Under the pieces are notes generated by a model. It searched no databases and was not told the origin of the DNA. It saw only the letters and a list, made by a program, of their open reading frames with translations. The position numbers and the translations under genes are program-made. Positions 1 through 64,000 of a stretch of DNA of 64,000 bases are shown in pieces. Source of the stretch: Isoetes taiwanensis (taxonomy: Eukaryota; Streptophyta; Lycopodiopsida; Isoetales; Isoetaceae); NCBI GenBank assembly GCA_021234155.1, contig JAJEKV010000071.1, positions 4,152,483-4,216,482 on the forward strand. The letters are read 5' to 3'. Positions within the stretch are counted from its first letter, which is position 1; each line of letters opens with the position of its first letter.

Positions 1-192
1 AAATGCCAGCATCATTTGACAGCCAACAATGTCATAAAACTGAACTGCAATATTTCCACTACTTTAAAATGAGCCTAAAGCCATGTTGACAAATAATCTC
101 AGTGGGTTCTTCATTTCTAACATGGACTTGTATGCATAGTTGTCTCTACCATCATTCAAATTGAATCTCTTAGATTTCCACAACTATACTTC

Positions 193-424
193 AGAGCATT
201 ATACCTGTGTAATAGACCAGCCTGGAAACTTAGAACAGCTGGATAATGCAGAAGACCTGATTAACAGCATGCCATTTCAACCTGATGCAGCTTTATAAAT
301 AGCATTGCCTGTTGCATGCAAAACCTATGCAGACGGAAACGAGGAGAGCATGTTGCAGACCCTCTTTTCAGATTGAAGCCTGATGATGTTGGAGAAGTCT
401 CTAAATTACTTCTTTTGCTAAATT
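193..424 (+). pseudogene. PPR E-motif relic (copy A)
   Basis: Forward translation gives EHYTCVID, then LDNAEDLINSMPFQPDAAL, and after a stop a decayed stretch ending near LKPDDVG. In plant PLS-class PPR proteins this order (EHY.CMVDLLGR, L.EAE.LI..MP..PDA..W, then V..GE....L.L.P.D...Y) marks the last PPR and the E motif. No repeats are seen upstream and the frame is interrupted, so this is a tail fragment of a second PPR gene just upstream of the larger one. Copy B keeps a better frame here (DVKRGEHVADPLFRLKPDDVG). Confidence 0.7.
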
Positions 425-944
425 AACTGCAGTGAAAGGCACACAATGCATGCAGATTTGCTATAATGGTATTATCATTTGGATCTGTGACAAGATAAAA
501 TCGCTAGAGTTCATTTACAACCATGACAATTGTGCAGAGGGAGGCAAAGATTTGATGTAAGTGTTCAATCTGACCAGGGTGGTTGATTATTGAACTTGAT
601 TTACAGTAGAATTTTGCTGGAGCTAGCATCAACAACAAATTACCTCCACATGGTTACTTTTGTCTTCTATTGAAACAAAATGTTTTGGTAGATCCAACAT
701 TATTTGTCTGTCTCTGCTGCCTTTTACATGTATATAGGCATTTCTAAGCACTTTCAAATGAGGTCTTCTGTTTTTAGTTCTGCAACTTATTCTATTGTCA
801 TACTTCTAGCTGACCATATGGGCTCCTTTACTGTCGAAAGGCGATCCTGGATACTGGCAATCTGTGTATGCGAGGTATTATTCTTGCCTCATTCTCCATG
901 ATTTTGAGACGAATTAATTCTTAACACTTCTCCTATCTGCCAGG
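425..944 (+). other. Spacer upstream of PPR gene, copy A
   Basis: AT-rich sequence between the E-motif relic and the PPR start codon. A 65-codon ORF at 704-901 has no recognisable family and is probably chance. No convincing promoter seen. Confidence 0.5.
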
Positions 945-2769
945 ATGGTAGGATCCTTAGCATGTGTAGAAAATACTGGGGAATTCATTGAGAATGGAGA
1001 AGGACTTCAAGCTGTTGAAATCATGGAAAAGCAAGGGACATCAATATCTAGGGACATAGCATATTGCCTTCTAAAGAAGTGCTTTGAAAAGAAGGATCCT
1101 GGAGCTGGTAGGCAGGTAGAGTCACTTGTACTTCGTGGTGGCCTTGATTCAATTGCCATTTTAGGTGGCCATCTTATACGTCTGTTTGCCTACTGCGGGA
1201 GCCTTTGGGAAGCAAATCGAGTATTTTCTAGAATTGCCAATCCTAGTTTGTTTACGTGGACTGCAATTATCTCAGCAAATGCAAACCTTGGAGATGGCAG
1301 GGGAGCCCTTGAATTATTTGACAGAATGCAGCCATCATTTATGAACTGCAATAAACATGTTTACATTGCTCTTCTTAAAGCATGTGCCATGAGAGAAGCT
1401 ATTGAGCAAGGCAGGTTGCTCCATTACCAGATTATAAGAAGGGCACTTGAGGATGATGTTTTTGTTGGCAATACTCTTCTTGATACGCACAAAAATGCAA
1501 GAGCTTAGGTGAGGCACGAAAAGTATTTGATGATTTGCAAAATCGAAGTTTAGTTTCCTGGGTGGCAATGATTGGAGGATATGCCCAGCATGGATATTTA
1601 GTTCTTGCTTTGGAGCTTTTTGAGAAAATGCAAGAAGAGGGCATAAAGCCAGAGAGAGTTGCATATCTGAATGCCTTAAAAGCATGTGCAAATCTTGGAG
1701 CTATGGATCAAGCTAAGCAGATACATCATCAAATTATCGAGTGTGGCCTCATAGAAGACGTGCTGATTGGGAGTGCACTTGTGGACATGTACGTCAAATG
1801 TGTAAATTTGGAAGAAGCTCGCAAGGTGTTTCATCTTTGCTGAATAGAAATGTGGTATCATGGGCTGCAATGATTGCAGGGTATGCCAATCAGGGTGATA
1901 GTGATCTAGCTGGGCAGTGCTTTGATGAGATGCAAAGAGAAGGGATCAAGCCAGATGATGTTATTTTTTCAAGCATGTTGGCTGCCTGTAGTCATGCAGG
2001 CCGGGTGGATGAAGGCCATTAATATTTCAAATCTATGAAAGAAGCTCATAATATTACTGCAGATATAACTCAGTATACCTGCATGATTGATTTTTTTGGT
2101 CGTGCAGGGCTGCTGGTTGAAGCAGAACAATTACTTCAAAATATGAAAGCTGACATCATTGGATGGAAAACCTTACTCACCGCATGCAGAACATATGGTA
2201 ATGTAACTATAGGGAAGCGATCTTTTGATAAAGTTGTCCAGTTGGATGCCCATGATGCTGCTGCCTATGTACTCATGTCAAACATCTATTCTGATGCCCA
2301 GATGTGGAATGAGGTTTCAAGAATAGAAGAGCAGAGAAAATGTATTGGTGCATGGAAGAAGGCAGCAAAAGCATGGATTGAGATCAATGGGAAGGTGCAT
2401 GAGTTTATTGTTGGAGATAAAAGCCACCCCCAAAGTGATGAAATTCATACCTTGTTGAAGAGATTGCATAAGCATATGAAGGATGAAGGTTACGTGCCAG
2501 AGCTTGGTTTAGTGTTTCAGACAATGTCTGAAGAAGGCAAAGAAGATGTCTTGTGTGGACATTGTGAAAAATTGGCCATAGCTTTTGGACTTCTCAGTTC
2601 ACCTCAAGGCGCAGTAATCAGGATCACAAAGAATCTTCGTGTATGCACTGATTGCCACAATGATGGTAAAATTGTGTCTAAGATGAAGAAGAGGGAGATT
2701 GTAATCAGAGATGTCTATCGCATTCACCATTTCAATAATGGAGCATGTTCCTATGGGGATTACATTTGA
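945..2769 (+). pseudogene. PPR-DYW protein pseudogene, copy A
   Basis: PLS-class pentatricopeptide repeat protein; this family binds organellar RNA and the DYW domain is the cytidine deaminase of plant RNA editing. Visible parts: N-terminal region from ATG 945, several PPR/L/S repeats (TWTAIISANANLGDGRGALELF, SWVAMIGGYAQHG, SWAAMIAGYANQGD), an E region, then a DYW domain with deaminase signature HCEKLAIAFG and CTDCH. The end reads CSYGDYI instead of CSCGDYW, so a zinc-site cysteine and the terminal Trp are lost. The frame is broken three times: a 1-nt change near 1487 (copy A only), a missing base near 1836 (shared with B) and an in-frame TAA at 2020-2022 (shared). About 600 codons if joined, within the usual range. 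Shared lesions argue that it was dead before duplication. Confidence 0.85.
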
Positions 2770-2789
2770 GTGTGGACATCTTTCTTGAT

Positions 2790-3035
2790 CAATGTCCACC
2801 TCAAGGCTTTTGGACTTCTTAGTTCACCTCAAGACACGGTAATGAAGGATTTATCAATGCCATAGCCGTTTCACCTCAAGGCACAGTAATCAAGAGGAAG
2901 AATCTTGGGTATTCAGTGACTGCCACAATGCTGGTAAGATTATGTCTAAAATGGAGAAGAGGAAGACTGTAATCAGGGAGCCAAACTGCATTCACCACCA
3001 TTTAAACAATGGGGCATGATTTGGTAGGGATTATG
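2790..3035 (+). pseudogene. Partial duplicate of the DYW tail, copy A
   Basis: Just downstream of the PPR stop the end of the DYW domain is repeated in decayed form. Nucleotides matching the segment coding AFGLLSSPQ, then the CTDCHN..GKIVSKMKKRE region and the HHFNNGAC end appear again in order, with stops and indels. It looks like a local tandem duplication of the 3' end of the gene. The same relic is in copy B at about 20650-20895. Confidence 0.75.
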
Positions 3036-3398
3036 ATCATATGTCTCTAAAACTACCTCTTAGAATGAGTGAAGGTAATGATAACTACTGATTTCACCAT
3101 TTTAATACCGTATGTTTGTGGAATTCCAAAACTGAGTGGAGAACTTCCAATATTCAACATGGGACAGGCTTGTTATATCAAAGTTGAGTGTGGTCATTAT
3201 GGGGATTCCAGTATGCCTTGATTCTTTGATCTGGATATGGCCTGTCGTTCATTGTACTTGCAGCTGGTCGTTCCTTCTTTTAGGTCTTTGATTACAGAAT
3301 TCTGATCGCGATTTTGCTGTACTATAAACACAAAGCAAAGATGTAAATAACAGTAACACTGACTTGAAAATAAGATTGGCACCAATGGGGCTTCTCAC
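3036..3398. other. Spacer between PPR relic and LRR fragment, copy A
   Basis: No gene, RNA or repeat recognised. Confidence 0.4.
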
Positions 3399-3967
3399 TT
3401 GGCCAGGGCTCTAAATAGCTCCACTTGTTTATTGACTACTATGGGAATCCGAGGAAACCCTATTGATGAAGCCGGTGTTCTTAGCCTTGTCCATGCTTGC
3501 CATAACATAAAGCAGCTTAATCTCGGTGATTATATTCAAGCAACAAGCAAACCTGTATTGGAAAGTTTAGTCGACCTTATTAAATATATGCATTGTGAGC
3601 TCCAAACTCTGAGCATCGCTTCAGGCGCTCCAACATACTCCCTGCAACATCACAAGATTAGAACTTAGTAACTGATGATTTCATGCAGAGGTTGGGCCTC
3701 ATACTTCAATCCAGTAGCTGCCAGATTAAATACTTGGATTTTGAAAGATCGATCCGGCCGGCAACGGATATCCGACCTATTACAGAAGCACTCAAGGCGC
3801 AGGACTCCGACATTCAAACTCTGGTGCTAAATCATAACCCCCTTAGGGATGACAGACTTGAGCTTCTGGCTGATGTGCTGGCTCAACCCAATTGTAAGCT
3901 GGTTGATCTGCGCATCCGGGTTCTGAAAAATCCAATCGAAGAGGGAAAAATGAAAGCAAGCGTCTAA
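3399..3967 (+). pseudogene. Leucine-rich repeat (RI/NLRC-type) fragment, copy A
   Basis: Two abutting reading frames code repeats of the ribonuclease-inhibitor LRR pattern: VLSLVHACHNIKQLNLGDY, then IQTLVLNHNPLRDDRLELLADVLAQPNCKLVDLRI. A frame change at about 3668-3683 separates them and no N-terminal domain is seen. A fragment of an LRR protein whose function cannot be inferred. In copy B the same fragment is split by a MITE and an LTR element. Confidence 0.6.
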
Positions 3968-5263
3968 TCCACCACGTCCAACCGACCACGTCCAACCGAT
4001 CAGAGCCGTCCAATATGCCACGTGTATATTTAGAGGGCCCAGATGGCCCCAATTATCAGCATCCAGGCAGCCCCTTATAAAAATATATATAAGTCAGATA
4101 TATATAAACTATCTTTGTATATTCCAACTTGATATCTTTAAAATATCTTTTTCTGTAAATTAATTTCTTATTGGCATAAAAGTATTCTTCGAGACCATCG
4201 GGAATGGCATGGTGAATTTTTGGGAAATTATTAATAGCCATGGATCTGGCACAATACTAAGAATATGCCGCCAATCAATGGCTCCCAATCAACGTTGAAT
4301 AAAAAACCCATATACTTGAAAATAGAGAATAAACCATAGCATTAACAATTTCTACAAAACCATGGTCTCTCTGCTAAACCAGACTGCCTGTGCTAAGCCA
4401 AACTGCCCCAATCGACCCTGCACTGTTCCCCCAATTAATCCTGCAGTCAATCCAAAATTTCGAAATGCTTGAATGAATCCTGCTGCCAAAATCAATCTTG
4501 CACAATCTCGGAATCAACCTCGGAATCAATCATCTTCATAGCAACCGGATGCACTGGTATAATGTACGAACATGCACATTTTACACGTGGTCGGAGGATT
4601 CAAACCTCAGGGCCATGTCGGCCTCACGTAACCCCCTTCTACTTCATCGCCATCTTACCTATCTCGCATAAATGCAAGTCAAACAACAAACAAAGCCGAC
4701 ATGCAAACAACAAACAGCAGCAAAGCTACAAGCAGCAAACAGCAGCAAAGCATGCCACAAATTAGTGCCGCCATAGCCGATGGCTTCAACCGCCAAAGCA
4801 TCTGTGGGCTTCATCGCCATAGCTCTTTGCTCTCTACCTCTCTTCATCGCCATACTTCCCCCCACCTCTCGTGCTTCGCGCCCACTCCACTACCCCAAAA
4901 AAGAAGGAGCATCCGCTTTCTATCCCCGAAGAAAAACGGCCTCCAAAAAAAAATTTATTCTTCCTAACATTTCAAAATAAAAGTCATATAAAAACCCAAA
5001 AAAGCAACATCACCTCTAAATGATATTAAGCTCCTTAAACATAGCAAGATATACGATTTTTTATACAATACGCCACAGAAATCTTAGCCCAACCATGCGA
5101 TCACAAATACCAAACTCAAACGTTGGAAGTTTATTGGCATAAAAGTATTCTTGTATAAATTAAAATGCTGTGAAATCTTTTCCATTGTATTTAGAATTTA
5201 GAATACTCTTTAATTGCTAAATTAGGAAAAATATTGACTTAAAAATCAAAATTGGGCCTCAAG
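3968..5263. other. Non-coding stretch before family-3 gypsy relic, copy A
   Basis: AT-rich, with tandem-like AACAACAAACAGCAGCAAAGC repeats at about 4680-4760 and short ORFs that resemble no family. The stretch at 4560-4630 (AACCTCAGGGCCATGTCGG) could be residual LTR or leader of the following gypsy relic, but no LTR ends can be placed. Confidence 0.35.
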
Positions 5264-5735
5264 TCAGGACTCTCAGGGCCACTCCGCGCCAAAGGCCCTC
5301 GTGGTCGCAAACGCAGAGCCTCTTCCATTAAGTGATCCGAGTCACTCGATTTAGAGCAAATTTGATCCAATTTTTGTATTAAAAGATGTTAGAATACTTA
5401 GAATTTCTCTAGGAATGTAGAATAGCACTTAATTTTTGTTAAAAATGTCAAAGAGTAGCTAAGATCAGGCCACTCCGGTCACTCTGCACCAATGACCCTC
5501 TGCCGCGAACGCACTTTTCGCGAAGTGACTCGAGTCACCCATATTTGCACTTTTAGATGTCCTTTTAGCATGCAATAAGTTGCTAGTCAGTCTAGAATTG
5601 ATCCAAATAGGTATTTTTGTATCTTATCACTCTTAGAAATGTTCACTTGTGGTAGAAATTAGGCCACTCCGGTCACTCCGCGCCAATAGCCTCTGCGTCA
5701 CGAACGCAGATCCCTTTAGTGCGAAGTGACTCGAA
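5264..5735. repeat. Three imperfect hairpin repeats upstream of ORF2, family 3 copy A
   Basis: Three copies about 200 bp apart (near 5264-5348, 5466-5540, 5662-5735). Each has a left arm like ACTCCGGTCACTC.GC and a right arm like GCGAAGTGACTCGAGT, which are near reverse complements, with a second small inverted repeat (CTGCGT..ACGCAG) inside. They sit 180-650 bp upstream of a TATA box and ORF2 start, as the unrelated hairpins do in elements 1 and 2. Confidence 0.75.
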
Positions 5736-5912
5736 TCAACCAAGTTTGACCATGAATTGCCCAAATTTGACCCAACAAACTGCCATGTAGTGTTTCTTGA
5801 TTTGTTTTGCTTAGATTTGCACTTCTTGTTACCTTGTTTGGAGATCCATAGCCTTAGAACATAGGTCTACCTGATCAAGAACCCTTGTGCACGAAAACCT
5901 AGGCAGCCGTAG

Positions 5913-5922
5913 TCTATATAAG
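5913..5922 (+). promoter_or_regulatory. TATA box for ORF2, family 3 copy A
   Basis: TCTATATAAG lies 111-120 bp upstream of the ATG at 6033, the same spacing as TATA boxes upstream of ORF2 in elements 1 and 2. Promoter activity is inferred from position and conservation. Confidence 0.6.
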
Positions 5923-6032
5923 GGGACCTCATTTGCCATTTTCTCTTCACCAAACTTGCTCTCATCCTCTTAAGCGATTATCTAGCTCCTTGTCAATCCT
6001 TCCAAACCATTTTCTGCACTCATCTATGCTCC

Positions 6033-7451
6033 ATGGCGCCCACGAACTTTGTTCAATGGTGCGATAGTGCCAACCACATCCGTGGATTTTCTGCTAGAGA
6101 GGCCTTTCATGTGTTTGACCATCGGTTCGACCTCCATGCAACTCTGACTAGAACCTCGTACTACACTGACATAGTCTATCAGTATGACCAGCAAATCTTA
6201 CCCTGAGAAGTCAGCCTTCTCCCAAGAGGATGGAAGTGGATATCCTTGGAGTCGTTGAGCCAAGTCATAGGGGGGTTTCAAAGTCAAAAAAAAGTCAGGC
6301 GTGGGATAGGACAAAAGAACATGCGATTACATGAGTTGTAAGGTTCACAGCATAGGTATGTCTCACGATGCGGCTCTCTCCTTATTCATGCATTACAGTA
6401 AGTCCAGCGGGGGGGGAGCCTTCGATCCGGCCACGGACTTGGTACCACTCAACACAAGGATAGATCACGCGGCGGATCCGGGGAGATTCAATGCCGGAGT
6501 ATGTTACCATGGCGACGGCATCGGGGGCACTACAAATCGAAAGCAAGACTATGAGCGGAAGGGGAGGAAACCCAGCATTGGGAGAGCAGGGGATGCGGCA
6601 AGAATGGAGAGGCGATAGCAAGGCATGATGATGACATTAGGCGGGCCAATGAACCACCAATCGGCATCACAGCTCTATCGCCGATAGTAATCAAAGGGGA
6701 GGAGTATATCTTGGCAAATGACATCCTCTACCTCCCATACTACCTAGAAGAAGGGTTCAGAATCGACAAGCTCTTAGGTCTCATTGCAAAGGAGCAAGCC
6801 AGCCGACTTCATCGACCACTCATATCGGGAAATTCCAAGAGAAGTAGCCCGGCGGCACTCTTACCTTTGGTGAGGCGATGTCCACGCCGCGCGATAATGA
6901 AATACATAAGGGAGATATATCATCGACAGTAGCCAGTCATCCCAGAAGAATAATTCCAAGCCACCCAAAGCAGAATGTACAAATCAGGGAAAGGCCCGAG
7001 CTCTAACCGAACCGTTCGATCGCAAAGCATGCGGGAGGCATCCAACAGCATCAATCTGGACAGTGGAACCACCATCTGGAGGGACCATGAAGACCTCTTA
7101 GCACTAGACGTCTACAGCGGAGCGGCTCAAAGGAAGGGAACAGGCACACAAGCAATAGGAAGGAGAAAGGCGCTTCGATACTATCTTCTAGTCCTCAGTC
7201 AAGGACAGATGATAGTTTTTCACAAGGAGTTTAGCCCACAAGGGGAGGAGGCGTGGGGTCCTAATAGCGATCTCAAGCTTTGGGCGGTGGAAACAAGCAC
7301 CTGCGGATCATATCATTCTTTTCAAGAGATCCATAGTGCTTTACAGCCTCGACTTCGCCAGGGGTCACTTGAAAGATGCGCCAGTGACGGTCATCGTCGT
7401 CACAACACCTCGAGGGTGGATCAGCCAGGAACATCCTGTTGAACGTCATTA
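6033..7451 (+). pseudogene. ORF2-like protein remnant, family 3 copy A
   Basis: Broken reading frame related to ORF2 of elements 1 and 2. It starts MAPTNFVQWCDSANHIRGF, comparable to MATADFSRWYSASAHAAEA in element 1. Later pieces match too: LSPIVIKGEEYILANDILYLP against LAPIIINGEEYLLLSDIQNLP, and HKEFSPQGEE against HRKFSPRGEE. The family is unknown to me. Frame breaks are more frequent here than in copy B, often where B has CAG. Confidence 0.65.
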
Positions 7452-7709
7452 AAGGCCTCCGACTCAAAGACATGAAGAATTTTTTCAAATCCATGAAGGG
7501 CTCTTGTCGATGAACACTTCTTGTCCATATGTAATATTAAATGTATAAAAATGTTTTAAGATTTCCATGTACTATTACCTATCCCTCTATAATGTAAAAC
7601 TTCTGATGTATCAATTATCATAACTCATTGTTAACTTGGAAGTTGAATTTCAACTTGATTTCTTTTATGGTTAACAACAATTGACCTGTAAATGATGTTA
7701 TATGATGTA

Positions 7710-9108
7710 TCTTTATATTATAAAAATATAGCGTGTGTCTTCCATGGAGACCTAGATCGAACGGTTGAGGATTTGATCAACCAACGGTGAAGATGACATG
7801 TGCGCGACTTCAACCAAGATTTCATCTTGACTGTTCCTTCAATATGATAAACTCAATCCGATAGTCAAGGGATGAAATGGGAAAGGGAAAGGGAAAAGGA
7901 AAAAAAAGGAAAAAATGGAGAAAAAGGAAAAGGGAGGGAAAAGGACAAAAGGAAAGGGAGAAAGGAAAAAAGAAGAAATAGGAAAATAAAAATAAAAAAA
8001 AGGAAAAAGCGAAAATAGAAAGAAAAGGAAAGGGGAAAAGGAGAAAAGAACAAAAAAATGGAGTAGGAAAAAAGGGAAAGGGAAGGAGAAAATGATAAAG
8101 GGAAGGCAAAAGGGTCAAAGGAAAAGGGAAGACAAAAGGGCCGAAGGAAAAGGGAGAAATGAGAAAAAGTGGAGAAAAGGGAAGAAAAAAGGAAAGGTAA
8201 AATGGCCGAAGGAAAAGGGAAGACAAAAGGGCCGAAGGAAAAGGGAAGGAAAAAAAAGAGAAGAGAAAAAAAAAAGTGGAGAAAGGGGTTGGGAAAAAGG
8301 GCTTAGGAAAAGAGAAAGAGAAAGAGAAAAAGAAAGGGCCAAGGGAGGGGGAAATGGAAGGGAAAAAGGGGAAGAGAGAAAGGATTGGGAGAGGAGGAAA
8401 AGGGCCATTGGGAAAAGGAAAAGAGAAAAGGGAAGCAAAGGGAAGGGAAAGAGAAGGAGGAAAAGGAAAAAAGGAAGGTGAAAAGAAGGGGGGAAAATAG
8501 GAAAAGAAAAAAGGGAAAAATGGGGAGTGAGAAAATGAAACATTGGGGAAAAAGAAAAGGAGAATGGAAAAAAGGGAAGATTGGGGATGGGCAAACAAGA
8601 AAAGGAAAAAGAGAAAAAAAAAGAGAGTAAAAACAAGAAAATAAAAATGGGAGGGGAAAAAAAAGAGAGAAAAAGGGGAAAAAGAAAACACGACGAATGT
8701 AATAACAAAAAAGGGAAAAGGGAAAAAGGGGAAAAGGGAAAAGGGAAAAGGGAAAAAAGGAAAAAGTAAAGGGCAAAAAGAAATGGGAGAAAAGGAAAGG
8801 GAAAAATAGAAAAAGGAAAAACAGGAAAGGGGCAAAAATGGGAAAAGGGCAACGGAAGAAATGGGATAGTGGAAAAAGGTAAACGAGAAAATAGAAAAAG
8901 AAAGGAAGGATAGAGGTGGAAAAAAAATGGAAAGCAGAAAAAGGCAAAGGGGAAAGGGAAAAAGCTTGGGGAATCTTGGGAGAACTGGAAAATGCTGTTG
9001 AATGCTCTTAATTGTGCAATCTAAAAAATGTGAGTTCATTTAACAATTGCTCCAATGTATCATTTATTGTTCCTAGCTATGCCCAGCAACGCTAGGCTCC
9101 ATTTCTAG
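7710..9108. mobile_element. Non-autonomous Helitron, copy A
   Basis: The right end has the Helitron 3' signature: a GC-rich hairpin (GCCCAGCAACGCTAGGC, 9081-9097), a few bases, then CTAG followed by T (9105-9109). The putative left end is A|TCTTTATATTATAAAAATATAG at 7710. The element lies between ORF2 and gag remains of the family-3 gypsy element. It encodes no Rep/helicase; most of it is a purine tract. The 3' end is well supported, the 5' end is inference. Confidence 0.6.
7860..8965. repeat. 1.1-kb homopurine (G/A) tract, copy A
   Basis: Almost unbroken G and A on the plus strand, built of irregular GGAAAAGG, GGGAAAAAGG and similar words. Long Phe/Pro/Ser/Leu-rich frames on the minus strand are artefacts of its lack of stop codons. 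Such mirror-repeat-rich tracts can form triplex DNA. Copy B differs by expansions and contractions of the words. Confidence 0.95.
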
Positions 9109-9179
9109 TAACTTAAATAACAATGCTGGTACTAATACTTGCAGCCAGGAACACCGACTCAGGGCTCCAAGGTCTAGGC

Positions 9180-9975
9180 CGGCAACATTAATGTCAGCCC
9201 AGGAACTTGTTCGGCAGAGAGCAGGATGAAGAACAAGACATGTCAGTCGAAGCTGTGAATACAATGCTGACACAGACGAGAAACCAAATGCAACAGCTCT
9301 TGGAGTGAGCTACATCATTGATGCATGCCCAGGAATATGGACCTCCACCACCTCCACCACCAAGAGGTCTCGATGAAGCTCCTTAGCCAGAGAGGGAGGA
9401 AGCCCTGGCTCCCAAGAAGAACAAGAAGAGAAAAAGAAGAGGTAGAATGAGTCCATCTCCTTCCACCTCTAGCAAATCAGATACTTCAGGAAGTGAATCG
9501 GGAAGTAGCTCGGAGAGTGGGTCAGAAACTTCTCAGGGCAGGAATAGGAACAAGAGAACAGATTTACTACAAAAAAAAAAAAAGAAGGTAGACAAAACGC
9601 AAAGAGCAATGTGTGAAAGACAAGAAAATTAGGTTAGTTCTCGGGCAAGGGCAGGTCAGGCATGGAAGCAGAAGCAGGGCTTGATGAAAATGGAAGAATT
9701 CAGAAACTCTTATAGAATGAAGGATAAAGATATAGGCAAGGTGGCAACAACGAACTTGATTGGGCCAGCCAGAATATGGTGGAAAGATTACGAAAAATCA
9801 AACAAGTTAAGGAGAAACAACTACAGGTTCAGGACATTCAGCAAAGCATTCCGTAAGCATTATGTTCCGAGATCCCATACTAGCAGACAAATACAACAGT
9901 TCTATAGGTTGGATCAGGGTAACTTTTCTGTGGCTAAGTATACAGAGAACAAGATTGCATTTGAAACGGGGTCCT
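9180..9975 (+). pseudogene. gag remnant, family 3 copy A
   Basis: A Ser-rich low-complexity part (TSSKSDTSGSESGSSSE, near 9460) is followed by a retrotransposon gag core (GPARIWWKDYEKSNKLRR, then FSKAFRKHYVPR and QIQQFYRLDQGN). This closely parallels the gag of element 2 (GAARIWWKGYAKAH, FSKAFKRHYVPRE, MMQQFYRLQQGN). The frame ends after the first half of gag, with no zinc knuckle and no pol. Confidence 0.75.
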
Positions 9976-9984
9976 GATCGAACA

Positions 9985-11440
9985 AGGTAAACTTTTCAAA
10001 GTCGGAAGGTTCAACCGATAAGCGCCTTCCACATCACCAAGGTCCATTCTTTTCGAGCAAGCTTCAGAAGGTGCATGAAACCTTCAGGAAGGTCTTTGTT
10101 TTTTTTCTTGTTCTCTACACATGCAATTGAAGTTAAGTATTGGACAATTAGCTGAAGAAAAAAAGAAGGTCCACAAGGTAGAACATTATACCCAGCCTTC
10201 AAAATTAGGAGCATATTGTATAATGCGTTCGTCTGAAGTGGCCATAGGGTAGAGCTCCTTACACCTTTCCCACGATTGCACATTCGGTTGTTCCATCAAG
10301 CATATCCGGCATGCAATGATGTTCTTTTAGTTAAAAAAAATAGGTAGACACATTACATTGATACGGAATACACTATAGTTAAAAATTCAAAAGTATTAAG
10401 CACAAGACATTAACGTGATTCTCGGAATACACTAAGCTTACTTTGTGCAATTCCTTGGACATCTCTTCCAAGGTGAACTCTTTATCCACCACCGGAGTAA
10501 TCTTTCAACTATGGTGGTGTCGATTGAAGCCCCCTCCCTCCAAACTCAGAATTGTCATTTTTTTTGGCACGTCATTGCCTTTTTCTTTTCGATGCTTTTA
10601 CCTTTGCTTTTTAATTCTCCCCTTTCAAAAGCAGTAAAAATTTCGTTTTGCAAGTCCCAAATCTACAACACAACAACTTATTGTCAGCTCAGTGTATTCC
10701 GGAATACAAAATATTAAGTCACCATGAAGATAAACAAAATACTAAAGAGCAAGGACTATTCGAATGGGATGTGCTTACCACCGCGCCATCCTTGAAGGCC
10801 GGTTGAAACAATTATAAGTGGCTGATCGAGAAGTGCCTCTTATTTGCCTCATCATATTTAAGGCGGCACTCTATTGCACACGCCTCCTTTAGCTCCAGAG
10901 ATGGCCCAGGTTTCTTGAGCTCTTCACCATACTTTTTCTTGAAAATTAAATACTCTCTGTGCATAAATCTGATTTTATCAACAAAACTCTTTTTAGTGCG
11001 TACTTTCGTTATTAGCGTTATGTGTATTGGCCACTATCTTACGCCTCTTAATCGGTCGGGCCGCAATACAATACGAGCGGAGAGGTATCTAGGATACATT
11101 TCACTTTGAGCGGTTACTGCGCCCTTGAAGGCGTGGTTTCCCCCGGCACATAGTGTGTGTGTTAATCGACACACTCTCTGTCATAACCTGTAGAGGCGTT
11201 ATGTGTATTGGCCACTATCTTAAGCCTCTTCGTCGGTCGAGGCCGCAATACACGCCGTGAGAAACGGAGAGGTTTCTAGGATTGTTTCACTTTGAGCAGT
11301 TTACTGCGCCCTTGAAATTTGTGGTTTCCCCGGCACATAGTGTGTGTCTTGTCGGCACACTCTCTGTCATAACTTCTGCGGGTCCATGCAGCGGCTTTGT
11401 CAACAAAGCACAACTATTGGGCGACATGTGCATTTGGATT
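9985..11440 (-). pseudogene. Truncated copy of the minus-strand gene, copy A
   Basis: Matches the minus-strand gene at 35197-36860 but with many indels and a break at 11440 inside an exon. An internal tandem duplication (11012-11370) is present. Family not recognised; see the copy B entry. Confidence 0.6.
11012..11370. repeat. Tandem duplication within the minus-strand gene copy
   Basis: GCGTTATGTGTATTGGCCAC and the following bases occur at 11017 and 11198, two units of about 180 bp. Copy B has one unit here (36240-36430), so the duplication is specific to copy A. Confidence 0.85.
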
Positions 11441-11984
11441 GCTCCTTATCCGATCCTTCAAGTTTCTAACGTGGTCAGCGTAGATCTTTCTCACTTGAAG
11501 TGGCCTCTCTCCTGTCTCATCCTTAGGTGGCAGCATGCAGATGACTAGAAGGTAAATGACACCTTGGACTTATTTATGCTTGTTTATTTCTTCCATCGCT
11601 CTGCTTGGTTTGTCAATCTTTTTCTTTCATTTGCAACCCGGGGCCTTGCCCTTCCCCTTTGTCTTTTTGCTAGTTTCCTGGGGTGCATCTTCTATTGCCG
11701 GTGGCACGGTCTTTCGTTTTTTGGGCTCCTTAGCAGCCACAGTCTGCCTTTGCTTCTTTAGTGGTGGTGGTCACAACAAGAGAATGGGCTTTTAGCGACG
11801 TGGGCCGGCGGCGTCCCGCGACGTGGCGCGCAATTGACGTGACCAGTCCGTCTTTGCGACGTCAGCGTCGCGGGACATCATATCGACGTCCAACCGGCGT
11901 TGGGCGTGACACGCAGCGGCGTCTCACGACCACGTCGCGTCGCGGCGTCACTTTTTGCGACTTGGCGTCTGGCTGGGCGTCTAG
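11441..11984. other. Start of copy-A-specific region
   Basis: No match in copy B. The minus strand of 11560-11760 codes a short Lys-rich tail (KKQRQTVAAKEPKKRKTV and on), coding-like but with no family. From 11797 the sequence turns CG-rich with many CGACGT words. Confidence 0.4.
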
Positions 11985-13875
11985 TGTACTTTGTTCTTTT
12001 GGAGAACAAGGGTGGTCTTCGGCCCGAAAAGTTGGTCCCCGGGTAATGTCGATATTACGAGTCCATTGGAAGAGCCAAATCATGGTTTTGGAGAGGGAAA
12101 TTGCTTCGTCCATCGCCGGGCCTTTAAGAAGAACTTTTGTGGCGGCATGTGAGCTCACGGAAGACTTCGGGCTATTTCATCGTGCACCAACCTTTGCATA
12201 TATCCTAGTGAAATGTTTTCTCATGTCGGCAAGAGGCCCGGCGAGAATGGAGTTTGGATCTGTACTCCCCGTTGTGGCGGTTTGATGTAAAGGCGGCTTT
12301 TACATTAGCAAGACATTCATAAATTAAGTAATTAATGCATAGTAAAATTAAATTCTGATTTTTTGTCGTGAGGCTTCCTCGGTCGCCATTGTCTGAGGCG
12401 ATTTTCAAATTTTCGGACAAGGTTTAGATCAAAGTGTTTGCATTAGTGCGGTCAGGGCGACTGTTGTTGGGCGGCGGTAGCTTTACTGCCCAAGTCAAAC
12501 AAGGCGAGGGACCTTGCAAAGGCCACCTCGTTAGAGGGGAGAGTCCGAACCCCAAGGCGAGCCCCAAAAAAGTTTCAGTGACCTTTTCTGGTAGCTCCCA
12601 GGGGGCGATGCGCTAAAGACCACACTCCGGATCTCGGTTCCCCTATCCGGCCAGTTGAATCCAGCCGTTCAAGGGCCACGGCACCGATAAGGTCCAAAAA
12701 ATCCAACATCCGTGGGAGAACTTTTCAAACCAGCTGGCGTCTGCGTCGGCCGTGTAGAAACCAAAGTGTTTTGTCATTCGGACATTGCGGAGGCTCGGGA
12801 ATGGCGATTCGACTTCGCCACATCGTCCGGGAGACTGAAATTACCCAAGAGACCAAGTTGCACGGTCAATTTTGCAAAAGAAAGAAACACTTACGCCCTA
12901 CGTTGCGGTATTCGATGACCACCTCCTAGGCCAATTGACTACGAAGGTGTGTTGGACATGAGATAGTTTGACGCTTCCTCGAGAAGGGGTGGTCTTAAAG
13001 CCCACGAAACTTGGTCCCCGGGGCAATGTCGGCGTTCAATCCATTGGCGAGCTGAATCACGATTCGAGAGGGAAGTTGCCGTCCGTCGCCGGGGACGCCG
13101 GGATAGGACTTTTTGGGGCAAGCCGCTTCCGGTGGTTTTAGGGTCCGCGTGCTCGGCGTCAACACCCCCTCTACGTCAAGACGCGGCGCAAGATCCTAGT
13201 CGAATCGACAAGGATAGAGCCTCCAAACGTAAACCCTATGAGTTGCGAGGGTTCCAGCGGGGTTTTGCGTTTTGGGTGCCGAAGTTACAGTCTTTTGCAC
13301 TTAGGACTTGGCGATAAGATGCGATTGAGAACGCGAACTCAAGCGCGGGAAGGCGGCGGAATGGAGTTTGGATCGTACTCCTCCAGATTGTGGCGGTTAA
13401 GTAAAGGCGACTTTTGCGGTAGCAAGACATTCATAAATTTGTAATTAATGCATGATGCGGAATTAAATCGATTTTTTGTCGTGAGCTTCCTAAGTCATCG
13501 CCAACATACGAGGCCGAGTTTTCAAAATTTTTAGGACAAGGTTTAGATCAAAGTGTTTGCATTAGAGCGGTCCGGGCGGACTGTTGTTGGGCAGCGGTGA
13601 GAAATGGGCACACTTGCCCAAGTCAAACAAGGCGAGGACCTTGCAAGGCCGCCTCATTAGAGGAGAGTCCGAACCCGGGGAGGCGAGCCCCAAAAAGTTT
13701 CCCGAGGCAGCCTTTCCTGGCAGCGCTTCCCCGGGGGGCCATACGCTAAAGGCCACACTCACGGATCTCGGTTCCCCTATCCGACCGTTGAATCCTTCGT
13801 TCAAGGGCCCTCGTTCGATAAGGGCCAAAAAAATCCAACATCCGTCCGGGAGAACTTATCAAACCGCCACCCCAG
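11985..13875. repeat. Two diverged direct repeats of about 0.9 kb
   Basis: Sequence at about 11985-12750 recurs at about 12970-13870. Shared strings include GAGAACAAGGGTGGTCTT / GAGAAGGGGTGGTCTT, TTGGTCCCCGGG, GCAAGACATTCATAAATT, GGACAAGGTTTAGATCAAAG, CAAGTCAAACAAGGCGAGG and AATCCAACATCCGT. The sequences contain no convincing ORF. They may be a tandem array or the ends of an unrecognised element; no target duplication or TG..CA ends were found. Confidence 0.75.
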
Positions 13876-14039
13876 GCTCAAACATATCCCGCTTACATTC
13901 GTAAGTAGTAGCAATAGAAGATTGGTTAAATCCGGAATGTGATTTTACTGCATATATGGCTCGGGAATGTCCAAATTAGCATAAGGACAAACTTTCATGA
14001 CCATCAGATGAAAAAAAAAGCACCAAAAAATTAAAAAAG

Positions 14040-14170
14040 TGTTAGACGTCGCTATAACAAAATACGTCGCAGACACGTCGCATGCGACGTTAAACCGTAT
14101 ATACGATTTTGAAATCGTATATCACGATTTTCAAAATACGTTAAGCGATTGACGTCGTTGTACTACGGTC
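14040..14170. repeat. Palindromic ACGTCGCATGCGACGT-type cluster, left
   Basis: Contains CACGTCGCATGCGACGTT plus an AT palindrome (CGTATATACGATTTTGAAATCGTATAT region). The same 16-bp perfect palindrome recurs at 15795-15905. The two clusters could bound an unrecognised element, but no clean terminal repeats or target duplication are visible. Confidence 0.5.
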
Positions 14171-14329
14171 CGCTGGCCATCTTTTCGGGACCATTCCTAG
14201 GCTTCCTTCTATCGACTATTTTGGGCGATCTTCCATTCGACCTTGAAGCGACTTAAAAAAGCACTCTTTTAAGGTTAGTAGATCATGGTTTTGGATTGAA
14301 TGGTTTTTGGATTGAATGATTTAGTGTAG

Positions 14330-14690
14330 ATTTCAATTTTTTTTTTTCTATCTCTTTCCTTCTTTTTCTTCTTCTTGTTTCTTCATTCTTCTTCTTTTTC
14401 CTTCTTTTCTCATTTCTTTCTTGATTCTTCCCTCATTTCACTCTTGATTCTTCCATTCTTCTATCTTCTTCCATTTCATTCTCTTATTTCTTCCATTCTT
14501 CTCTTTCTTCCCCTAATTTTTTTTTTTTTCTTTCCCCTTCTCTTCTTTCTCCACCCTTCTCTTCTTCTTTGATTCATTCATTTTTTTTTTTTTCTTGTTT
14601 TACTATTTCTTCATCTTTTTTTTTTTTTTTTTTTTTTTTTCTTCTTGATCTTTTTTCGTTGTTCTTATTCTTCTAACTCTTTGTTGCTTT
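14330..14690. repeat. Pyrimidine-rich low-complexity tract
   Basis: TTCTTCTT-type sequence with several T runs, the longest about 25 T near 14616-14640. The short ORFs here are artefacts of composition. Confidence 0.9.
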
Positions 14691-14806
14691 CTATTTCGAT
14701 TTGGACCCGTCGGGGATCTTGTTACACACGTCCTTCTTTTGGTAAGTTGATCACACTTGCATTTTATTTTTATAATTTTAAGTAGGTTAAAAAAATTGAT
14801 GGACCG

Positions 14807-15095
14807 GGAGTGGCTTGTTCAAGGGCACGGGTCGGCTCCACCTAGAGTGGGGAGGACCATGTACAGGGTTCAAGTCCACTTCACTACGATCATATATTTT
14901 CCTAGGTTAAGGAGTGGCTTGTTCAAGGGCGGTACGGCTCCACCGAGAGTGGAGAGGGCCCCGCGTGCAGGGTTCAAATCCCTGACCACTTGTTATTTGT
15001 TAGGTTTAAAATAAAATTGTAGTGGCTTGTTCAAGGACGCAGTAGGCTCCACCTCGACAGTGGAGAGGACCGGTGTTGGGTCCATGTCAACTTTT
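14807..15095 (+). repeat. Three tandem tRNA-like (SINE-like) units
   Basis: Three diverged units of about 75-80 bp begin near 14807, 14911 and 15019. Each starts GGAGTGGCTTGTTCAAGG-like, has GGCTCCACC..GAGTGGAGAGG in the middle, and units 1 and 2 end in GGGTTCAAGTCC / GGGTTCAAATCCC. This resembles the B box of a tRNA gene (GGTTCRANTCC). The start resembles a weak A box. No anticodon stem can be assigned, so a tRNA-derived SINE or decayed tRNA cluster is the best guess. Confidence 0.45.
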
Positions 15096-15794
15096 CTTGT
15101 AATTCTTAGGTAGAGGTGGCCAAATCTAGCTTATAACCCTAAAGCCTATGTTAGCCAACTCTGGCTTTTAATCCGACTAATCAGTTTGGAAGGGGCTCAT
15201 TTAGATGATGGGGGAGCCCGAAAAAGAAGGTACATGACCTAGTCATAGTCTTATTTTTATTCTTTTGTTTTGTGTTAATCTATCGATTTATAGAAAAGGC
15301 AAAGAGTGATTGCAAAATTGAAGTCGAATGCCAAAAAATTGGGAGGCGATTAGTCAAAGGTCCCTAAACCACTTAATCTGTCCATAAGGAAGATATCAAG
15401 GTATTTGTTATTTGTTGCCATTCGTTCAATTCGAAATAAGACATTTAACTTGTCATGTTGTATTCCTTGCAATCAGATCACTTTCGAACGTGCAAAGGAT
15501 TCCAAGAAAAAACATCTGCCTCACGGACTGCCAAGGCAACTTCAAGCAAACGAATTCCGTCTCACTTGGGTTCCGGCGGCCGAAAAGGCTTTTTACATAG
15601 ATTCGTAAGTGCTATAAACTCTTAGTTCACATTAACTTTCAATGTCATTGTCTAATATTGGTTGTATTGTTATAGAATTGGCTATATGGGTTTCCCCTAA
15701 TAGGGAACACGTAAAGATAGCCACTACTCGCCTCTTGCCTCTTGTATATGATATTGTAATTAACTATTAAAATTCTTTCCATTTTTTTTTTTTT
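15096..15794. other. Gene-poor stretch
   Basis: No supported gene. A short frame at 15405-15608 resembles nothing known to me. T run near 15783-15796. Confidence 0.35.
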
Positions 15795-15905
15795 TCGTAC
15801 ACCACGTCGCACGCGACGTCACGTCGCATGCGACGTCTGAGTCACGTCTGAGTCACGTCTGTGGGACGTCTGGGTCACGTCTGCGACACGTCGCATGCGA
15901 CGCCA
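15795..15905. repeat. Palindromic ACGTCGCATGCGACGT cluster, right
   Basis: Alternating direct and inverted ACGTCGCATGCGACGT and GTCACGTCTG words (for example CACGTCTGAGTCACGTCTG) over about 110 bp. The 16-mer is a perfect palindrome and matches the cluster at 14040-14170. Confidence 0.7.
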
Positions 15906-17135
15906 CGTGCTTCAAGTGGCTCATATGGAACTTGATAATCTCATGTTGCTATGGTAATCGTTTGTTTGTAACAGCCATTTGAGGCTTAGTATTAAGTCAA
16001 TCTTATTGAGCAGTTCTTACAACATGCAGCTATCCTATTGAGTATATTGAAACTGACTAACAATTCTTACAACATCTAACATGATGCATATAGGATTGGA
16101 ATTTTAATTATTTAGCTTTAGACTAGATTTGCCTTGCTATATGACTTGAATATATGATCTCTGCAGTCATCTTCTTTTTGATGCATATAAACTTGGAATT
16201 TTAGTTGTGTACTTTTTTAAAGACTAGATGTGCTTGCAATATCTCTTCCTATTCCAATGCTACAAGAGAGAATGCATCAACGAATGCAATAGAGATTGCT
16301 ATTCCTATGAGAGTGAGGATTTGCATGCCTGTTTTGCACATTGCTCAAAGTGCATAACAATTGTGTAGCAATTTTATAACTTTTGTGGTAATGCAAAAGT
16401 TACTACATAATCCACTACATTATATCTTTTCTATTCTTGGACAAAAATCGTTGCATTTATATTTATTCAAATCTATGTCATTCATGTTGTTTTGAAGATA
16501 CATAATTGCTCCCACCCATGTTGCTCCATGTCTACGAGTATCAAGTTGTTTTAAAGACACATGATTGCGATAAAAGATCCCACCATGTTCCTCCATGTCT
16601 ACAATTACCAAAATAAGCGGTGTCACGATATATTGCAATAAACAATGTCGCCATAGTACGCTACATTCAATGATGAGAGACAATACTTTCTTTAAAGACA
16701 TCTATGAAGATATAAACTGCAAGAATGAAAGGCTTCATTATAATGTTCAATCTAAGGTCTTAGCTAGAGAGAGCATTGTACCGAATGTTGCGGCTAAACT
16801 TACCATAAAATCGTCAAGATAGAAGTACCAATACAATGGGAATATCCATACTTGAACGTCCATAATGGAACAGCTATCAAATATGCAACTTCCTATCCAT
16901 AATCAATTGGAGATGGCAAGCTTGACAAATCAATAAAACAATAGGCTAGCAAAAATCTAAGAACAAAAGACAATGCAGTGTACATTCTATGCCATGATCT
17001 CAAAGATTCAATTCATAATTTTAGAGATAGTGGTTTTGTATCTTTATCAATAAATTCTCAAGCCCCTTGCCCTTGGGGGGCATATTGTTTATTCTAGCTG
17101 AAGATGAAACAACAAGCTCTTTAAATTGTTACTAA
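15906..17135. other. Likely interior of the second Helitron, no gene
   Basis: AT-rich sequence without supported coding potential. The 5' end of the Helitron ending at 17164 should lie here or further upstream, but I cannot place it. Confidence 0.35.
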
Positions 17136-17164
17136 AGCCCGGCAACGCCGGGCTATGTTACTAG
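17136..17164. mobile_element. Helitron 3' end
   Basis: A perfect 8-bp stem with a 3-nt loop (AGCCCGGC-AAC-GCCGGGCT, 17136-17154) is followed by ATGTTA, then CTAG and a T at 17165. This is the canonical Helitron 3' terminus. The hairpin differs in sequence from that of the 7710-9108 Helitron, so it is a different family. Confidence 0.75.
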
Positions 17165-17878
17165 TTAGAAAATATGTCTAAAATGGCAAGGTTTCAAGTT
17201 TTTTTGTTCTTCTTATTCTATTGTGTGTAGGTCAAAGAGGAGCATTGGAGACTGGCAAGGTTTTAGTACTCGAATCTTTGACGGCAGATCAAAGTATGGC
17301 AACAGGGTGGATTTAGGAAGGGTTAATATGCGAAATTGAGTAGTCCCTCAAAAGTAGCCTATGGATTTTGGCATTCATAGCATTTGTAGCGGCAACAATG
17401 TATTTTAGAATCTTAGAGTGTGCTTTCTTAGATACATCAAATGGAGGGTATGCATGGATTTTGAACTAGGTAGGTGAACTTGCATAGGATGCATTTCAAG
17501 TTCATGTGTTGCTTGTTCTAAGATGGTGCATGTTAAATTTTGTGGCATCTTATTTTTAAACAAATAAATTCCTCACATATATTGGGGTCATTAAAACAGA
17601 TACACGTATATACTACTACTACGCGCTATCAACGAACTATGAGCAATTCATGTCATACTTGCCACCATAATATACCATCGTACGGTGCATTGTTCTTTCA
17701 TTGCCTCAATCAGTTTGAAGAACACACAACAATTAGCAAGTACTTCAACAGGCTACAAATTCTTGAGAGTCTGGTATACATTTGAAGGAATACTTTGTGA
17801 ACAGACTATGCAAATATTCTAGAATAACAGGAATAAGGTTGTATTGGCTCACCAAAAGTGGGCATCACCTGTAAATGA
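17165..17878. other. Flank left of copy B
   Basis: No gene recognised. The sequence just before 17879 has no counterpart in the window because copy A starts at the window edge. Confidence 0.4.
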
Positions 17879-18070
17879 AAATGCCAGCATCATTTGACAG
17901 CCAACAATGTCATAAAACTGAACTGCAATATTTCCACTACTTTAAAATGAGCCTAAAGCCATGTTGACAAATAATCTCAGTGGGTTCTTCATTTCTAACA
18001 TGGACTTGTATGCATAGTTGTCTCTACCATCATTCAAATTGAATCTCTTAGATTTCCACAACTATACTTC

Positions 18071-18303
18071 AGAGCATTATACCTGTGTAATAGACCAGCC
18101 TGGAAACTTAGAACAGCTGGATAATGCAGAAGACCTGATTAACAGCATGCCATTTCAACCTGATGCAGCTTTATAAATAGCATTGCCTGTTGCATGCAAA
18201 ACCTATGCAGACGTGAAACGAGGAGAGCATGTTGCAGACCCTCTTTTCAGATTGAAGCCTGATGATGTTGGCGAAGTCTCTAAATTACTTCTTTTGCTAA
18301 ATT
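18071..18303 (+). pseudogene. PPR E-motif relic (copy B)
   Basis: Same relic as at 193-424. Here the frame runs on further (TYADVKRGEHVADPLF, then LKPDDVG), which confirms the E-motif assignment. An in-frame stop after PDAAL is shared with copy A. The spacer 18304-18833 holds nothing further. Confidence 0.72.
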
Positions 18304-18833
18304 AACTGCAGTGAAAGGCACACAATGCATGCAGATTTGCTATAATGGTATTATCATTTGGATCTGTGACAAGATAAAATCGCTAGAGTTCATTTACAAC
18401 CATGACAATTGTGCAGAGGGAGGCAAAGATTTGATGTAAGTGTTCAATCTGACCAGGGTGGTTGATTATTGAACTTGATTTACAGTAGAATTTTGCTGGA
18501 GCTAGCATCAACAACAAATTACCTCCACATGGTTACTTTTGTCTTCTATTGAAACAAAATGTTTTGGTAGATCCAACATTATTTGTCTGTCTCTGCTGCC
18601 TTTTACATGTATATAGGCATTTCTAAGCACTTTCAAATGAGGTCTTCTGTTTTTAGTTCTGCAACTTATTGTTTAACAATCTATTGTCATACTTCTAGCT
18701 GACCATATGGGCTCCTTTACTGTCGAAAGGCGATCCTGGATACTGGCAATCTGTGTATGCGAGGTGTTATTCTTGCCTCATTCTCCATGATTTTGAGACG
18801 AATTAATTCTTAACACTTCTCCTATCTGCCAGG

Positions 18834-20628
18834 ATGGTAGGATCCTTAGCATGTGTAGAAAATACTGGGGAATTCATTGAGAATGGAGAAGGACTTCAAG
18901 CTGTTGAAATCATGGAAAAGCAAGGGACATCAATATCTAGGGACATAGCATATTGCCTTCTAAAGAAGTGCTTTGAAAAGAAGGATCCTGGAGCTGGTAG
19001 GCAGGTAGAGTCACTTGTACTTCGTGGTGGCCTTGATTCAATTGCCATTTTAGGTGGCCATCTTATACGTCTGTTTGCCTACTGCGGGAGCCTTTGGGAA
19101 GCAAATCGAGTATTACGTGGACTATTATCTCAGCAAATGCAAACCTTGGAGATGGCAGGGGAGCCCTTGAATTATTTGACAGAATGCAGCCATCATTTAT
19201 GAACTGCAATAAACATGTTTACATTGCTCTTCTTAAAGCATGTGCCATGAGAGAAGCTATTGAGCAAGGCAGGTTGCTCCATTACCAGATTATAAGAAGG
19301 GCACTTGAGGATGATGTTTTTGTTGGCAATACTCTTCTTGATACGTACGCAAAATGCAAGAGCTTAGGTGAGGCACGAAAAGTATTTGATGATTTGCAAA
19401 ATCGAAGTTTAGTTTCCTGGGTGGCAATGATTGGAGGATATGCCCAGCATGGATATTTAGTTCTTGCTTTGGAGCTTTTTGAGAAAATGCAAGAAGAGGG
19501 CATAAAGCCAGAGAGAGTTGCATATCTGAATGCCTTAAAAGCATGTGCAAATCTTGGAGCTATGGATTAAGCTAAGCAGATACATCATCAAATTATCGAG
19601 TATGGCCTCATAGAAGACGTGCTGATTGGGAGTGCACTTGTGGACATGTACGTCAAATGTGTAAATTTGGAAGAAGCTCGCAAGGTGTTTCATCTTTGCT
19701 GAATAGAAATGTGGTATCATGGGCTGCAATGATTGCAGGGTATGCCAATCAGGGTGATAGTGATCTAGCTGGGCAGTGCTTTGATGAGATGCAAAGAGAA
19801 GGGATCAAGCCAGATGATGTTATTTTTTCAAGCATGTTGGCTGCCTGTAGTCATGCAGGCCGGGTGGATGACGGCCATTAATATTTCAAATCTATGAAAG
19901 AAGCTCATAATATTACTGCAGATATAACTCAGTATACCTGCATGATTGATTTTTTTGGTCGTGCAGGGCTGCTGGTTGAAGCAGAACAATTACTTCAAAG
20001 TATGAAAGCTGACATCATTGGATGGAAAACCTTACTCACCGCATGCAGAACATATGGTAATGTAACTATAGGGAAGCGATCTTTTGATAAAGTTGTCCAG
20101 TTGGATGCCCATGATGCTGCTGCCTATGTACTCATGTCAAACATCTATTCTGATGCCCAGATGTGGAATGAGGTTTCAAGAATAGAAGAGCAGAGAAAAT
20201 GTATTGGTGCATGGAAGAAGGCAGCAAAAGCATGGATTGAGATCAATGGGAAGGTGCATGAGTTTATTGTTGGAGATAAAAGCCACCCCCAAAGTGATGA
20301 AATTCATACCTTGTTGAAGAGATTGCATAAGCATATGAAGGATGAAGGTTACGTGCCAGAGCTTGGTTTAGTGTTTCAGACAATGTCTGAAGAAGGCAAA
20401 GAAGATGTCTTGTGTGGACATTGTGAAAAATTGGCCATAGCTTTTGGACTTCTCAGTTCACCTCAAGGCGCAGTAATCAGGATCACAAAGAATCTTCGTG
20501 TATGCACTGATTGCCACAATGCTGGTAAAATTGTGTCTAAGATGAAGAAGAGGGAGATTGTAATCAGAGATGTCTATCGCATTCACCATTTCAATAATGG
20601 AGCATGTTCCTATGGGGATTACATTTGA
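18834..20628 (+). pseudogene. PPR-DYW protein pseudogene, copy B
   Basis: Counterpart of 945-2769. B-specific damage is a deletion of about 25 bp near 19113 that shifts the frame and a CAA-to-TAA stop at 19567-19569. Shared with A are the missing base near 19694 and TAA at 19879-19881. B keeps the frame at the site broken in A (TLLDTYAKCKSLGEARKVF). The DYW domain (19894-20628) has HCEKLAIAFG, CTDCHN and the degenerate CSYGDYI end. Each copy is intact where the other is privately broken, but the shared lesions make both non-coding. Confidence 0.85.
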
Positions 20629-20649
20629 GTGTGGACATCTTTCTTGATC

Positions 20650-20895
20650 AATGTCTACCTCAAGGCTTTTGGACTTCTTAGTTCACCTCAAGACACAGTA
20701 ATGAAGGATTTATCAATGCCATAGCCGTTTCACCTCAAGGCACAGTAATCAAGAGGAGGAATCTTGGGTATTCAGTGACTGCCACAATGCTGGTAAGATT
20801 ATGTCTAAAATGGAGAAGACGAAGACTGTAATCAGGGAGCCAAACTGCATTCACCACCATTTAAACAATGGGGCATGATTTGGTAGGGATTATGA
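20650..20895 (+). pseudogene. Partial duplicate of the DYW tail, copy B
   Basis: Counterpart of 2790-3035, with the same order of decayed DYW segments (GCTTTTGGACTTCTTAGTTC, later CTGCCACAATGCTGGTAAGA). Confidence 0.75.
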
Positions 20896-21382
20896 TCATA
20901 TGTCTCTAAAACTACCTCTTAGAATGAGTGAAGGTAATGATAACTACTGATTTCACCATTTTAATACCGTATGTTTGTGGAATTCCAAAACTGAGTGGAG
21001 AACTTCCAATATTCAACATGGGACAGGCTTGTTATATCAAAGTTGAGTGTGGTCATTTTGGGGATTCCAGTATGCCTTGATTCTTTGATCTGGATATGGC
21101 CTGTCGTTCATTGTACTTGCAGCTGGTCGTTCCTTCTTTTAGGTCTTTGATTACAGAATTCTGATCGCGATTTTGCTGTACTATAAACACAAAGCAAAGA
21201 TGTAAATAACAGTAACACTGACTTGAAAATAAGATTGGCACCAATGGGGCTTCTCACTTGGCCAGGGCTCTAAATAGCTCCACTTGTTTATTGACTACTA
21301 TGGGAATCCGAGGAAACCCTATTGATGAAGCCGGTGGGTGTTCTTAGCCTTGTCCATGCTTGCCATAACATAAAGCAGTTAA

Positions 21383-21760
21383 GGCCCCATCCCCATTAGC
21401 CCAAAAATTCGAGGCACCTTTGCCATGTGGCGAACCCGGTTCTTCAATTTACGTTCCTATTGCTTTTTTTTTTCTGAACTTGGTTGACGTGGCCGGGTTA
21501 CCTTCCCTTTTTCCAGAAGTGATCGAACACTTCTGAGTTCCCCATTTGCGAACCCGGTTTATCGTTTTGTGAAGGGCAGATTGTCGTTTTGCGAATCCGT
21601 TTTGTCGTTTTGCGAACCCAGACCGTTTCTTTCCGCCATGTGGCGAAATTAAATTTAAGTTCAATGAGAATAGTAGGCGGTCGAAAAAAAATTGCCGCCC
21701 TTAATTTGCTGACGTGGTTGAGTTAGGAAAATGAGTTCGGACGTTAATGGGAATGAGCCC
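21383..21760. mobile_element. PIF/Harbinger-like MITE (378 bp)
   Basis: Imperfect terminal inverted repeats (left GGCCCCATCCCCATTAG, right end the complement of GGGCTCATTCCCATTAA), flanked by TAA at 21380-21382 and 21761-21763. Copy A has a single TAA and no element at the matching point. The 3-bp TAA/TTA duplication and GG-starting ends are typical of Tourist-like elements. No coding capacity. Confidence 0.85.
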
Positions 21761-21866
21761 TAATCTCGGTGATTATATTCAAGCAACAAGCAAACCTGTA
21801 TTGGAAAGTTTAGTCGACCTTATTAAATATATGCATTGTGAGCTCCAAACTCTGAGCATCGCTTCA

Positions 21867-22073
21867 TGTTAGAATATAGGTTATATGATCATATAGATCA
21901 AGATAGATGACATGGCAAGTGCCATGTGTACACGCCAATGTGGCAGTCCTAGTCATGAAGAGAGTCACGACTTTAGATGAATAGACGTGTCCCATCCAAC
22001 ATATTTGTATATGCTACGTTGGGGGCTATTCCCAATCTAGTCCAATCTATTCCAGCATTCTATATATTTATCA
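21867..22073 (+). repeat. 5' LTR of the LEA-carrying element
   Basis: 207 bp, from TGTTAGAATATAGG to TATATTTATCA. Pairs with 25058-25264. Confidence 0.93.
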
Positions 22074-22086
22074 TGGTATCAGAGCC
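22074..22086 (+). promoter_or_regulatory. Primer-binding site (initiator Met tRNA)
   Basis: TGGTATCAGAGCC directly after the 5' LTR is the complement of the 3' end of plant initiator methionine tRNA. Confidence 0.92.
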
Positions 22087-22123
22087 ACCGTGCTCTTAAT
22101 TTGAATCCTGGGAGAAGAAAGCT

Positions 22124-23058
22124 ATGAAGGACCAAGTAGGGGAGCCTCCTCCCGAAATGAAGAGTTCCAGAAAGAATAAACGGTTTCTATTGAAGATGCG
22201 ATTAAGGAAAAGCTTTAAGGTATTCACCTCAAAAGCTAAAACTGTAATAACCGCCTGTTTCTCTATTACGGCATCTTTTCTTCAAGAAGAACAGGTACTG
22301 GCACGAAAATTTGTTGAAGATTATGATGCCGTCAAGTACCCACCCTATCAAGAAACTAATTCGTTGGAGACATTAGGGATTGTCAGGGCTCTTATAAATT
22401 ATGGCAAGACTCTGAAGACCCAGGGAGGCACGTTGCTGCAGATGCCTCACTCCATTATGCAGATGCCATGGAAGAGGTTGTAGAAGAAGTGGAAGCCAAA
22501 TCTGGCTTGGAAGGAGTTGGTTCTTTGCAAATTGCAGATGAAGGCCTGAAGAATACTCTAGAAGACACAATTGATGTCAAAATTTATGTCAGAGCAGAAA
22601 TTAAAGGAGATGTATCCGATTTTAAAACCCAAGCCGATGTTATTGGGGCTGCTGGAAGTGCCGTTGATGGATTACAGAAGGCTGTTGAAGACCAAGCACA
22701 AGGCCAAAGAAAAGCTGGAGATTTAACTCAGGGTGCAAAAGCAATGGGAGAAGGTGCAAGAGATAAAACTGCTCAATTCTCAGAGAGTGCAAAGGATAAG
22801 GCTGGCCAAGCAAAAGAAAGTGCAGAGCATAAGGCTGAAGGTGCGAAGCACAGAACAGGTGAAGCTGCAGATGCTGCTAGACAAAAAGGCCCAGAAAGTA
22901 GAGAAATTGCAGCCAAGGAGAATACTGAAGCAGCCAAGGAGAATGTGAAAGGAAAGGCCTCATATATGATGCAGATGGATCTGAAGTCAAGAACAGATGG
23001 AACTAAAGAATCGGTGAAGATGCCCAAAATTTTTAAAAAGAAAAGAAGATGCCGTTAG
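22124..23058 (+). CDS. Captured LEA (group 3, LEA_4-like) coding sequence
   Basis: The frame from ATG 22468 to 23058 (196 codons) codes an Ala/Lys/Glu-rich helix with 11-residue periodicity: GARDKTAQFSESAKDKAGQ, AKESAEHKAEGAKHRTGEA. This is typical of late-embryogenesis-abundant group 3 proteins, which protect membranes and proteins in drying cells. The same frame is open upstream of 22468. A preceding frame (22124-22483, with EEQVLARKFVEDYDAVKYPP) overlaps it and probably belongs to the captured unit with one indel. Lying between a PBS and a polypurine tract, it was most likely picked up by the retroelement as a host transcript. Whether it is expressed is unknown. Confidence 0.72.
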
Positions 23059-23838
23059 AAGACATCTCATTGTCTCTGATAAAGATCAGTCAAAACCTGT
23101 GGGAAGGGCATTCAAGATGTTGCATCGCGAATACCAAGCAAGAGATTGTCAATGGAAAAATCTTTGAAATAGCCATTGTTCAAGCAGCTTGAACCTGTAA
23201 ATGCAAAACCTGATATTGCAAGAAGATGCTGCGGGTTTGGAATGACAGGAAATGAATCAAGCTCCCTCACCAAAGATTCTGCCACCGTATTGGGTTCCCT
23301 AAGGGCTAAGAACTTGGGGTGATAACGAGCTGAAGGCATCTGAACCTATTAACAAAAACCCTACATATTTGCTAGAGGGCCTTCCTTCAATGGGTCAAAA
23401 TGAGGAGCATAAATAACAAAGAATGGCAGAACGTTTGGCCATCGAAAGTGAATGATCCAAGAATCAGGAAAAAATGAGGGGCTTGAAATTTCGCCCCTAA
23501 AGCGGACCCGGATTATCAGGAGAGAATGAAAAACGAGAATCCTTTCTTCACCCGATTGCAGCTCTGGTCGCTCCCGAATCTTGGCCCGGATGTAAGGCTG
23601 CGAGATTGATCTGTAAATTTGTGAGGTTAATCGATTCGCCCCCCGGCAGAGTCCCCAGGAAAACAACGGTGATAGAAAATTGGGGCAAATTTCAAGCCCC
23701 TTTTTTCATCGAAAAATTTTTAGATCAACATAAAATTTTCTGAGGAAAGGGCTTCGTGCAGACCCAGGTACGACCCCGCAAAACTCACTTGGCGGCGCCG
23801 CCCATTACTCCAAAGAATTATTTTATAATGTCATTTCG
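23059..23838. other. Interior of the LEA-carrying element, unassigned
   Basis: No recognisable retroviral domain. A 101-codon minus-strand frame (23361-23666) has no known family. Probably further captured or degenerate sequence. Confidence 0.35.
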
Positions 23839-24595
23839 GTGGCGGCCTTGAGAAAAATTTCTTCGCTAAATTACCCAACTGTTGGACGAGAAAATTACTA
23901 CTTCGGACAAAGCATCATGGATTTGGAAGAAGCGAGCATGTACATGATTCATGTGCAACATGAACAAATAGAAAATATAAATGAAGAGCTAAGGGAATTT
24001 TGTTTTGAGAGGATGCCGCTACCGCAGAAGCTTCGGGAAACCCGCAGGCACTTCGCGGAAGATGCCCAAATCAAATTTTATTCCGAAAAGAAGCATGGCT
24101 GCCAGAAAAAGATCAAGCAGATGGAAAACGAAGATGGAGCCGATAGAACTAAGCCCACTGGCAAAATAGAGACAAAAAGAGGATATTCGAGACGTCGTGG
24201 ATCTATTTGGAGATGATCCAGAGATACTGCATGCCTTAATTCAAGATAATGGAGCAGCAGCACTAATGGACGAAATCCTATTCACAGAGCCAACCATTCT
24301 GACAGCAGACCTCACGGATAGGGATGCCCTGTGTATAGCTCCGAAGATGAAGCTAGGAGCAGAGGAATTTGTGTGTCCAACGGCAAGTAATGATACTCCA
24401 AGAAAAGCACGAACCGAAATAGGGTTGATAACAAGAGAGAAATTTATGCCCTTTCTGCCCGTTGTTATTAATAGAAAAGACGCAGAAAAAGTCGTTCTTG
24501 GAGCTGTTGCAAAACCCTACTTGCGCAGAAATCGCGAGAAGGCCAATATTACACAAGCTTCACCAATCTTAGAAAAAGGGCGTGAAGATTTCTAA
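23839..24595 (+). CDS. Unrecognised coding stretch in the LEA-carrying element
   Basis: Two overlapping frames (23839-24216 and 24197-24595) read as one protein if a single indel near 24190 is allowed. The first part is charged and coiled-coil-like (IHVQHEQIENINEELREFCF); the second is acidic then mixed (DDPEILHALIQDNGAAALMD). It resembles neither gag nor pol nor LEA. It may be a second captured host gene or a highly diverged gag. No function is inferred. Confidence 0.4.
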
Positions 24596-25048
24596 GAGAG
24601 AAAATATTCTAGTGAGAGTCACCGACACAGAAAAGCAGGGTTGGAGAAGAAAAGCAACCCGCCTATCACTTAAAAGGTTTGTAGTAGCAATAAATAATAA
24701 CACAAGGGATAACACAAACATATAAATTTCCACTCGAATACTATGAGGAGAAAATTTTAGTGTTACCCTTAGGAAATTCTATTCATGACGAAGGCCCATG
24801 TTTGTTGGGAAAAATACTCTAAACAAAATATGTGAAGTATTCTAGAGTCATTTAAACATCCTATAATTGAGGTCCCGTGTAATGGTTAAGCCTAATGGAT
24901 GCTTGATCAAGGGGGAGAAATATGCCTAATATATGTGATCAAGGCATCCTCATAATAGTATAGTCTAGAGGAAAAAATTTCAGTTCTTTTTATTAAGGGG
25001 GAGAGAGTTCATAAACTAGAAGTTCTAATCATTCTTGATCTATTGATC

Positions 25049-25057
25049 AAGGGGGAG
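25049..25057 (+). promoter_or_regulatory. Polypurine tract of the LEA-carrying element
   Basis: AAGGGGGAG directly before the 3' LTR. Two similar purine runs (AGGGGGAGA) occur upstream near 24918 and 25000. The stretch 24596-25048 holds no gene. Confidence 0.85.
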
Positions 25058-25264
25058 TGTTAGAATATAGGTTATATGATCATATACATCAAGATAGATG
25101 ACATGGCGAGTGCCATGTGTACACGCCAATATGGCAGTCCTAGTCATGAAGAGAGTCATGACTTTAGATGAATAGACGTGTCCCATCCAACATATTTGTA
25201 TATGCTACGTTGGGGGCTATTCCCAATCTAGTCCAATCTATTCCAGCATTCTATATATTTATCA
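25058..25264 (+). repeat. 3' LTR of the LEA-carrying element
   Basis: 207 bp. Four substitutions against the 5' LTR; ends in TATCA before the CTTCA duplication. Confidence 0.93.
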
Positions 25265-25626
25265 CTTCAGGCGCTCCAACATACTCCCTGCAACATCACA
25301 AGATTAGAACTTAGTGGTAATGACTTAACTGATGATTTCATGCAGAGGTTGGGCCTCATACTTCAATCCAGTAGCTGCCAGATTAAATACTTGGATTTTG
25401 AAAGATCGATCCGGCCAGCAACAGATATCCGACCTATTACAGAAGCACTCAAGGCGCAGGACTCCGACATTCAAACTCGGTGCTAAATCATAACCCCTTA
25501 GGGATGACAGACTTGAGCTCGGCTGATGTGGCCGGCTCAACCTAATCGGGTTGATCACGGTTGATCTCAGCGATCCGGGTTCGAAAAATCCAATCGAAGA
25601 GGAAAAAAATGAAAGCAAGCGTCTAA

Positions 25627-26935
25627 TCCACCACGCCCAACCGACCCACGCCCAACCGATCGAGCCGCCCAATATGCCCGTGTATATTTAGAGGGCCCAG
25701 ATGGCCCTAATTATCGGCATCCGTGCACCCTTTAAAAAATATATATAAGTCGGAAATATATAAACTATCTTTGTATATTCCAACTTGATATCTTGAAAAT
25801 ATCTTTTTCTCGTAAATTAATTTCTTATTGGCATAAAAGTATTCTTCGAGACCATAGGGAATGGCATGGTGAATTTTTGGGAAATTATTAATAGCCATGG
25901 ATCTGGCACAATACTAAGAATATGCCGCCAATCAATGGCTCCCAATCAACGTTGAATAAAAAATCCATATACTTGAAAATAGAGAATAAACCATAGCATT
26001 AACAATTTCTACAAAACCATGGTCTCTCTGCTAAACCAGGTTGCACATTGCTAAGCCAAACCGCCCTTAATCGACCCTCACTTGACCGCTCCCCAATTAA
26101 TCCTGTAGTCAATCCAAAAATTTGAAATGCTTGAATGAATCCTGCTGCCGAAATCAATCTTGCACAATCTCGGAATCAACCTCGGAATCAATCATCTTCA
26201 TAATGGATGCACGGCATAGCGTCTGAGACATGCCTGTTTACACGGGTACGGAGGATTCAAACCTCCGGGCCATGTCGGCCTCACCAGAACCCTTCTACTC
26301 TACTGCCATCTTACCTATCCTGCATAAATGCAAGTCAAACAGCAAACAAAGCCGACATGCAAACAACAAACAGCAGCAAAGCTACAAGCAGCAAACAGCA
26401 AACAGTAGCAAAGCATGCCACAAATTAGCGCCGCCATAGCCGATGGCTTCAACCGCCAAAGCATCTGTGGGCTTCATCGCCATAGCTCTTTGCTCTCTAC
26501 CTCTCTTCATCGCCATACCTCCCCACCTCTGTGCTTCCGCCTCTACTCCGCTACCCCAGCCAAAAAAGGAAGGGAGCATCCGTTTCTATCCACGCCCCAG
26601 AAAAACGGCCTCCAAAAAAAAATTATTCTTCCTAACATTTCAAAATAAAAGTCATATAAAAACCCAAAAAAAGCAACATCACCTCTAAATGATATTAAGC
26701 TCCTTAAACATAGCAAGATATACGATTTTTTATACAATACGCCACAGAAATCTTAGCCCAACCTTGCGATCACAAATACCAAACTCAAACGTTGGAAGTT
26801 TATTGGCATAAAAGTATTCTTGTATAAATTAAAATGCTGTGAAATCTTTTCCATCGTATTTAGAATTTAGAATACTCTTTAATTGCTAAATTAGGAAAAA
26901 TATTGACTTAAAAATCAAAATTGGGCTCGAAGTCA
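25627..26935. other. Non-coding stretch before family-3 relic, copy B
   Basis: Counterpart of 3968-5263, including the AACAACAAACAGCAGCAAAGC repeats (about 26340-26410). No gene supported. Confidence 0.4.
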
Positions 26936-27410
26936 GGCCTCTCCGGTCACTCCATGCCAAAGGCCTCTGCGTCGCAAACGCAGGCCTCTTCCATGCGAAG
27001 TGATCCGAGTCACTCGATTTAGAGCAAATTTGATCCAATTTTTGTATTAAAAGATGTTAGAATACTTAGAATTTGTCTAGGAATGTAGTATAGCACTTAA
27101 TTTTTGTTAAAAATATCAAAGAGTAGCCAAGATCAGGCCACTCCGGTCACTCTGCACCAATGGCCTCTGCGTCGCGAACGCAGACCCCTTTCGCGTGAAG
27201 TGATTCGAGTCACCCATATTTGCACTTTTAGATGTCCTTTTAGCATGCAATAAGTTGCTAGTTAGTCTAGAATTGATCCAGATAGGTATTTTTGTATCTT
27301 ATCACTCTTAGAAATGTTCACTTGTGGTAGAAATTAGGCCACTCCGGTCACTCCGCGCCAATAGCCTCTGTGTCGCGAACGCAGATCCCTTTAGTGCGAA
27401 GTGACTCGAA
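26936..27410. repeat. Three imperfect hairpin repeats, family 3 copy B
   Basis: Counterparts of the copy A hairpins, at about 26936-27012, 27137-27216 and 27337-27410. Arms such as CCGGTCACTC and GCGAAGTGACTCG face each other around an inner CTGCGTCGC..ACGCAG. Confidence 0.75.
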
Positions 27411-27589
27411 TCAACCAAGTTTGACCATGAATTGCCCAAATTTGACCCAACAAACTGCCATGTAGTGTTTCTTGATTTGTTTTGCTTAGATTTGCACTTC
27501 ATATTACCTTGTTTGGAGATCCATAGCCTTAGAACATAGGTCTACCTGATCAAGAACCCTTGTGCACGAAAACCTAGGCAGCCTTAGTC

Positions 27590-27597
27590 TATATAAG
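27590..27597 (+). promoter_or_regulatory. TATA box for ORF2, family 3 copy B
   Basis: TATATAAG about 115 bp upstream of the ATG at 27708, conserved with copy A. Confidence 0.6.
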
Positions 27598-27707
27598 GGG
27601 ACCTCATTTGCCATTTTCTCTTCACCAAACTTGCTCTTATCCTCTTAGGCGATTATCTAGCTCCTTGTCAATCCTTCCAAACCATTTTCTGCACTCATCT
27701 ATGCTCC

Positions 27708-29119
27708 ATGGCGCCCACGAACTTTGTTCAATGGTACGAACCACATCCAGGATTTCCCTGCAGAAGAGGCCTTTCATGTGTTTGACCATCAGTTCGACCT
27801 CCATGCAACTCTGACTAGAACCTCGTACTACACTGACATAGTCTACCAGTATGACCAGCAAATCTTACCCTGAGAAGTCAGCCTTCTCCCAAGAGGATGG
27901 AAGTGGATATCCTTGGAGTCGTTGAGCCAAGTCATAGGCGGGGGTTTCAAAGTCAAAAGTCAGCTGTGGGATAGGACAAAGAACATGCCTGATTACATGA
28001 GTTGTAAGGCTCACAGGCATAGGTATATCTCGACGCATGCGGCTCTCTCCTTATTCATGCATTACAGAGCAGTCAACAGGGTGGGGGAGCCTTCGATCCA
28101 GCCCCTGGACTTGGTACCACTCAACACAAGGATAGATCACGGCCAGATCCAGGAGATTCAATCTTCGGAGTATGTTACCATGGCACGGCATCAGGGGCAC
28201 TACAAATCGAGCAAGACTATGAGCAGGAAGGGGAGGAAAACCCAGATTGGGAGAGCATGGATGCAGCAAGAATGGAGAGGCAGATAGCAAGGCATGATGA
28301 TGACATTAGGCGGGCCAATGAACCACCAATCGGCATCAAAGCTCTATCGCCGATAGTAATCAAAGGGGAGGAGTATATCTTGGCAAATGACATCCTCTAC
28401 CTCCCATACTACCTAGAAGAAGGGTTCAGAATCGACAAGCTCTTAGGTCTCATTGCAAAGGAGCAGCAGAGCGACTTCATCGACCACTCATATCAGGAAA
28501 TTCCAAGAGAAGTAGCCGAGCGGCACTCTTACACTGGTGAGACGATGTCCACGTCGCCGCATACGAATACATAAGGGAGATATATCATCGGCAGTAGCCA
28601 GTCATCCCAGAAGAATAATTCCAAGCCACCCAAAGCAGAATGTACAAATCAGGGAAAGGCTCGAGCTCTAACCGAACCGTTCGATCGCAAAGCATGCGGG
28701 AGGCATCCAACAGCATCAATCTGGACAGTGGAACCACCATCTGGAGGGACCATGAAGACCTCTTAGCACTAGACGTCTACAGTGGAGCGGCTCAAAGGAA
28801 GGGAACAGGCACGCAAGCAATAGGAAGGGGAAAGGCGCTTCGATACTATCTTCTAGTCCTCAGTCAAGGACAGATGATAGTTTTTCACAAGGAGTTCAGC
28901 CCACAAGGGGAGGAGGCCGTGACAGTCCTAATAGCAGTCTCAAGCTTTGGGCAGCAGGGCAGCAGGACCACGGATCATATCATTCTTTTCAAGAGATCCG
29001 TAGTGCTTTATAGCCTCGACTTCGCCAGGGGTCACTTGAAAGATGCGCCAGTGACGGTCGTCGTCGTCACAGCACCTCGAGGGTGGATCAGCCAGGAACA
29101 TCCTGTTGAACGTCATTAA
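27708..29119 (+). pseudogene. ORF2-like protein remnant, family 3 copy B
   Basis: Less damaged than copy A. Long open pieces at 28257-28574 (LSPIVIKGEEYILANDILYL) and 28640-29119 (RYYLLVLSQGQMIVFHKEFS, VTVVVVTAPRGWISQEHP) define a C-terminal region that also exists in element 1 (43303-43680). The product family is unknown to me; it has a conserved Trp/aromatic N-terminus and a GEEY motif in the middle. Confidence 0.65.
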
Positions 29120-29261
29120 AGGCCTCCGACTCAAAGACATAAAGAATTTTTTCAAATCCATGAAGGGCTCTTGTCGATGAACACTTCTTGTCCATGTGTA
29201 ATATTAAATGTATAAAAATGTTTTAAGATTTCCATGTACTATTACCTATCCCTCTATAATG

Positions 29262-29836
29262 CAGGGATAGGTTCAATACGCTGTACGTTTTATACGGAAT
29301 ACGTATGAATTGTATGATACGGCACATATTTGCCGTGATAAAACGAAAAAATACGAAAAAAAAAAATTCCGGCTGTCCGGAAGATTTTCGGCGACGCTGA
29401 AAACAACGTGAAAGCGTCGCGAAAATTTTTTGGCGTTTTCGAAGACGTGAAAACCGGCGAAAACCGCTGTATGCGCATTTTTTTTACAGACGCTAAACCT
29501 TCTGCGTAATGGCAGCGAAAATACTTTCACAGACAAGATTTAAGAATTACAGACGAAAAAAATTCAAACCGTAAAAAATAAAAAATAATAAAAAAAATTA
29601 CGATTTGAATTTTTTTCACGTCTGTGAATTTTTCCAGATCTCAGCGTCGCGAAAATACTTTCGTGGCACGCAGATGTAAGGCTTCACAGACTTGAAAAAA
29701 AAAAAAATTTGCATTCGCAGACGCTGGTTTCACTTTCACAGACGCTAAAAAACTTCAGACGTGACTTTCCGAAAAGGTTTCAGCGACGCCGTAAATTTTT
29801 TTTCTGAATTTTGTACGCGTACAGAACCTATCCCTG
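29262..29836. mobile_element. hAT-type MITE (575 bp)
   Basis: Perfect 13-bp terminal inverted repeats (CAGGGATAGGTTC / GAACCTATCCCTG) flanked by the 8-bp duplication CTATAATG (29254-29261 and 29837-29844). Copy A has a single CTATAATG. The 8-bp duplication and CAGGG ends are diagnostic of hAT. The interior is built of repeated CAGACG/CGTCTG and GCGTCGCGAAAAT words in both orientations and has no coding capacity. Confidence 0.93.
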
Positions 29837-29959
29837 CTATAATGTAAAACTTCTGATGTATCAATTATCATAACTCATTGTTAACTTGGAAGTTGAATTT
29901 CAACTTGATTTCTTTTATGGTTAACAACAATTGACCTGTAAATGATGTTATATGATGTA

Positions 29960-31315
29960 TCTTCTTTATATTATAAAAATATAGCGTGTGTCTTCCATGG
30001 AGACCTAGATCGAACGGTTGAGGATTTGATCAACCAACGGTGAAGATGACATGTGCGCGACTTCAACCAAGATTTCATCTTGACTGTTCCTTCAATATGA
30101 TAAACTCAATCCGATAGTCAAGGGATGAAATGGGAAAGGGAAAAGGGAAAAAAAAAAAGAAAAATGGAGAAAAAAGGAAAAGGGAGGGGAAAAGGACAAA
30201 AGGAAAGGGAGAAAGGAAAAAGAAGAAATAGGAAAATAAAAATAAAAAAAGGAAAAAGACGAAAATAGAAAAAGGAAAGGGGAAAAGGAGAAAAGAACAA
30301 AAAAATGGAGTAGGAAAAAAGGGAAAGGGAAGGAGAAAATGATAAAGGGAAGGCAAAAGGGTCAAAGGAAAAGGGAAGACAAAAGGGCCGAAGGAAAAGG
30401 GAGAAATGAGAAAAAGTGGAGAAAAGGGAAGAAAAAAGGAAAGGTAAAATGGCCGAAGGAAAAGGGAAGACAAAAGGGCCGAAGGAAAAGGGAAGGAAAA
30501 AAAAGAGAAGAGAAAAAAAAAGTGGAGAAAGGGGTTGGGAAAAAGGGCTTAGGAAAAGAGAAAGGGCCAAGGGAGGGGGAAATGGAAGGGAAAAAGGGGA
30601 AGAGAGAAAGGATTGGGAGAGGAGGAAAAGGGCCATTGGGAAAAGGAAAAGAGAAAAGGGAAGCAAAGGGAAGGGAAAGAGAAGGAGGAAAAGGAAAAAA
30701 GGAAGGTGAAAAGAAGGGGGGGAAATAGGAAAAGAAAAAAGGGAAAAATGGGGAGTGAAATGAAACATTTGAGAAGGGAAAAAGAAAAGGAGAATGGAAA
30801 AAAGGGAAGCGTGGGGATGGGCAAACAAGAAAAGGAAAAAGAGAAAAAAAAAAAGAGAGTAAAACAAGAAAATAAAAATGGGAGGGGAAAAAAAAAGAGA
30901 AAAAAAGGAAAAAGAAAACATGACGAATGTAATAACAAAAAAGGGGAAAAGGGAAAAGGGAAAAAAGGAAAAAGTAAAGGGCAAAAAGAAATGGGAGAAA
31001 AGGAAAGGGAAAAATAGAAAAGGAAAAACAGGAAAGGGGCAAAAACGGGAAAAAGGCAACGGAAGAAATGGGATAGTGGAAAAAGGTAAACGAGAAAATA
31101 GAAAAAGAAAGGAAGGATAGAGGTGGAAAAAAAATGGAAAGCAGAAAAAGGCAAAGGGGAAAGGGAAAAAGCTTGGGGAATCTTGGGAGAACTGGAAAAT
31201 GCTGTTGAATGCTCTTAATTGTGCAACCTTAAAAATGTGAGTTCATTTAACAATTGCTCCAATATATCATTTATTGTTCCTAGCTATGCCCAGCAACGCT
31301 GAGCTCCATTTCTAG
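29960..31315. mobile_element. Non-autonomous Helitron, copy B
   Basis: Counterpart of 7710-9108. The 3' end has hairpin remains (GCCCAGCAACGCTGAGC, one stem base changed) and CTAG|T at 31312-31316. The putative 5' end is A|TCTTCTTTATATTATAAAAA at 29960. Confidence 0.6.
30120..31170. repeat. Homopurine (G/A) tract, copy B
   Basis: Counterpart of 7860-8965 and shorter by several words, for example the GAGAAAGAGAAAGAG run near 8310 is reduced here. No coding sequence. Confidence 0.95.
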
Positions 31316-31639
31316 TAACTTAAATAACAATCTTTGGTACTAATACTTGCGACCCGGGGAACACCGCTCAGGGGCTCCAAGGTCTAGGCGGCAACATTAA
31401 TGTCGGCCGGGAACTTGTTCGTGAGAGAGCGGGATGAAGAACAAGACATGTCGGTCGAAGTCAAAATACAATCTTCGACCTGACGAGAAACCAAATGCAC
31501 TTGACTCTTGGAGTGAGCTACATCATTGATGCATGCCCAGGAATATGGACCTCCACCACCTCCACCACCAAGAGGTCTCGATGAAGCTCCTTAGCCAGAG
31601 AGGGAGGAAGCCCTGGCTCCCAAGAAGAACAAGAAGAGA

Positions 31640-32200
31640 AAAAGAAGAGGTAGAATGAGTCCATCTCCTTCCACCTCCTAGCAAATCGATGCACTTCGGG
31701 AAGTGAATGGGAAGTAGCTCTGAGAGTGGGTCGAAACTTCGGGCGGGGATAGGAACAAGAGAATGCAGGGCGACTACAAAAAAGAAGGTAGACAACGCAA
31801 TGAGCAATGTGTGAAAGACAAGAAAATTAGGTTAGTTCTCGGGCAAGGGCAGGTCAGGCATGGAAGCAGAAGCAGGGCTTGATGAAAATGGAAGAATTCA
31901 GAAACTCTTATGGAATGAAGGATAAAGATATAGGCAAGGTGGCAACAACGAACTTGATTGGGCCAGCCAGAATATGGTGGAAAGATTACGAAAAATCAAA
32001 CAAGTTAAGGAGAAACAACTACAGGTTCAGGACATTCAGCAAAGCATTCCGTAAGCATTATGTTCCGAGATCCCATACTAGCAGACAAATACAACAGTTC
32101 TATAGGTTGGATCAGGGTAACTTTTCTGTGGCTATACAGAGAACAAGATTGCATACATGCATACCCCACAAACGAGGATCGCTATGTACGGTCCAGATCT
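31640..32200 (+). pseudogene. gag remnant, family 3 copy B
   Basis: Contains the gag core (GPARIWWKDYEKSNKLRR, FSKAFRKHYVPR, QIQQFYRLDQGNFSVA) as in copy A. From about 32149 the frame runs into the 3-kb insert. Confidence 0.7.
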
Positions 32201-35196
32201 TGGAATAAAGGGCAAATATGCCCATCCGACAGCTCTCGTTGCCCGAAGTAACCCCCCGTGTGAATATGCATCCAAACCAAAGGGGGTTTAAGGGGGATTT
32301 GAATTTAAATGTGTTAAATGCAATGGTTTGTGTTAATAATTGTAATTGTAATTGTATTAATCAAGCCATTTAGGCCCCCAGGCCTCTATGGCAAAGTTTT
32401 ACAAAACTAGTACTAGTAAGCGCTCATTCTAGAGCATTATTAAATTCATATTCTTCCATAAGATTGAACAAGCCAATTATGTCTTCTCTTTCTTTCAACA
32501 CTAATGTTAATAGTAGTTGTGTGTTGATTGTTATATTAAAAAAAAAATTTGGGCCCTTCGGGCCCTAACCATAACACATGGTGAATGATAGCGGATGGTG
32601 AGCCATTGCGAATGCTAACGATACCATTAGATGAACAAATAGCATATATATCTCGTTATATTTACATTTATGTGTTATATTTACATGTACATGCAGCATC
32701 GAATCCAAAGTACTCCAAAAGGTAATTTGAGACATATATGTACATGGTCCTTCATGGTCAATCATGCTAAAAACAGAAAACAATTCATACCATTTAGACA
32801 TCGACTAGAGACAATGATACCATGTGGTAAGCATGTATTGTTGTTTGATATTCGATGCCCAACTAGCTGCAGATCTTGCTGCTTGGATTCCAAGAAGCAG
32901 GAAGAAAAATGAAAGACACCATGAATCCAACCAATGCAAGACTTTTGAGATTCACCCCATCAATTCTAAAGCATCTGAAGGCCTTATTTGGGCATGCAGC
33001 ATTGCCAATAAAATCCTTAGAAAAGGAGCAAGAAATTGCTTTCCAGAGATTCCTGACATGCATTATTGTTGATCTTATCATCGAAGCAGAAAAAACCATA
33101 GAACCCAAAAGAACACCAAGCCATACCAGGCAACTCACCAGTTCTGGGATAAGGAGCTTTAGCAATACTGGTGGCCAATACTGGTCCCAATGTTGCAACA
33201 AGTAAACATGAAACTAGAATATCATAAAAACTATTCAACCTTCTTTCCTTCGTTTCATTGTTGCTTCCTCCAATAGCATGCATAAGACTGTTATTAGAGC
33301 CTCCATAAACCCCTAATAGTCCAGAACCTGTCTGATCCAGTAAAACTGGTTTTCCATCAAGAAGTGTTTTAACATAGAAATCCTGCCATGCTGAGTAGAC
33401 CTACGGTACCTTTAGTCACAAAAGCTATGGCCATGTAGACATCATCATTTTGCTCTCTAACCCATCTTCACAGGTCGAAGTTTTTTATGACAGTCCTGCA
33501 ACCTCAACAGGAATGAAAAAATTACAGAGCCCATATCCAAAACCATGTGGTAAGCATGTATTGTTGTTTGATATTCGATGGCCAACTGGCTGCAGATCTT
33601 GCTGCTTGGATTCCAAGAAGCAGGAAGAAAAATGAAAGACACCACGAATCCAACCAATGCAAGACTTTTGAGATTCAACCCATCAATTCTAAAGCATCTG
33701 AAGGCGTTATTTGGGCATGCAGCATTGCCAATAAAATCCTTAGAAAAGGAGCAAGAAACTGGTTTCCAGAGATTCCTGACATGACATGCACTATTGTTGA
33801 TCTTATCATCGAAGCAGAAAAAACCATAGAACCCAAAAGAACACCAAGCCATACCAGGCAACTCACCAGTTCAAATATACTGGGATAAGGAGCTTTAGCA
33901 CCAACCTGGATCAGAATGGCCAATACTAGTCCCAATGTTGCAACAAGTAAACAGGAAACTAGAATATCCTGAAATATGTTCAACCTTCTTTCCTTCGTTT
34001 CATTGTTGCTTCCTCCAATAGCATGCATAAGACTGTTATTAGAGCCTCCATAAACCTTAATAGTCCAGAACCTGTCTGATCCAGTAAAACTGGTTTTCCA
34101 TCAAGAAGTGTCTTTGACATAAAAATCCTGCCATGCTGAGTAGACCTACGGTACCTTTAGTCACAAAAGCTATGGCCATGTAGACATCATCATTTTGCTC
34201 TCTAACCCATCTTCACAGGTCGAATTTTTTTATGACAGTCCTGCAACCTCAACAGGAATGAAAAAATTACAGAGCCCATATCCAAAACTGCCTGATCAAT
34301 GGGCACCAAAGGAAGGGGGTTGCCAAAACAGAGCAAACAAAACCCCTATTCTTGAAGAAAGAGGCTTCCAAACCAAAGCTTGGAAATGGGGCTTCCGTTA
34401 GCTTGACAAAAAAGGCCGCCATTCTTGGGATTGGACCCTCTGTTTCTTGCAACCATTCATTCTTCAGAAAAGGGGGCTGCCGAACTAAAGCAAAGCTTGA
34501 ATGTTTCAACAAGAAAAGTAAGAAAATGTGGGAAACAAGCGTGGATCAAAGCCAAAGGGAAAGAGTGAAGACGATATGAAAAACCAGAAAACCTAACTGT
34601 ATTCCCAAGTTAAGCAGAGCAGAATCGGACAGAATCGTCGATTTGGTAAAACAAGTGTAGAAAGGCGTCTATTCAATATAAAATTGCTGCTAATTCTCAG
34701 GTTTTTGCTATCATAGAAATCCACTAGCGGTTTCTGATTATGCATGCACATTCTCTGCCCTGTTTGAAACCCTAATTCTGCAATTGTCGCTGAATGTTAA
34801 TACCTTAGATCTCAAAGCAATCTACATCGTGATCGCCATGGCTAAGGCTAGAAGGTCATCAGGAAGCTTCTTTCAAAAGACTGAACGGCTATATATTCAC
34901 AGCCTGTAATCTTATCTTGCTAATCCCTGTTGTTGCAGATTTGCAAGGCCTGTTTGGTGCTCTAAAATGCTATCCACAAGGCTTGCATGTTCAGCCCCTA
35001 AAATAAAAAGAGGGCTTTTGTTGTGAGCCCTTGATATTGGACCATTGAAAAAAAAAACCTAAATCAACGATTAAGAAATGGTGCACTCTAGATGTACGCA
35101 TTAGTACATCCATTCGAATACACCGTGAAATCTTAGGAAAACCTTTGTGAAAAGCGTACAAACACACAAAGAAAACCCCCTGTTATTATGCTACAT
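32149..35196. other. 3-kb insert specific to copy B
   Basis: Absent from copy A, where GATTGCATTTGAAACGGGG is continuous. It has no clear terminal repeats or target duplication, so it may be an insertion, or a deletion from copy A. It holds the duplicated block at 32820-34288 and a GGGCCCTTCGGGCCC hairpin at about 32551. The rest (34289-35196) shows no supported gene. Confidence 0.7.
32820..34288 (-). repeat. Tandem duplication (2 x about 720-745 bp) with membrane-protein-like exons
   Basis: Unit 1 (32820-33542) and unit 2 (33543-34288) both start CCATGTGGTAAGCATGTATT and are nearly identical. On the minus strand each codes fragments such as MHAIGGSNNETKERRLN followed by a hydrophobic stretch (DILVSCLLVATLG), and LNLKSLALVGFVVSFIFLP. 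These look like exons of a membrane protein that I do not recognise. The frames are interrupted, so it is probably a duplicated gene fragment. Confidence 0.6.
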
Positions 35197-36860
35197 ATTG
35201 AAACGGGGTCCTGATCGAACAAGGTAAACTTTTCAAAGTCGGAAGGTTCAACCGATAACTGCCTTCTGTCAGCCAAGGTCCATTCTTCACGAGCAAGCTT
35301 CAGAAGGTGCATGAAACCTTCAGGAAGGTCTTTGTTTTTCTTCTTGTTCTACACATGCAATTGAAGTTAAGTATTGGACAATTAGCTGAAGAAAAAAAGA
35401 AGGTCCACAAGGTAGAACATTATACCCAGCCTTCAAAATTAGGAGCATATTGTATAATGCGTTCGTCTGAAGTGGCCATAGGGTAGAGCTCCTTACACCT
35501 TTCCCACGATTGCACATTCAGTTGTTCCATCAAGCATATCTGGCATGCAATGATGTTCTTTTGACTGGTTAAAAAAAAATAGGTAGACACATTACGTATT
35601 CTGGAATACACTATATAGTTAAAAAATTCAAAAGTATTAAGCACAAGACATTAACGTATTCTGGAATACACTAAGCTTACTTGTGCAATTCCTTGGACAT
35701 CTCTTCCAAGGTGAACTCTTTATCCACCACCTTCTGGAGTAATCTTTCAACTATGGTGGTGTCGGTGAAGCCTTGCAGCTCCCTCCAAACTGTAATTGTC
35801 ATTTCTTTTTTTGGCACGTCTAAACCTTTTTTCTTTTCTGATGCTTTACCTTTGCTTTTTAATTCTCCCCTTCCAAAAGCAGTAAAAATTTCGTTTTGCA
35901 ACAACACAACAACTTATTGTCAGCTCAGTGTATTCCGGAATACAAAATATTAAGTTACCATGAAGATAAATAAAATACTAAAGAGCAAGGGCTATTCCAG
36001 AATACAGATGTGCTTACCCTGCCATCCTTGAAGGCCAGTTGAAACCAATTATCGTGGCTGATCGAGAAGTGCCTCTTATTTGCCTCATCATATTTAAGGC
36101 GGCACTCTATTGCACACGCCTCCTTTAGCTCCAGAGATGGCCCAGGTTTCTTGAGCTCTTCACCATACTTTTTCTTGAAAATTAAATACTCTCTATGCAT
36201 AAATCTGATTTTATCAACAAAACTCATTTTGAGTCTGTACTCATTATTAGCGTTATATGTATTGGCCACTATCTTCGCCTCTTCGTCAGTCAGGCCGCAA
36301 TACACCGCACAGAGAACGGAGAGGTTTCTAGGATTCTGTTTCGCTTTGAACAGTTGCCTGCGCCCTTGAAGCTGTGGTTTCCCTCCAGCACATAGTGTGT
36401 GTACTGATCAGCACACTCTCTGTCATAACCTGCCAGGTCCATGCACTGGCTCCTGTCAACAAGCACAACTATTGGAGCAACATGTGCATTTGGATAGAAC
36501 GATGTAGTCGAGGTCTTGAAGGACAGTCTTGCCTGTTGCTTGAACTGCCCAGCAACAGACTCCACGTGCTGTATTGAGCCCATGCACTCGAGCTCAGAGT
36601 CATCGTATCTTTTTTGTCCAGGGCTGCGACAAACATACAAGAAAGTGACATTGCTGTATTTTCCTGCGAAACCTCTAGTGACAAACCATGGCGTCTGAAA
36701 GTTCTCGTAGACTTGTGGCGCAGCAGTCTCCTGATCCTTTTCAGACGTGTGTTTCCTGCTAGAGATCTTGATGGTTCTTTTCCTCTTAGAGACACCTTGT
36801 TCTTGCCTGCAACATCACAGTGGCTGACTGCTTTAGTACTAGCAATGAAAACAGAAAATT
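35197..36860 (-). pseudogene. Minus-strand gene of unknown family, copy B (fuller copy)
   Basis: Coding-like segments on the minus strand, 5' to 3': about 36830-36290 (basic start KRKRTIKISSRKH, then FVTRGFAGKYSNVTFLYVC, VAPIVVLVDRSQCMD), 36305-35955 (LTDEEAKIVANTYNANNEYR, KIRFMHREYLIFKKKYGEEL), 35907-35677 (DVPKKEMTITVWRELQGFTD, then FTLEEMSKELHK) and 35644-35420 (ACQICLMEQLNVQSWERCKE). Intervening sequence looks intronic and carries ATTCCGGAAT palindromes. It lies head to head with the plus-strand gene starting at 37439, so the pair may form one unit, possibly a large DNA transposon. Domain family unknown. Confidence 0.5.
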
Positions 36861-37438
36861 ATATTCCGGAATAACAGTGACTAAAATCTAGTACTAAAGC
36901 GCTAAAAAAAGGCTAAATTTGCACTAAATTTAAGGTTTTTATAGGGAAATTAAAGCAAGCTGAAGGCCAAAGTATATTCCGGAATACACTTTGGCCTGAC
37001 AGAAATGGCCGGAAGTGTATTCCGGAATACACTTTGGCCTTCGGTCTGGCCCTGAAGGCCAAAATGTATTCCGGAATACACTTTGGCCTCTACCTAAACA
37101 ACACTTTTGAAAAATGCCCGTACATTGTACTTTTACCGCTTACCTCTCCATGCTTCATGCTATGCAAACCGAAATAAGCTTTTGCAGAAGAATTCGAAGG
37201 CACTAGATCGGAGTGGCTGGAGCTGTGAATGCAGAATACACGACTGAGCGCCAAAAAATTTCCTTTTAAAGGTCACCTTCGGACACATCCTTAATTCTAT
37301 GTAAATCGGAATACGTGTGATTCAAAATTTGTGCTAACACATATTACGGAATAGCAGACTTCTCCTTGGGTTGACACTTTGTATTCTCGAATAGCAAACT
37401 TGCAGAAGTTGCGTCCGTCTCTCTACTAGTTCCAGTTA
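36861..37438. promoter_or_regulatory. Divergent intergenic region with repeated palindromes
   Basis: Lies between the starts of the minus-strand gene and the plus-strand gene. It holds ATTCCGGAAT at 36863-36872, 36976-36985, 37019-37028 and 37068-37077, and weaker versions near 37300, 37340 and 37383. The last three strong sites are embedded in 32-bp near-perfect palindromes (for example 37057-37088, GGCCAAA arms). The core TTCnnGAA matches the plant heat-shock-element dimer, but function is inference. Confidence 0.6.
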
Positions 37439-37916
37439 TTGAAGATGGTTAACCGCATCCAGAACAGACTTCCACCACCTTTTGTTGCACCTAGTTCCTC
37501 TACTTCAGAGGAAATGCCCGATGAGCATGTGTTTTTGCCTGGTGCCCAGGCTTCCTCATCTCCTGCCTCAGCAACATCCTTGTTACTCCTAGACGATTCT
37601 GACGATTCTCCAAGTCCAACACACAACAGACTGCCACCACCTTTCCAACCGTCACCGAGCCCTTTAAGGAGTAGGTTGCCTTCTCCCTTCGTTCCATCTC
37701 CACTTGTACATAGTAGGCTACCACCTCCTTTTGTACCATCACGAGAAGCTGCAGATGCTGCACCACAACAGGTGTTTCAAAAGAGACTGCCCCCACCATT
37801 TGTAGCTTCTCTTCCAACAGGAAGAAGTACAAGATCTGCAACACGCCCACAAGAATGTGAAGTTTTCCATCACTTTTCTCACCATGACTTGTCTACAAAT
37901 GAAGACGATGTTGTAA
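37439..37916 (+). CDS. DUF7869-type gene, part 1 (5' end)
   Basis: Start of a plus-strand gene. It codes a Pro-rich N-terminus with five repeats of RLPPPF or RLPSPF followed by V/QPS, then a charged stretch (HHFSHHDLSTNEDDVV). The gypsy element 1 cuts it after the Val-Val codons. After removal of the element and one TGTAA, the frame continues at 51269 (RSPPLPTTVVTHGFAEFQ). The start at 37439 or 37445 (MKM / MVN) is uncertain. Confidence 0.7.
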
Positions 37917-39590
37917 TGTGACGTTCCAAAGCCGCGATATCGCCCGGGGCGTACACCGTCTTGCTTTGCCGTCGCAGCGTATACGCCACTCCAGCTGACG
38001 TGTACGCTAGCGTATAGCCAGGTGAGTAGCCCTAGGGGGCAACTTGCCAGAAATATGTGCAACTATTAATGTGCACATTTTCCAATGTACACACTAATGT
38101 GGGCACACATTTCCAAGTGGACACTTCATGCCAAGTGGGCCACACCCATAGGTGCAATTAATGTGCACATTTTCCAATGTACACATTAATGTGGGCACAC
38201 ATTTCCATGTGTGCACATTTGGCCACCTAGCCCTTAAAGGCAAGTGGGCCCATTTCCAAATTATCCCACATGCCAAAAGGGGATAATTGGAAACCCTAAC
38301 CAACCCCCTTGTCTATATAGGGTGGGAAACCCTAACTAGCCCAATTTTCGATTTTAGGGCTTTTAGATCTGTTTTGGGCATGCTTTACCAAAACCGCCTC
38401 AAAACTACGCTTGGGAGAATTGCATCCTTAGTTTTCATTGATTCGAGCGTCTTGGCAGGATGGTCGAGCTCAGGTCAGGAGGAGCCCCTCAAGGATCAGG
38501 TATTTGGGCAATTAGATAGTCTAAACCCTATTTTAGTCATTGAATCAGTAGGTTTAGCCTATTAAATTGCCCATAGCAGCCTCCTAGATCTCTAGATGCC
38601 AGCCTCTAACTAAAGAACCTAACTCTATGATATAGATTAAATCTTGTTCTTTAGTTCTCTATGATGTATATGGATGATGTATCTCTACGAACTCCTTGTA
38701 TTGGGAAGGGGGGTAGAGACCTAAAGCTTTGTAGATGATGCTCCTAGATTAGCCTCTCTAGCACACAATAGATTCGGCCTGTGCACAAGAGCCCCACCGG
38801 GATGTGGGTGAAGGGGCCAGACTGGCTGAGAAAGAGGTTCATGTCCTGACTCTTGAACGGTTCCTCTGGTGTGTAAGGCCTACCGGGAATCATTGTGACT
38901 AGGTCCAATGGCTTGCCACTGCGTGCGGGCAAGGCATGGGCTCGACACCCGTGAAGTGGTGTTCACTTTCCGATGGGTTCAATAACACGGGCAAAGGCGG
39001 GGCCCTCTAGTCACCTTGAGTCAAGATGTAGATCTCGGAGGAGTGATCCCTACCCGCCCCATCGGAATCGGGAAGATGAGCCCGTGAGTAGCCCCTTTGG
39101 CTATGCATCGGGCGGAGCTCTGGTGGGTCCCGACACTTTTCGCACCACTCGCAAAGTGTGCATGGGAGGGGCGGATGGAGTGGACAACCCTAAGCCATGT
39201 TCATATGCCCAAATCCATTGCCATGAATTTCGCTTTGCAATGAACTCACGGAGACCCAAGCCGTCGGTCATCCCTTTGAGTCCGAGCCTTGGGTAGGATT
39301 CCCTATGTGATGTGCTGATCCTTGTCTATGCAGAGATATGAGGAGGACCATCCTTCGTGATGGTCATATGATGTTGATGTATGTGCTACCGACATGTATG
39401 TTTACGCTTCGCAGCCTAGGTAGGCCCCGAGGGAGGCGGGGTGCAATGACCCTTCCACTCTTCCCACTTTGGAACCCGCCACGGTTGCGGTGTCATGTGG
39501 AGGGCCCCAGATTAGCATGGAGCTGGTATGGGGATGAACTCGCTTGTATACGGTGAGGGCACCGCATTACACGAGTAGGGGACGTCCACG
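37917..39590 (+). repeat. 5' LTR, element 1
   Basis: About 1674 bp. The start TGTGACGTTCC is clear. The end is blurred (GACGTCCACG where the 3' LTR has GACGTCACA). The U3 has a diverged tandem repeat (38059-38223, ATTAATGTGCACATTTTCC units). Confidence 0.88.
38313..38321 (+). promoter_or_regulatory. LTR TATA box, element 1
   Basis: CTATATAGG in the 5' LTR, repeated at 49988-49996 in the 3' LTR. Likely start of the genomic transcript; inferred from motif and position. Confidence 0.6.
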
Positions 39591-39591
39591 G

Positions 39592-39604
39592 TGGTATCGA
39601 GCAA
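39592..39604 (+). promoter_or_regulatory. Degenerate primer-binding site, element 1
   Basis: TGGTATCGAGC after the 5' LTR, compared with TGGTATCAGAGCC in element 2. Met-tRNA type with the A of CAG missing. Confidence 0.75.
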
Positions 39605-39790
39605 TGTTCTTGGAGACCAAGAGCAAAATCGCCATGTTCCCAGTAGCACTAACTTGATAGGATCCTCAAACCTCGAAAAATGAGAAATTTTTTTCTCATT
39701 TTTTGTAGTATGCTAAGCTAATAATGATTAAAATGAATAAAAATGTAAAAAGATTAAAAATTAATGAGCCAACATCCAAAAGTAGGGGTG

Positions 39791-40041
39791 GTCTCACACG
39801 CCGCGCCAGATGCGATTTCTAGAATCTTAAATCGGCCGGGCATAACGGTGAGACATTCAAATTTTGACACCAAAAAGTTGTAAATTACAGTAAAACACCT
39901 TGATAATTCTAGATTTAAGCTAAGAATTAGTAGATTTAGCATGTTACATGTTAATTTAATAGTGGGCCCCACCATGTCTCACACGTCGCGCCCAGACGGG
40001 TTTCTAGATTCTAGGAATCGGGCCGGGCTTAGCGGTGAGAC
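39791..40041. repeat. Hairpin pair upstream of the H3 ORF, element 1
   Basis: Two imperfect inverted repeats at 39791-39854 and 39976-40041. Each begins GTCTCAC and ends GTGAGAC, with CGCGCC on the left and GGCCGGGC on the right, around a TTTCTAGA core. They lie 75-325 bp upstream of the TATA box of the H3 ORF. Same family as the pair at 41653-41919. Confidence 0.88.
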
Positions 40042-40115
40042 CTTGCTTAATTAGGTGTTTTTAGGTGCTCTAGACAACCCAAAAAGGTAGTTTAAAAGTT
40101 GACCTAAAATTGGCC

Positions 40116-40124
40116 TATAAATAG
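40116..40124 (+). promoter_or_regulatory. TATA box of the H3 ORF, element 1
   Basis: TATAAATAG about 105 bp upstream of the first ATG. The same TATAAATAG stands about 100 bp upstream of the H3 ORF in element 2, in otherwise diverged sequence. Confidence 0.65.
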
Positions 40125-40224
40125 AACCAGACCCCTTCCATTTTTCCTGTTCTTCCCTAGAACTTCGCCGCGGATTGTCAAAGGCGATCTTCGGGCGCTT
40201 TAGCTCCGATCGACAAACCGTAAG

Positions 40225-41510
40225 ATGATGGCATCGCATAAAAACAGCATCGCCGAAGCCTAGCCGGCCCGGATCCTCAGCCGCTCCTAGGCCCTCTTCG
40301 AGAATCTTTCGAGAACGCCTCCATGAAGGCTAATCTTCTTCGAGCGAGAGGGATGCAGTTCTGACAGAGCGATCGCCGACAGAAGCTCTTGGAGGACGAC
40401 CGGCCTGGACGCCATGAACCGTGATCCTAAATTTAAATTGCACTGTGAGGAGGGAAGAAGCGGACAGCAAGCAGGAGCAACCTCGAGGACGCCAACCCAC
40501 GAGGGAGCAGAGGGAACAAAGGACCAATCGATAGGCGAGGAGCAACACCGTGAAGAGACCCACACCGGGAGGAGCAAGGTAGAGAAGAGCAAAGAGTCAC
40601 CGGCTCACCCAAGAGGAAGAGGCCGACCTCGCACGCTTCGTCCACAAGTATGAAGCCAAAGAGCGCCGCCGGGAGCGGAGAACAAAGAGTCGAGAAGACG
40701 ACCCGACCGCAGCCAGCGGGTCCAAGAAAAGGAAGGCCAAAGCCATAAAGGCAGGCAAGAAGAAGGTGGTGAAGGTTGGGAAGCGGGCAGTGGATCTCGT
40801 CATCAACGAGCCGTCGGGAGAGGAGACCCCGCCCACCACCGACGACTTCTGATAAGACTACGTGCCGGGCGCAGACGGGCAAGCTCTTCAAAGCCCCGGT
40901 CAGAGGAAGAGGTCCCGAGCAGCAGCCCCAAGAACAGGAGGAGACCGGGCAGCTAGCGAAGCCCCCACCTTTTCCGACGTGGGATAGGGTTAAAGCCCCG
41001 CGACCCCAGCGAGAGGCCTATGTGATAGACCCCGTAAAGGTCTATCAGAAGAGGATTAGAGAGCACAACTCCTATATGGCGAAGTGGGAGGCCTACAATA
41101 CCTATTACCAGGAGCACAGGGTGAGGGCAGTCGAAGGTGGAGTACCCCCGAAGCAGAATCTGAAGCCACCCCCACCGAAGCCCAAGCCTCCCAGAGCACC
41201 AGGGAAGAAGCGGGCCGGCAAGAAGAAACTGGAGAACAGAGCCCTGAAGGAAATCCGGCACTTCCAGAGGAGTTACGGACTCTTGATCCCCAGGGCACCG
41301 TTCCAACGTTTGGTCCGCGAAGTTATGCAAGAATATAACACAGACATGCGCGTGACCGACGAGATGCTGTTGTGTTTACAAGAGGCGGCCGAAGCGTTTA
41401 TAGTAAAGCATTTTGAAGACTCAACGGCCTGCACGGCGCACGCGAAGAGGGTTACCCTCATGAGGCAGGACATGTATCTTGCCAGGCACATCAAGGGAGA
41501 ACGCCCTTGA
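40225..41510 (+). CDS. Retroelement-encoded histone H3-fold protein, element 1
   Basis: The C-terminal 95 residues are a complete histone H3 fold, with αN/α1 LKEIRHFQRSYGLLIPR and PFQRLVREV, α2 LQEAAEAFIVKHFED, α3 [11 protein letters not shown] and the end LARHIKGERP. Canonical H3 has LREIRRYQKS, PFQRLVREI, LQEAAEAYLVGLFED, HAKRVTIM and IRGERA, with the same spacing and no loop-1 insertion. Before it lie a basic-aromatic linker (VYQKRIREHNSYMAKWEAYN) and a Pro/Lys stretch (LKPPPPKPKPPR). The open frame runs from 40776. N-terminal sequence back to ATG 40225/40228 is Arg/Lys/Glu-rich but frame-broken; the start may be a decayed ARTKQTA tail. Total about 420 codons against 136 for H3. Own TATA upstream, AATAAA at 41560 downstream. 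Function unknown; a nucleosomal H3 variant is the natural hypothesis. Confidence 0.9.
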
Positions 41511-41559
41511 ATTTTGTAAATAACTGGAAATTTTGTTAATATAAAGAAAATTTTGTGTA

Positions 41560-41565
41560 AATAAA
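41560..41565 (+). terminator. Polyadenylation signal after the H3 ORF, element 1
   Basis: AATAAA about 50 bp after the H3 stop codon, in an AT-rich stretch. It suggests a separate transcript for this ORF. Confidence 0.5.
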
Positions 41566-41652
41566 GTGTCAAACCCTGTTTAAATAGGTTAAGATATCGA
41601 TCCCTAACTTTTGTTTTGATTAAATTGGAGCTTTGAGCAAAATTGAGACGAT

Positions 41653-41919
41653 GTCTCACACGTCGCGCCAGGACAGATTTCTACATTTTAGGAATCGGGC
41701 TGGGCGCAACGTGTGAGACCATGCCCAAAAATGCCCAAAACAGCTCCAAATCGACTAAGTAAGGGGTCAATTCTGCCTAACTCGATGAGTTTAGTGGAAT
41801 TACAGCCTTAGATCACTTAAATTGAGTAAGCCTAGCCCAATTAGGACCCATGTCTCACACGTCGCGCCAGGACAGATTTCTAGATTTTAGAAATCGGGCT
41901 GGGCGCAACGTGTGAGACC
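41653..41919. repeat. Hairpin pair upstream of ORF2, element 1
   Basis: Two copies at 41653-41719 and 41852-41919. Arms are GTCTCACACGT and ACGTGTGAGAC (11 bp perfect), continued by CGCGCCAG / CTGGGCGC and ATTTC / GAAAT or GGAAT, giving a stem of roughly 25 bp. Spacing between the two is 200 bp, as in the upstream pair (185 bp). Confidence 0.92.
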
Positions 41920-42096
41920 TCGTACTATCTCTTCACCAAATGATCTCCAAATTGTACAAAAGGTTCAGTAGCTATCCTTAGCATGCTCAAACCCTAGAAA
42001 TAGTCTTCAAACTTGCAATTGCATCCCTTAATAGGTCAGAATTGCCTAATCTTAGTAAATTCTAGGTCATCCAAAAATTAGGGTTTCCCCCTTTTC

Positions 42097-42104
42097 TATA
42101 AATA
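42097..42104 (+). promoter_or_regulatory. TATA box of ORF2, element 1
   Basis: TATAAATA 115-122 bp upstream of the ATG at 42219, paralleled in element 2 and family 3. Confidence 0.65.
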
Positions 42105-42218
42105 AGTCCCCCATTTCTCAATTGGCACCCTGCAAATTTGCTCTACACCGCTTAGGCGATCTTTCAGCTCCCTGAGGCGCTTCTGCATCCGTTTGATACC
42201 CCCTTCTTTGCTAGATCA

Positions 42219-43743
42219 ATGGCCACTGCTGACTTCAGCCGATGGTACAGCGCCAGTGCTCACGCTGCTGAGGCAGATGTCAATGACATCTTCCAAGTCT
42301 TTGGCAAGGAAATTGACATTCAAGCTACGCTAAATGCAACCCCAGCATATAGGCAGGTGCTAGCAGAATTTCAAGCTAGGGTAGGACCTTCCCTTGTCCA
42401 AGTCCCCCCTTGCATAGGATACTTCGTTCCCCGCCCATCCCTTCAAGCAGCCTTGGGCGATGTCCCCAACATCGCCAAGTATTTGACTAACAAGGCGCAG
42501 AGGCTGCCTGACTACATGGTCTTGACAGCCAATAGGACGAAGTACTTCTCTTACACCGCAGCCCTAGCCATCTTCTTATCCCACCGCGCCGAGAACCCGA
42601 TGGGGGCAACCTCTATCCCTCCGATGGAGGTAGACCCCATAGCAGTGCAAGAAGAAGAGCAGATGCTGTTACAGTATCAACAGGAACAGGAAGCAAGAGA
42701 GGATGAAGAGGAGTCAGACAACGAAGGATACACGAGCTCGACTCGCATCTAAGAACGGCGCCAAGGAGAGCAGGGAGCCGATCGGGCTTCGAAAGCAGAG
42801 CCGGCAGGGCATCAGAGTTGCTCCCCCACTCGGGCTAGGCATCACAAGCCTAGCCCCTATCATCATCAACGGAGAGGAGTATCTACTCCTCAGCGACATC
42901 CAGAACCTTCCCGAATGCAGGGAGAGGGAGCTCAGGTTGGACGAACTGCTCCACCAACTGCGGCAGACCGACATGGACGACTTCATCGTCCGGGGAGCCT
43001 CAGACTTCCCGCTTCAAGTAAGGGAGGCCGACACCTACACTGTGGGAGACGACCTCCCATATCCGTGCCTACAAAGAAGATCAGGCAATTGATGGACGAG
43101 CTGGAGTCGCCAACAGAGGAGGAGTTCCTCGCCCTCCAAGAACAGATGGGGATCCGTGGGAAGACCACGAAGCATCCTAATGCCAATCCTCCAACATCAC
43201 CCCCGCCTAAAAGGAGAAGGAATCGACTCGTGGAGGCTCGACCGCACAATGGAAGACTACGGTGGAGCTAACTGAAATTGAAGTCGACGAGTACTGGGCG
43301 ACATGAGCCGGAGGCCAAACAAGCGAGAAGCTTCGCGACACACAAATAACGACAAAGTCGCCAGTACTACTTGCCGCTGCCGACGGATGGGGAGAATAGC
43401 GGTAATACACCGCAAGTTCAGTCCCCGAGGTGAAGAAGGAGTGTTCATGCCGACAGAATCGCCGCGGGCGCGGCGTGCATGCTCAATAGCAACAAATGTC
43501 GACTATGCCGTTTTAGTCAAGAGGGCAATGGCACTCGACCTTCGACCGCCATACCCCACCGACGCCAGCGAGATTATTATGATCGCGGCCCTACATCCGA
43601 CCCGCAGAGTAGAAGACCTGGTGAGAGCCATCCAGGAGGCTCGCCGCCAGCATCATCAGAACTTGGGTCACCTTCGGTAGGGACGCCCAAGTTAAGAAGT
43701 TTCTTGAAGACAACCCGTCTTACCGGCGATTTCAAGACTAGTT
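42219..43743 (+). CDS. ORF2, conserved protein of unknown function, element 1
   Basis: From ATG 42219 (MATADFSRWYSASAHAAEAD) through LPDYMVLTANRTKYFSYTAA and a Glu-rich acidic part (42640-42750). A frame change near 42750 leads to LGLGITSLAPIIINGEEYLL, and later frames (43303-43680) hold HRKFSPRGEE and RPPYPTDASEIIMIAALHP. Homologous to 58394-59054 in element 2 and 6033-7451 / 27708-29119 in family 3. It is neither gag nor pol and I recognise no domain. Own TATA and paired hairpins upstream. Intact as read only to 42752. Confidence 0.75.
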
Positions 43744-43907
43744 AGACTCTTGATCCCGGAAACTTTTGTATCTGAAATATTATATGATATATGAATATAA
43801 ATCCTATTGCACTTTAAATGCTTTGTTGATGTATTTTTGCCCCACAACTATACCAACAAACATAAATAATGCAAGAGAACAAATGAAACTAATCATATAG
43901 CCATGAA

Positions 43908-45180
43908 TTGCTTGTGTATGCAGCTAGAGGCCTAAACGCAGGGGAACGACAACTGCGAGACCTTATAGAAGAGCAAACCCCGCCCAGACCACCCCCGGCA
44001 AGGAACCTATTTGCAGATATAGAACCCATGACCCCAGAGGAAGAGATATCCCAGATGAGGACGGACCTGGAGCAGATAAAGGCTCTTTTAGCCGCACAAG
44101 CAGGAGCAGGTTCGGTGGGCAATGCTCAATTGCCACAAGCATCAGCCCGGAAAACGGGAAGAGACAAGAAGAGGAGCAAGAGAAGGAGATCCCCGAGCTC
44201 GGATTCCTCCGACTCAAGCTCAGACTCAGAATCCGACTCCGAGGAAGAGGAAGAACAGAACCAGGACTGAACTGATGGAAGGCAAAGGAACACTGAAGAG
44301 GGAAGGCAGAGGAACACCCCGTGATGGACGACAAAGAGACACCTGTGGCCTCGACACCGAAGAAGGTAGATTCCGTGACCGGGCAATGTATGGAAGGCTC
44401 TGAATCGAACAGCTTCTCGGGGAGAACAGTCGATTAGAAGCAGAGGCATGGCTGGGACGAAATGAGTGAGTACGCAACGCTTTATGGCATGAAAGATAAA
44501 GACAAAGGCAGAGTTGCAACAGCCAACTTGAAAGGAGCCGCTGGATTTGGTGGAAGGGTTATGCAAAGGCACATGGCTTAAGCAGGATGCTTGTAAGTTC
44601 AGAAGTTTGCTAAAGCCTTCAAGCCATTACGCCCCAAGGGAACATAAGTCCAAAGATGATGCAAAGCCAGTTCTATAGGCTCCAACAGTGGAAACAAATC
44701 AGTCCGTAAATATACGTAAGAATTCATGAGGCTAAGGTCAGAAAAGCCGGGGTTGGGAGAGAAGCATGCAAAGGGAAAGCTATATCGAAGGGTGAATGAG
44801 GAGATCCGCAAGCTTGTGAGAGCAATAAACCCTAGGATAGTATCGGCAGAGTCCAAGGCTATAAGCTTTGCAGTGGGTCGGGACCTCGAGAATAGCGGGA
44901 GGGCAAAGAACATTTCGGTGACAAAGGCAAGGCGACAGGAGCTATAGCCCTAGGGCAGCAAATCCAGTCCAGCTAGAGCCCATATGGGGGGCAAACCGGG
45001 AAACAAAGCAGGAGAAGAAGCGTGTGTCCTTCAAGGACAAGCGGGGAGGGGTCAAACTACTCCAAAGCGGGCGATCCTTTTTGTGCCATGCCCAAGGAAA
45101 AGAGGCAGGAGTGCATAGAAAAGCAAAGGTTTCGTGTGCTTCCAGCCAGGCCATAGGACAGCAAACTGCCCCTACGTCAT
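43908..45180 (+). pseudogene. gag, element 1
   Basis: The N-terminal part (43908-44270) has coil-like (ISQMRTDLEQIKALLAAQAG) and Arg/Ser-rich stretches (KRSKRRRSPSSDSSDSSSDS). The capsid-like core near 44400-44900 is badly frame-broken; element 2 has the intact equivalent. A zinc knuckle remnant ends the region ([11 protein letters not shown] at 45134). Several of the losses align with CTGCAG or CAG in element 2. Confidence 0.75.
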
Positions 45181-48100
45181 GAGTGCAGCTCTAGCGGAGT
45201 TGGGAGATTGGGACACTCTGTCTGACAACGACGGCGAGGAAGCCCGTGACTACATTCAGGGTGAGTGTCATATCTTTGCCGCAATAGATACAGAGCAAGC
45301 AGAGAGCCAGTATAAAGTAATTTCCACAGTAGGGAAAGCTAAGACCAAGTCATTCATAGTCTTAATAGACTCAGGAAGTAGCCATAACTTTGCATCCCCC
45401 AGAATGGTTCAAATGTTGAAGTTGAAACCATTAAAGTCAAAGCCAAGGCCCGTTGTCTTAGCAAGTGGTGCAGTAAGGCAGACGGCAGGAAAGAGAATTA
45501 ACTTCGACATCGACTTGCCAGGGATTGGTATCCAGATGGGGGCAGAAGTAATGGGCATTGGCAAGTACGACTTGATCATAGGGATGGAGTACCTTGGGCC
45601 AGCAGGGGCCATTATCGATTGTGGAAAGCGGAAGGTGACCTTCCCAACACCCGACGGCAGGATTATTGAGATAACAGGTAAGGAAGTCGTTTCCATCATG
45701 CAGTGTATGTCTTCTAAACGGCTGTTCAAGTGCATCAAGAGTGAGCAAGTGGCATATATCTTCAAGCTTGAGATTAGTGAGCCGGAATCGGAAGGAAGCA
45801 AAGAAGACAAGGTGCTCAGCAAGTTGCCGAAGCAAATAGCTAAGCTGATCACGGAGTTCCATGATCTCTTTCCAGATGAGATCAAGCAGCTCCCTCCTTA
45901 TAGGGGAGTTGAGTGCGAGATTGCACTCGAACCAGGAACAAAGCCAACGAGCAAGGCTCCATATAGAATGACAACGCAGGAATTGTCGGAGCTGAAGAAG
46001 CAGTTGCAGGAGCTGCTTGACCTAGGTTTTATTAGACCTAGTGTCTCGCCATTTGGAGCGCCCATCCTCTTCGTTAAGAAGAAGGATGGCAGTTTAAGGA
46101 TGTGCATAGACTATAGGCAGTTGAATAAGCACACCATTAAGAACAAGTACGCGCTCCCTAGATCAGATGACTTGATGGATCAGCTCCAAGGGGCAAAGAT
46201 CTTCTCCAAAATCGACTTAAGGTCAGGTTATCATCAGATCAGGATAAAGGAAGAAGATATCCATAAGACCGCCGTAACGCGCAGACGGGCACTATGAGTT
46301 CACGGTAATGCCTTTCGGCTTATCGAATGCCCCCGCAACGTTCATGAGGCTCATGAACGACATCTTCAGGGAGTTTTTAGACACCTTTGTGATTGTTTTC
46401 TTTGATGACATTTTGGTGTATAGCAGATCCCTTGAAGAGCACGTTCAACACTTGAGAAGAGTGCTGGAGAAGTTGATGAGGCACCAGTTGTACGCCAAGT
46501 TGTCAAAGTGCCACTTCGCAACAGAGAAAGTGGAGTATCTAGGTCATGTGATCTCAGCAGAAGGCATCTCGACGGATCCTGCAAAGATTGAAGCCGCTAT
46601 TCAAAGGGCGCCACCAAGAATGTGCACGAGGTCGAAGTTTTCTGGCCTAGCAGTGGTACTACAGAAGTTCGTGAAGAACTTTGCTAAGATAGCAGCCCCT
46701 TTAACTGCAGACCTGACGAGGGCAGAGAAGGTGAAAGATTGGGTAGAGCATTGGCACAAGAAAGCCCAAAAGGGGTTTGAATTGTTGAAAGAAGCTCGAC
46801 GATTTACTGCCTTGACCTTGCCGGACCCGAGAAAGATAAGCTTGTAGCAACAGATGCAGTAAGATAGCTACAAAAAGGCTTATGCAAGAAGAGCATGTGG
46901 TAGCATATGATTCCGTGAAGATGAACGACGCCGAGACGCGCTTACCCAACGACGCATCAGGAGTTGCTTGCGGTTGTCGTGGCATTAAGAATATGGAGGC
47001 ATTATCTCTTGGGAAGGAAGTTCCAATTGATACCCACCATCGAGCCTCCAATATGTATTCACGCAACCACACCTTAACTGAGAGGTGAGGAGATGGATGG
47101 AGTTCCTCAAGAATATGACTTTGATATAGTCTACAAGCCGGGAAGCTCAATGTGGTAGCAGATGCGCTTTCAAGGCATCCCCCGACAACTAGAGTGCATT
47201 GCAATGCAATTTCGACGCCTCCAAATGACTTTGGTAAGAGGATTGAAGAGTCCTTGCCAACGGATGCGGATTTCAAAGAAGTATGGGCAAGCCTTTCTAA
47301 GGAGGCTAGAACAGATAAAGAGCGGGAGGCCTTCAAGCATTATAAGAAGGAAGGCAACCTGTTATACCATAAGAACAAGTTGTGCGCACCGAATCATCGG
47401 TGTAAGGAAGTTGATCCTCCATGACACGCACAACAGCCCAATAGCTGGCCATGCGGATTCATGAAAACATATTTCAAAGCGCAGCAGCCTATTATTGGCC
47501 AGGAATGAAGAAGCAAATAGCTCGCTACATCAAGGAATGTCAGCTATGCCAGCAGACGAAGGCGGAGCAGCTTCGAATTCCAGGGGCATTAGAGCCATTA
47601 GCGGTGCCAAACGCTAAGTGGGAGGTAATCAGCATGGACTTCATCACGGGACTCCCAAGGCGAAAGAAGAGGGAAGGATGCCTTGATGGTAGTGGTCGAC
47701 AAGTTGTCTAAGATGGCACATTTTGTGCCTTTGTGACCACGAGATACAGCTATGGATACAAAGAAAGCTCTTCACCAAAGAGATCTTCGTGCTTCATGGC
47801 ATGCCAAGGGAGATCATCTCCCATGTGGATCCGAAGTTCATGAGCGCCTTTTGGCAAGACCTCTTTGGCGACAATCCGACGGCTATCCATGAGCACGCAT
47901 ATCATCCTCGACGGATGGCCGCATCGAGCGGACCAACAGATTCTAGAGGACATGCTACTTAAACTATGTCCGAATAAGCAAAGTATGTGGGAAGAATTTA
48001 TTCACTTGGTGGAGTTTGCATACAATAGCACCAAGCAGAATCATCCCAAATGTCGCCGTTTATGATCAATTACGGCTATCGCTGTTTAACCCGCACACTT

Positions 48101-48747
48101 GGCACAACCCCCGTGTCAAAAGTGGAAGTTTCGCAGCCAGATGTTGGCGGATATGCAGCAGCCTTGTGGAAGAAGTTCGAGGGTATCTCACTGGCAAAGA
48201 AGAAGTCGCCAAGAGCATCGCCGACAAGCATCGAACAGTCAGAGAGTTCAAAGTTGGAGATGATGTTTGGCTCAAGATCAAGGTAAAGCAGGCAAAGCTC
48301 AGGATCGGGAATTGCAAGAAACTTGCTCCAAGGTGGGCTGGACCCTTCAGAATAGTCAAGAGAGTAGGCAATCAATCCTACAAGCTAGACTTGCCAGCAC
48401 ACCTAAAGATTCATAAAGTCTTCCACGTAAGTTTGTTGAAGAAGCATACTCCCAATCCAGACGAAGTCTTGGATTCTCCAACGTTGTTGGAAATGACGGA
48501 GGAGCAGCTGGAAATAGTTCCGGAATTGATTCTTGATAAAGCTTTCAAGAAAACGAGGAGATCAGAATTCCTCCAGTATTTGGTCAAGTGGAAACACTTA
48601 CCAGTGGAAGACGCGACATGGGTACTTAAGAAAGATTTAGTAAAGCAAAGATCCACAGCTTTATGGAGCAATGGGGACGGCAAGGTCATCTCCTCAAGAA
48701 ATCGGCTCGTGCATGTCGATTTGTGTAGGTTAATTCTGTGTAATTAA
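45134..48747 (+). pseudogene. pol polyprotein (PR-RT-RH-IN-chromodomain), element 1
   Basis: Open from 45134 to 46297: aspartic protease ([19 protein letters not shown]) and the first half of reverse transcriptase ([26 protein letters not shown]). After a frame shift near 46285, RT continues with [12 protein letters not shown] and the catalytic box [12 protein letters not shown]. RNase H is fragmentary (VAYDSVKMNDAETR; KLNVVADALSRHP region). Integrase shows CQLCQQTKAEQ of the zinc finger and KWEVISMDFITGLPR of the core. The end (48016-48747) has GPFRIVKRVGNQSYKLDLP and a chromodomain (RSEFLQYLVKWKHLPVEDAT, then WVLKKDLV). RNase-H-to-integrase is broken at least six times. Confidence 0.9.
48520..48665 (+). 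CDS. Chromodomain, element 1
   Basis: LILDKAFKKTRRSEFLQYL, then VKWKHLPVEDATWVLKKDL matches the chromodomain at the integrase C-terminus of chromoviruses (Y-LVKWKG-P-E-TWE). In this family the domain guides integration by reading histone marks such as H3K9 methylation. The aromatic cage is not fully canonical (V.K.D in place of E). Confidence 0.8.
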
Positions 48748-49583
48748 GATTAATCCACGATGCCACCTATGCTTGGTATGGGTCGCATGCGTTGTTACTA
48801 ATGATGGGACCACTACGGTGATCCCTAGGGCGTGGTGTAATGTCAATGTAGGCATGACCCTGCGTTTTTGGGCGAAAGTGGAAGGTAGATTAGAAAGTCT
48901 ACTGGCCCCACGGAAGTAGACGGCCTCGAGAGAAAGGAGGTCATTGAGGAATGCACCGACAGAAAAGCACCTCTAGCCCCATATATGCTTTGATAGGAGG
49001 AATCAGGCCTTCACGCCCATATACGGAAGGACCTATCCTCCACGCTGGGCAACTAGGGTGTAGGCATGAGCGCATATAGGCACATAGGCGCTGTCTCCAC
49101 GGCCATAATGGAAGATTCACCCTCTTCCTACGCCGGGAGATTAGCCATGCATCCATGTAGATAGGTGGAGTGGTCACCTTATAACCAAAATTTTATTAAT
49201 AATTAAATGGTACTAACGTAGTGTCGACCTGCAGGCCAATAGAGCGCGCCGGAGGGCAAGGAGGTCGAGCTACGAAGACTTGCAACACAAATTTTGTTGG
49301 AATGTGTTGCAAGGAATGAAGAGTACCTCGAACGCTAATCTTAAGTTTGATAAACTTAAATTGTCATGATAAGTGAATTATTGGGAAACCTGTTTTAATG
49401 ATGTTATGAATTGATAAGTTATTTCATAATATAACGTTGAATAATGTCCTAAAAATATTACCTTAAGGTAATCTTAATAAATGTGTAGGGACTATGGTAG
49501 TTATCGATGTATCGTGTTGATTTGCGGTGTTACGATGATCCCAAGGTGGAGACCCACGATGTCAGCTGGACAAAGATCATTTC
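48748..49583. other. 3' non-coding region, element 1
   Basis: Between the chromodomain stop and the polypurine tract. No ORF recognised. Equivalent to 53685-54633 in element 2. Confidence 0.6.
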
Positions 49584-49596
49584 AAGGTGGGGAGAA
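49584..49596 (+). promoter_or_regulatory. Polypurine tract, element 1
   Basis: AAGGTGGGGAGAA directly before the 3' LTR. Confidence 0.85.
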
Positions 49597-51263
49597 TGTG
49601 ACGTTCAAAGACAAAGATCGCCCGACGCATACACCGCATCGCCGCCACACGCGCACACGCCACTCCGGTGACGCGGTACGCTTAGCGTGATAGCCAGTGA
49701 GTAGCCCTAGGGGGCAACTTGCCAGAAATATGTGCAACTATTAATGTGCACATTTTCCAATGTACACACTAATGTGGGCACACATTTCCAAGTGGACACT
49801 TCATGCCAAGTGGGCCACACCCATAGGTGCAATTAATGTGCACATTTTCCAATGTACACATTAATGTGGGCACACATTTCCATGTGTGCACATTTGGCCA
49901 CCTAGCCCTTAAAGGCAAGTGGGCCCATTTCCAAATTATCCCACATGCCAAAAGGGGATAATTGGAAACCCTAACCAACCCCCTTGTCTATATAGGGTGG
50001 GAAACCCTAACTAGCCCAATTTTCGATTTTAGGGCTTTAGAACTCTGTTTTGGCTGCCTTAACAGCCAAAACCGCCTCCCGTGACCGCTTTGGGAGAATT
50101 GCATCCTTAGTTTTCATTGATTCGAGCTTGCCTTGGGGGATGGTCGAGCTCAGTCGAGGAGCCCCTCAAGGATCAGTATTTGGGCAATTAGATAGTCTAA
50201 ACCCTATTTTAGTCATTGAATCAGTAGGTTTAGCCTATTAAATTGCCCATAGCAGCCTCCTAGATCTCTAGATGCCAGCCTCTAATTAAAGAACCTAACT
50301 CTATGATATAGATTAAATCTTGTTCTTTAGTTCTCTATGATGTATATGGATGATGTATCTCTACGAACTCCTTGTATTGGGAAGGGGGTAGAGACCCAAA
50401 GCTTTGTAGATGATGCTCCTAGATTAGCCTCTCTAGCACACAATAGATTCGGCCCAGGCACAAGAGCCCCACCGGGATGTGGGTGAAGGGGCCGGACTGG
50501 CTGAGAAAGAGGTTCATGTCCTGACTCTTGAACGGTTCCTCTGGTGTGTAAGGCCTACCGGGAATCATTGTGACTAGGTCCAATGGCTTGCCACTGCGTG
50601 CGGGCAAGGCATGGGCTCGACACCGTGAAGTGGTGTTCACTTTCCAATGGGTTCGGTCCGAACACGGGCAAGGGGCCCTCTAGTCACCTTGAGTCAAGAT
50701 GTAGATCTCTCGGAGGGGAGGATCCCTACCTGCCCCATCGGAACCGGGAAGATGAGCCCGTGAGTAGCCCTTTGGCTATGCATCCCGGCGGGCTAAGGCC
50801 GGGTCCCGACACTTTTCGCACCACTCGCAAAGTGTGCAATGTGAGGGGCGGATGGAGTGGACAACCCTAAGCCATGTTCATATGCCAGCCAAATCCATTG
50901 CCATGAATTACGCTTTGCAATGAACTCGAGACCCAAGCCGCCACCATCCCTTTGAGTCCGAGCCTTGGGTAGGATTCCCTATGTGATGTGCTGATCCTTG
51001 TCTATGCAGATATGAGGAGGACCATCCTTCGTGATGGGCATATGATGTTGATGTATGTGCTACTGACATGTATGTTTACGCTTCCGCAGCTAGGTAGGCC
51101 CTGAGGGAGACGGGGTGCAATGACCCTTCCACTCTTCCCATCGAACCCGCCACGTTGTTTAAAGTGTCATGTGGAGGGCCCTGTATTAGCATGGAGCTGG
51201 TATGGGGGATGAACTCCTGTTTGTATACGGTGAGGGCACCGTACACGAGTAGGGGACGTCACA
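49597..51263 (+). repeat. 3' LTR, element 1
   Basis: 1667 bp, TGTGACGTTC to ACGTCACA. Differs from the 5' LTR mostly by small indels, many at CAG/CTG. Confidence 0.93.
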
Positions 51264-51268
51264 TGTAA

Positions 51269-52123
51269 GGTCCCCACCTCTTCCCACAACTGTTGTGACA
51301 CATGGGTTTGCAGAATTTCAAACAACAATAAGAGAAATGTTTGATAGGAAACCTAGTCAATATAATCCCACAACATCCTACGGCCCATCACCTACATTTA
51401 ACATTGTTCCTCTGAATTTTCTGGGTACTGTGTCACGTGGTTTATTTTCCTCTAGAAACACACCACTAAGGGTAGAGGAGGTCACTCCTAGAGTGGAACT
51501 CTCATCAGAGGATGAAGACCCTGACAAGGAACAACGAGATTACATGTTCTCTAACCAATCTTCAAAGAAATTTAAAGTGGATTTCAGCTTGAGAGCATGT
51601 TCTTCTATAAGAAGAAGAAATCTGATGGACGAGCAGAAAATGAGAAAAATTCTAAGGACTCCATGCTGTTCATTGGGTTGCATTAGCAAATTCAACATGC
51701 ATGGCTAAACTTCGTGTAATTAGAGACAATTATAGTTCCATGACAATATCAGATCAGAATGACTACTTGGCTATTCATGTAAGACCAGACAGGCACATCT
51801 TCTTGCACTATATCAATCGTCAAGAAGTGTGTCAAAAATGCTTCATGGTCGTACACCGCTTGGGTTCCTCCAGAATGTCTCGAATACATAAAAGATTAGA
51901 CAAAAACCCTAGCATTGATGACTACTGCGGGCCAGGAAGAGTTGTAACAATGCATGCCCTGGCTGCTGTGGCTTGGATGGAGAAATACTTTAGAGAAACG
52001 TGTGAAAAATTGCCAAACAGCAATATGTATCATTTGACAGATAACATCACAAAAAAAGATGTCTTCAAAGAATACAAAGAGACATGCAGTCAGTCTCAGC
52101 ATATCTCTTACCCACATTTCACT
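51269..52123 (+). CDS. DUF7869-type gene, part 2
   Basis: Continues part 1 in frame. An acidic stretch (VELSSEDEDPDKEQRDY) is followed by CCSLGCISKF, a one-base frame change near 51708, then KLRVIRDNYSSMTI, EVCQKCFMVVHRLGSSRMSR, MHALAAVAWMEKYFRE and ISYPHFT. The Cys-rich entry and the MHALAAVAWMEKYFRETCE segment are usual in this widespread plant/eukaryote family of unknown function. Cut at 52123 by element 2. Confidence 0.7.
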
Positions 52124-53670
52124 TGTGACGTCCCCTACTCATATATGGTGCACTCACCGTATACAAACAGGAGTTCATCCCCCATACTAGCTCCATGCTG
52201 ATACAAGGCCCTCCACGTATCAGTGCAACCTTGACGAGTTCCAGTGGGAAGAATGAAGGGGTCATTTTACCCTGTCTCCCTCAGGGCCTATCTAGTTGCG
52301 GAAGCGTAACTCACATGTAAGTATACATACATCAATACCACATGACCATCACGAAGGATGGCTCACCACATATCTGCATAGACAGAGATCAGTACATCAC
52401 ATATGGAGATCCTACCCAAGGCTCAGACTCAAGGGGGATGACTGACGGCTTGGGCCTCCAGGAGTCATTGCAGACAGAATTCATGGCAAATGGATTTGGC
52501 TGGCATAAGAACATGGCTTAGGGTAGTCCACTCCATTCGCCCCTCCTGTGCACACTTTGCAGAGTAGGTTGAAAAGTCTTGGGACCTGACTGTAGCCCGC
52601 CGGATGCGTAGCCAGAGGGGCTACTCCTGGGTCCCAGTTCTGATGGGGCAGGTAGGGATTACTCCCACCAGAGGTTGGCATGCTGACTCAAGGTGACTAG
52701 AGGGCCACTGCCCGTACTCGATTGAACTCCATGGAAGGTGTACACCACCCCAAGAGTGTCGAACCCATGCAAAGCCTGCACGCAGTGGTAGAGCATTAAT
52801 TAGGTCTAGTGCACTGTAGTCCCCGATAGGCTTTACTACCAGAGGGACGTGATCATGAGTCAGGACATGAACTTCCTTATAAGCCAGTCTGGCCCCTCCA
52901 CCCACAACCAGGTGTGGCTCTTGTACACAGGCCGAATTTAATAGTGCATTAAAGAGGACTAGCTAGGAGCATCAACTACTAGGCTTTTAGGGCCTCTACC
53001 CCCCTTCCCAATACAATGATTCCACGGAGATCGTCATCACATACATATCATAGAAGAACTAAAGGATAAGATTTAATCTAAATCACAGAGTTAGGTTCTT
53101 TAGTTATGGCTTGATATCTAGAGGTCTAGATGGCTGCTATGGGCAATTCAATAGGCTAAACCTACTTAGGGCTATGTCTGGGAGGCGGATTAGACTATTG
53201 AATTGGCAAAATACCTGATCCCTGGCTTGCTCCTCCTGCTCTGAACGCGTCCATGCTGCAGAACTGCTTGAAGATGAAGCCGGAAAGGAAAGCTGATGAG
53301 CTAGGCTACTCAGACAGACTTCGGGAGTCGAGATTGGCTATTGGAGTAAGCAAAACGGAGCTCTAGAAGGTTGTGGACGAAAATGGAAAGTTAGGGTTTC
53401 GGATGCCTTATATAGGCTATAAGTTAGGGCTAGGGTTTCCATCAACCATTGAGCTTGTGGGATAAATGAATGTAGCCCACTTGCCTATATTAATTAAGTG
53501 GGCTAAAGTGCACACATGAATAAATGTGCACACTTTCAAGTTGCCCCCTAGGGTGCTACTTGCTTAGCTACACGTCGGCGTACATGTCAATCGGGATGGC
53601 GGTGTACATGGACGATGCAAAGACAAGATAATGCGCCTTGGGACCGTGATATCGCGGCCGGAACGTCACA
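52124..53670 (-). repeat. 3' LTR, element 2
   Basis: 1547 bp, plus-strand ends TGTGACGTCCCC and GGAACGTCACA. A TATA box on the minus strand lies near 53407-53418 (GCCTATATAAGG). Confidence 0.92.
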
Positions 53671-53684
53671 TTCTCTCCACCTTG
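53671..53684 (-). promoter_or_regulatory. Polypurine tract, element 2
   Basis: Minus strand CAAGGTGGAGAGAA next to the 3' LTR, matching that of element 1. Confidence 0.85.
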
Positions 53685-54633
53685 AAAGTGACGCTGTCCA
53701 CAGCATCGTGGGTCTCCCCACCTTGGGATCTTCTTGTCCTACAACCAACTTGATGCATACAATTTATTATTATTATACTCACAGAATTATTAAAATTACC
53801 CTAAGGCAATATTTTTAAAACATTACTACGACATCACATTATACCAATAACTCATCAATTCATACTCCATTAAAGTAAGGTACTTACTAGCTTCACTTAA
53901 TACAACATTGAGGTTTATCCAGATTTAGCAATTTCATATACAATTATCCTTCGAGGTACTCTTCATTCCTTGCAACACATTTCAACAAAAATTGTGTTGC
54001 AAGTCTTCGTAGCTCGACCTCCTTGCCCTCCCGAGCTCTATTGGCTCCGCAGTCGGTACTCACGTTAGTACCATTTTAATTATTAATAAAATTATGGTTA
54101 TAAGGTAACCACCCATCTAATTAACTAAATGAATGCATGACTAATCTCGCGGCGTAGGAAGAGGATGCTTCTTCTATCGTGGCCGTGGAGACAGCGCCCT
54201 ATAATGCCTATACCACGCACTCGATCATGGCCCATGAGGGTTTAAGCGTAAGGGTCGTTTAAGACGATCCTATCATAGCCCATGATTGGGTGCTACCTTA
54301 TGCATGACCTCCCTGATCCTGCATACCCCAGTGCATCATGGCCCAAAGGGTTTAAGCTAGAAAACATCCCTGATGATCTCATCCTCGCCCATGTTCACTT
54401 CTACCTTTAATCGCATGTCCTTCCCCTATGGACATGCTTACATTACGGTGCAACATTGCTCATGTTCACCATTTGTCTAACTAATTCAAGGAACACCGCG
54501 GTCATATCTACAATGACATTACACCACGTCCTAGAGATCACCGTAGTGGTCCCATCATCGGTAATTACACATGCAACCCATACCTAGCATAGGCTGCATG
54601 CGTAGATTAATATTAACTACACATGAAATTAAT
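53685..54633. other. 3' non-coding region, element 2
   Basis: No ORF recognised. Confidence 0.6.
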
Positions 54634-54927
54634 CTAAACATAAATGGACATGCCTGAGCCGACATTTTGAGATGACCTTGCTGTTCCATTGCTCCATGAA
54701 CTGCTGGCATGCTTTATCAGGTCCTTCTTAAGTACCCATGTCGCGTTTTCCACCGCAAGTGTTTCCACTTGACCAAATATTGAGAAACTCGATCTCCTTA
54801 TCTTCTTGATCACCTTATCAAGGATCAAGTCCGGGACTATCTCTAGTCGCTTCTTTTCGTCATTTCCAACAACGTTGGCGGTCCAAGACTTCTTCCGGTT
54901 TGGAGTATGCTTCTTTAGCAAACTCAC
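54634..54927 (-). pseudogene. pol C-terminus with chromodomain, element 2
   Basis: MSLLKKHTPNRKKSW, then LEIVPDLILDKVIKKIRRS and VENATWVLKKDLIKH: the same chromodomain as in element 1, with a small frame slip (FSIFGQVETLA for FLQYLVKWKHLP). Confidence 0.75.
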
Positions 54928-56478
54928 GTGGAAGACTTTATGAATTTTCGTGTGTGCCGGCAGCTCTAACTTGTAGGATTGGTTACCTACTCTTGGCTAT
55001 TCGGCGGGGCCAGCCCACCTTGGAGCAAGCTTTATATTTCCGGGATGAGCTTTGCCCGCTTCACTTTGATCTTGAGCCGATGTTGTCGCCAACCCGAACT
55101 CTCCTCGACCGCTCGGTGCTTATCGGCGACGCTTCTTTTTGTCGACTTTTTGCCGCAAGAAGATATCCTGACCTCTTCTACCAGCCGCCGTGATGTCGGC
55201 CAACATTTGCCGCAAAACCTCTACCTTTGACACAGGATTGTGCCAAGTGTCCGAATTATACATTGGTAGTCAGAGTTGATTATGAACGGCCATATCCGGG
55301 ATGATTCCTCGCTTGGTGCTATTATGTTTAACTCAACCAAGTGAATGTAATCTTCCCACTTACTATGCTTGTTCCGGACATAGTTTCTTAGCATATCTTC
55401 CAAGATTCTCGTTGGTCCGTTCGTTTGCCCATCCGTCTCGAGGATGATAGGCGTGGTTTCATGGACGCCTTTGTCCGGATCGTCGAAAAAGATCCCCGCC
55501 AAAAGGCACTCATGAACTTCGGTCTCGGTCGAAGATGATCTCTCAAAGATACCATGGAGCCTCAAGATTTCCTTTGTGAAGAGAGCCACTCGCCAGATCC
55601 AAGGCCGCGGTCGTTGGTCCCGCAAGGCACAAAGTGTGCCATCTTCGACAGCCTTGTTCCACCACAACCATCGTGGCATCTTTTTCCTCTTGCCGCCCCT
55701 CGGAGCCCTGTTATGAAGTCCATATCGATGACTTCCCACTTAGCGCTCGCACCGCTTAATGGTTCCGGATGTTCTGAATTCGGTTGCTCGCTTTTTATCT
55801 GACACAACGGACACTCTTTGATGTAGCGAAGCTATCTGCTTCTTCATCCCTGGCCAATAATAACTGCTGCGCACTTTGAAATATGTCTTCATAAATCCTG
55901 CGTGGCCAGCTATTGGACTGTTGTGTCCTTATCTGTTCTTGCCTCCTTGCACAAGCTCGCCCACACTTCCTTGAAGTCTGCATCTGTCGGCAAGGTTTCT
56001 TTGATCTTCTTCCGGGTCGCCGGTGAGTGCCGAGATTGGCGTTAAAGGTAACTCTTGTTGTCAGAGGATGCCTTGAAAGCGCATCTGCTACCACATTGAG
56101 CTTTCCCGGCTTATAAACTATAATAAAGTCGTATTCTTCGAGGAACTCCATCCACCTTTGCTGCCTCAGGTTGATATGTGGTTGCGTGAACACGTATTAG
56201 AGGCTCTGATGGTCCGTATCCAGATGGAACTTCCTTCCCAACAGGTAGTGCCTCCAAATTCTTAGTGCTCTGACAACTGCAAGCAACTCATGAGTCGGGT
56301 AGCGCGTTTCGGCGTCGTTCATCTTCCGAGAGTCATAAGCTACTACCCTCTCTTCCTGCATGAGTACTGCACCTGTTTTGGTAATTTGCTGAGCACCTTC
56401 TCTTCGTTGTTTTCTTCTGACTCGGGCTCTTCGATCTGAAGCTTGAAGACATAGGCTACCTGCCTGCTCTTTATGCAC
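54928..56478 (-). pseudogene. RNase H and integrase remains, element 2
   Basis: Fragments in several frames: VLMQEERVVAYDSRKMNDAE and RALRIWRHYLLGRKFHLDTD (RNase H, 56197-56400), KPGKLNVVADALSRHPLTTR (55795-56193), AKWEVIDMDFITGL (integrase core, near 55730). The equivalent of the integrase zinc finger is partly deleted near 55870-55930. Non-functional as read. Confidence 0.8.
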
Positions 56479-57028
56479 TTGAGCAGCCGCTTACTAGACA
56501 TACACTGCATGATAGGAACAACTTCCTTACCTGCAATTTCTATGATTTTGTCGTTGGGCGCCGTCAAGGTCACTTTACGGTTCCCACAGTCGATGATGGC
56601 CTTTGCTGGAGCGAGGTACTCCATGCCGATGATCAAATCATACTTCCCTATGTTCATCACTTCTGCTCCCATTTGGATGTTGATCCCTGGCAAATCGATG
56701 TCAAAATTTATCCTCTTGCCTGCCGTGTGTCTCACTGCCCCGCTTGCTAACACCACGGGTCTCGGCTTTGACTTCAATGGCTGAGCTTCAACATCTCAAC
56801 CATTCTTGGAGACGCAAAGTTGTGGGTGCTCCCTGTATCTATCAGGACTATGAAAGATTTGGCCTTGGCCTTCCCTACTGTGGAGATTACCTGATACTGA
56901 TTTTCTGCTTGGTCTGAATCTATGGCAGCGAAGATGTGACATTCACCCTGAATGAAGTCGCGTGCTTCCCCGCCGTCGTCGTCAGAGGGAGTCTCCCATC
57001 CACCCAACTCTGCTAATGCCGCATTCAT
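56343..57028 (-). pseudogene. Protease region, element 2, fused to RNase H by loss of RT
   Basis: [20 protein letters not shown] is the retropepsin active site (DTG). A frame break at about 56777 is followed by [20 protein letters not shown] and on to VLSKLPKQ, which joins directly to the RNase H start (VQYSCRKRG in this frame). In element 1 about 1 kb of reverse transcriptase lies between these two points. Element 2 therefore lacks RT altogether and could move only in trans. Confidence 0.85.
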
Positions 57029-57831
57029 GACAAAAGGGCAGTTTGCTGTTCTGTGGCCTGGCTGGAAGCACCTGAAGCAGAGCTGTTTCTCAATGCACTC
57101 ATGCCTCTTTCCTTAGGCATTGCTTGCAAAAAGGATCGCACCGCTTTCGAATAGTTTGACCCTTCTTGCTGCGGCTTATCCTTGAAGGATACCTGTTTCT
57201 TTTCCTGCTGCTTCCCATAACTGCCATTGTATGGAGCCTTTGCTGGTCCTGGACTAGCTGCTCTAGGGCTATAACTTCCTGTTGCTTTGCCCTTATCCTG
57301 GTAGTAGTGTTGTTTCTGCCCACTGTTCTGAGGGCCGGATCCTTGCAGGCTGACTGCTTTCGATTTCGCCTCTGATATTCGAGGATTAATTGCTCTTACC
57401 AGCTTCCTTATCTCATCGTTTAATCCTTCGATATACCCTTCCACTGCATGGCATTCACTCAGCTTTGGCACATAAAGCCTCAGTTTCATGAACTCTTCCG
57501 TGTATTTCTGCACGGACTTGTTGCCCTGCTGTAGCCGATAGAATTGTTGCATCATGTGGCATTTGTGCTCCCTTGGCACATAGTGGCGCTTGAATGCCTT
57601 TGAAAATTTCTTGAATCTGCAGCTATCCATGCTCAAGCCATGGGCCTTGGCATAGCCCTTCCACCATATCCTGGCTGCTCCTTTAAGGTTGGCTGTAGCC
57701 ACCCTGCCTTTGTCTTTGTCCTTCATTCCGTATGCATTCCCGTATTCCCTCATCTCGTCCAGCCAGGCCTCTGCCTCCATGCCTGACCGACTGTCACCTG
57801 AGAATTGTTCGAGCTTTCTTGCCTTCCACAT
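57025..57831 (-). CDS. gag, element 2 (intact)
   Basis: 268-codon open frame: GMEAEAWLDEMREYGNAYGM, AARIWWKGYAKAHGLSMD, FSKAFKRHYVPREHKCHMMQ, AVEGYIEGLNDEIRKLVRA. This is the usual retrotransposon gag core. Just beyond, in another frame, comes the zinc knuckle [14 protein letters not shown] (C-X2-C-X4-H-X4-C) near 57030-57090. The best preserved gag of the three families here. Confidence 0.9.
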   Translation of the reverse strand: MWKARKLEQFSGDSRSGMEAEAWLDEMREYGNAYGMKDKDKGRVATANLKGAARIWWKGYAKAHGLSMDSCRFKKFSKAFKRHYVPREHKCHMMQQFYRLQQGNKSVQKYTEEFMKLRLYVPKLSECHAVEGYIEGLNDEIRKLVRAINPRISEAKSKAVSLQGSGPQNSGQKQHYYQDKGKATGSYSPRAASPGPAKAPYNGSYGKQQEKKQVSFKDKPQQEGSNYSKAVRSFLQAMPKERGMSALRNSSASGASSQATEQQTALLS

Positions 57832-57916
57832 ATTGCTCAGTGCGGAATATACTTTCTTCTGGTAGTCTGAGGTCCTTGTGTTCCTGAGTCTGCCATCTCT
57901 ACGTGTTGCACCTCTT

Positions 57917-59054
57917 CTACCTCTTCCTCGGAGTCGGAGTCCGATTGTGAGCTTGTATCGGAGGAGTCCGTGCTAGGGGGTGAATCTCCGTCAGGTCTCT
58001 GTGGTCCCTTATTGTTGATGCGATTCTTGTGAGGTCAATCTCGCCTCTTCTCTGAACACCTGTGGGAGCTGGTGTCGAAGGACTTGGCATCAAAATATTT
58101 GTGGTCTTGCCATGGATCCCCATTCGTTCTTGGATGGCGTAGAATTCTTCTTCTGAAGGCAGGTCCCGGGCTGTCATCAATTGCCTGATGCTGCTATATG
58201 CCTCAATATCTGAAGTCGACTCCCCGGTGTAAGTGTCGGCTTCTCTTACATTGATTGGGAAGTCGAAAGCCTCCCGATCGATAAAATCATCCAGATCTGG
58301 TTGTTGCCACATAAGGTACAGCAACTCATCGAGTCTATACTCCATGTCTCTGCATTGAGGAAGGTTCTGGATGTCACTGAGGAGCAGGTACTCCTAGCCG
58401 TTGATGATGATGGGGGCTAGGTTTGTGATACCTAGCCCGAGCGGGGGAGCGATCCCGTGAGTCTGCAGGTCCTGGTCGAAAGAATGTATCTCCTGCTCCG
58501 CTTGTTGCCGCTCCTGGTCGGGGTTGAACTCGACGTAGTCTTCATCGTCTGAATCGAGCTCTTCGTCTTCAGCTCTTCCTCTTTGCTCCGCTTGATATTG
58601 CAAGAGGAGCTGACCTTCTGCTGGAGAGGCTAAGGGATCCACATCCATGGCCAAGATGGAGGGTTTCCCGATTGGGTTCTGGGCACGGTGAGAGACGAAG
58701 ATGGCTATGGCAGCAGTATAGGAGAAATATTTGGCCCTATTAGTTGTCATGACCATGTAATCTGGCAACCTAGCAACTTTGTTGTTCAGGTACTTGGCAA
58801 TGTTCGGGACATCACCCAAGGCTGCTTGGAGGGATTTCTTAGGAACAAAATATCCTGTACAAGGGGGAAGCTGTACTAAGAATGGTCTTTACCCTAGCTT
58901 GGAACTCAGTCATGACTTCCATATAGGATGGGGTTGCCTGCAAAGTGGCTTGGATGTCTATCTCCTTCTGGAAAACTTGGAAAATGGTATTGATATCAGC
59001 CTCAGCCACATGAGCACTGGCGCTGTACCAGTGCCTGAAATCTGCAAGTGCCAT
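57917..59054 (-). pseudogene. ORF2, conserved protein of unknown function, element 2
   Basis: From ATG 59054: MALADFRHWYSASAHVAEAD, after a frame slip LPDYMVMTTNRAKYFSYTAA and an acidic stretch (EDEELDSDDEDYVEF), then LGLGITNLAPIIING. A stop is followed by MEYRLDELLYLMWQQPDLDD and FPINVREADTYTGES. Same order as element 1 but lacking its C-terminal part (the HRKFSPRGEE region). TATA at 59166-59174 upstream. Confidence 0.72.
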
Positions 59055-59165
59055 TGATCTTGACTGAATGAGGCTAGCAAATAGCTCCTGAAGTGCCTAA
59101 GGGGTTTGGAAAATTGCCTAAAAGCTGGGAGCAAACCTGTAAGATGTTAAGTGAGATATGGGGGC

Positions 59166-59174
59166 CTATTTATA
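59166..59174 (-). promoter_or_regulatory. TATA box of ORF2, element 2
   Basis: Minus-strand TATAAATAG about 112 bp upstream of ATG 59054. Confidence 0.65.
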
Positions 59175-59369
59175 GGAAAAAGGAAAAAACCCTAATTTTT
59201 GGAAAACTTGGAAAATTTTTGGGTTGGGCAAATCTCACCTATTTTGAGGTCAAAATGAGGATTTGAAGGCTAGTTTGAGGGTTTGAGCATCAATAAGACT
59301 ATCTAATGAACCTAGTGCAACAAATTTGAGGTCAATTGGAGGTATTATGGAAGAGATAATGCTGAAAAT

Positions 59370-59629
59370 ACTTGCGCTAGAGGGCTGACCTAAAATTTAG
59401 GTCGAGGTCCTGGCACATACCGTGAGTAATTCGGCCCTATTTGGTCAAAACTTATCTAAACAGGATGAACTAAGGGTCAAAACATGATGGTCTCACCGAG
59501 ATATACAAGATTGACCCCTTAGTCGGCCGATTTAGAGATGGTTAGGACCCTTTCTGATGTGAAATACTCACGGTGTGCGCCTGGGGCCTGACCTAAATTT
59601 TGGGTCGATGCTCTGGCACATACCGTGAG
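59370..59629. repeat. Hairpin pair upstream of ORF2, element 2
   Basis: Copies at 59370-59426 (left arm eroded) and 59567-59629. The better one has arms CTCACGGTGTGCGCC and GGCACATACCGTGAG around an inner palindrome GACCTAAATTTTGGGTC. The sequence is unrelated to the element 1 hairpins; length and spacing are the same. Confidence 0.88.
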
Positions 59630-59744
59630 TAAGTTCTCACTCCTTGACCATATGAAGTCCATTTTAACTAAAACAAAAAGCAATTACTGCTAATTCAACC
59701 TCATTAACAACATTTATGAACTTAAAACTTGTTCTACAAAACTT

Positions 59745-59750
59745 TTTATT
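59745..59750 (-). terminator. Polyadenylation signal after the H3 ORF, element 2
   Basis: AATAAA on the minus strand 25-30 bp past the H3 stop codon, with a second just upstream (near 59759-59764). Confidence 0.5.
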
Positions 59751-59774
59751 TACAAAATTTATTATTTACAATAT

Positions 59775-60990
59775 TTAGCGTTCTCCTTTAATAGAACTTG
59801 CCAAGTGCATGTCCTTGGTCATTAATGTTACTCTCTTGGCGTGTAAAGTGCACGCCCTCGAGTCCTCAAAATGCTGCACCAACTTCTGCTCTTCTGCTTC
59901 CTATAAGGCTAGCAGCGTTTCGCCTGTGACTCTCATGCTCGTGTCGAACTCTTGTACGACCTCCTTGACGAGTCTGGCGAATGGTGCTCGGGGAATGAGA
60001 AGGCCAGAACTTCTCTGAAAATGCCGGATCTCTCGGACTGCTTGCGACAGTCTCGATCCGGGCTTCTTTGCTACTGGCTTCTTGGGCGGGATGGGTTTCT
60101 CTGGAGGTGGCTTGAGGGTCTTCTTCTTTGATGGCCGTCCTCCTTCGACATAAGTTTCCTTATTGGCCTGGTAGTAGGAGTTGTAGGCCTCCCACTTCTT
60201 CATATATTCCTTATAGGCCTTCAATTTCTTCTGGTAAACCCTGAGATGGTCTACCACGTACGACTCCCGGCAGGTCGGGTGGGGTAGGGTGGGGGGTACC
60301 TATACCTGCTGATCCTCGGCCGCCGGTTTCGAGGAGCTCCCTACTTCTTGGTCTCCTCTGGGGAAGGGCTGGTAATCCTCGTCATTAGAGTCGTCAGAGG
60401 ATGGGGGCTGGTCGGCTGCTGTTCCTTGATGACGAGCTTGACCGTGGGTGTCTTCTTTAGCTTCTTCTTGGGCTCCTCCTTGCCCTTCCCTTTGAGCTTT
60501 TTCTTTGCTTCTGCCTCCTGTTCTTCTCACTTCCTTTTCTTCTCGGCCCTTCTCCTCTTCTTGCATTGTGACTTCGTCTCCTGCATTTGAATCCATGCCT
60601 CGATCTCTTCTTCTAAGGTGGGTTCGGGAGTGGGCTCCTTTTGTTCTTCCTGCTCATTGGCAGCCTGCTCCCGTTCTGCCCTCTCCTGCTGTCGTATCTC
60701 CTCTTCAATTTGCTCGGATACCCTGCGGGTTTCTTCATCCATTGAACCCTCAGAGTCAATGTCTGCTTCTTCGTCTAAGCGCTGGTTGATGATGTCGACT
60801 AGTTCCTCCAAGGATTCCTGCCTGGACTCCTCCTTCAGTGGTCGTCAGACATACTCTCTTCTGCTGACGAAGATGGGTCTCCTCCTGCGAGAAGCTGCTC
60901 CCGAAGTAGCTGCTGCATCCTCCTCTTGTCTTAGGCGCTAGCCCTTTCACCTGATCGATGCTTGCGTGCTGTCTGTTTGGTGCGCGCCAT
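59775..60990 (-). pseudogene. Retroelement-encoded histone H3-fold protein with H3 tail, element 2
   Basis: Starts at ATG 60990 with MARTKQTARK, identical to the H3 N-terminal tail through Lys9, then HRSGERASA. After frame breaks come acidic Glu-rich segments (EEEIRQQERAEREQAAN; SSDDSNDEDYQPF), a linker (VYQKKLKAYKEYMKKWEAYN), a Pro/Lys stretch and the histone fold: [52 protein letters not shown], ending IKGER. An in-frame TAG (59901-59903) stands where H3 has Gln93 (ALQEA); the rest reads on in the same frame. About 406 codons. It is preceded by TATAAATAG and two hairpins. A nucleosome-incorporated H3 variant is an inference; the homology itself is clear. Confidence 0.9.
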
Positions 60991-61091
60991 GCTTTACTTC
61001 AAGTCAAATGGAGCTCTGGCACCTAAAAATCGCCTCAAAGTGTGGGAGCTATCTTCTAAGCAGAAAGTCTACAAATGAGAAGGGTTTGGGT

Positions 61092-61100
61092 CTATTTATA
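61092..61100 (-). promoter_or_regulatory. TATA box of the H3 ORF, element 2
   Basis: Minus-strand TATAAATAG about 102 bp upstream of ATG 60990. Confidence 0.65.
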
Positions 61101-61204
61101 GTTTGGGTAAATTTTAGGTCAAATTCTAAGTTACTCATTTTCATGAGTCAAGGCACATATTAACTTAAAACATGTACTTACTTTAGAGTTTTCTAAGTAA
61201 AATT

Positions 61205-61467
61205 ACTTATGGTGTGCGCTAGAGGACTGATCTAATATTTAGATCAAGGCTCAGGCGCATACCTTGAGCATTTTTGCATTTTAGACTAAAATTATATAAC
61301 TTGACATATTCCTAGGGGTGTGATATACAAATCTCGTTAAACCTTTCCTTAAAACTCGATCTAGCATATTATCTTGTTCAAATTCTTCAAGTTTCAAGGT
61401 GAATTTGGTATGATGTGCGCCTGGGGCCTGACCTAAATCTTAGGTCGATGCTTGGCGCATATCGTGA
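61205..61467. repeat. Hairpin pair upstream of the H3 ORF, element 2
   Basis: Copies at 61205-61268 and 61408-61467, of the same family as 59370-59629. Inner palindromes are TGATCTAATATTTAGATCA and GACCTAAATCTTAGGTC; outer arms are like GGTGTGCGC and GGCGCATACC. Confidence 0.85.
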
Positions 61468-61660
61468 GCAATTTCCACACTTGGTCAAAGTTTAGTTCAA
61501 CTTTTTAGTTTGGTTTTCAATTCTTCTAACTATTACTAGCTTAGCATAACTACAAAAAATGAGAAAAAAAAATTTCCCACTTTTTCGAGGTTTGAGAATT
61601 CTACTAAGTTAGTACTACTGGGAGCATGGCCAGTGCTTTGCTCTTGGTCTCCAAGAACAT

Positions 61661-61673
61661 GGCTCTGATACCA
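61661..61673 (-). promoter_or_regulatory. Primer-binding site, element 2
   Basis: Minus-strand TGGTATCAGAGCC, one base from the 5' LTR. Complement of initiator Met tRNA. Confidence 0.92.
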
Positions 61674-61674
61674 C

Positions 61675-63197
61675 TGTGACGTCCCCTACTCATATACGGT
61701 GCACTCACCGTATACAAACAGGAGTTCATCCCCCATACCAGCTCCATGCTGATACAAGGCCCTCCACGTATCACTGCAACCTTGACGAGTTCCAGTGGGA
61801 AGAATGAAGGGGTCATTTTACCCTGTCTCCCTCAGGGCCTACCTAGCTGTGGAAGCGTAACACACATGTAAGTATACATACATCAATATCACATGACCAT
61901 CACGAAGGATGGCTCACCACATATCTGCATAGATAGAGATCAGTACATCACATATGGAGATCCTACCCAAGGCTCAGACTCAAGGGGGATGACTGACGGC
62001 TTGGGCCTCCAGGAGTCATTGCAGACAGAATTCATGGCAAATGGATTTGGCTGGCATAAGAACATGGCTTAAGGGTAATCCACTTCATCCGCCCCTCATG
62101 TGCACACTTTGCAAAGTAGGTTGAAAAGTCTTGGGACCTGACTGTAGCCCGCCGGATGCGTAGCCAGAGGGGCTACTCCTGGGTTGCATCTCCCCAGTTC
62201 CGATGGGGCAGGTAGGGATTACTCCCACCAGAGGTTGGCATGCTGACTCAAGGTGACTAGAGGGCCACTGCCCGTACTCGACTAAACTCCATGGAAGGTG
62301 TACACCACCCCAAGAGTGTTGAACCCATGCAAAGCCTGCATGCAGTGGCAGAGCATTAATTAGGTCTAGTGCACTGTAGTCCCCGATAGGCTTTACTACC
62401 AGAGGGACGTGATCATGAGTCAGGACATGAACCTCCTTATAAGCCAGTCTGGCCCCTCCACCCACAACCAGGTGTGGCTCTTGTACACAGGCCGAATTTA
62501 ATAGTGCATTAAAGAGGACTATCTTGGAGCATCAACTACTAGGCTTTTAGGGCCTCTACCCCCCTTCCCAATACAATGATTCCACAGAGATCATCATCAC
62601 ATACATATCATAGAAGAACTAAAGGATAAGATTTAATCTAAATCACAGAGTTAGGTTCTTTAGTTATGGCTTGATATCTAGAGGTCTAGATGGCTGCTAT
62701 GGGCAATGCAATAGGCTAAACCTACTTATGCTATGCCTGGGAGGCGGATTAGACTAATTGGCAAAATACCTGATCCCTGGCTTGCTCCTCCTGCTCTGAA
62801 CGCGTCCATGCTGCAGAACTGCTTGAAGATGAAGCCGGAAAGGAAAGCTGATGAGCTAGGCTGCTCAGACAGACTTCGAGAGTCGAGATTGGCTCTTGGA
62901 GTAAGCGAAACGGAGCTCTAGAAGGCTGTGGACGAAAATGAAAAGTTAGGGTTTCGGATGCCTTATATAGGCTATAAGTTAGGGCTATAGGGTTTCCATC
63001 AACCCTTGAGCTTGTGGAATAAATGGATGTAGCCCACTTGCCTATATTAATTAAGTGGGCTAAAGTGTACACATGAATAAATGTGCACACACTTGCAAGT
63101 TGCCCCCTAGGGTGCTACTTGCTTAGCTACACTTTGGCGTACACGTCAATCGCGATGGCGTGTACGCGTGACGATGTTGTACAGTATACGTCTTGGG
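61675..63197 (-). repeat. 5' LTR, element 2
   Basis: About 1523 bp; matches 52124-53670 but lacks the outermost ~25 bp at its right end. Minus-strand TATA box near 62963-62970. Confidence 0.88.
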
Positions 63198-64000
63198 ACC
63201 GTATACTACTGAATTTGGTCTTGTGAAAATTCCTCGAAGACATAGAATGTCTGTGTGTTCAACGTGTGCAGAATTGAAAAGTCAAAAAGAATTTGCAAGG
63301 ACAGAGGTCGAAAAAAGTAAGTTCAAGTTCTTCATTCTCGTACTTGCATCATGTAATTGTTTTGACCTGCTTCCTTCAACAGACGTTGTGCAGCAGAAGC
63401 TTGCTAAACACCGTGACCAACAAGCAGCTGAGATAAGGAAGCTTGCTAAGCATAGAAAAAAAGCTCTTGAGCGTCCACTAGAGTACATGTCCGTTGTGAT
63501 TGATGGAATGGATAAAAAAAAGACAACTCTACCTCATTTCTTGAATATTCCAAAAGATGTGTCAGAAGAATGCTTTGTCAAGGTCCACCTTGTAGGGGCC
63601 ATGGTCTTCAATGGGAGTCTAAGTTGCAAAGACTTCTTAACATATCCTAATTTGCATGGTGATCCGAATCTCACAATTACAATTCTTAACAAGTTCTTTG
63701 TGAGCAACAGCAGTTACCACCAGTGCTCTTGCAACTTGACAACACTACCAGGGAGAACAAAAATCAAACACTCTTTGCTTACTGTGCCATGCTAGTGGAG
63801 CTAGAGATTCTCAGAAAAATAAAGCTCAGCTTCTTACTGGTAGGGCACACACACGATCAAATAGACCAGATGTTCAGCAGGTTTTCGGTGCGTCTCAGAA
63901 GGAAAAAAAACTTTTTGTCTTCCCACTTTGGTTCGAATCATTGAAGACTCTTACACTCCCATGCCAGTGGTTGAGCTTCTAAAGGAGACTGCCGACTTCA
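63198..64000 (+). CDS. DUF7869-type gene, part 3 (runs off the window)
   Basis: Continues part 2: TTEFGLVKIPRRHRMSVCST, CAELKSQKEF, then LEYMSVVIDGMDKKKTTLPH, YPNLHGDPNLTITILNKFF, LLQLDNTTRENKNQTLFAYC and FLLVGHTHDQIDQMFSRFSV. These are the hallmark motifs of the family (ID-GMD, QLDN--RENKN, GHTH--IDQ-FS). The spacing of Asp, Asp and His/Asp residues recalls an RNase-H-like nuclease, but that is inference. One-base frame changes occur near 63713 and 63915. Confidence 0.75.

Follow-up and report, generated by a model that had tools for sequence, protein, structure and literature searches.

A histone H3 gene retained in a lineage of putative chromovirus-type LTR retrotransposons of Isoetes taiwanensis

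Introduction

How marks on histone H3 keep transposons silent is among the central questions of plant epigenetics. A 64,000-nucleotide stretch of the Isoetes taiwanensis genome (contig JAJEKV010000071.1, positions 4,152,483 to 4,216,482; hereafter the window) raises the question whether an LTR retrotransposon carries a histone H3 gene of its own and, if so, what the gene may do for the element. The original prediction placed an H3 reading frame between the primer binding site and gag of one element (element 2), recognised its homolog in a second (element 1), and took the gene (here retro-H3) for an old possession of the elements of a kind not described before. As to the last point, no chromovirus or other retroelement with a histone gene was found in the literature searched, which excludes preprints and most subscription papers. 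The word “histone” is absent from the accessible main text of the I. taiwanensis (PMC8566536) and I. sinensis (PMC10541799) genome papers, and from the accessible parts of a gene-capture review and of a review on additional ORFs (PMC7264820).

Results

Two LTR retrotransposons in the window

The LTRs, primer sites, gag, protease, reverse transcriptase and integrase chromodomain identify elements 1 and 2 as probable chromovirus-type Ty3/gypsy elements (Table 1). Chromo (E = 8.8e-9, within 48016-48747) and Integrase_H2C2 (E = 5.2e-10) were matched in element 1, the copy searched for them, whose LTR ends are TGTGACG...GACGTCACA (TG...CA), with the TGTAA duplication on both sides. No target-site duplication was seen at the outer 5' end of element 2, where the LTR is truncated. 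The two elements are well diverged, with a Kimura distance of 0.33 between their 5' LTRs. They have in common with plant Ty3/gypsy chromoviruses the LTRs, primer binding site, gag, protease, reverse transcriptase, integrase with chromodomain and 5-bp target duplication, but differ from them in having about 4-5 kb between primer binding site and gag, with H3 and ORF2 inside. The order in the lineage is LTR, H3, ORF2, gag, pol with chromodomain, LTR, so that H3 is the first ORF recognised past the primer site.

Table 1. Features of elements 1 and 2, in positions of the window
Feature	Position	Strand	Remarks
Element 1 target-site duplication TGTAA, left	37912..37916	.	
Element 1 5' LTR, starts TGTGACG	37917..39586	+	LTRs share 92.6% identity (Kimura 0.078)
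Element 1 primer binding site	39592..39602	+	TGGTATCGAGC, altered from TGGTATCAGAGC
Element 1 retro-H3 gene	40228..41510	+	decayed start at 40228
Element 1 H3 open frame	40776-41510	+	Pfam Histone E 5.5e-28
Element 1 intact H3 core	about 41241-41507	+	uninterrupted
Element 1 ORF2	42219..42752	+	177 aa, no Pfam match
Element 1 gag	44404..45115	+	frameshifted
Element 1 protease and reverse transcriptase	45134..46847	+	two open frames; RVP_2, RVT_1
Element 1 integrase	47451..48747	+	zinc-binding domain, chromodomain at end
Element 1 3' LTR	49597..51263	+	purine tract AAGGTGGGGAGAA before; TGTAA duplication after, 51264-51268
Element 2 3' LTR	52124..53670	-	
Element 2 homolog (44%) of element 1 integrase-chromodomain ORF	54664..55326	-	
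Element 2 protease region	56370..57070	-	in pieces
Element 2 gag	57025..57831	-	Retrotrans_gag E 4.2e-17; Ty3_capsid also matched
Element 2 ORF2	58574..59054	-	two frames; 58-72% identical to element 1 ORF2
Element 2 retro-H3 gene (relic)	59775..60990	-	tail, insert and core in differing frames
Element 2 H3 core	about 60041-59778	-	one TAG at 59903-59901
Element 2 H3 tail, exact MARTKQTARK	60990-60961	-	
Element 2 primer binding site	61662..61673	-	TGGTATCAGAGC
Element 2 5' LTR	61675..63202	-	about 24 bp missing at the outer end; LTRs share 96.0% identity (Kimura 0.041)

Both elements have hairpin-forming stretches of about 70 nt, two before the H3 gene and two after it (39785-40050 and 41645-41930 on the plus strand; 59370-59640 and 61205-61480 on the minus strand); the arm sequences differ between the elements and the layout is alike. 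Four of the eight fold at z of -5.8 or lower, the others at -1.2 to -3.0, and two controls gave -3.1 and +1.2. An ORF adjoining the truncated end of element 2 (63193-63944) resembles DUF7869 weakly, below the cut-off (E = 5e-4). Elsewhere the window holds a large segmental duplication, about 85-98% identical between the pairs 1-3520/17879-21382, 3615-9960/25261-32154 and 9961-11439/35198-36495, with PPR-like ORFs with a DYW-like end (18834-20628) and a LEA-like ORF (22468-23058), all named by eye. Remains of older elements in the duplication (27727-28215, 31855-32130 and also 9636-9947) resemble gag and, at 25% identity, ORF2, and a profile scan of the window detected no H3 in them. A long low-complexity stretch at 30118-31059 has overlapping ORFs on both strands.

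The H3 genes of elements 1 and 2

The element 2 gene begins at 60990 with the A of its ATG and ends at 59775, where the stop codon that follows GER is complete. The H3 tail expected at the start is exact, and the expected gapless core aligns with plant H3 over 88 residues (53% identity, E = 3.9e-27). The opening frame runs for 19 codons and then stops, and the long insert is spread over other frames. The element 2 copy is thus a broken relic: its H3 identity and its position between primer binding site and gag were as originally proposed, but the single open frame was not. The equivalent gene of element 1 likewise has the predicted place and an H3 core, recognised by Pfam when the translated region was searched against histone families, but not an intact start, since MASHKNSIAEA is found where MARTKQTARK is expected. 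The best PDB matches of the element 1 core are H3.3 and H3.1 (H3.3, E = 7e-30), aligned without gaps.

A local profile scan found H3 in these two places of the window only, the three remaining matches having E-values of 6.6-9.4. A chance origin is excluded by the E-values of the two genes and by the existence of further genomic copies. Canonical host H3 (L001-L015) has in common with retro-H3 the first nine tail residues and a core alignable without gaps; retro-H3 differs from it in a long insert or extension and in core identity to plant H3, which is 53-57% for the window copies and 67-88% over the matched part for 15 further loci (L016-L030, of the family B type described below). A lone recent capture was rejected in view of this divergence and of the many diverged relatives.

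Retention of the gene across the genome

The assembly searched comprises 1,658,258,908 bases in 1110 contigs. The element 1 protein gave 11,417 first-look candidates, which are not verified copies; 150 were scored and all 150 matched, at 70-100% identity. Thirty loci of this family (family A) were fetched by H3 similarity, element 1 itself among them, with a query that lacked the tail. ORF2 follows H3 in 28 of the 30 (element 1 included), and in eight a single open frame starts with MARTKQTARK unchanged, crosses a long charged insert and reaches the H3 core, the other 22 not being open throughout. On another contig, locus L061 has a 5' LTR, the primer site TGGTATCAGAGC, an intact H3 ORF of 439 residues, ORF2, gag and protease-reverse transcriptase, and thus repeats the predicted order from the LTR through protease-reverse transcriptase. 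That a host H3 gene merely lies beside an element was rejected on the same order in L061 and on the position of H3 inside the LTRs, together with gag and pol, in elements 1 and 2.

An independent sample was drawn with the protease-reverse transcriptase of element 1, which leans toward elements near element 1. From 107 matches listed among 28,157 candidates, every fifth (5 to 100; n = 20) was examined over a 1.3-kb stretch at the expected H3 place. Fourteen of the 20 carry H3, 13 at the expected place and one shifted, with a frameshifted H3 farther upstream (L072/L090). One (L066) has lost the gene by a deletion that fused the leader to post-H3 sequence between hairpin-type repeats, and five (L065, L074, L078, L079 and L081) have other DNA at that place.

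Selection on the core

dN/dS was taken as the ratio of sums over pairs among 13 pol-chosen copies, elements 1 and 2 and L061. For the core it is 0.30 in the three closest pairs (dS up to 0.3), 0.15 at dS 0.3-0.5 (6 pairs), 0.16 at 0.5-0.8 (18 pairs), 0.14 at 0.8-1.2 (20 pairs) and 0.07 at 1.2-3 (15 pairs), and synonymous sites are saturated in 58 of the 120 pairs. For the linker it is 0.24-0.28, above the core values at dS over 0.3. That close pairs have a higher core ratio is in keeping with copies decaying once inserted; seven of the 13 copies sampled, and also element 2, have a stop or frameshift in the stretch read or are split across frames. Loci chosen by H3 similarity gave 0.03-0.05 at dS 0.3-1, and because that choice biases the values downwards we rely on the pol-chosen set. 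Purifying selection on the H3 core, at 0.07-0.16 for dS above 0.3, is thus well supported.

A transduced host H3 could hitch-hike as a passenger that does nothing for the element. According to the accessible part of a review (PMC7264820), plant LTR elements are known to contain captured fragments of their hosts, and many copies here are broken. Such a passenger is nevertheless extremely improbable, since dN/dS lies far under 1 and many pairs are saturated, tail and core are both retained, and H3 lies upstream of gag in families A and B alike.

Retro-H3 is a standing gene of its chromovirus-type Ty3/gypsy lineage, present in most sampled members and under purifying selection. It is real, old, rich in relatives and constrained, and its identity as an H3 is nearly certain. 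The original view of an old, retained gene rather than a random capture is borne out by the 14 carriers in the pol-chosen sample, the accompanying ORF2, the low core dN/dS and the synonymous changes in the tail. Neither of the two outcomes named beforehand as speaking against it, a near-exact host histone match in a single copy or a lack of H3 in other family members, is borne out: the window copies are 53-57% identical to plant H3 in the core, and most sampled members carry the gene, with one clear loss by deletion among the 20.

Tail, insert and core of the protein

The intact family A protein consists of H3 residues 1-9, exact, some 340 charge-rich residues where H3 has 37, and a C-terminal H3 core. 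Compared with the histone H3 tail ARTKQTARKSTGGK, residues 1-9 are exact in 18 of 29 loci (L032-L060), all with MARTKQTARK, and the sequence differs from S10 on; 23 of the 29 keep at least 7 of the 10 positions, and six have no recognisable tail. Because the fetching query lacked the tail, the exact tails are not an artefact of locus choice. Among the 23 loci plus element 2 (the six tail-less loci left out), the tail codons vary synonymously while the residues up to K9 stay, beyond K9 the residues vary, and position S10 is P in 22 of 24.

In two tabulated family A copies, C110, H113, R116, D123 and L126, and R69, R72, R83 and T118 are kept, which we take to be H3-H3 interface and DNA-contact residues in canonical H3; their retention argues for a probable use in nucleosomes, not merely for a tail. 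Nucleosome contacts are partly altered, as the same copies have the substitutions R49K, R63P, K79N, K122Q and R129H. An AlphaFold model of one intact copy was poor (mean pLDDT 48).

Other families and proteins with an H3 core

Two further families were found in this genome, and Pfam Histone was matched in all three (E = 8.1e-27 in family A, L061; 1.1e-43 in B, L062; 2.4e-41 in C, L083). Family B (L022 and the 10-kb stretch L062) encodes a 459-residue protein with a different N-terminal part and an H3 core, with gag and protease-reverse transcriptase downstream; gag also follows H3 in L026 and L027. Family C (L083-L089) shares 48% of its ORF residues with B. It has a short downstream ORF weakly like ORF2 (against family A ORF2, hhalign E = 4.7e-4, probability 32%), and no gag or pol match was found within 4 kb past its H3. 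The proteins read from families B (L022, L026) and C (L083-L085, L088, L089) start with something other than the K4/K9 tail, so a mechanism based on the tail cannot be general.

Unnamed proteins in ENA also combine the tail, a differing insert and an H3 core; 10 of 14 aligned start with exact MARTKQTARK and then diverge. A profile of four of them matches 6454 of 8000 scored proteins, ordinary H3 included, and 119 of the 120 matches listed are in ENA only. These proteins may be element-borne as well. An ENA-type query matches families B and C in this genome, chiefly in the core; hhalign links the B/C proteins to those of ENA through the core alone, and their N-terminal parts gave no alignment. 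Profile scans found no relatives in viral contigs or in the genome contigs scanned, and a further protein search returned mostly ordinary H3 proteins and gene models containing H3. Four unnamed H3 proteins with long N-terminal extensions (P0066, P0094, P0069 and P0011) may be more element or host H3 variants.

The conserved tail could be explained by a decoy, in which surplus ARTKQTARK would occupy the host H3K9 and H3K4 methyltransferases and readers and blunt silencing, the core serving only to hold H4 or a chaperone. That tail identity stops at K9, with P next in nearly every tail-bearing copy, and that most aligned ENA proteins keep the exact tail and diverge afterwards, would be expected of a decoy. 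We regard it as unlikely, however, as the constraint on the core exceeds that on the linker, beyond what a decoy needs, and the family B and C proteins retain the core without the tail.

Relationship to centromeric H3

Trees were built from 90 columns, with two plant CENH3 sequences supplied by us and with long branches. Family A forms a clade (support 100/99 and 100/100). The split of family A plus plant CENH3 from the rest has support 98/87, in a tree with these supplied CENH3s, long branches and no host CENH3. Human CENP-A falls on the opposite side of that split, and one family B sequence (L019) stands apart from the remaining B sequences. The data do not reject a single clade that unites families A, B and C (p-AU 0.064); with the ENA proteins the value is borderline (0.034). 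The proposed tree thus yielded the clade and its separation, but not a placement relative to host CENH3: among the 150 matches listed for a rice CENH3 core query, at 65-73% identity, no CENH3 was distinguishable.

Family A might accordingly derive from or mimic plant CENH3 and confer centromere-like chromatin on its own copies or on the target of insertion. Besides the split, by eye, IRHFQ, LLIPxAPF, T-x-E-x-L-L and VTLMR are common to family A and Arabidopsis and/or rice CENH3, and both are divergent from H3. We consider such a centromere-type variant very unlikely. Loop 1 of family A is not lengthened, whereas the supplied CENH3 sequences are longer there, and the core aligns to H3 without gaps with H3.3 and H3.1 as best PDB matches; family A also differs from CENH3 in its exact ARTKQTARK tail and in being element-carried. 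Long branches can attract, the position of CENP-A and the search for a host CENH3 speak against it, and the 150 scored family A matches lie on many contigs, by a contig tally that leaves clustering aside.

Discussion

The best explanation, which we hold to be rather probable, is a standing retro-H3 gene acting as a variant H3 in nucleosomes on the element or its surroundings. Its most likely function would be to alter the chromatin of the element from within those nucleosomes. Nucleosome use is favoured over a pure tail decoy because the core is constrained, and contact with writers or readers of K4/K9 is favoured because the tail is kept up to K9.

As to mechanism, retro-H3 would be translated during element activity from the 5'-most recognised ORF, pair with host H4 and enter nucleosomes as a replacement H3. 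The kept K4/K9 tail would engage host writers and readers, perhaps also the chromodomain of the element's own integrase. The bulky charged insert in place of S10 to K36 could loosen or label these nucleosomes, such that they withstand lasting silencing or flag a favoured target. We place this course of events near, or a little below, an even chance. A direct link between chromodomain and H3K9me is weakened by the element 1 chromodomain, which by eye keeps one of three residues that we take to be the HP1 aromatic cage.

Alternatively, the histone might coat element cDNA in the particle or pre-integration complex, in the manner of a nucleocapsid or a viral histone. An H3 without H4 would be a poor packaging protein, and it is hard to see what the conserved K4/K9 tail would do in such a complex, so this role is distinctly unlikely, even though the H3 gene is separate from gag and upstream of it. 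Some DNA viruses do carry histones, discussed in the accessible part of PMC9145170 as wrapping viral DNA, among them a xenomavirus H3 and a bracovirus H4. Like retro-H3, these are single core histones with an extended or diverged tail; retro-H3 differs in being carried by a retroelement, in its many relatives in a single genome and in its approximately 340 residues between tail and core. Other LTR elements have captured regulatory genes, for example orchid Ty3/gypsy elements with an AlkB-type m6A demethylase, which, as far as the accessible text tells (PMC12786077), also have an additional ORF possibly acting on host regulation, whereas the added gene here is a core histone upstream of gag.

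A variant H3 in nucleosomes, as preferred above, leads to a wider view that we put forward only tentatively, as less probable than the mechanism itself: a retrotransposon lineage may make its own chromatin, placing an H3 variant on its DNA or targets and so changing how the host marks and silences it. The family A core would have drifted to or from a CENH3-like form, at least two diverged families of elements in one plant would have preserved an H3, and the ENA proteins may suggest a wider habit. The findings suggest that a retrotransposon is able to supply a chromatin component of its own. An element-borne H3 that has both the exact K4/K9 peptide and the core would serve as a natural experiment on the regions of H3 that count when host and element are in conflict, and it opens to direct testing whether elements write their own chromatin. 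If this is true, histone variants can also originate and be dispersed in the form of mobile genes.
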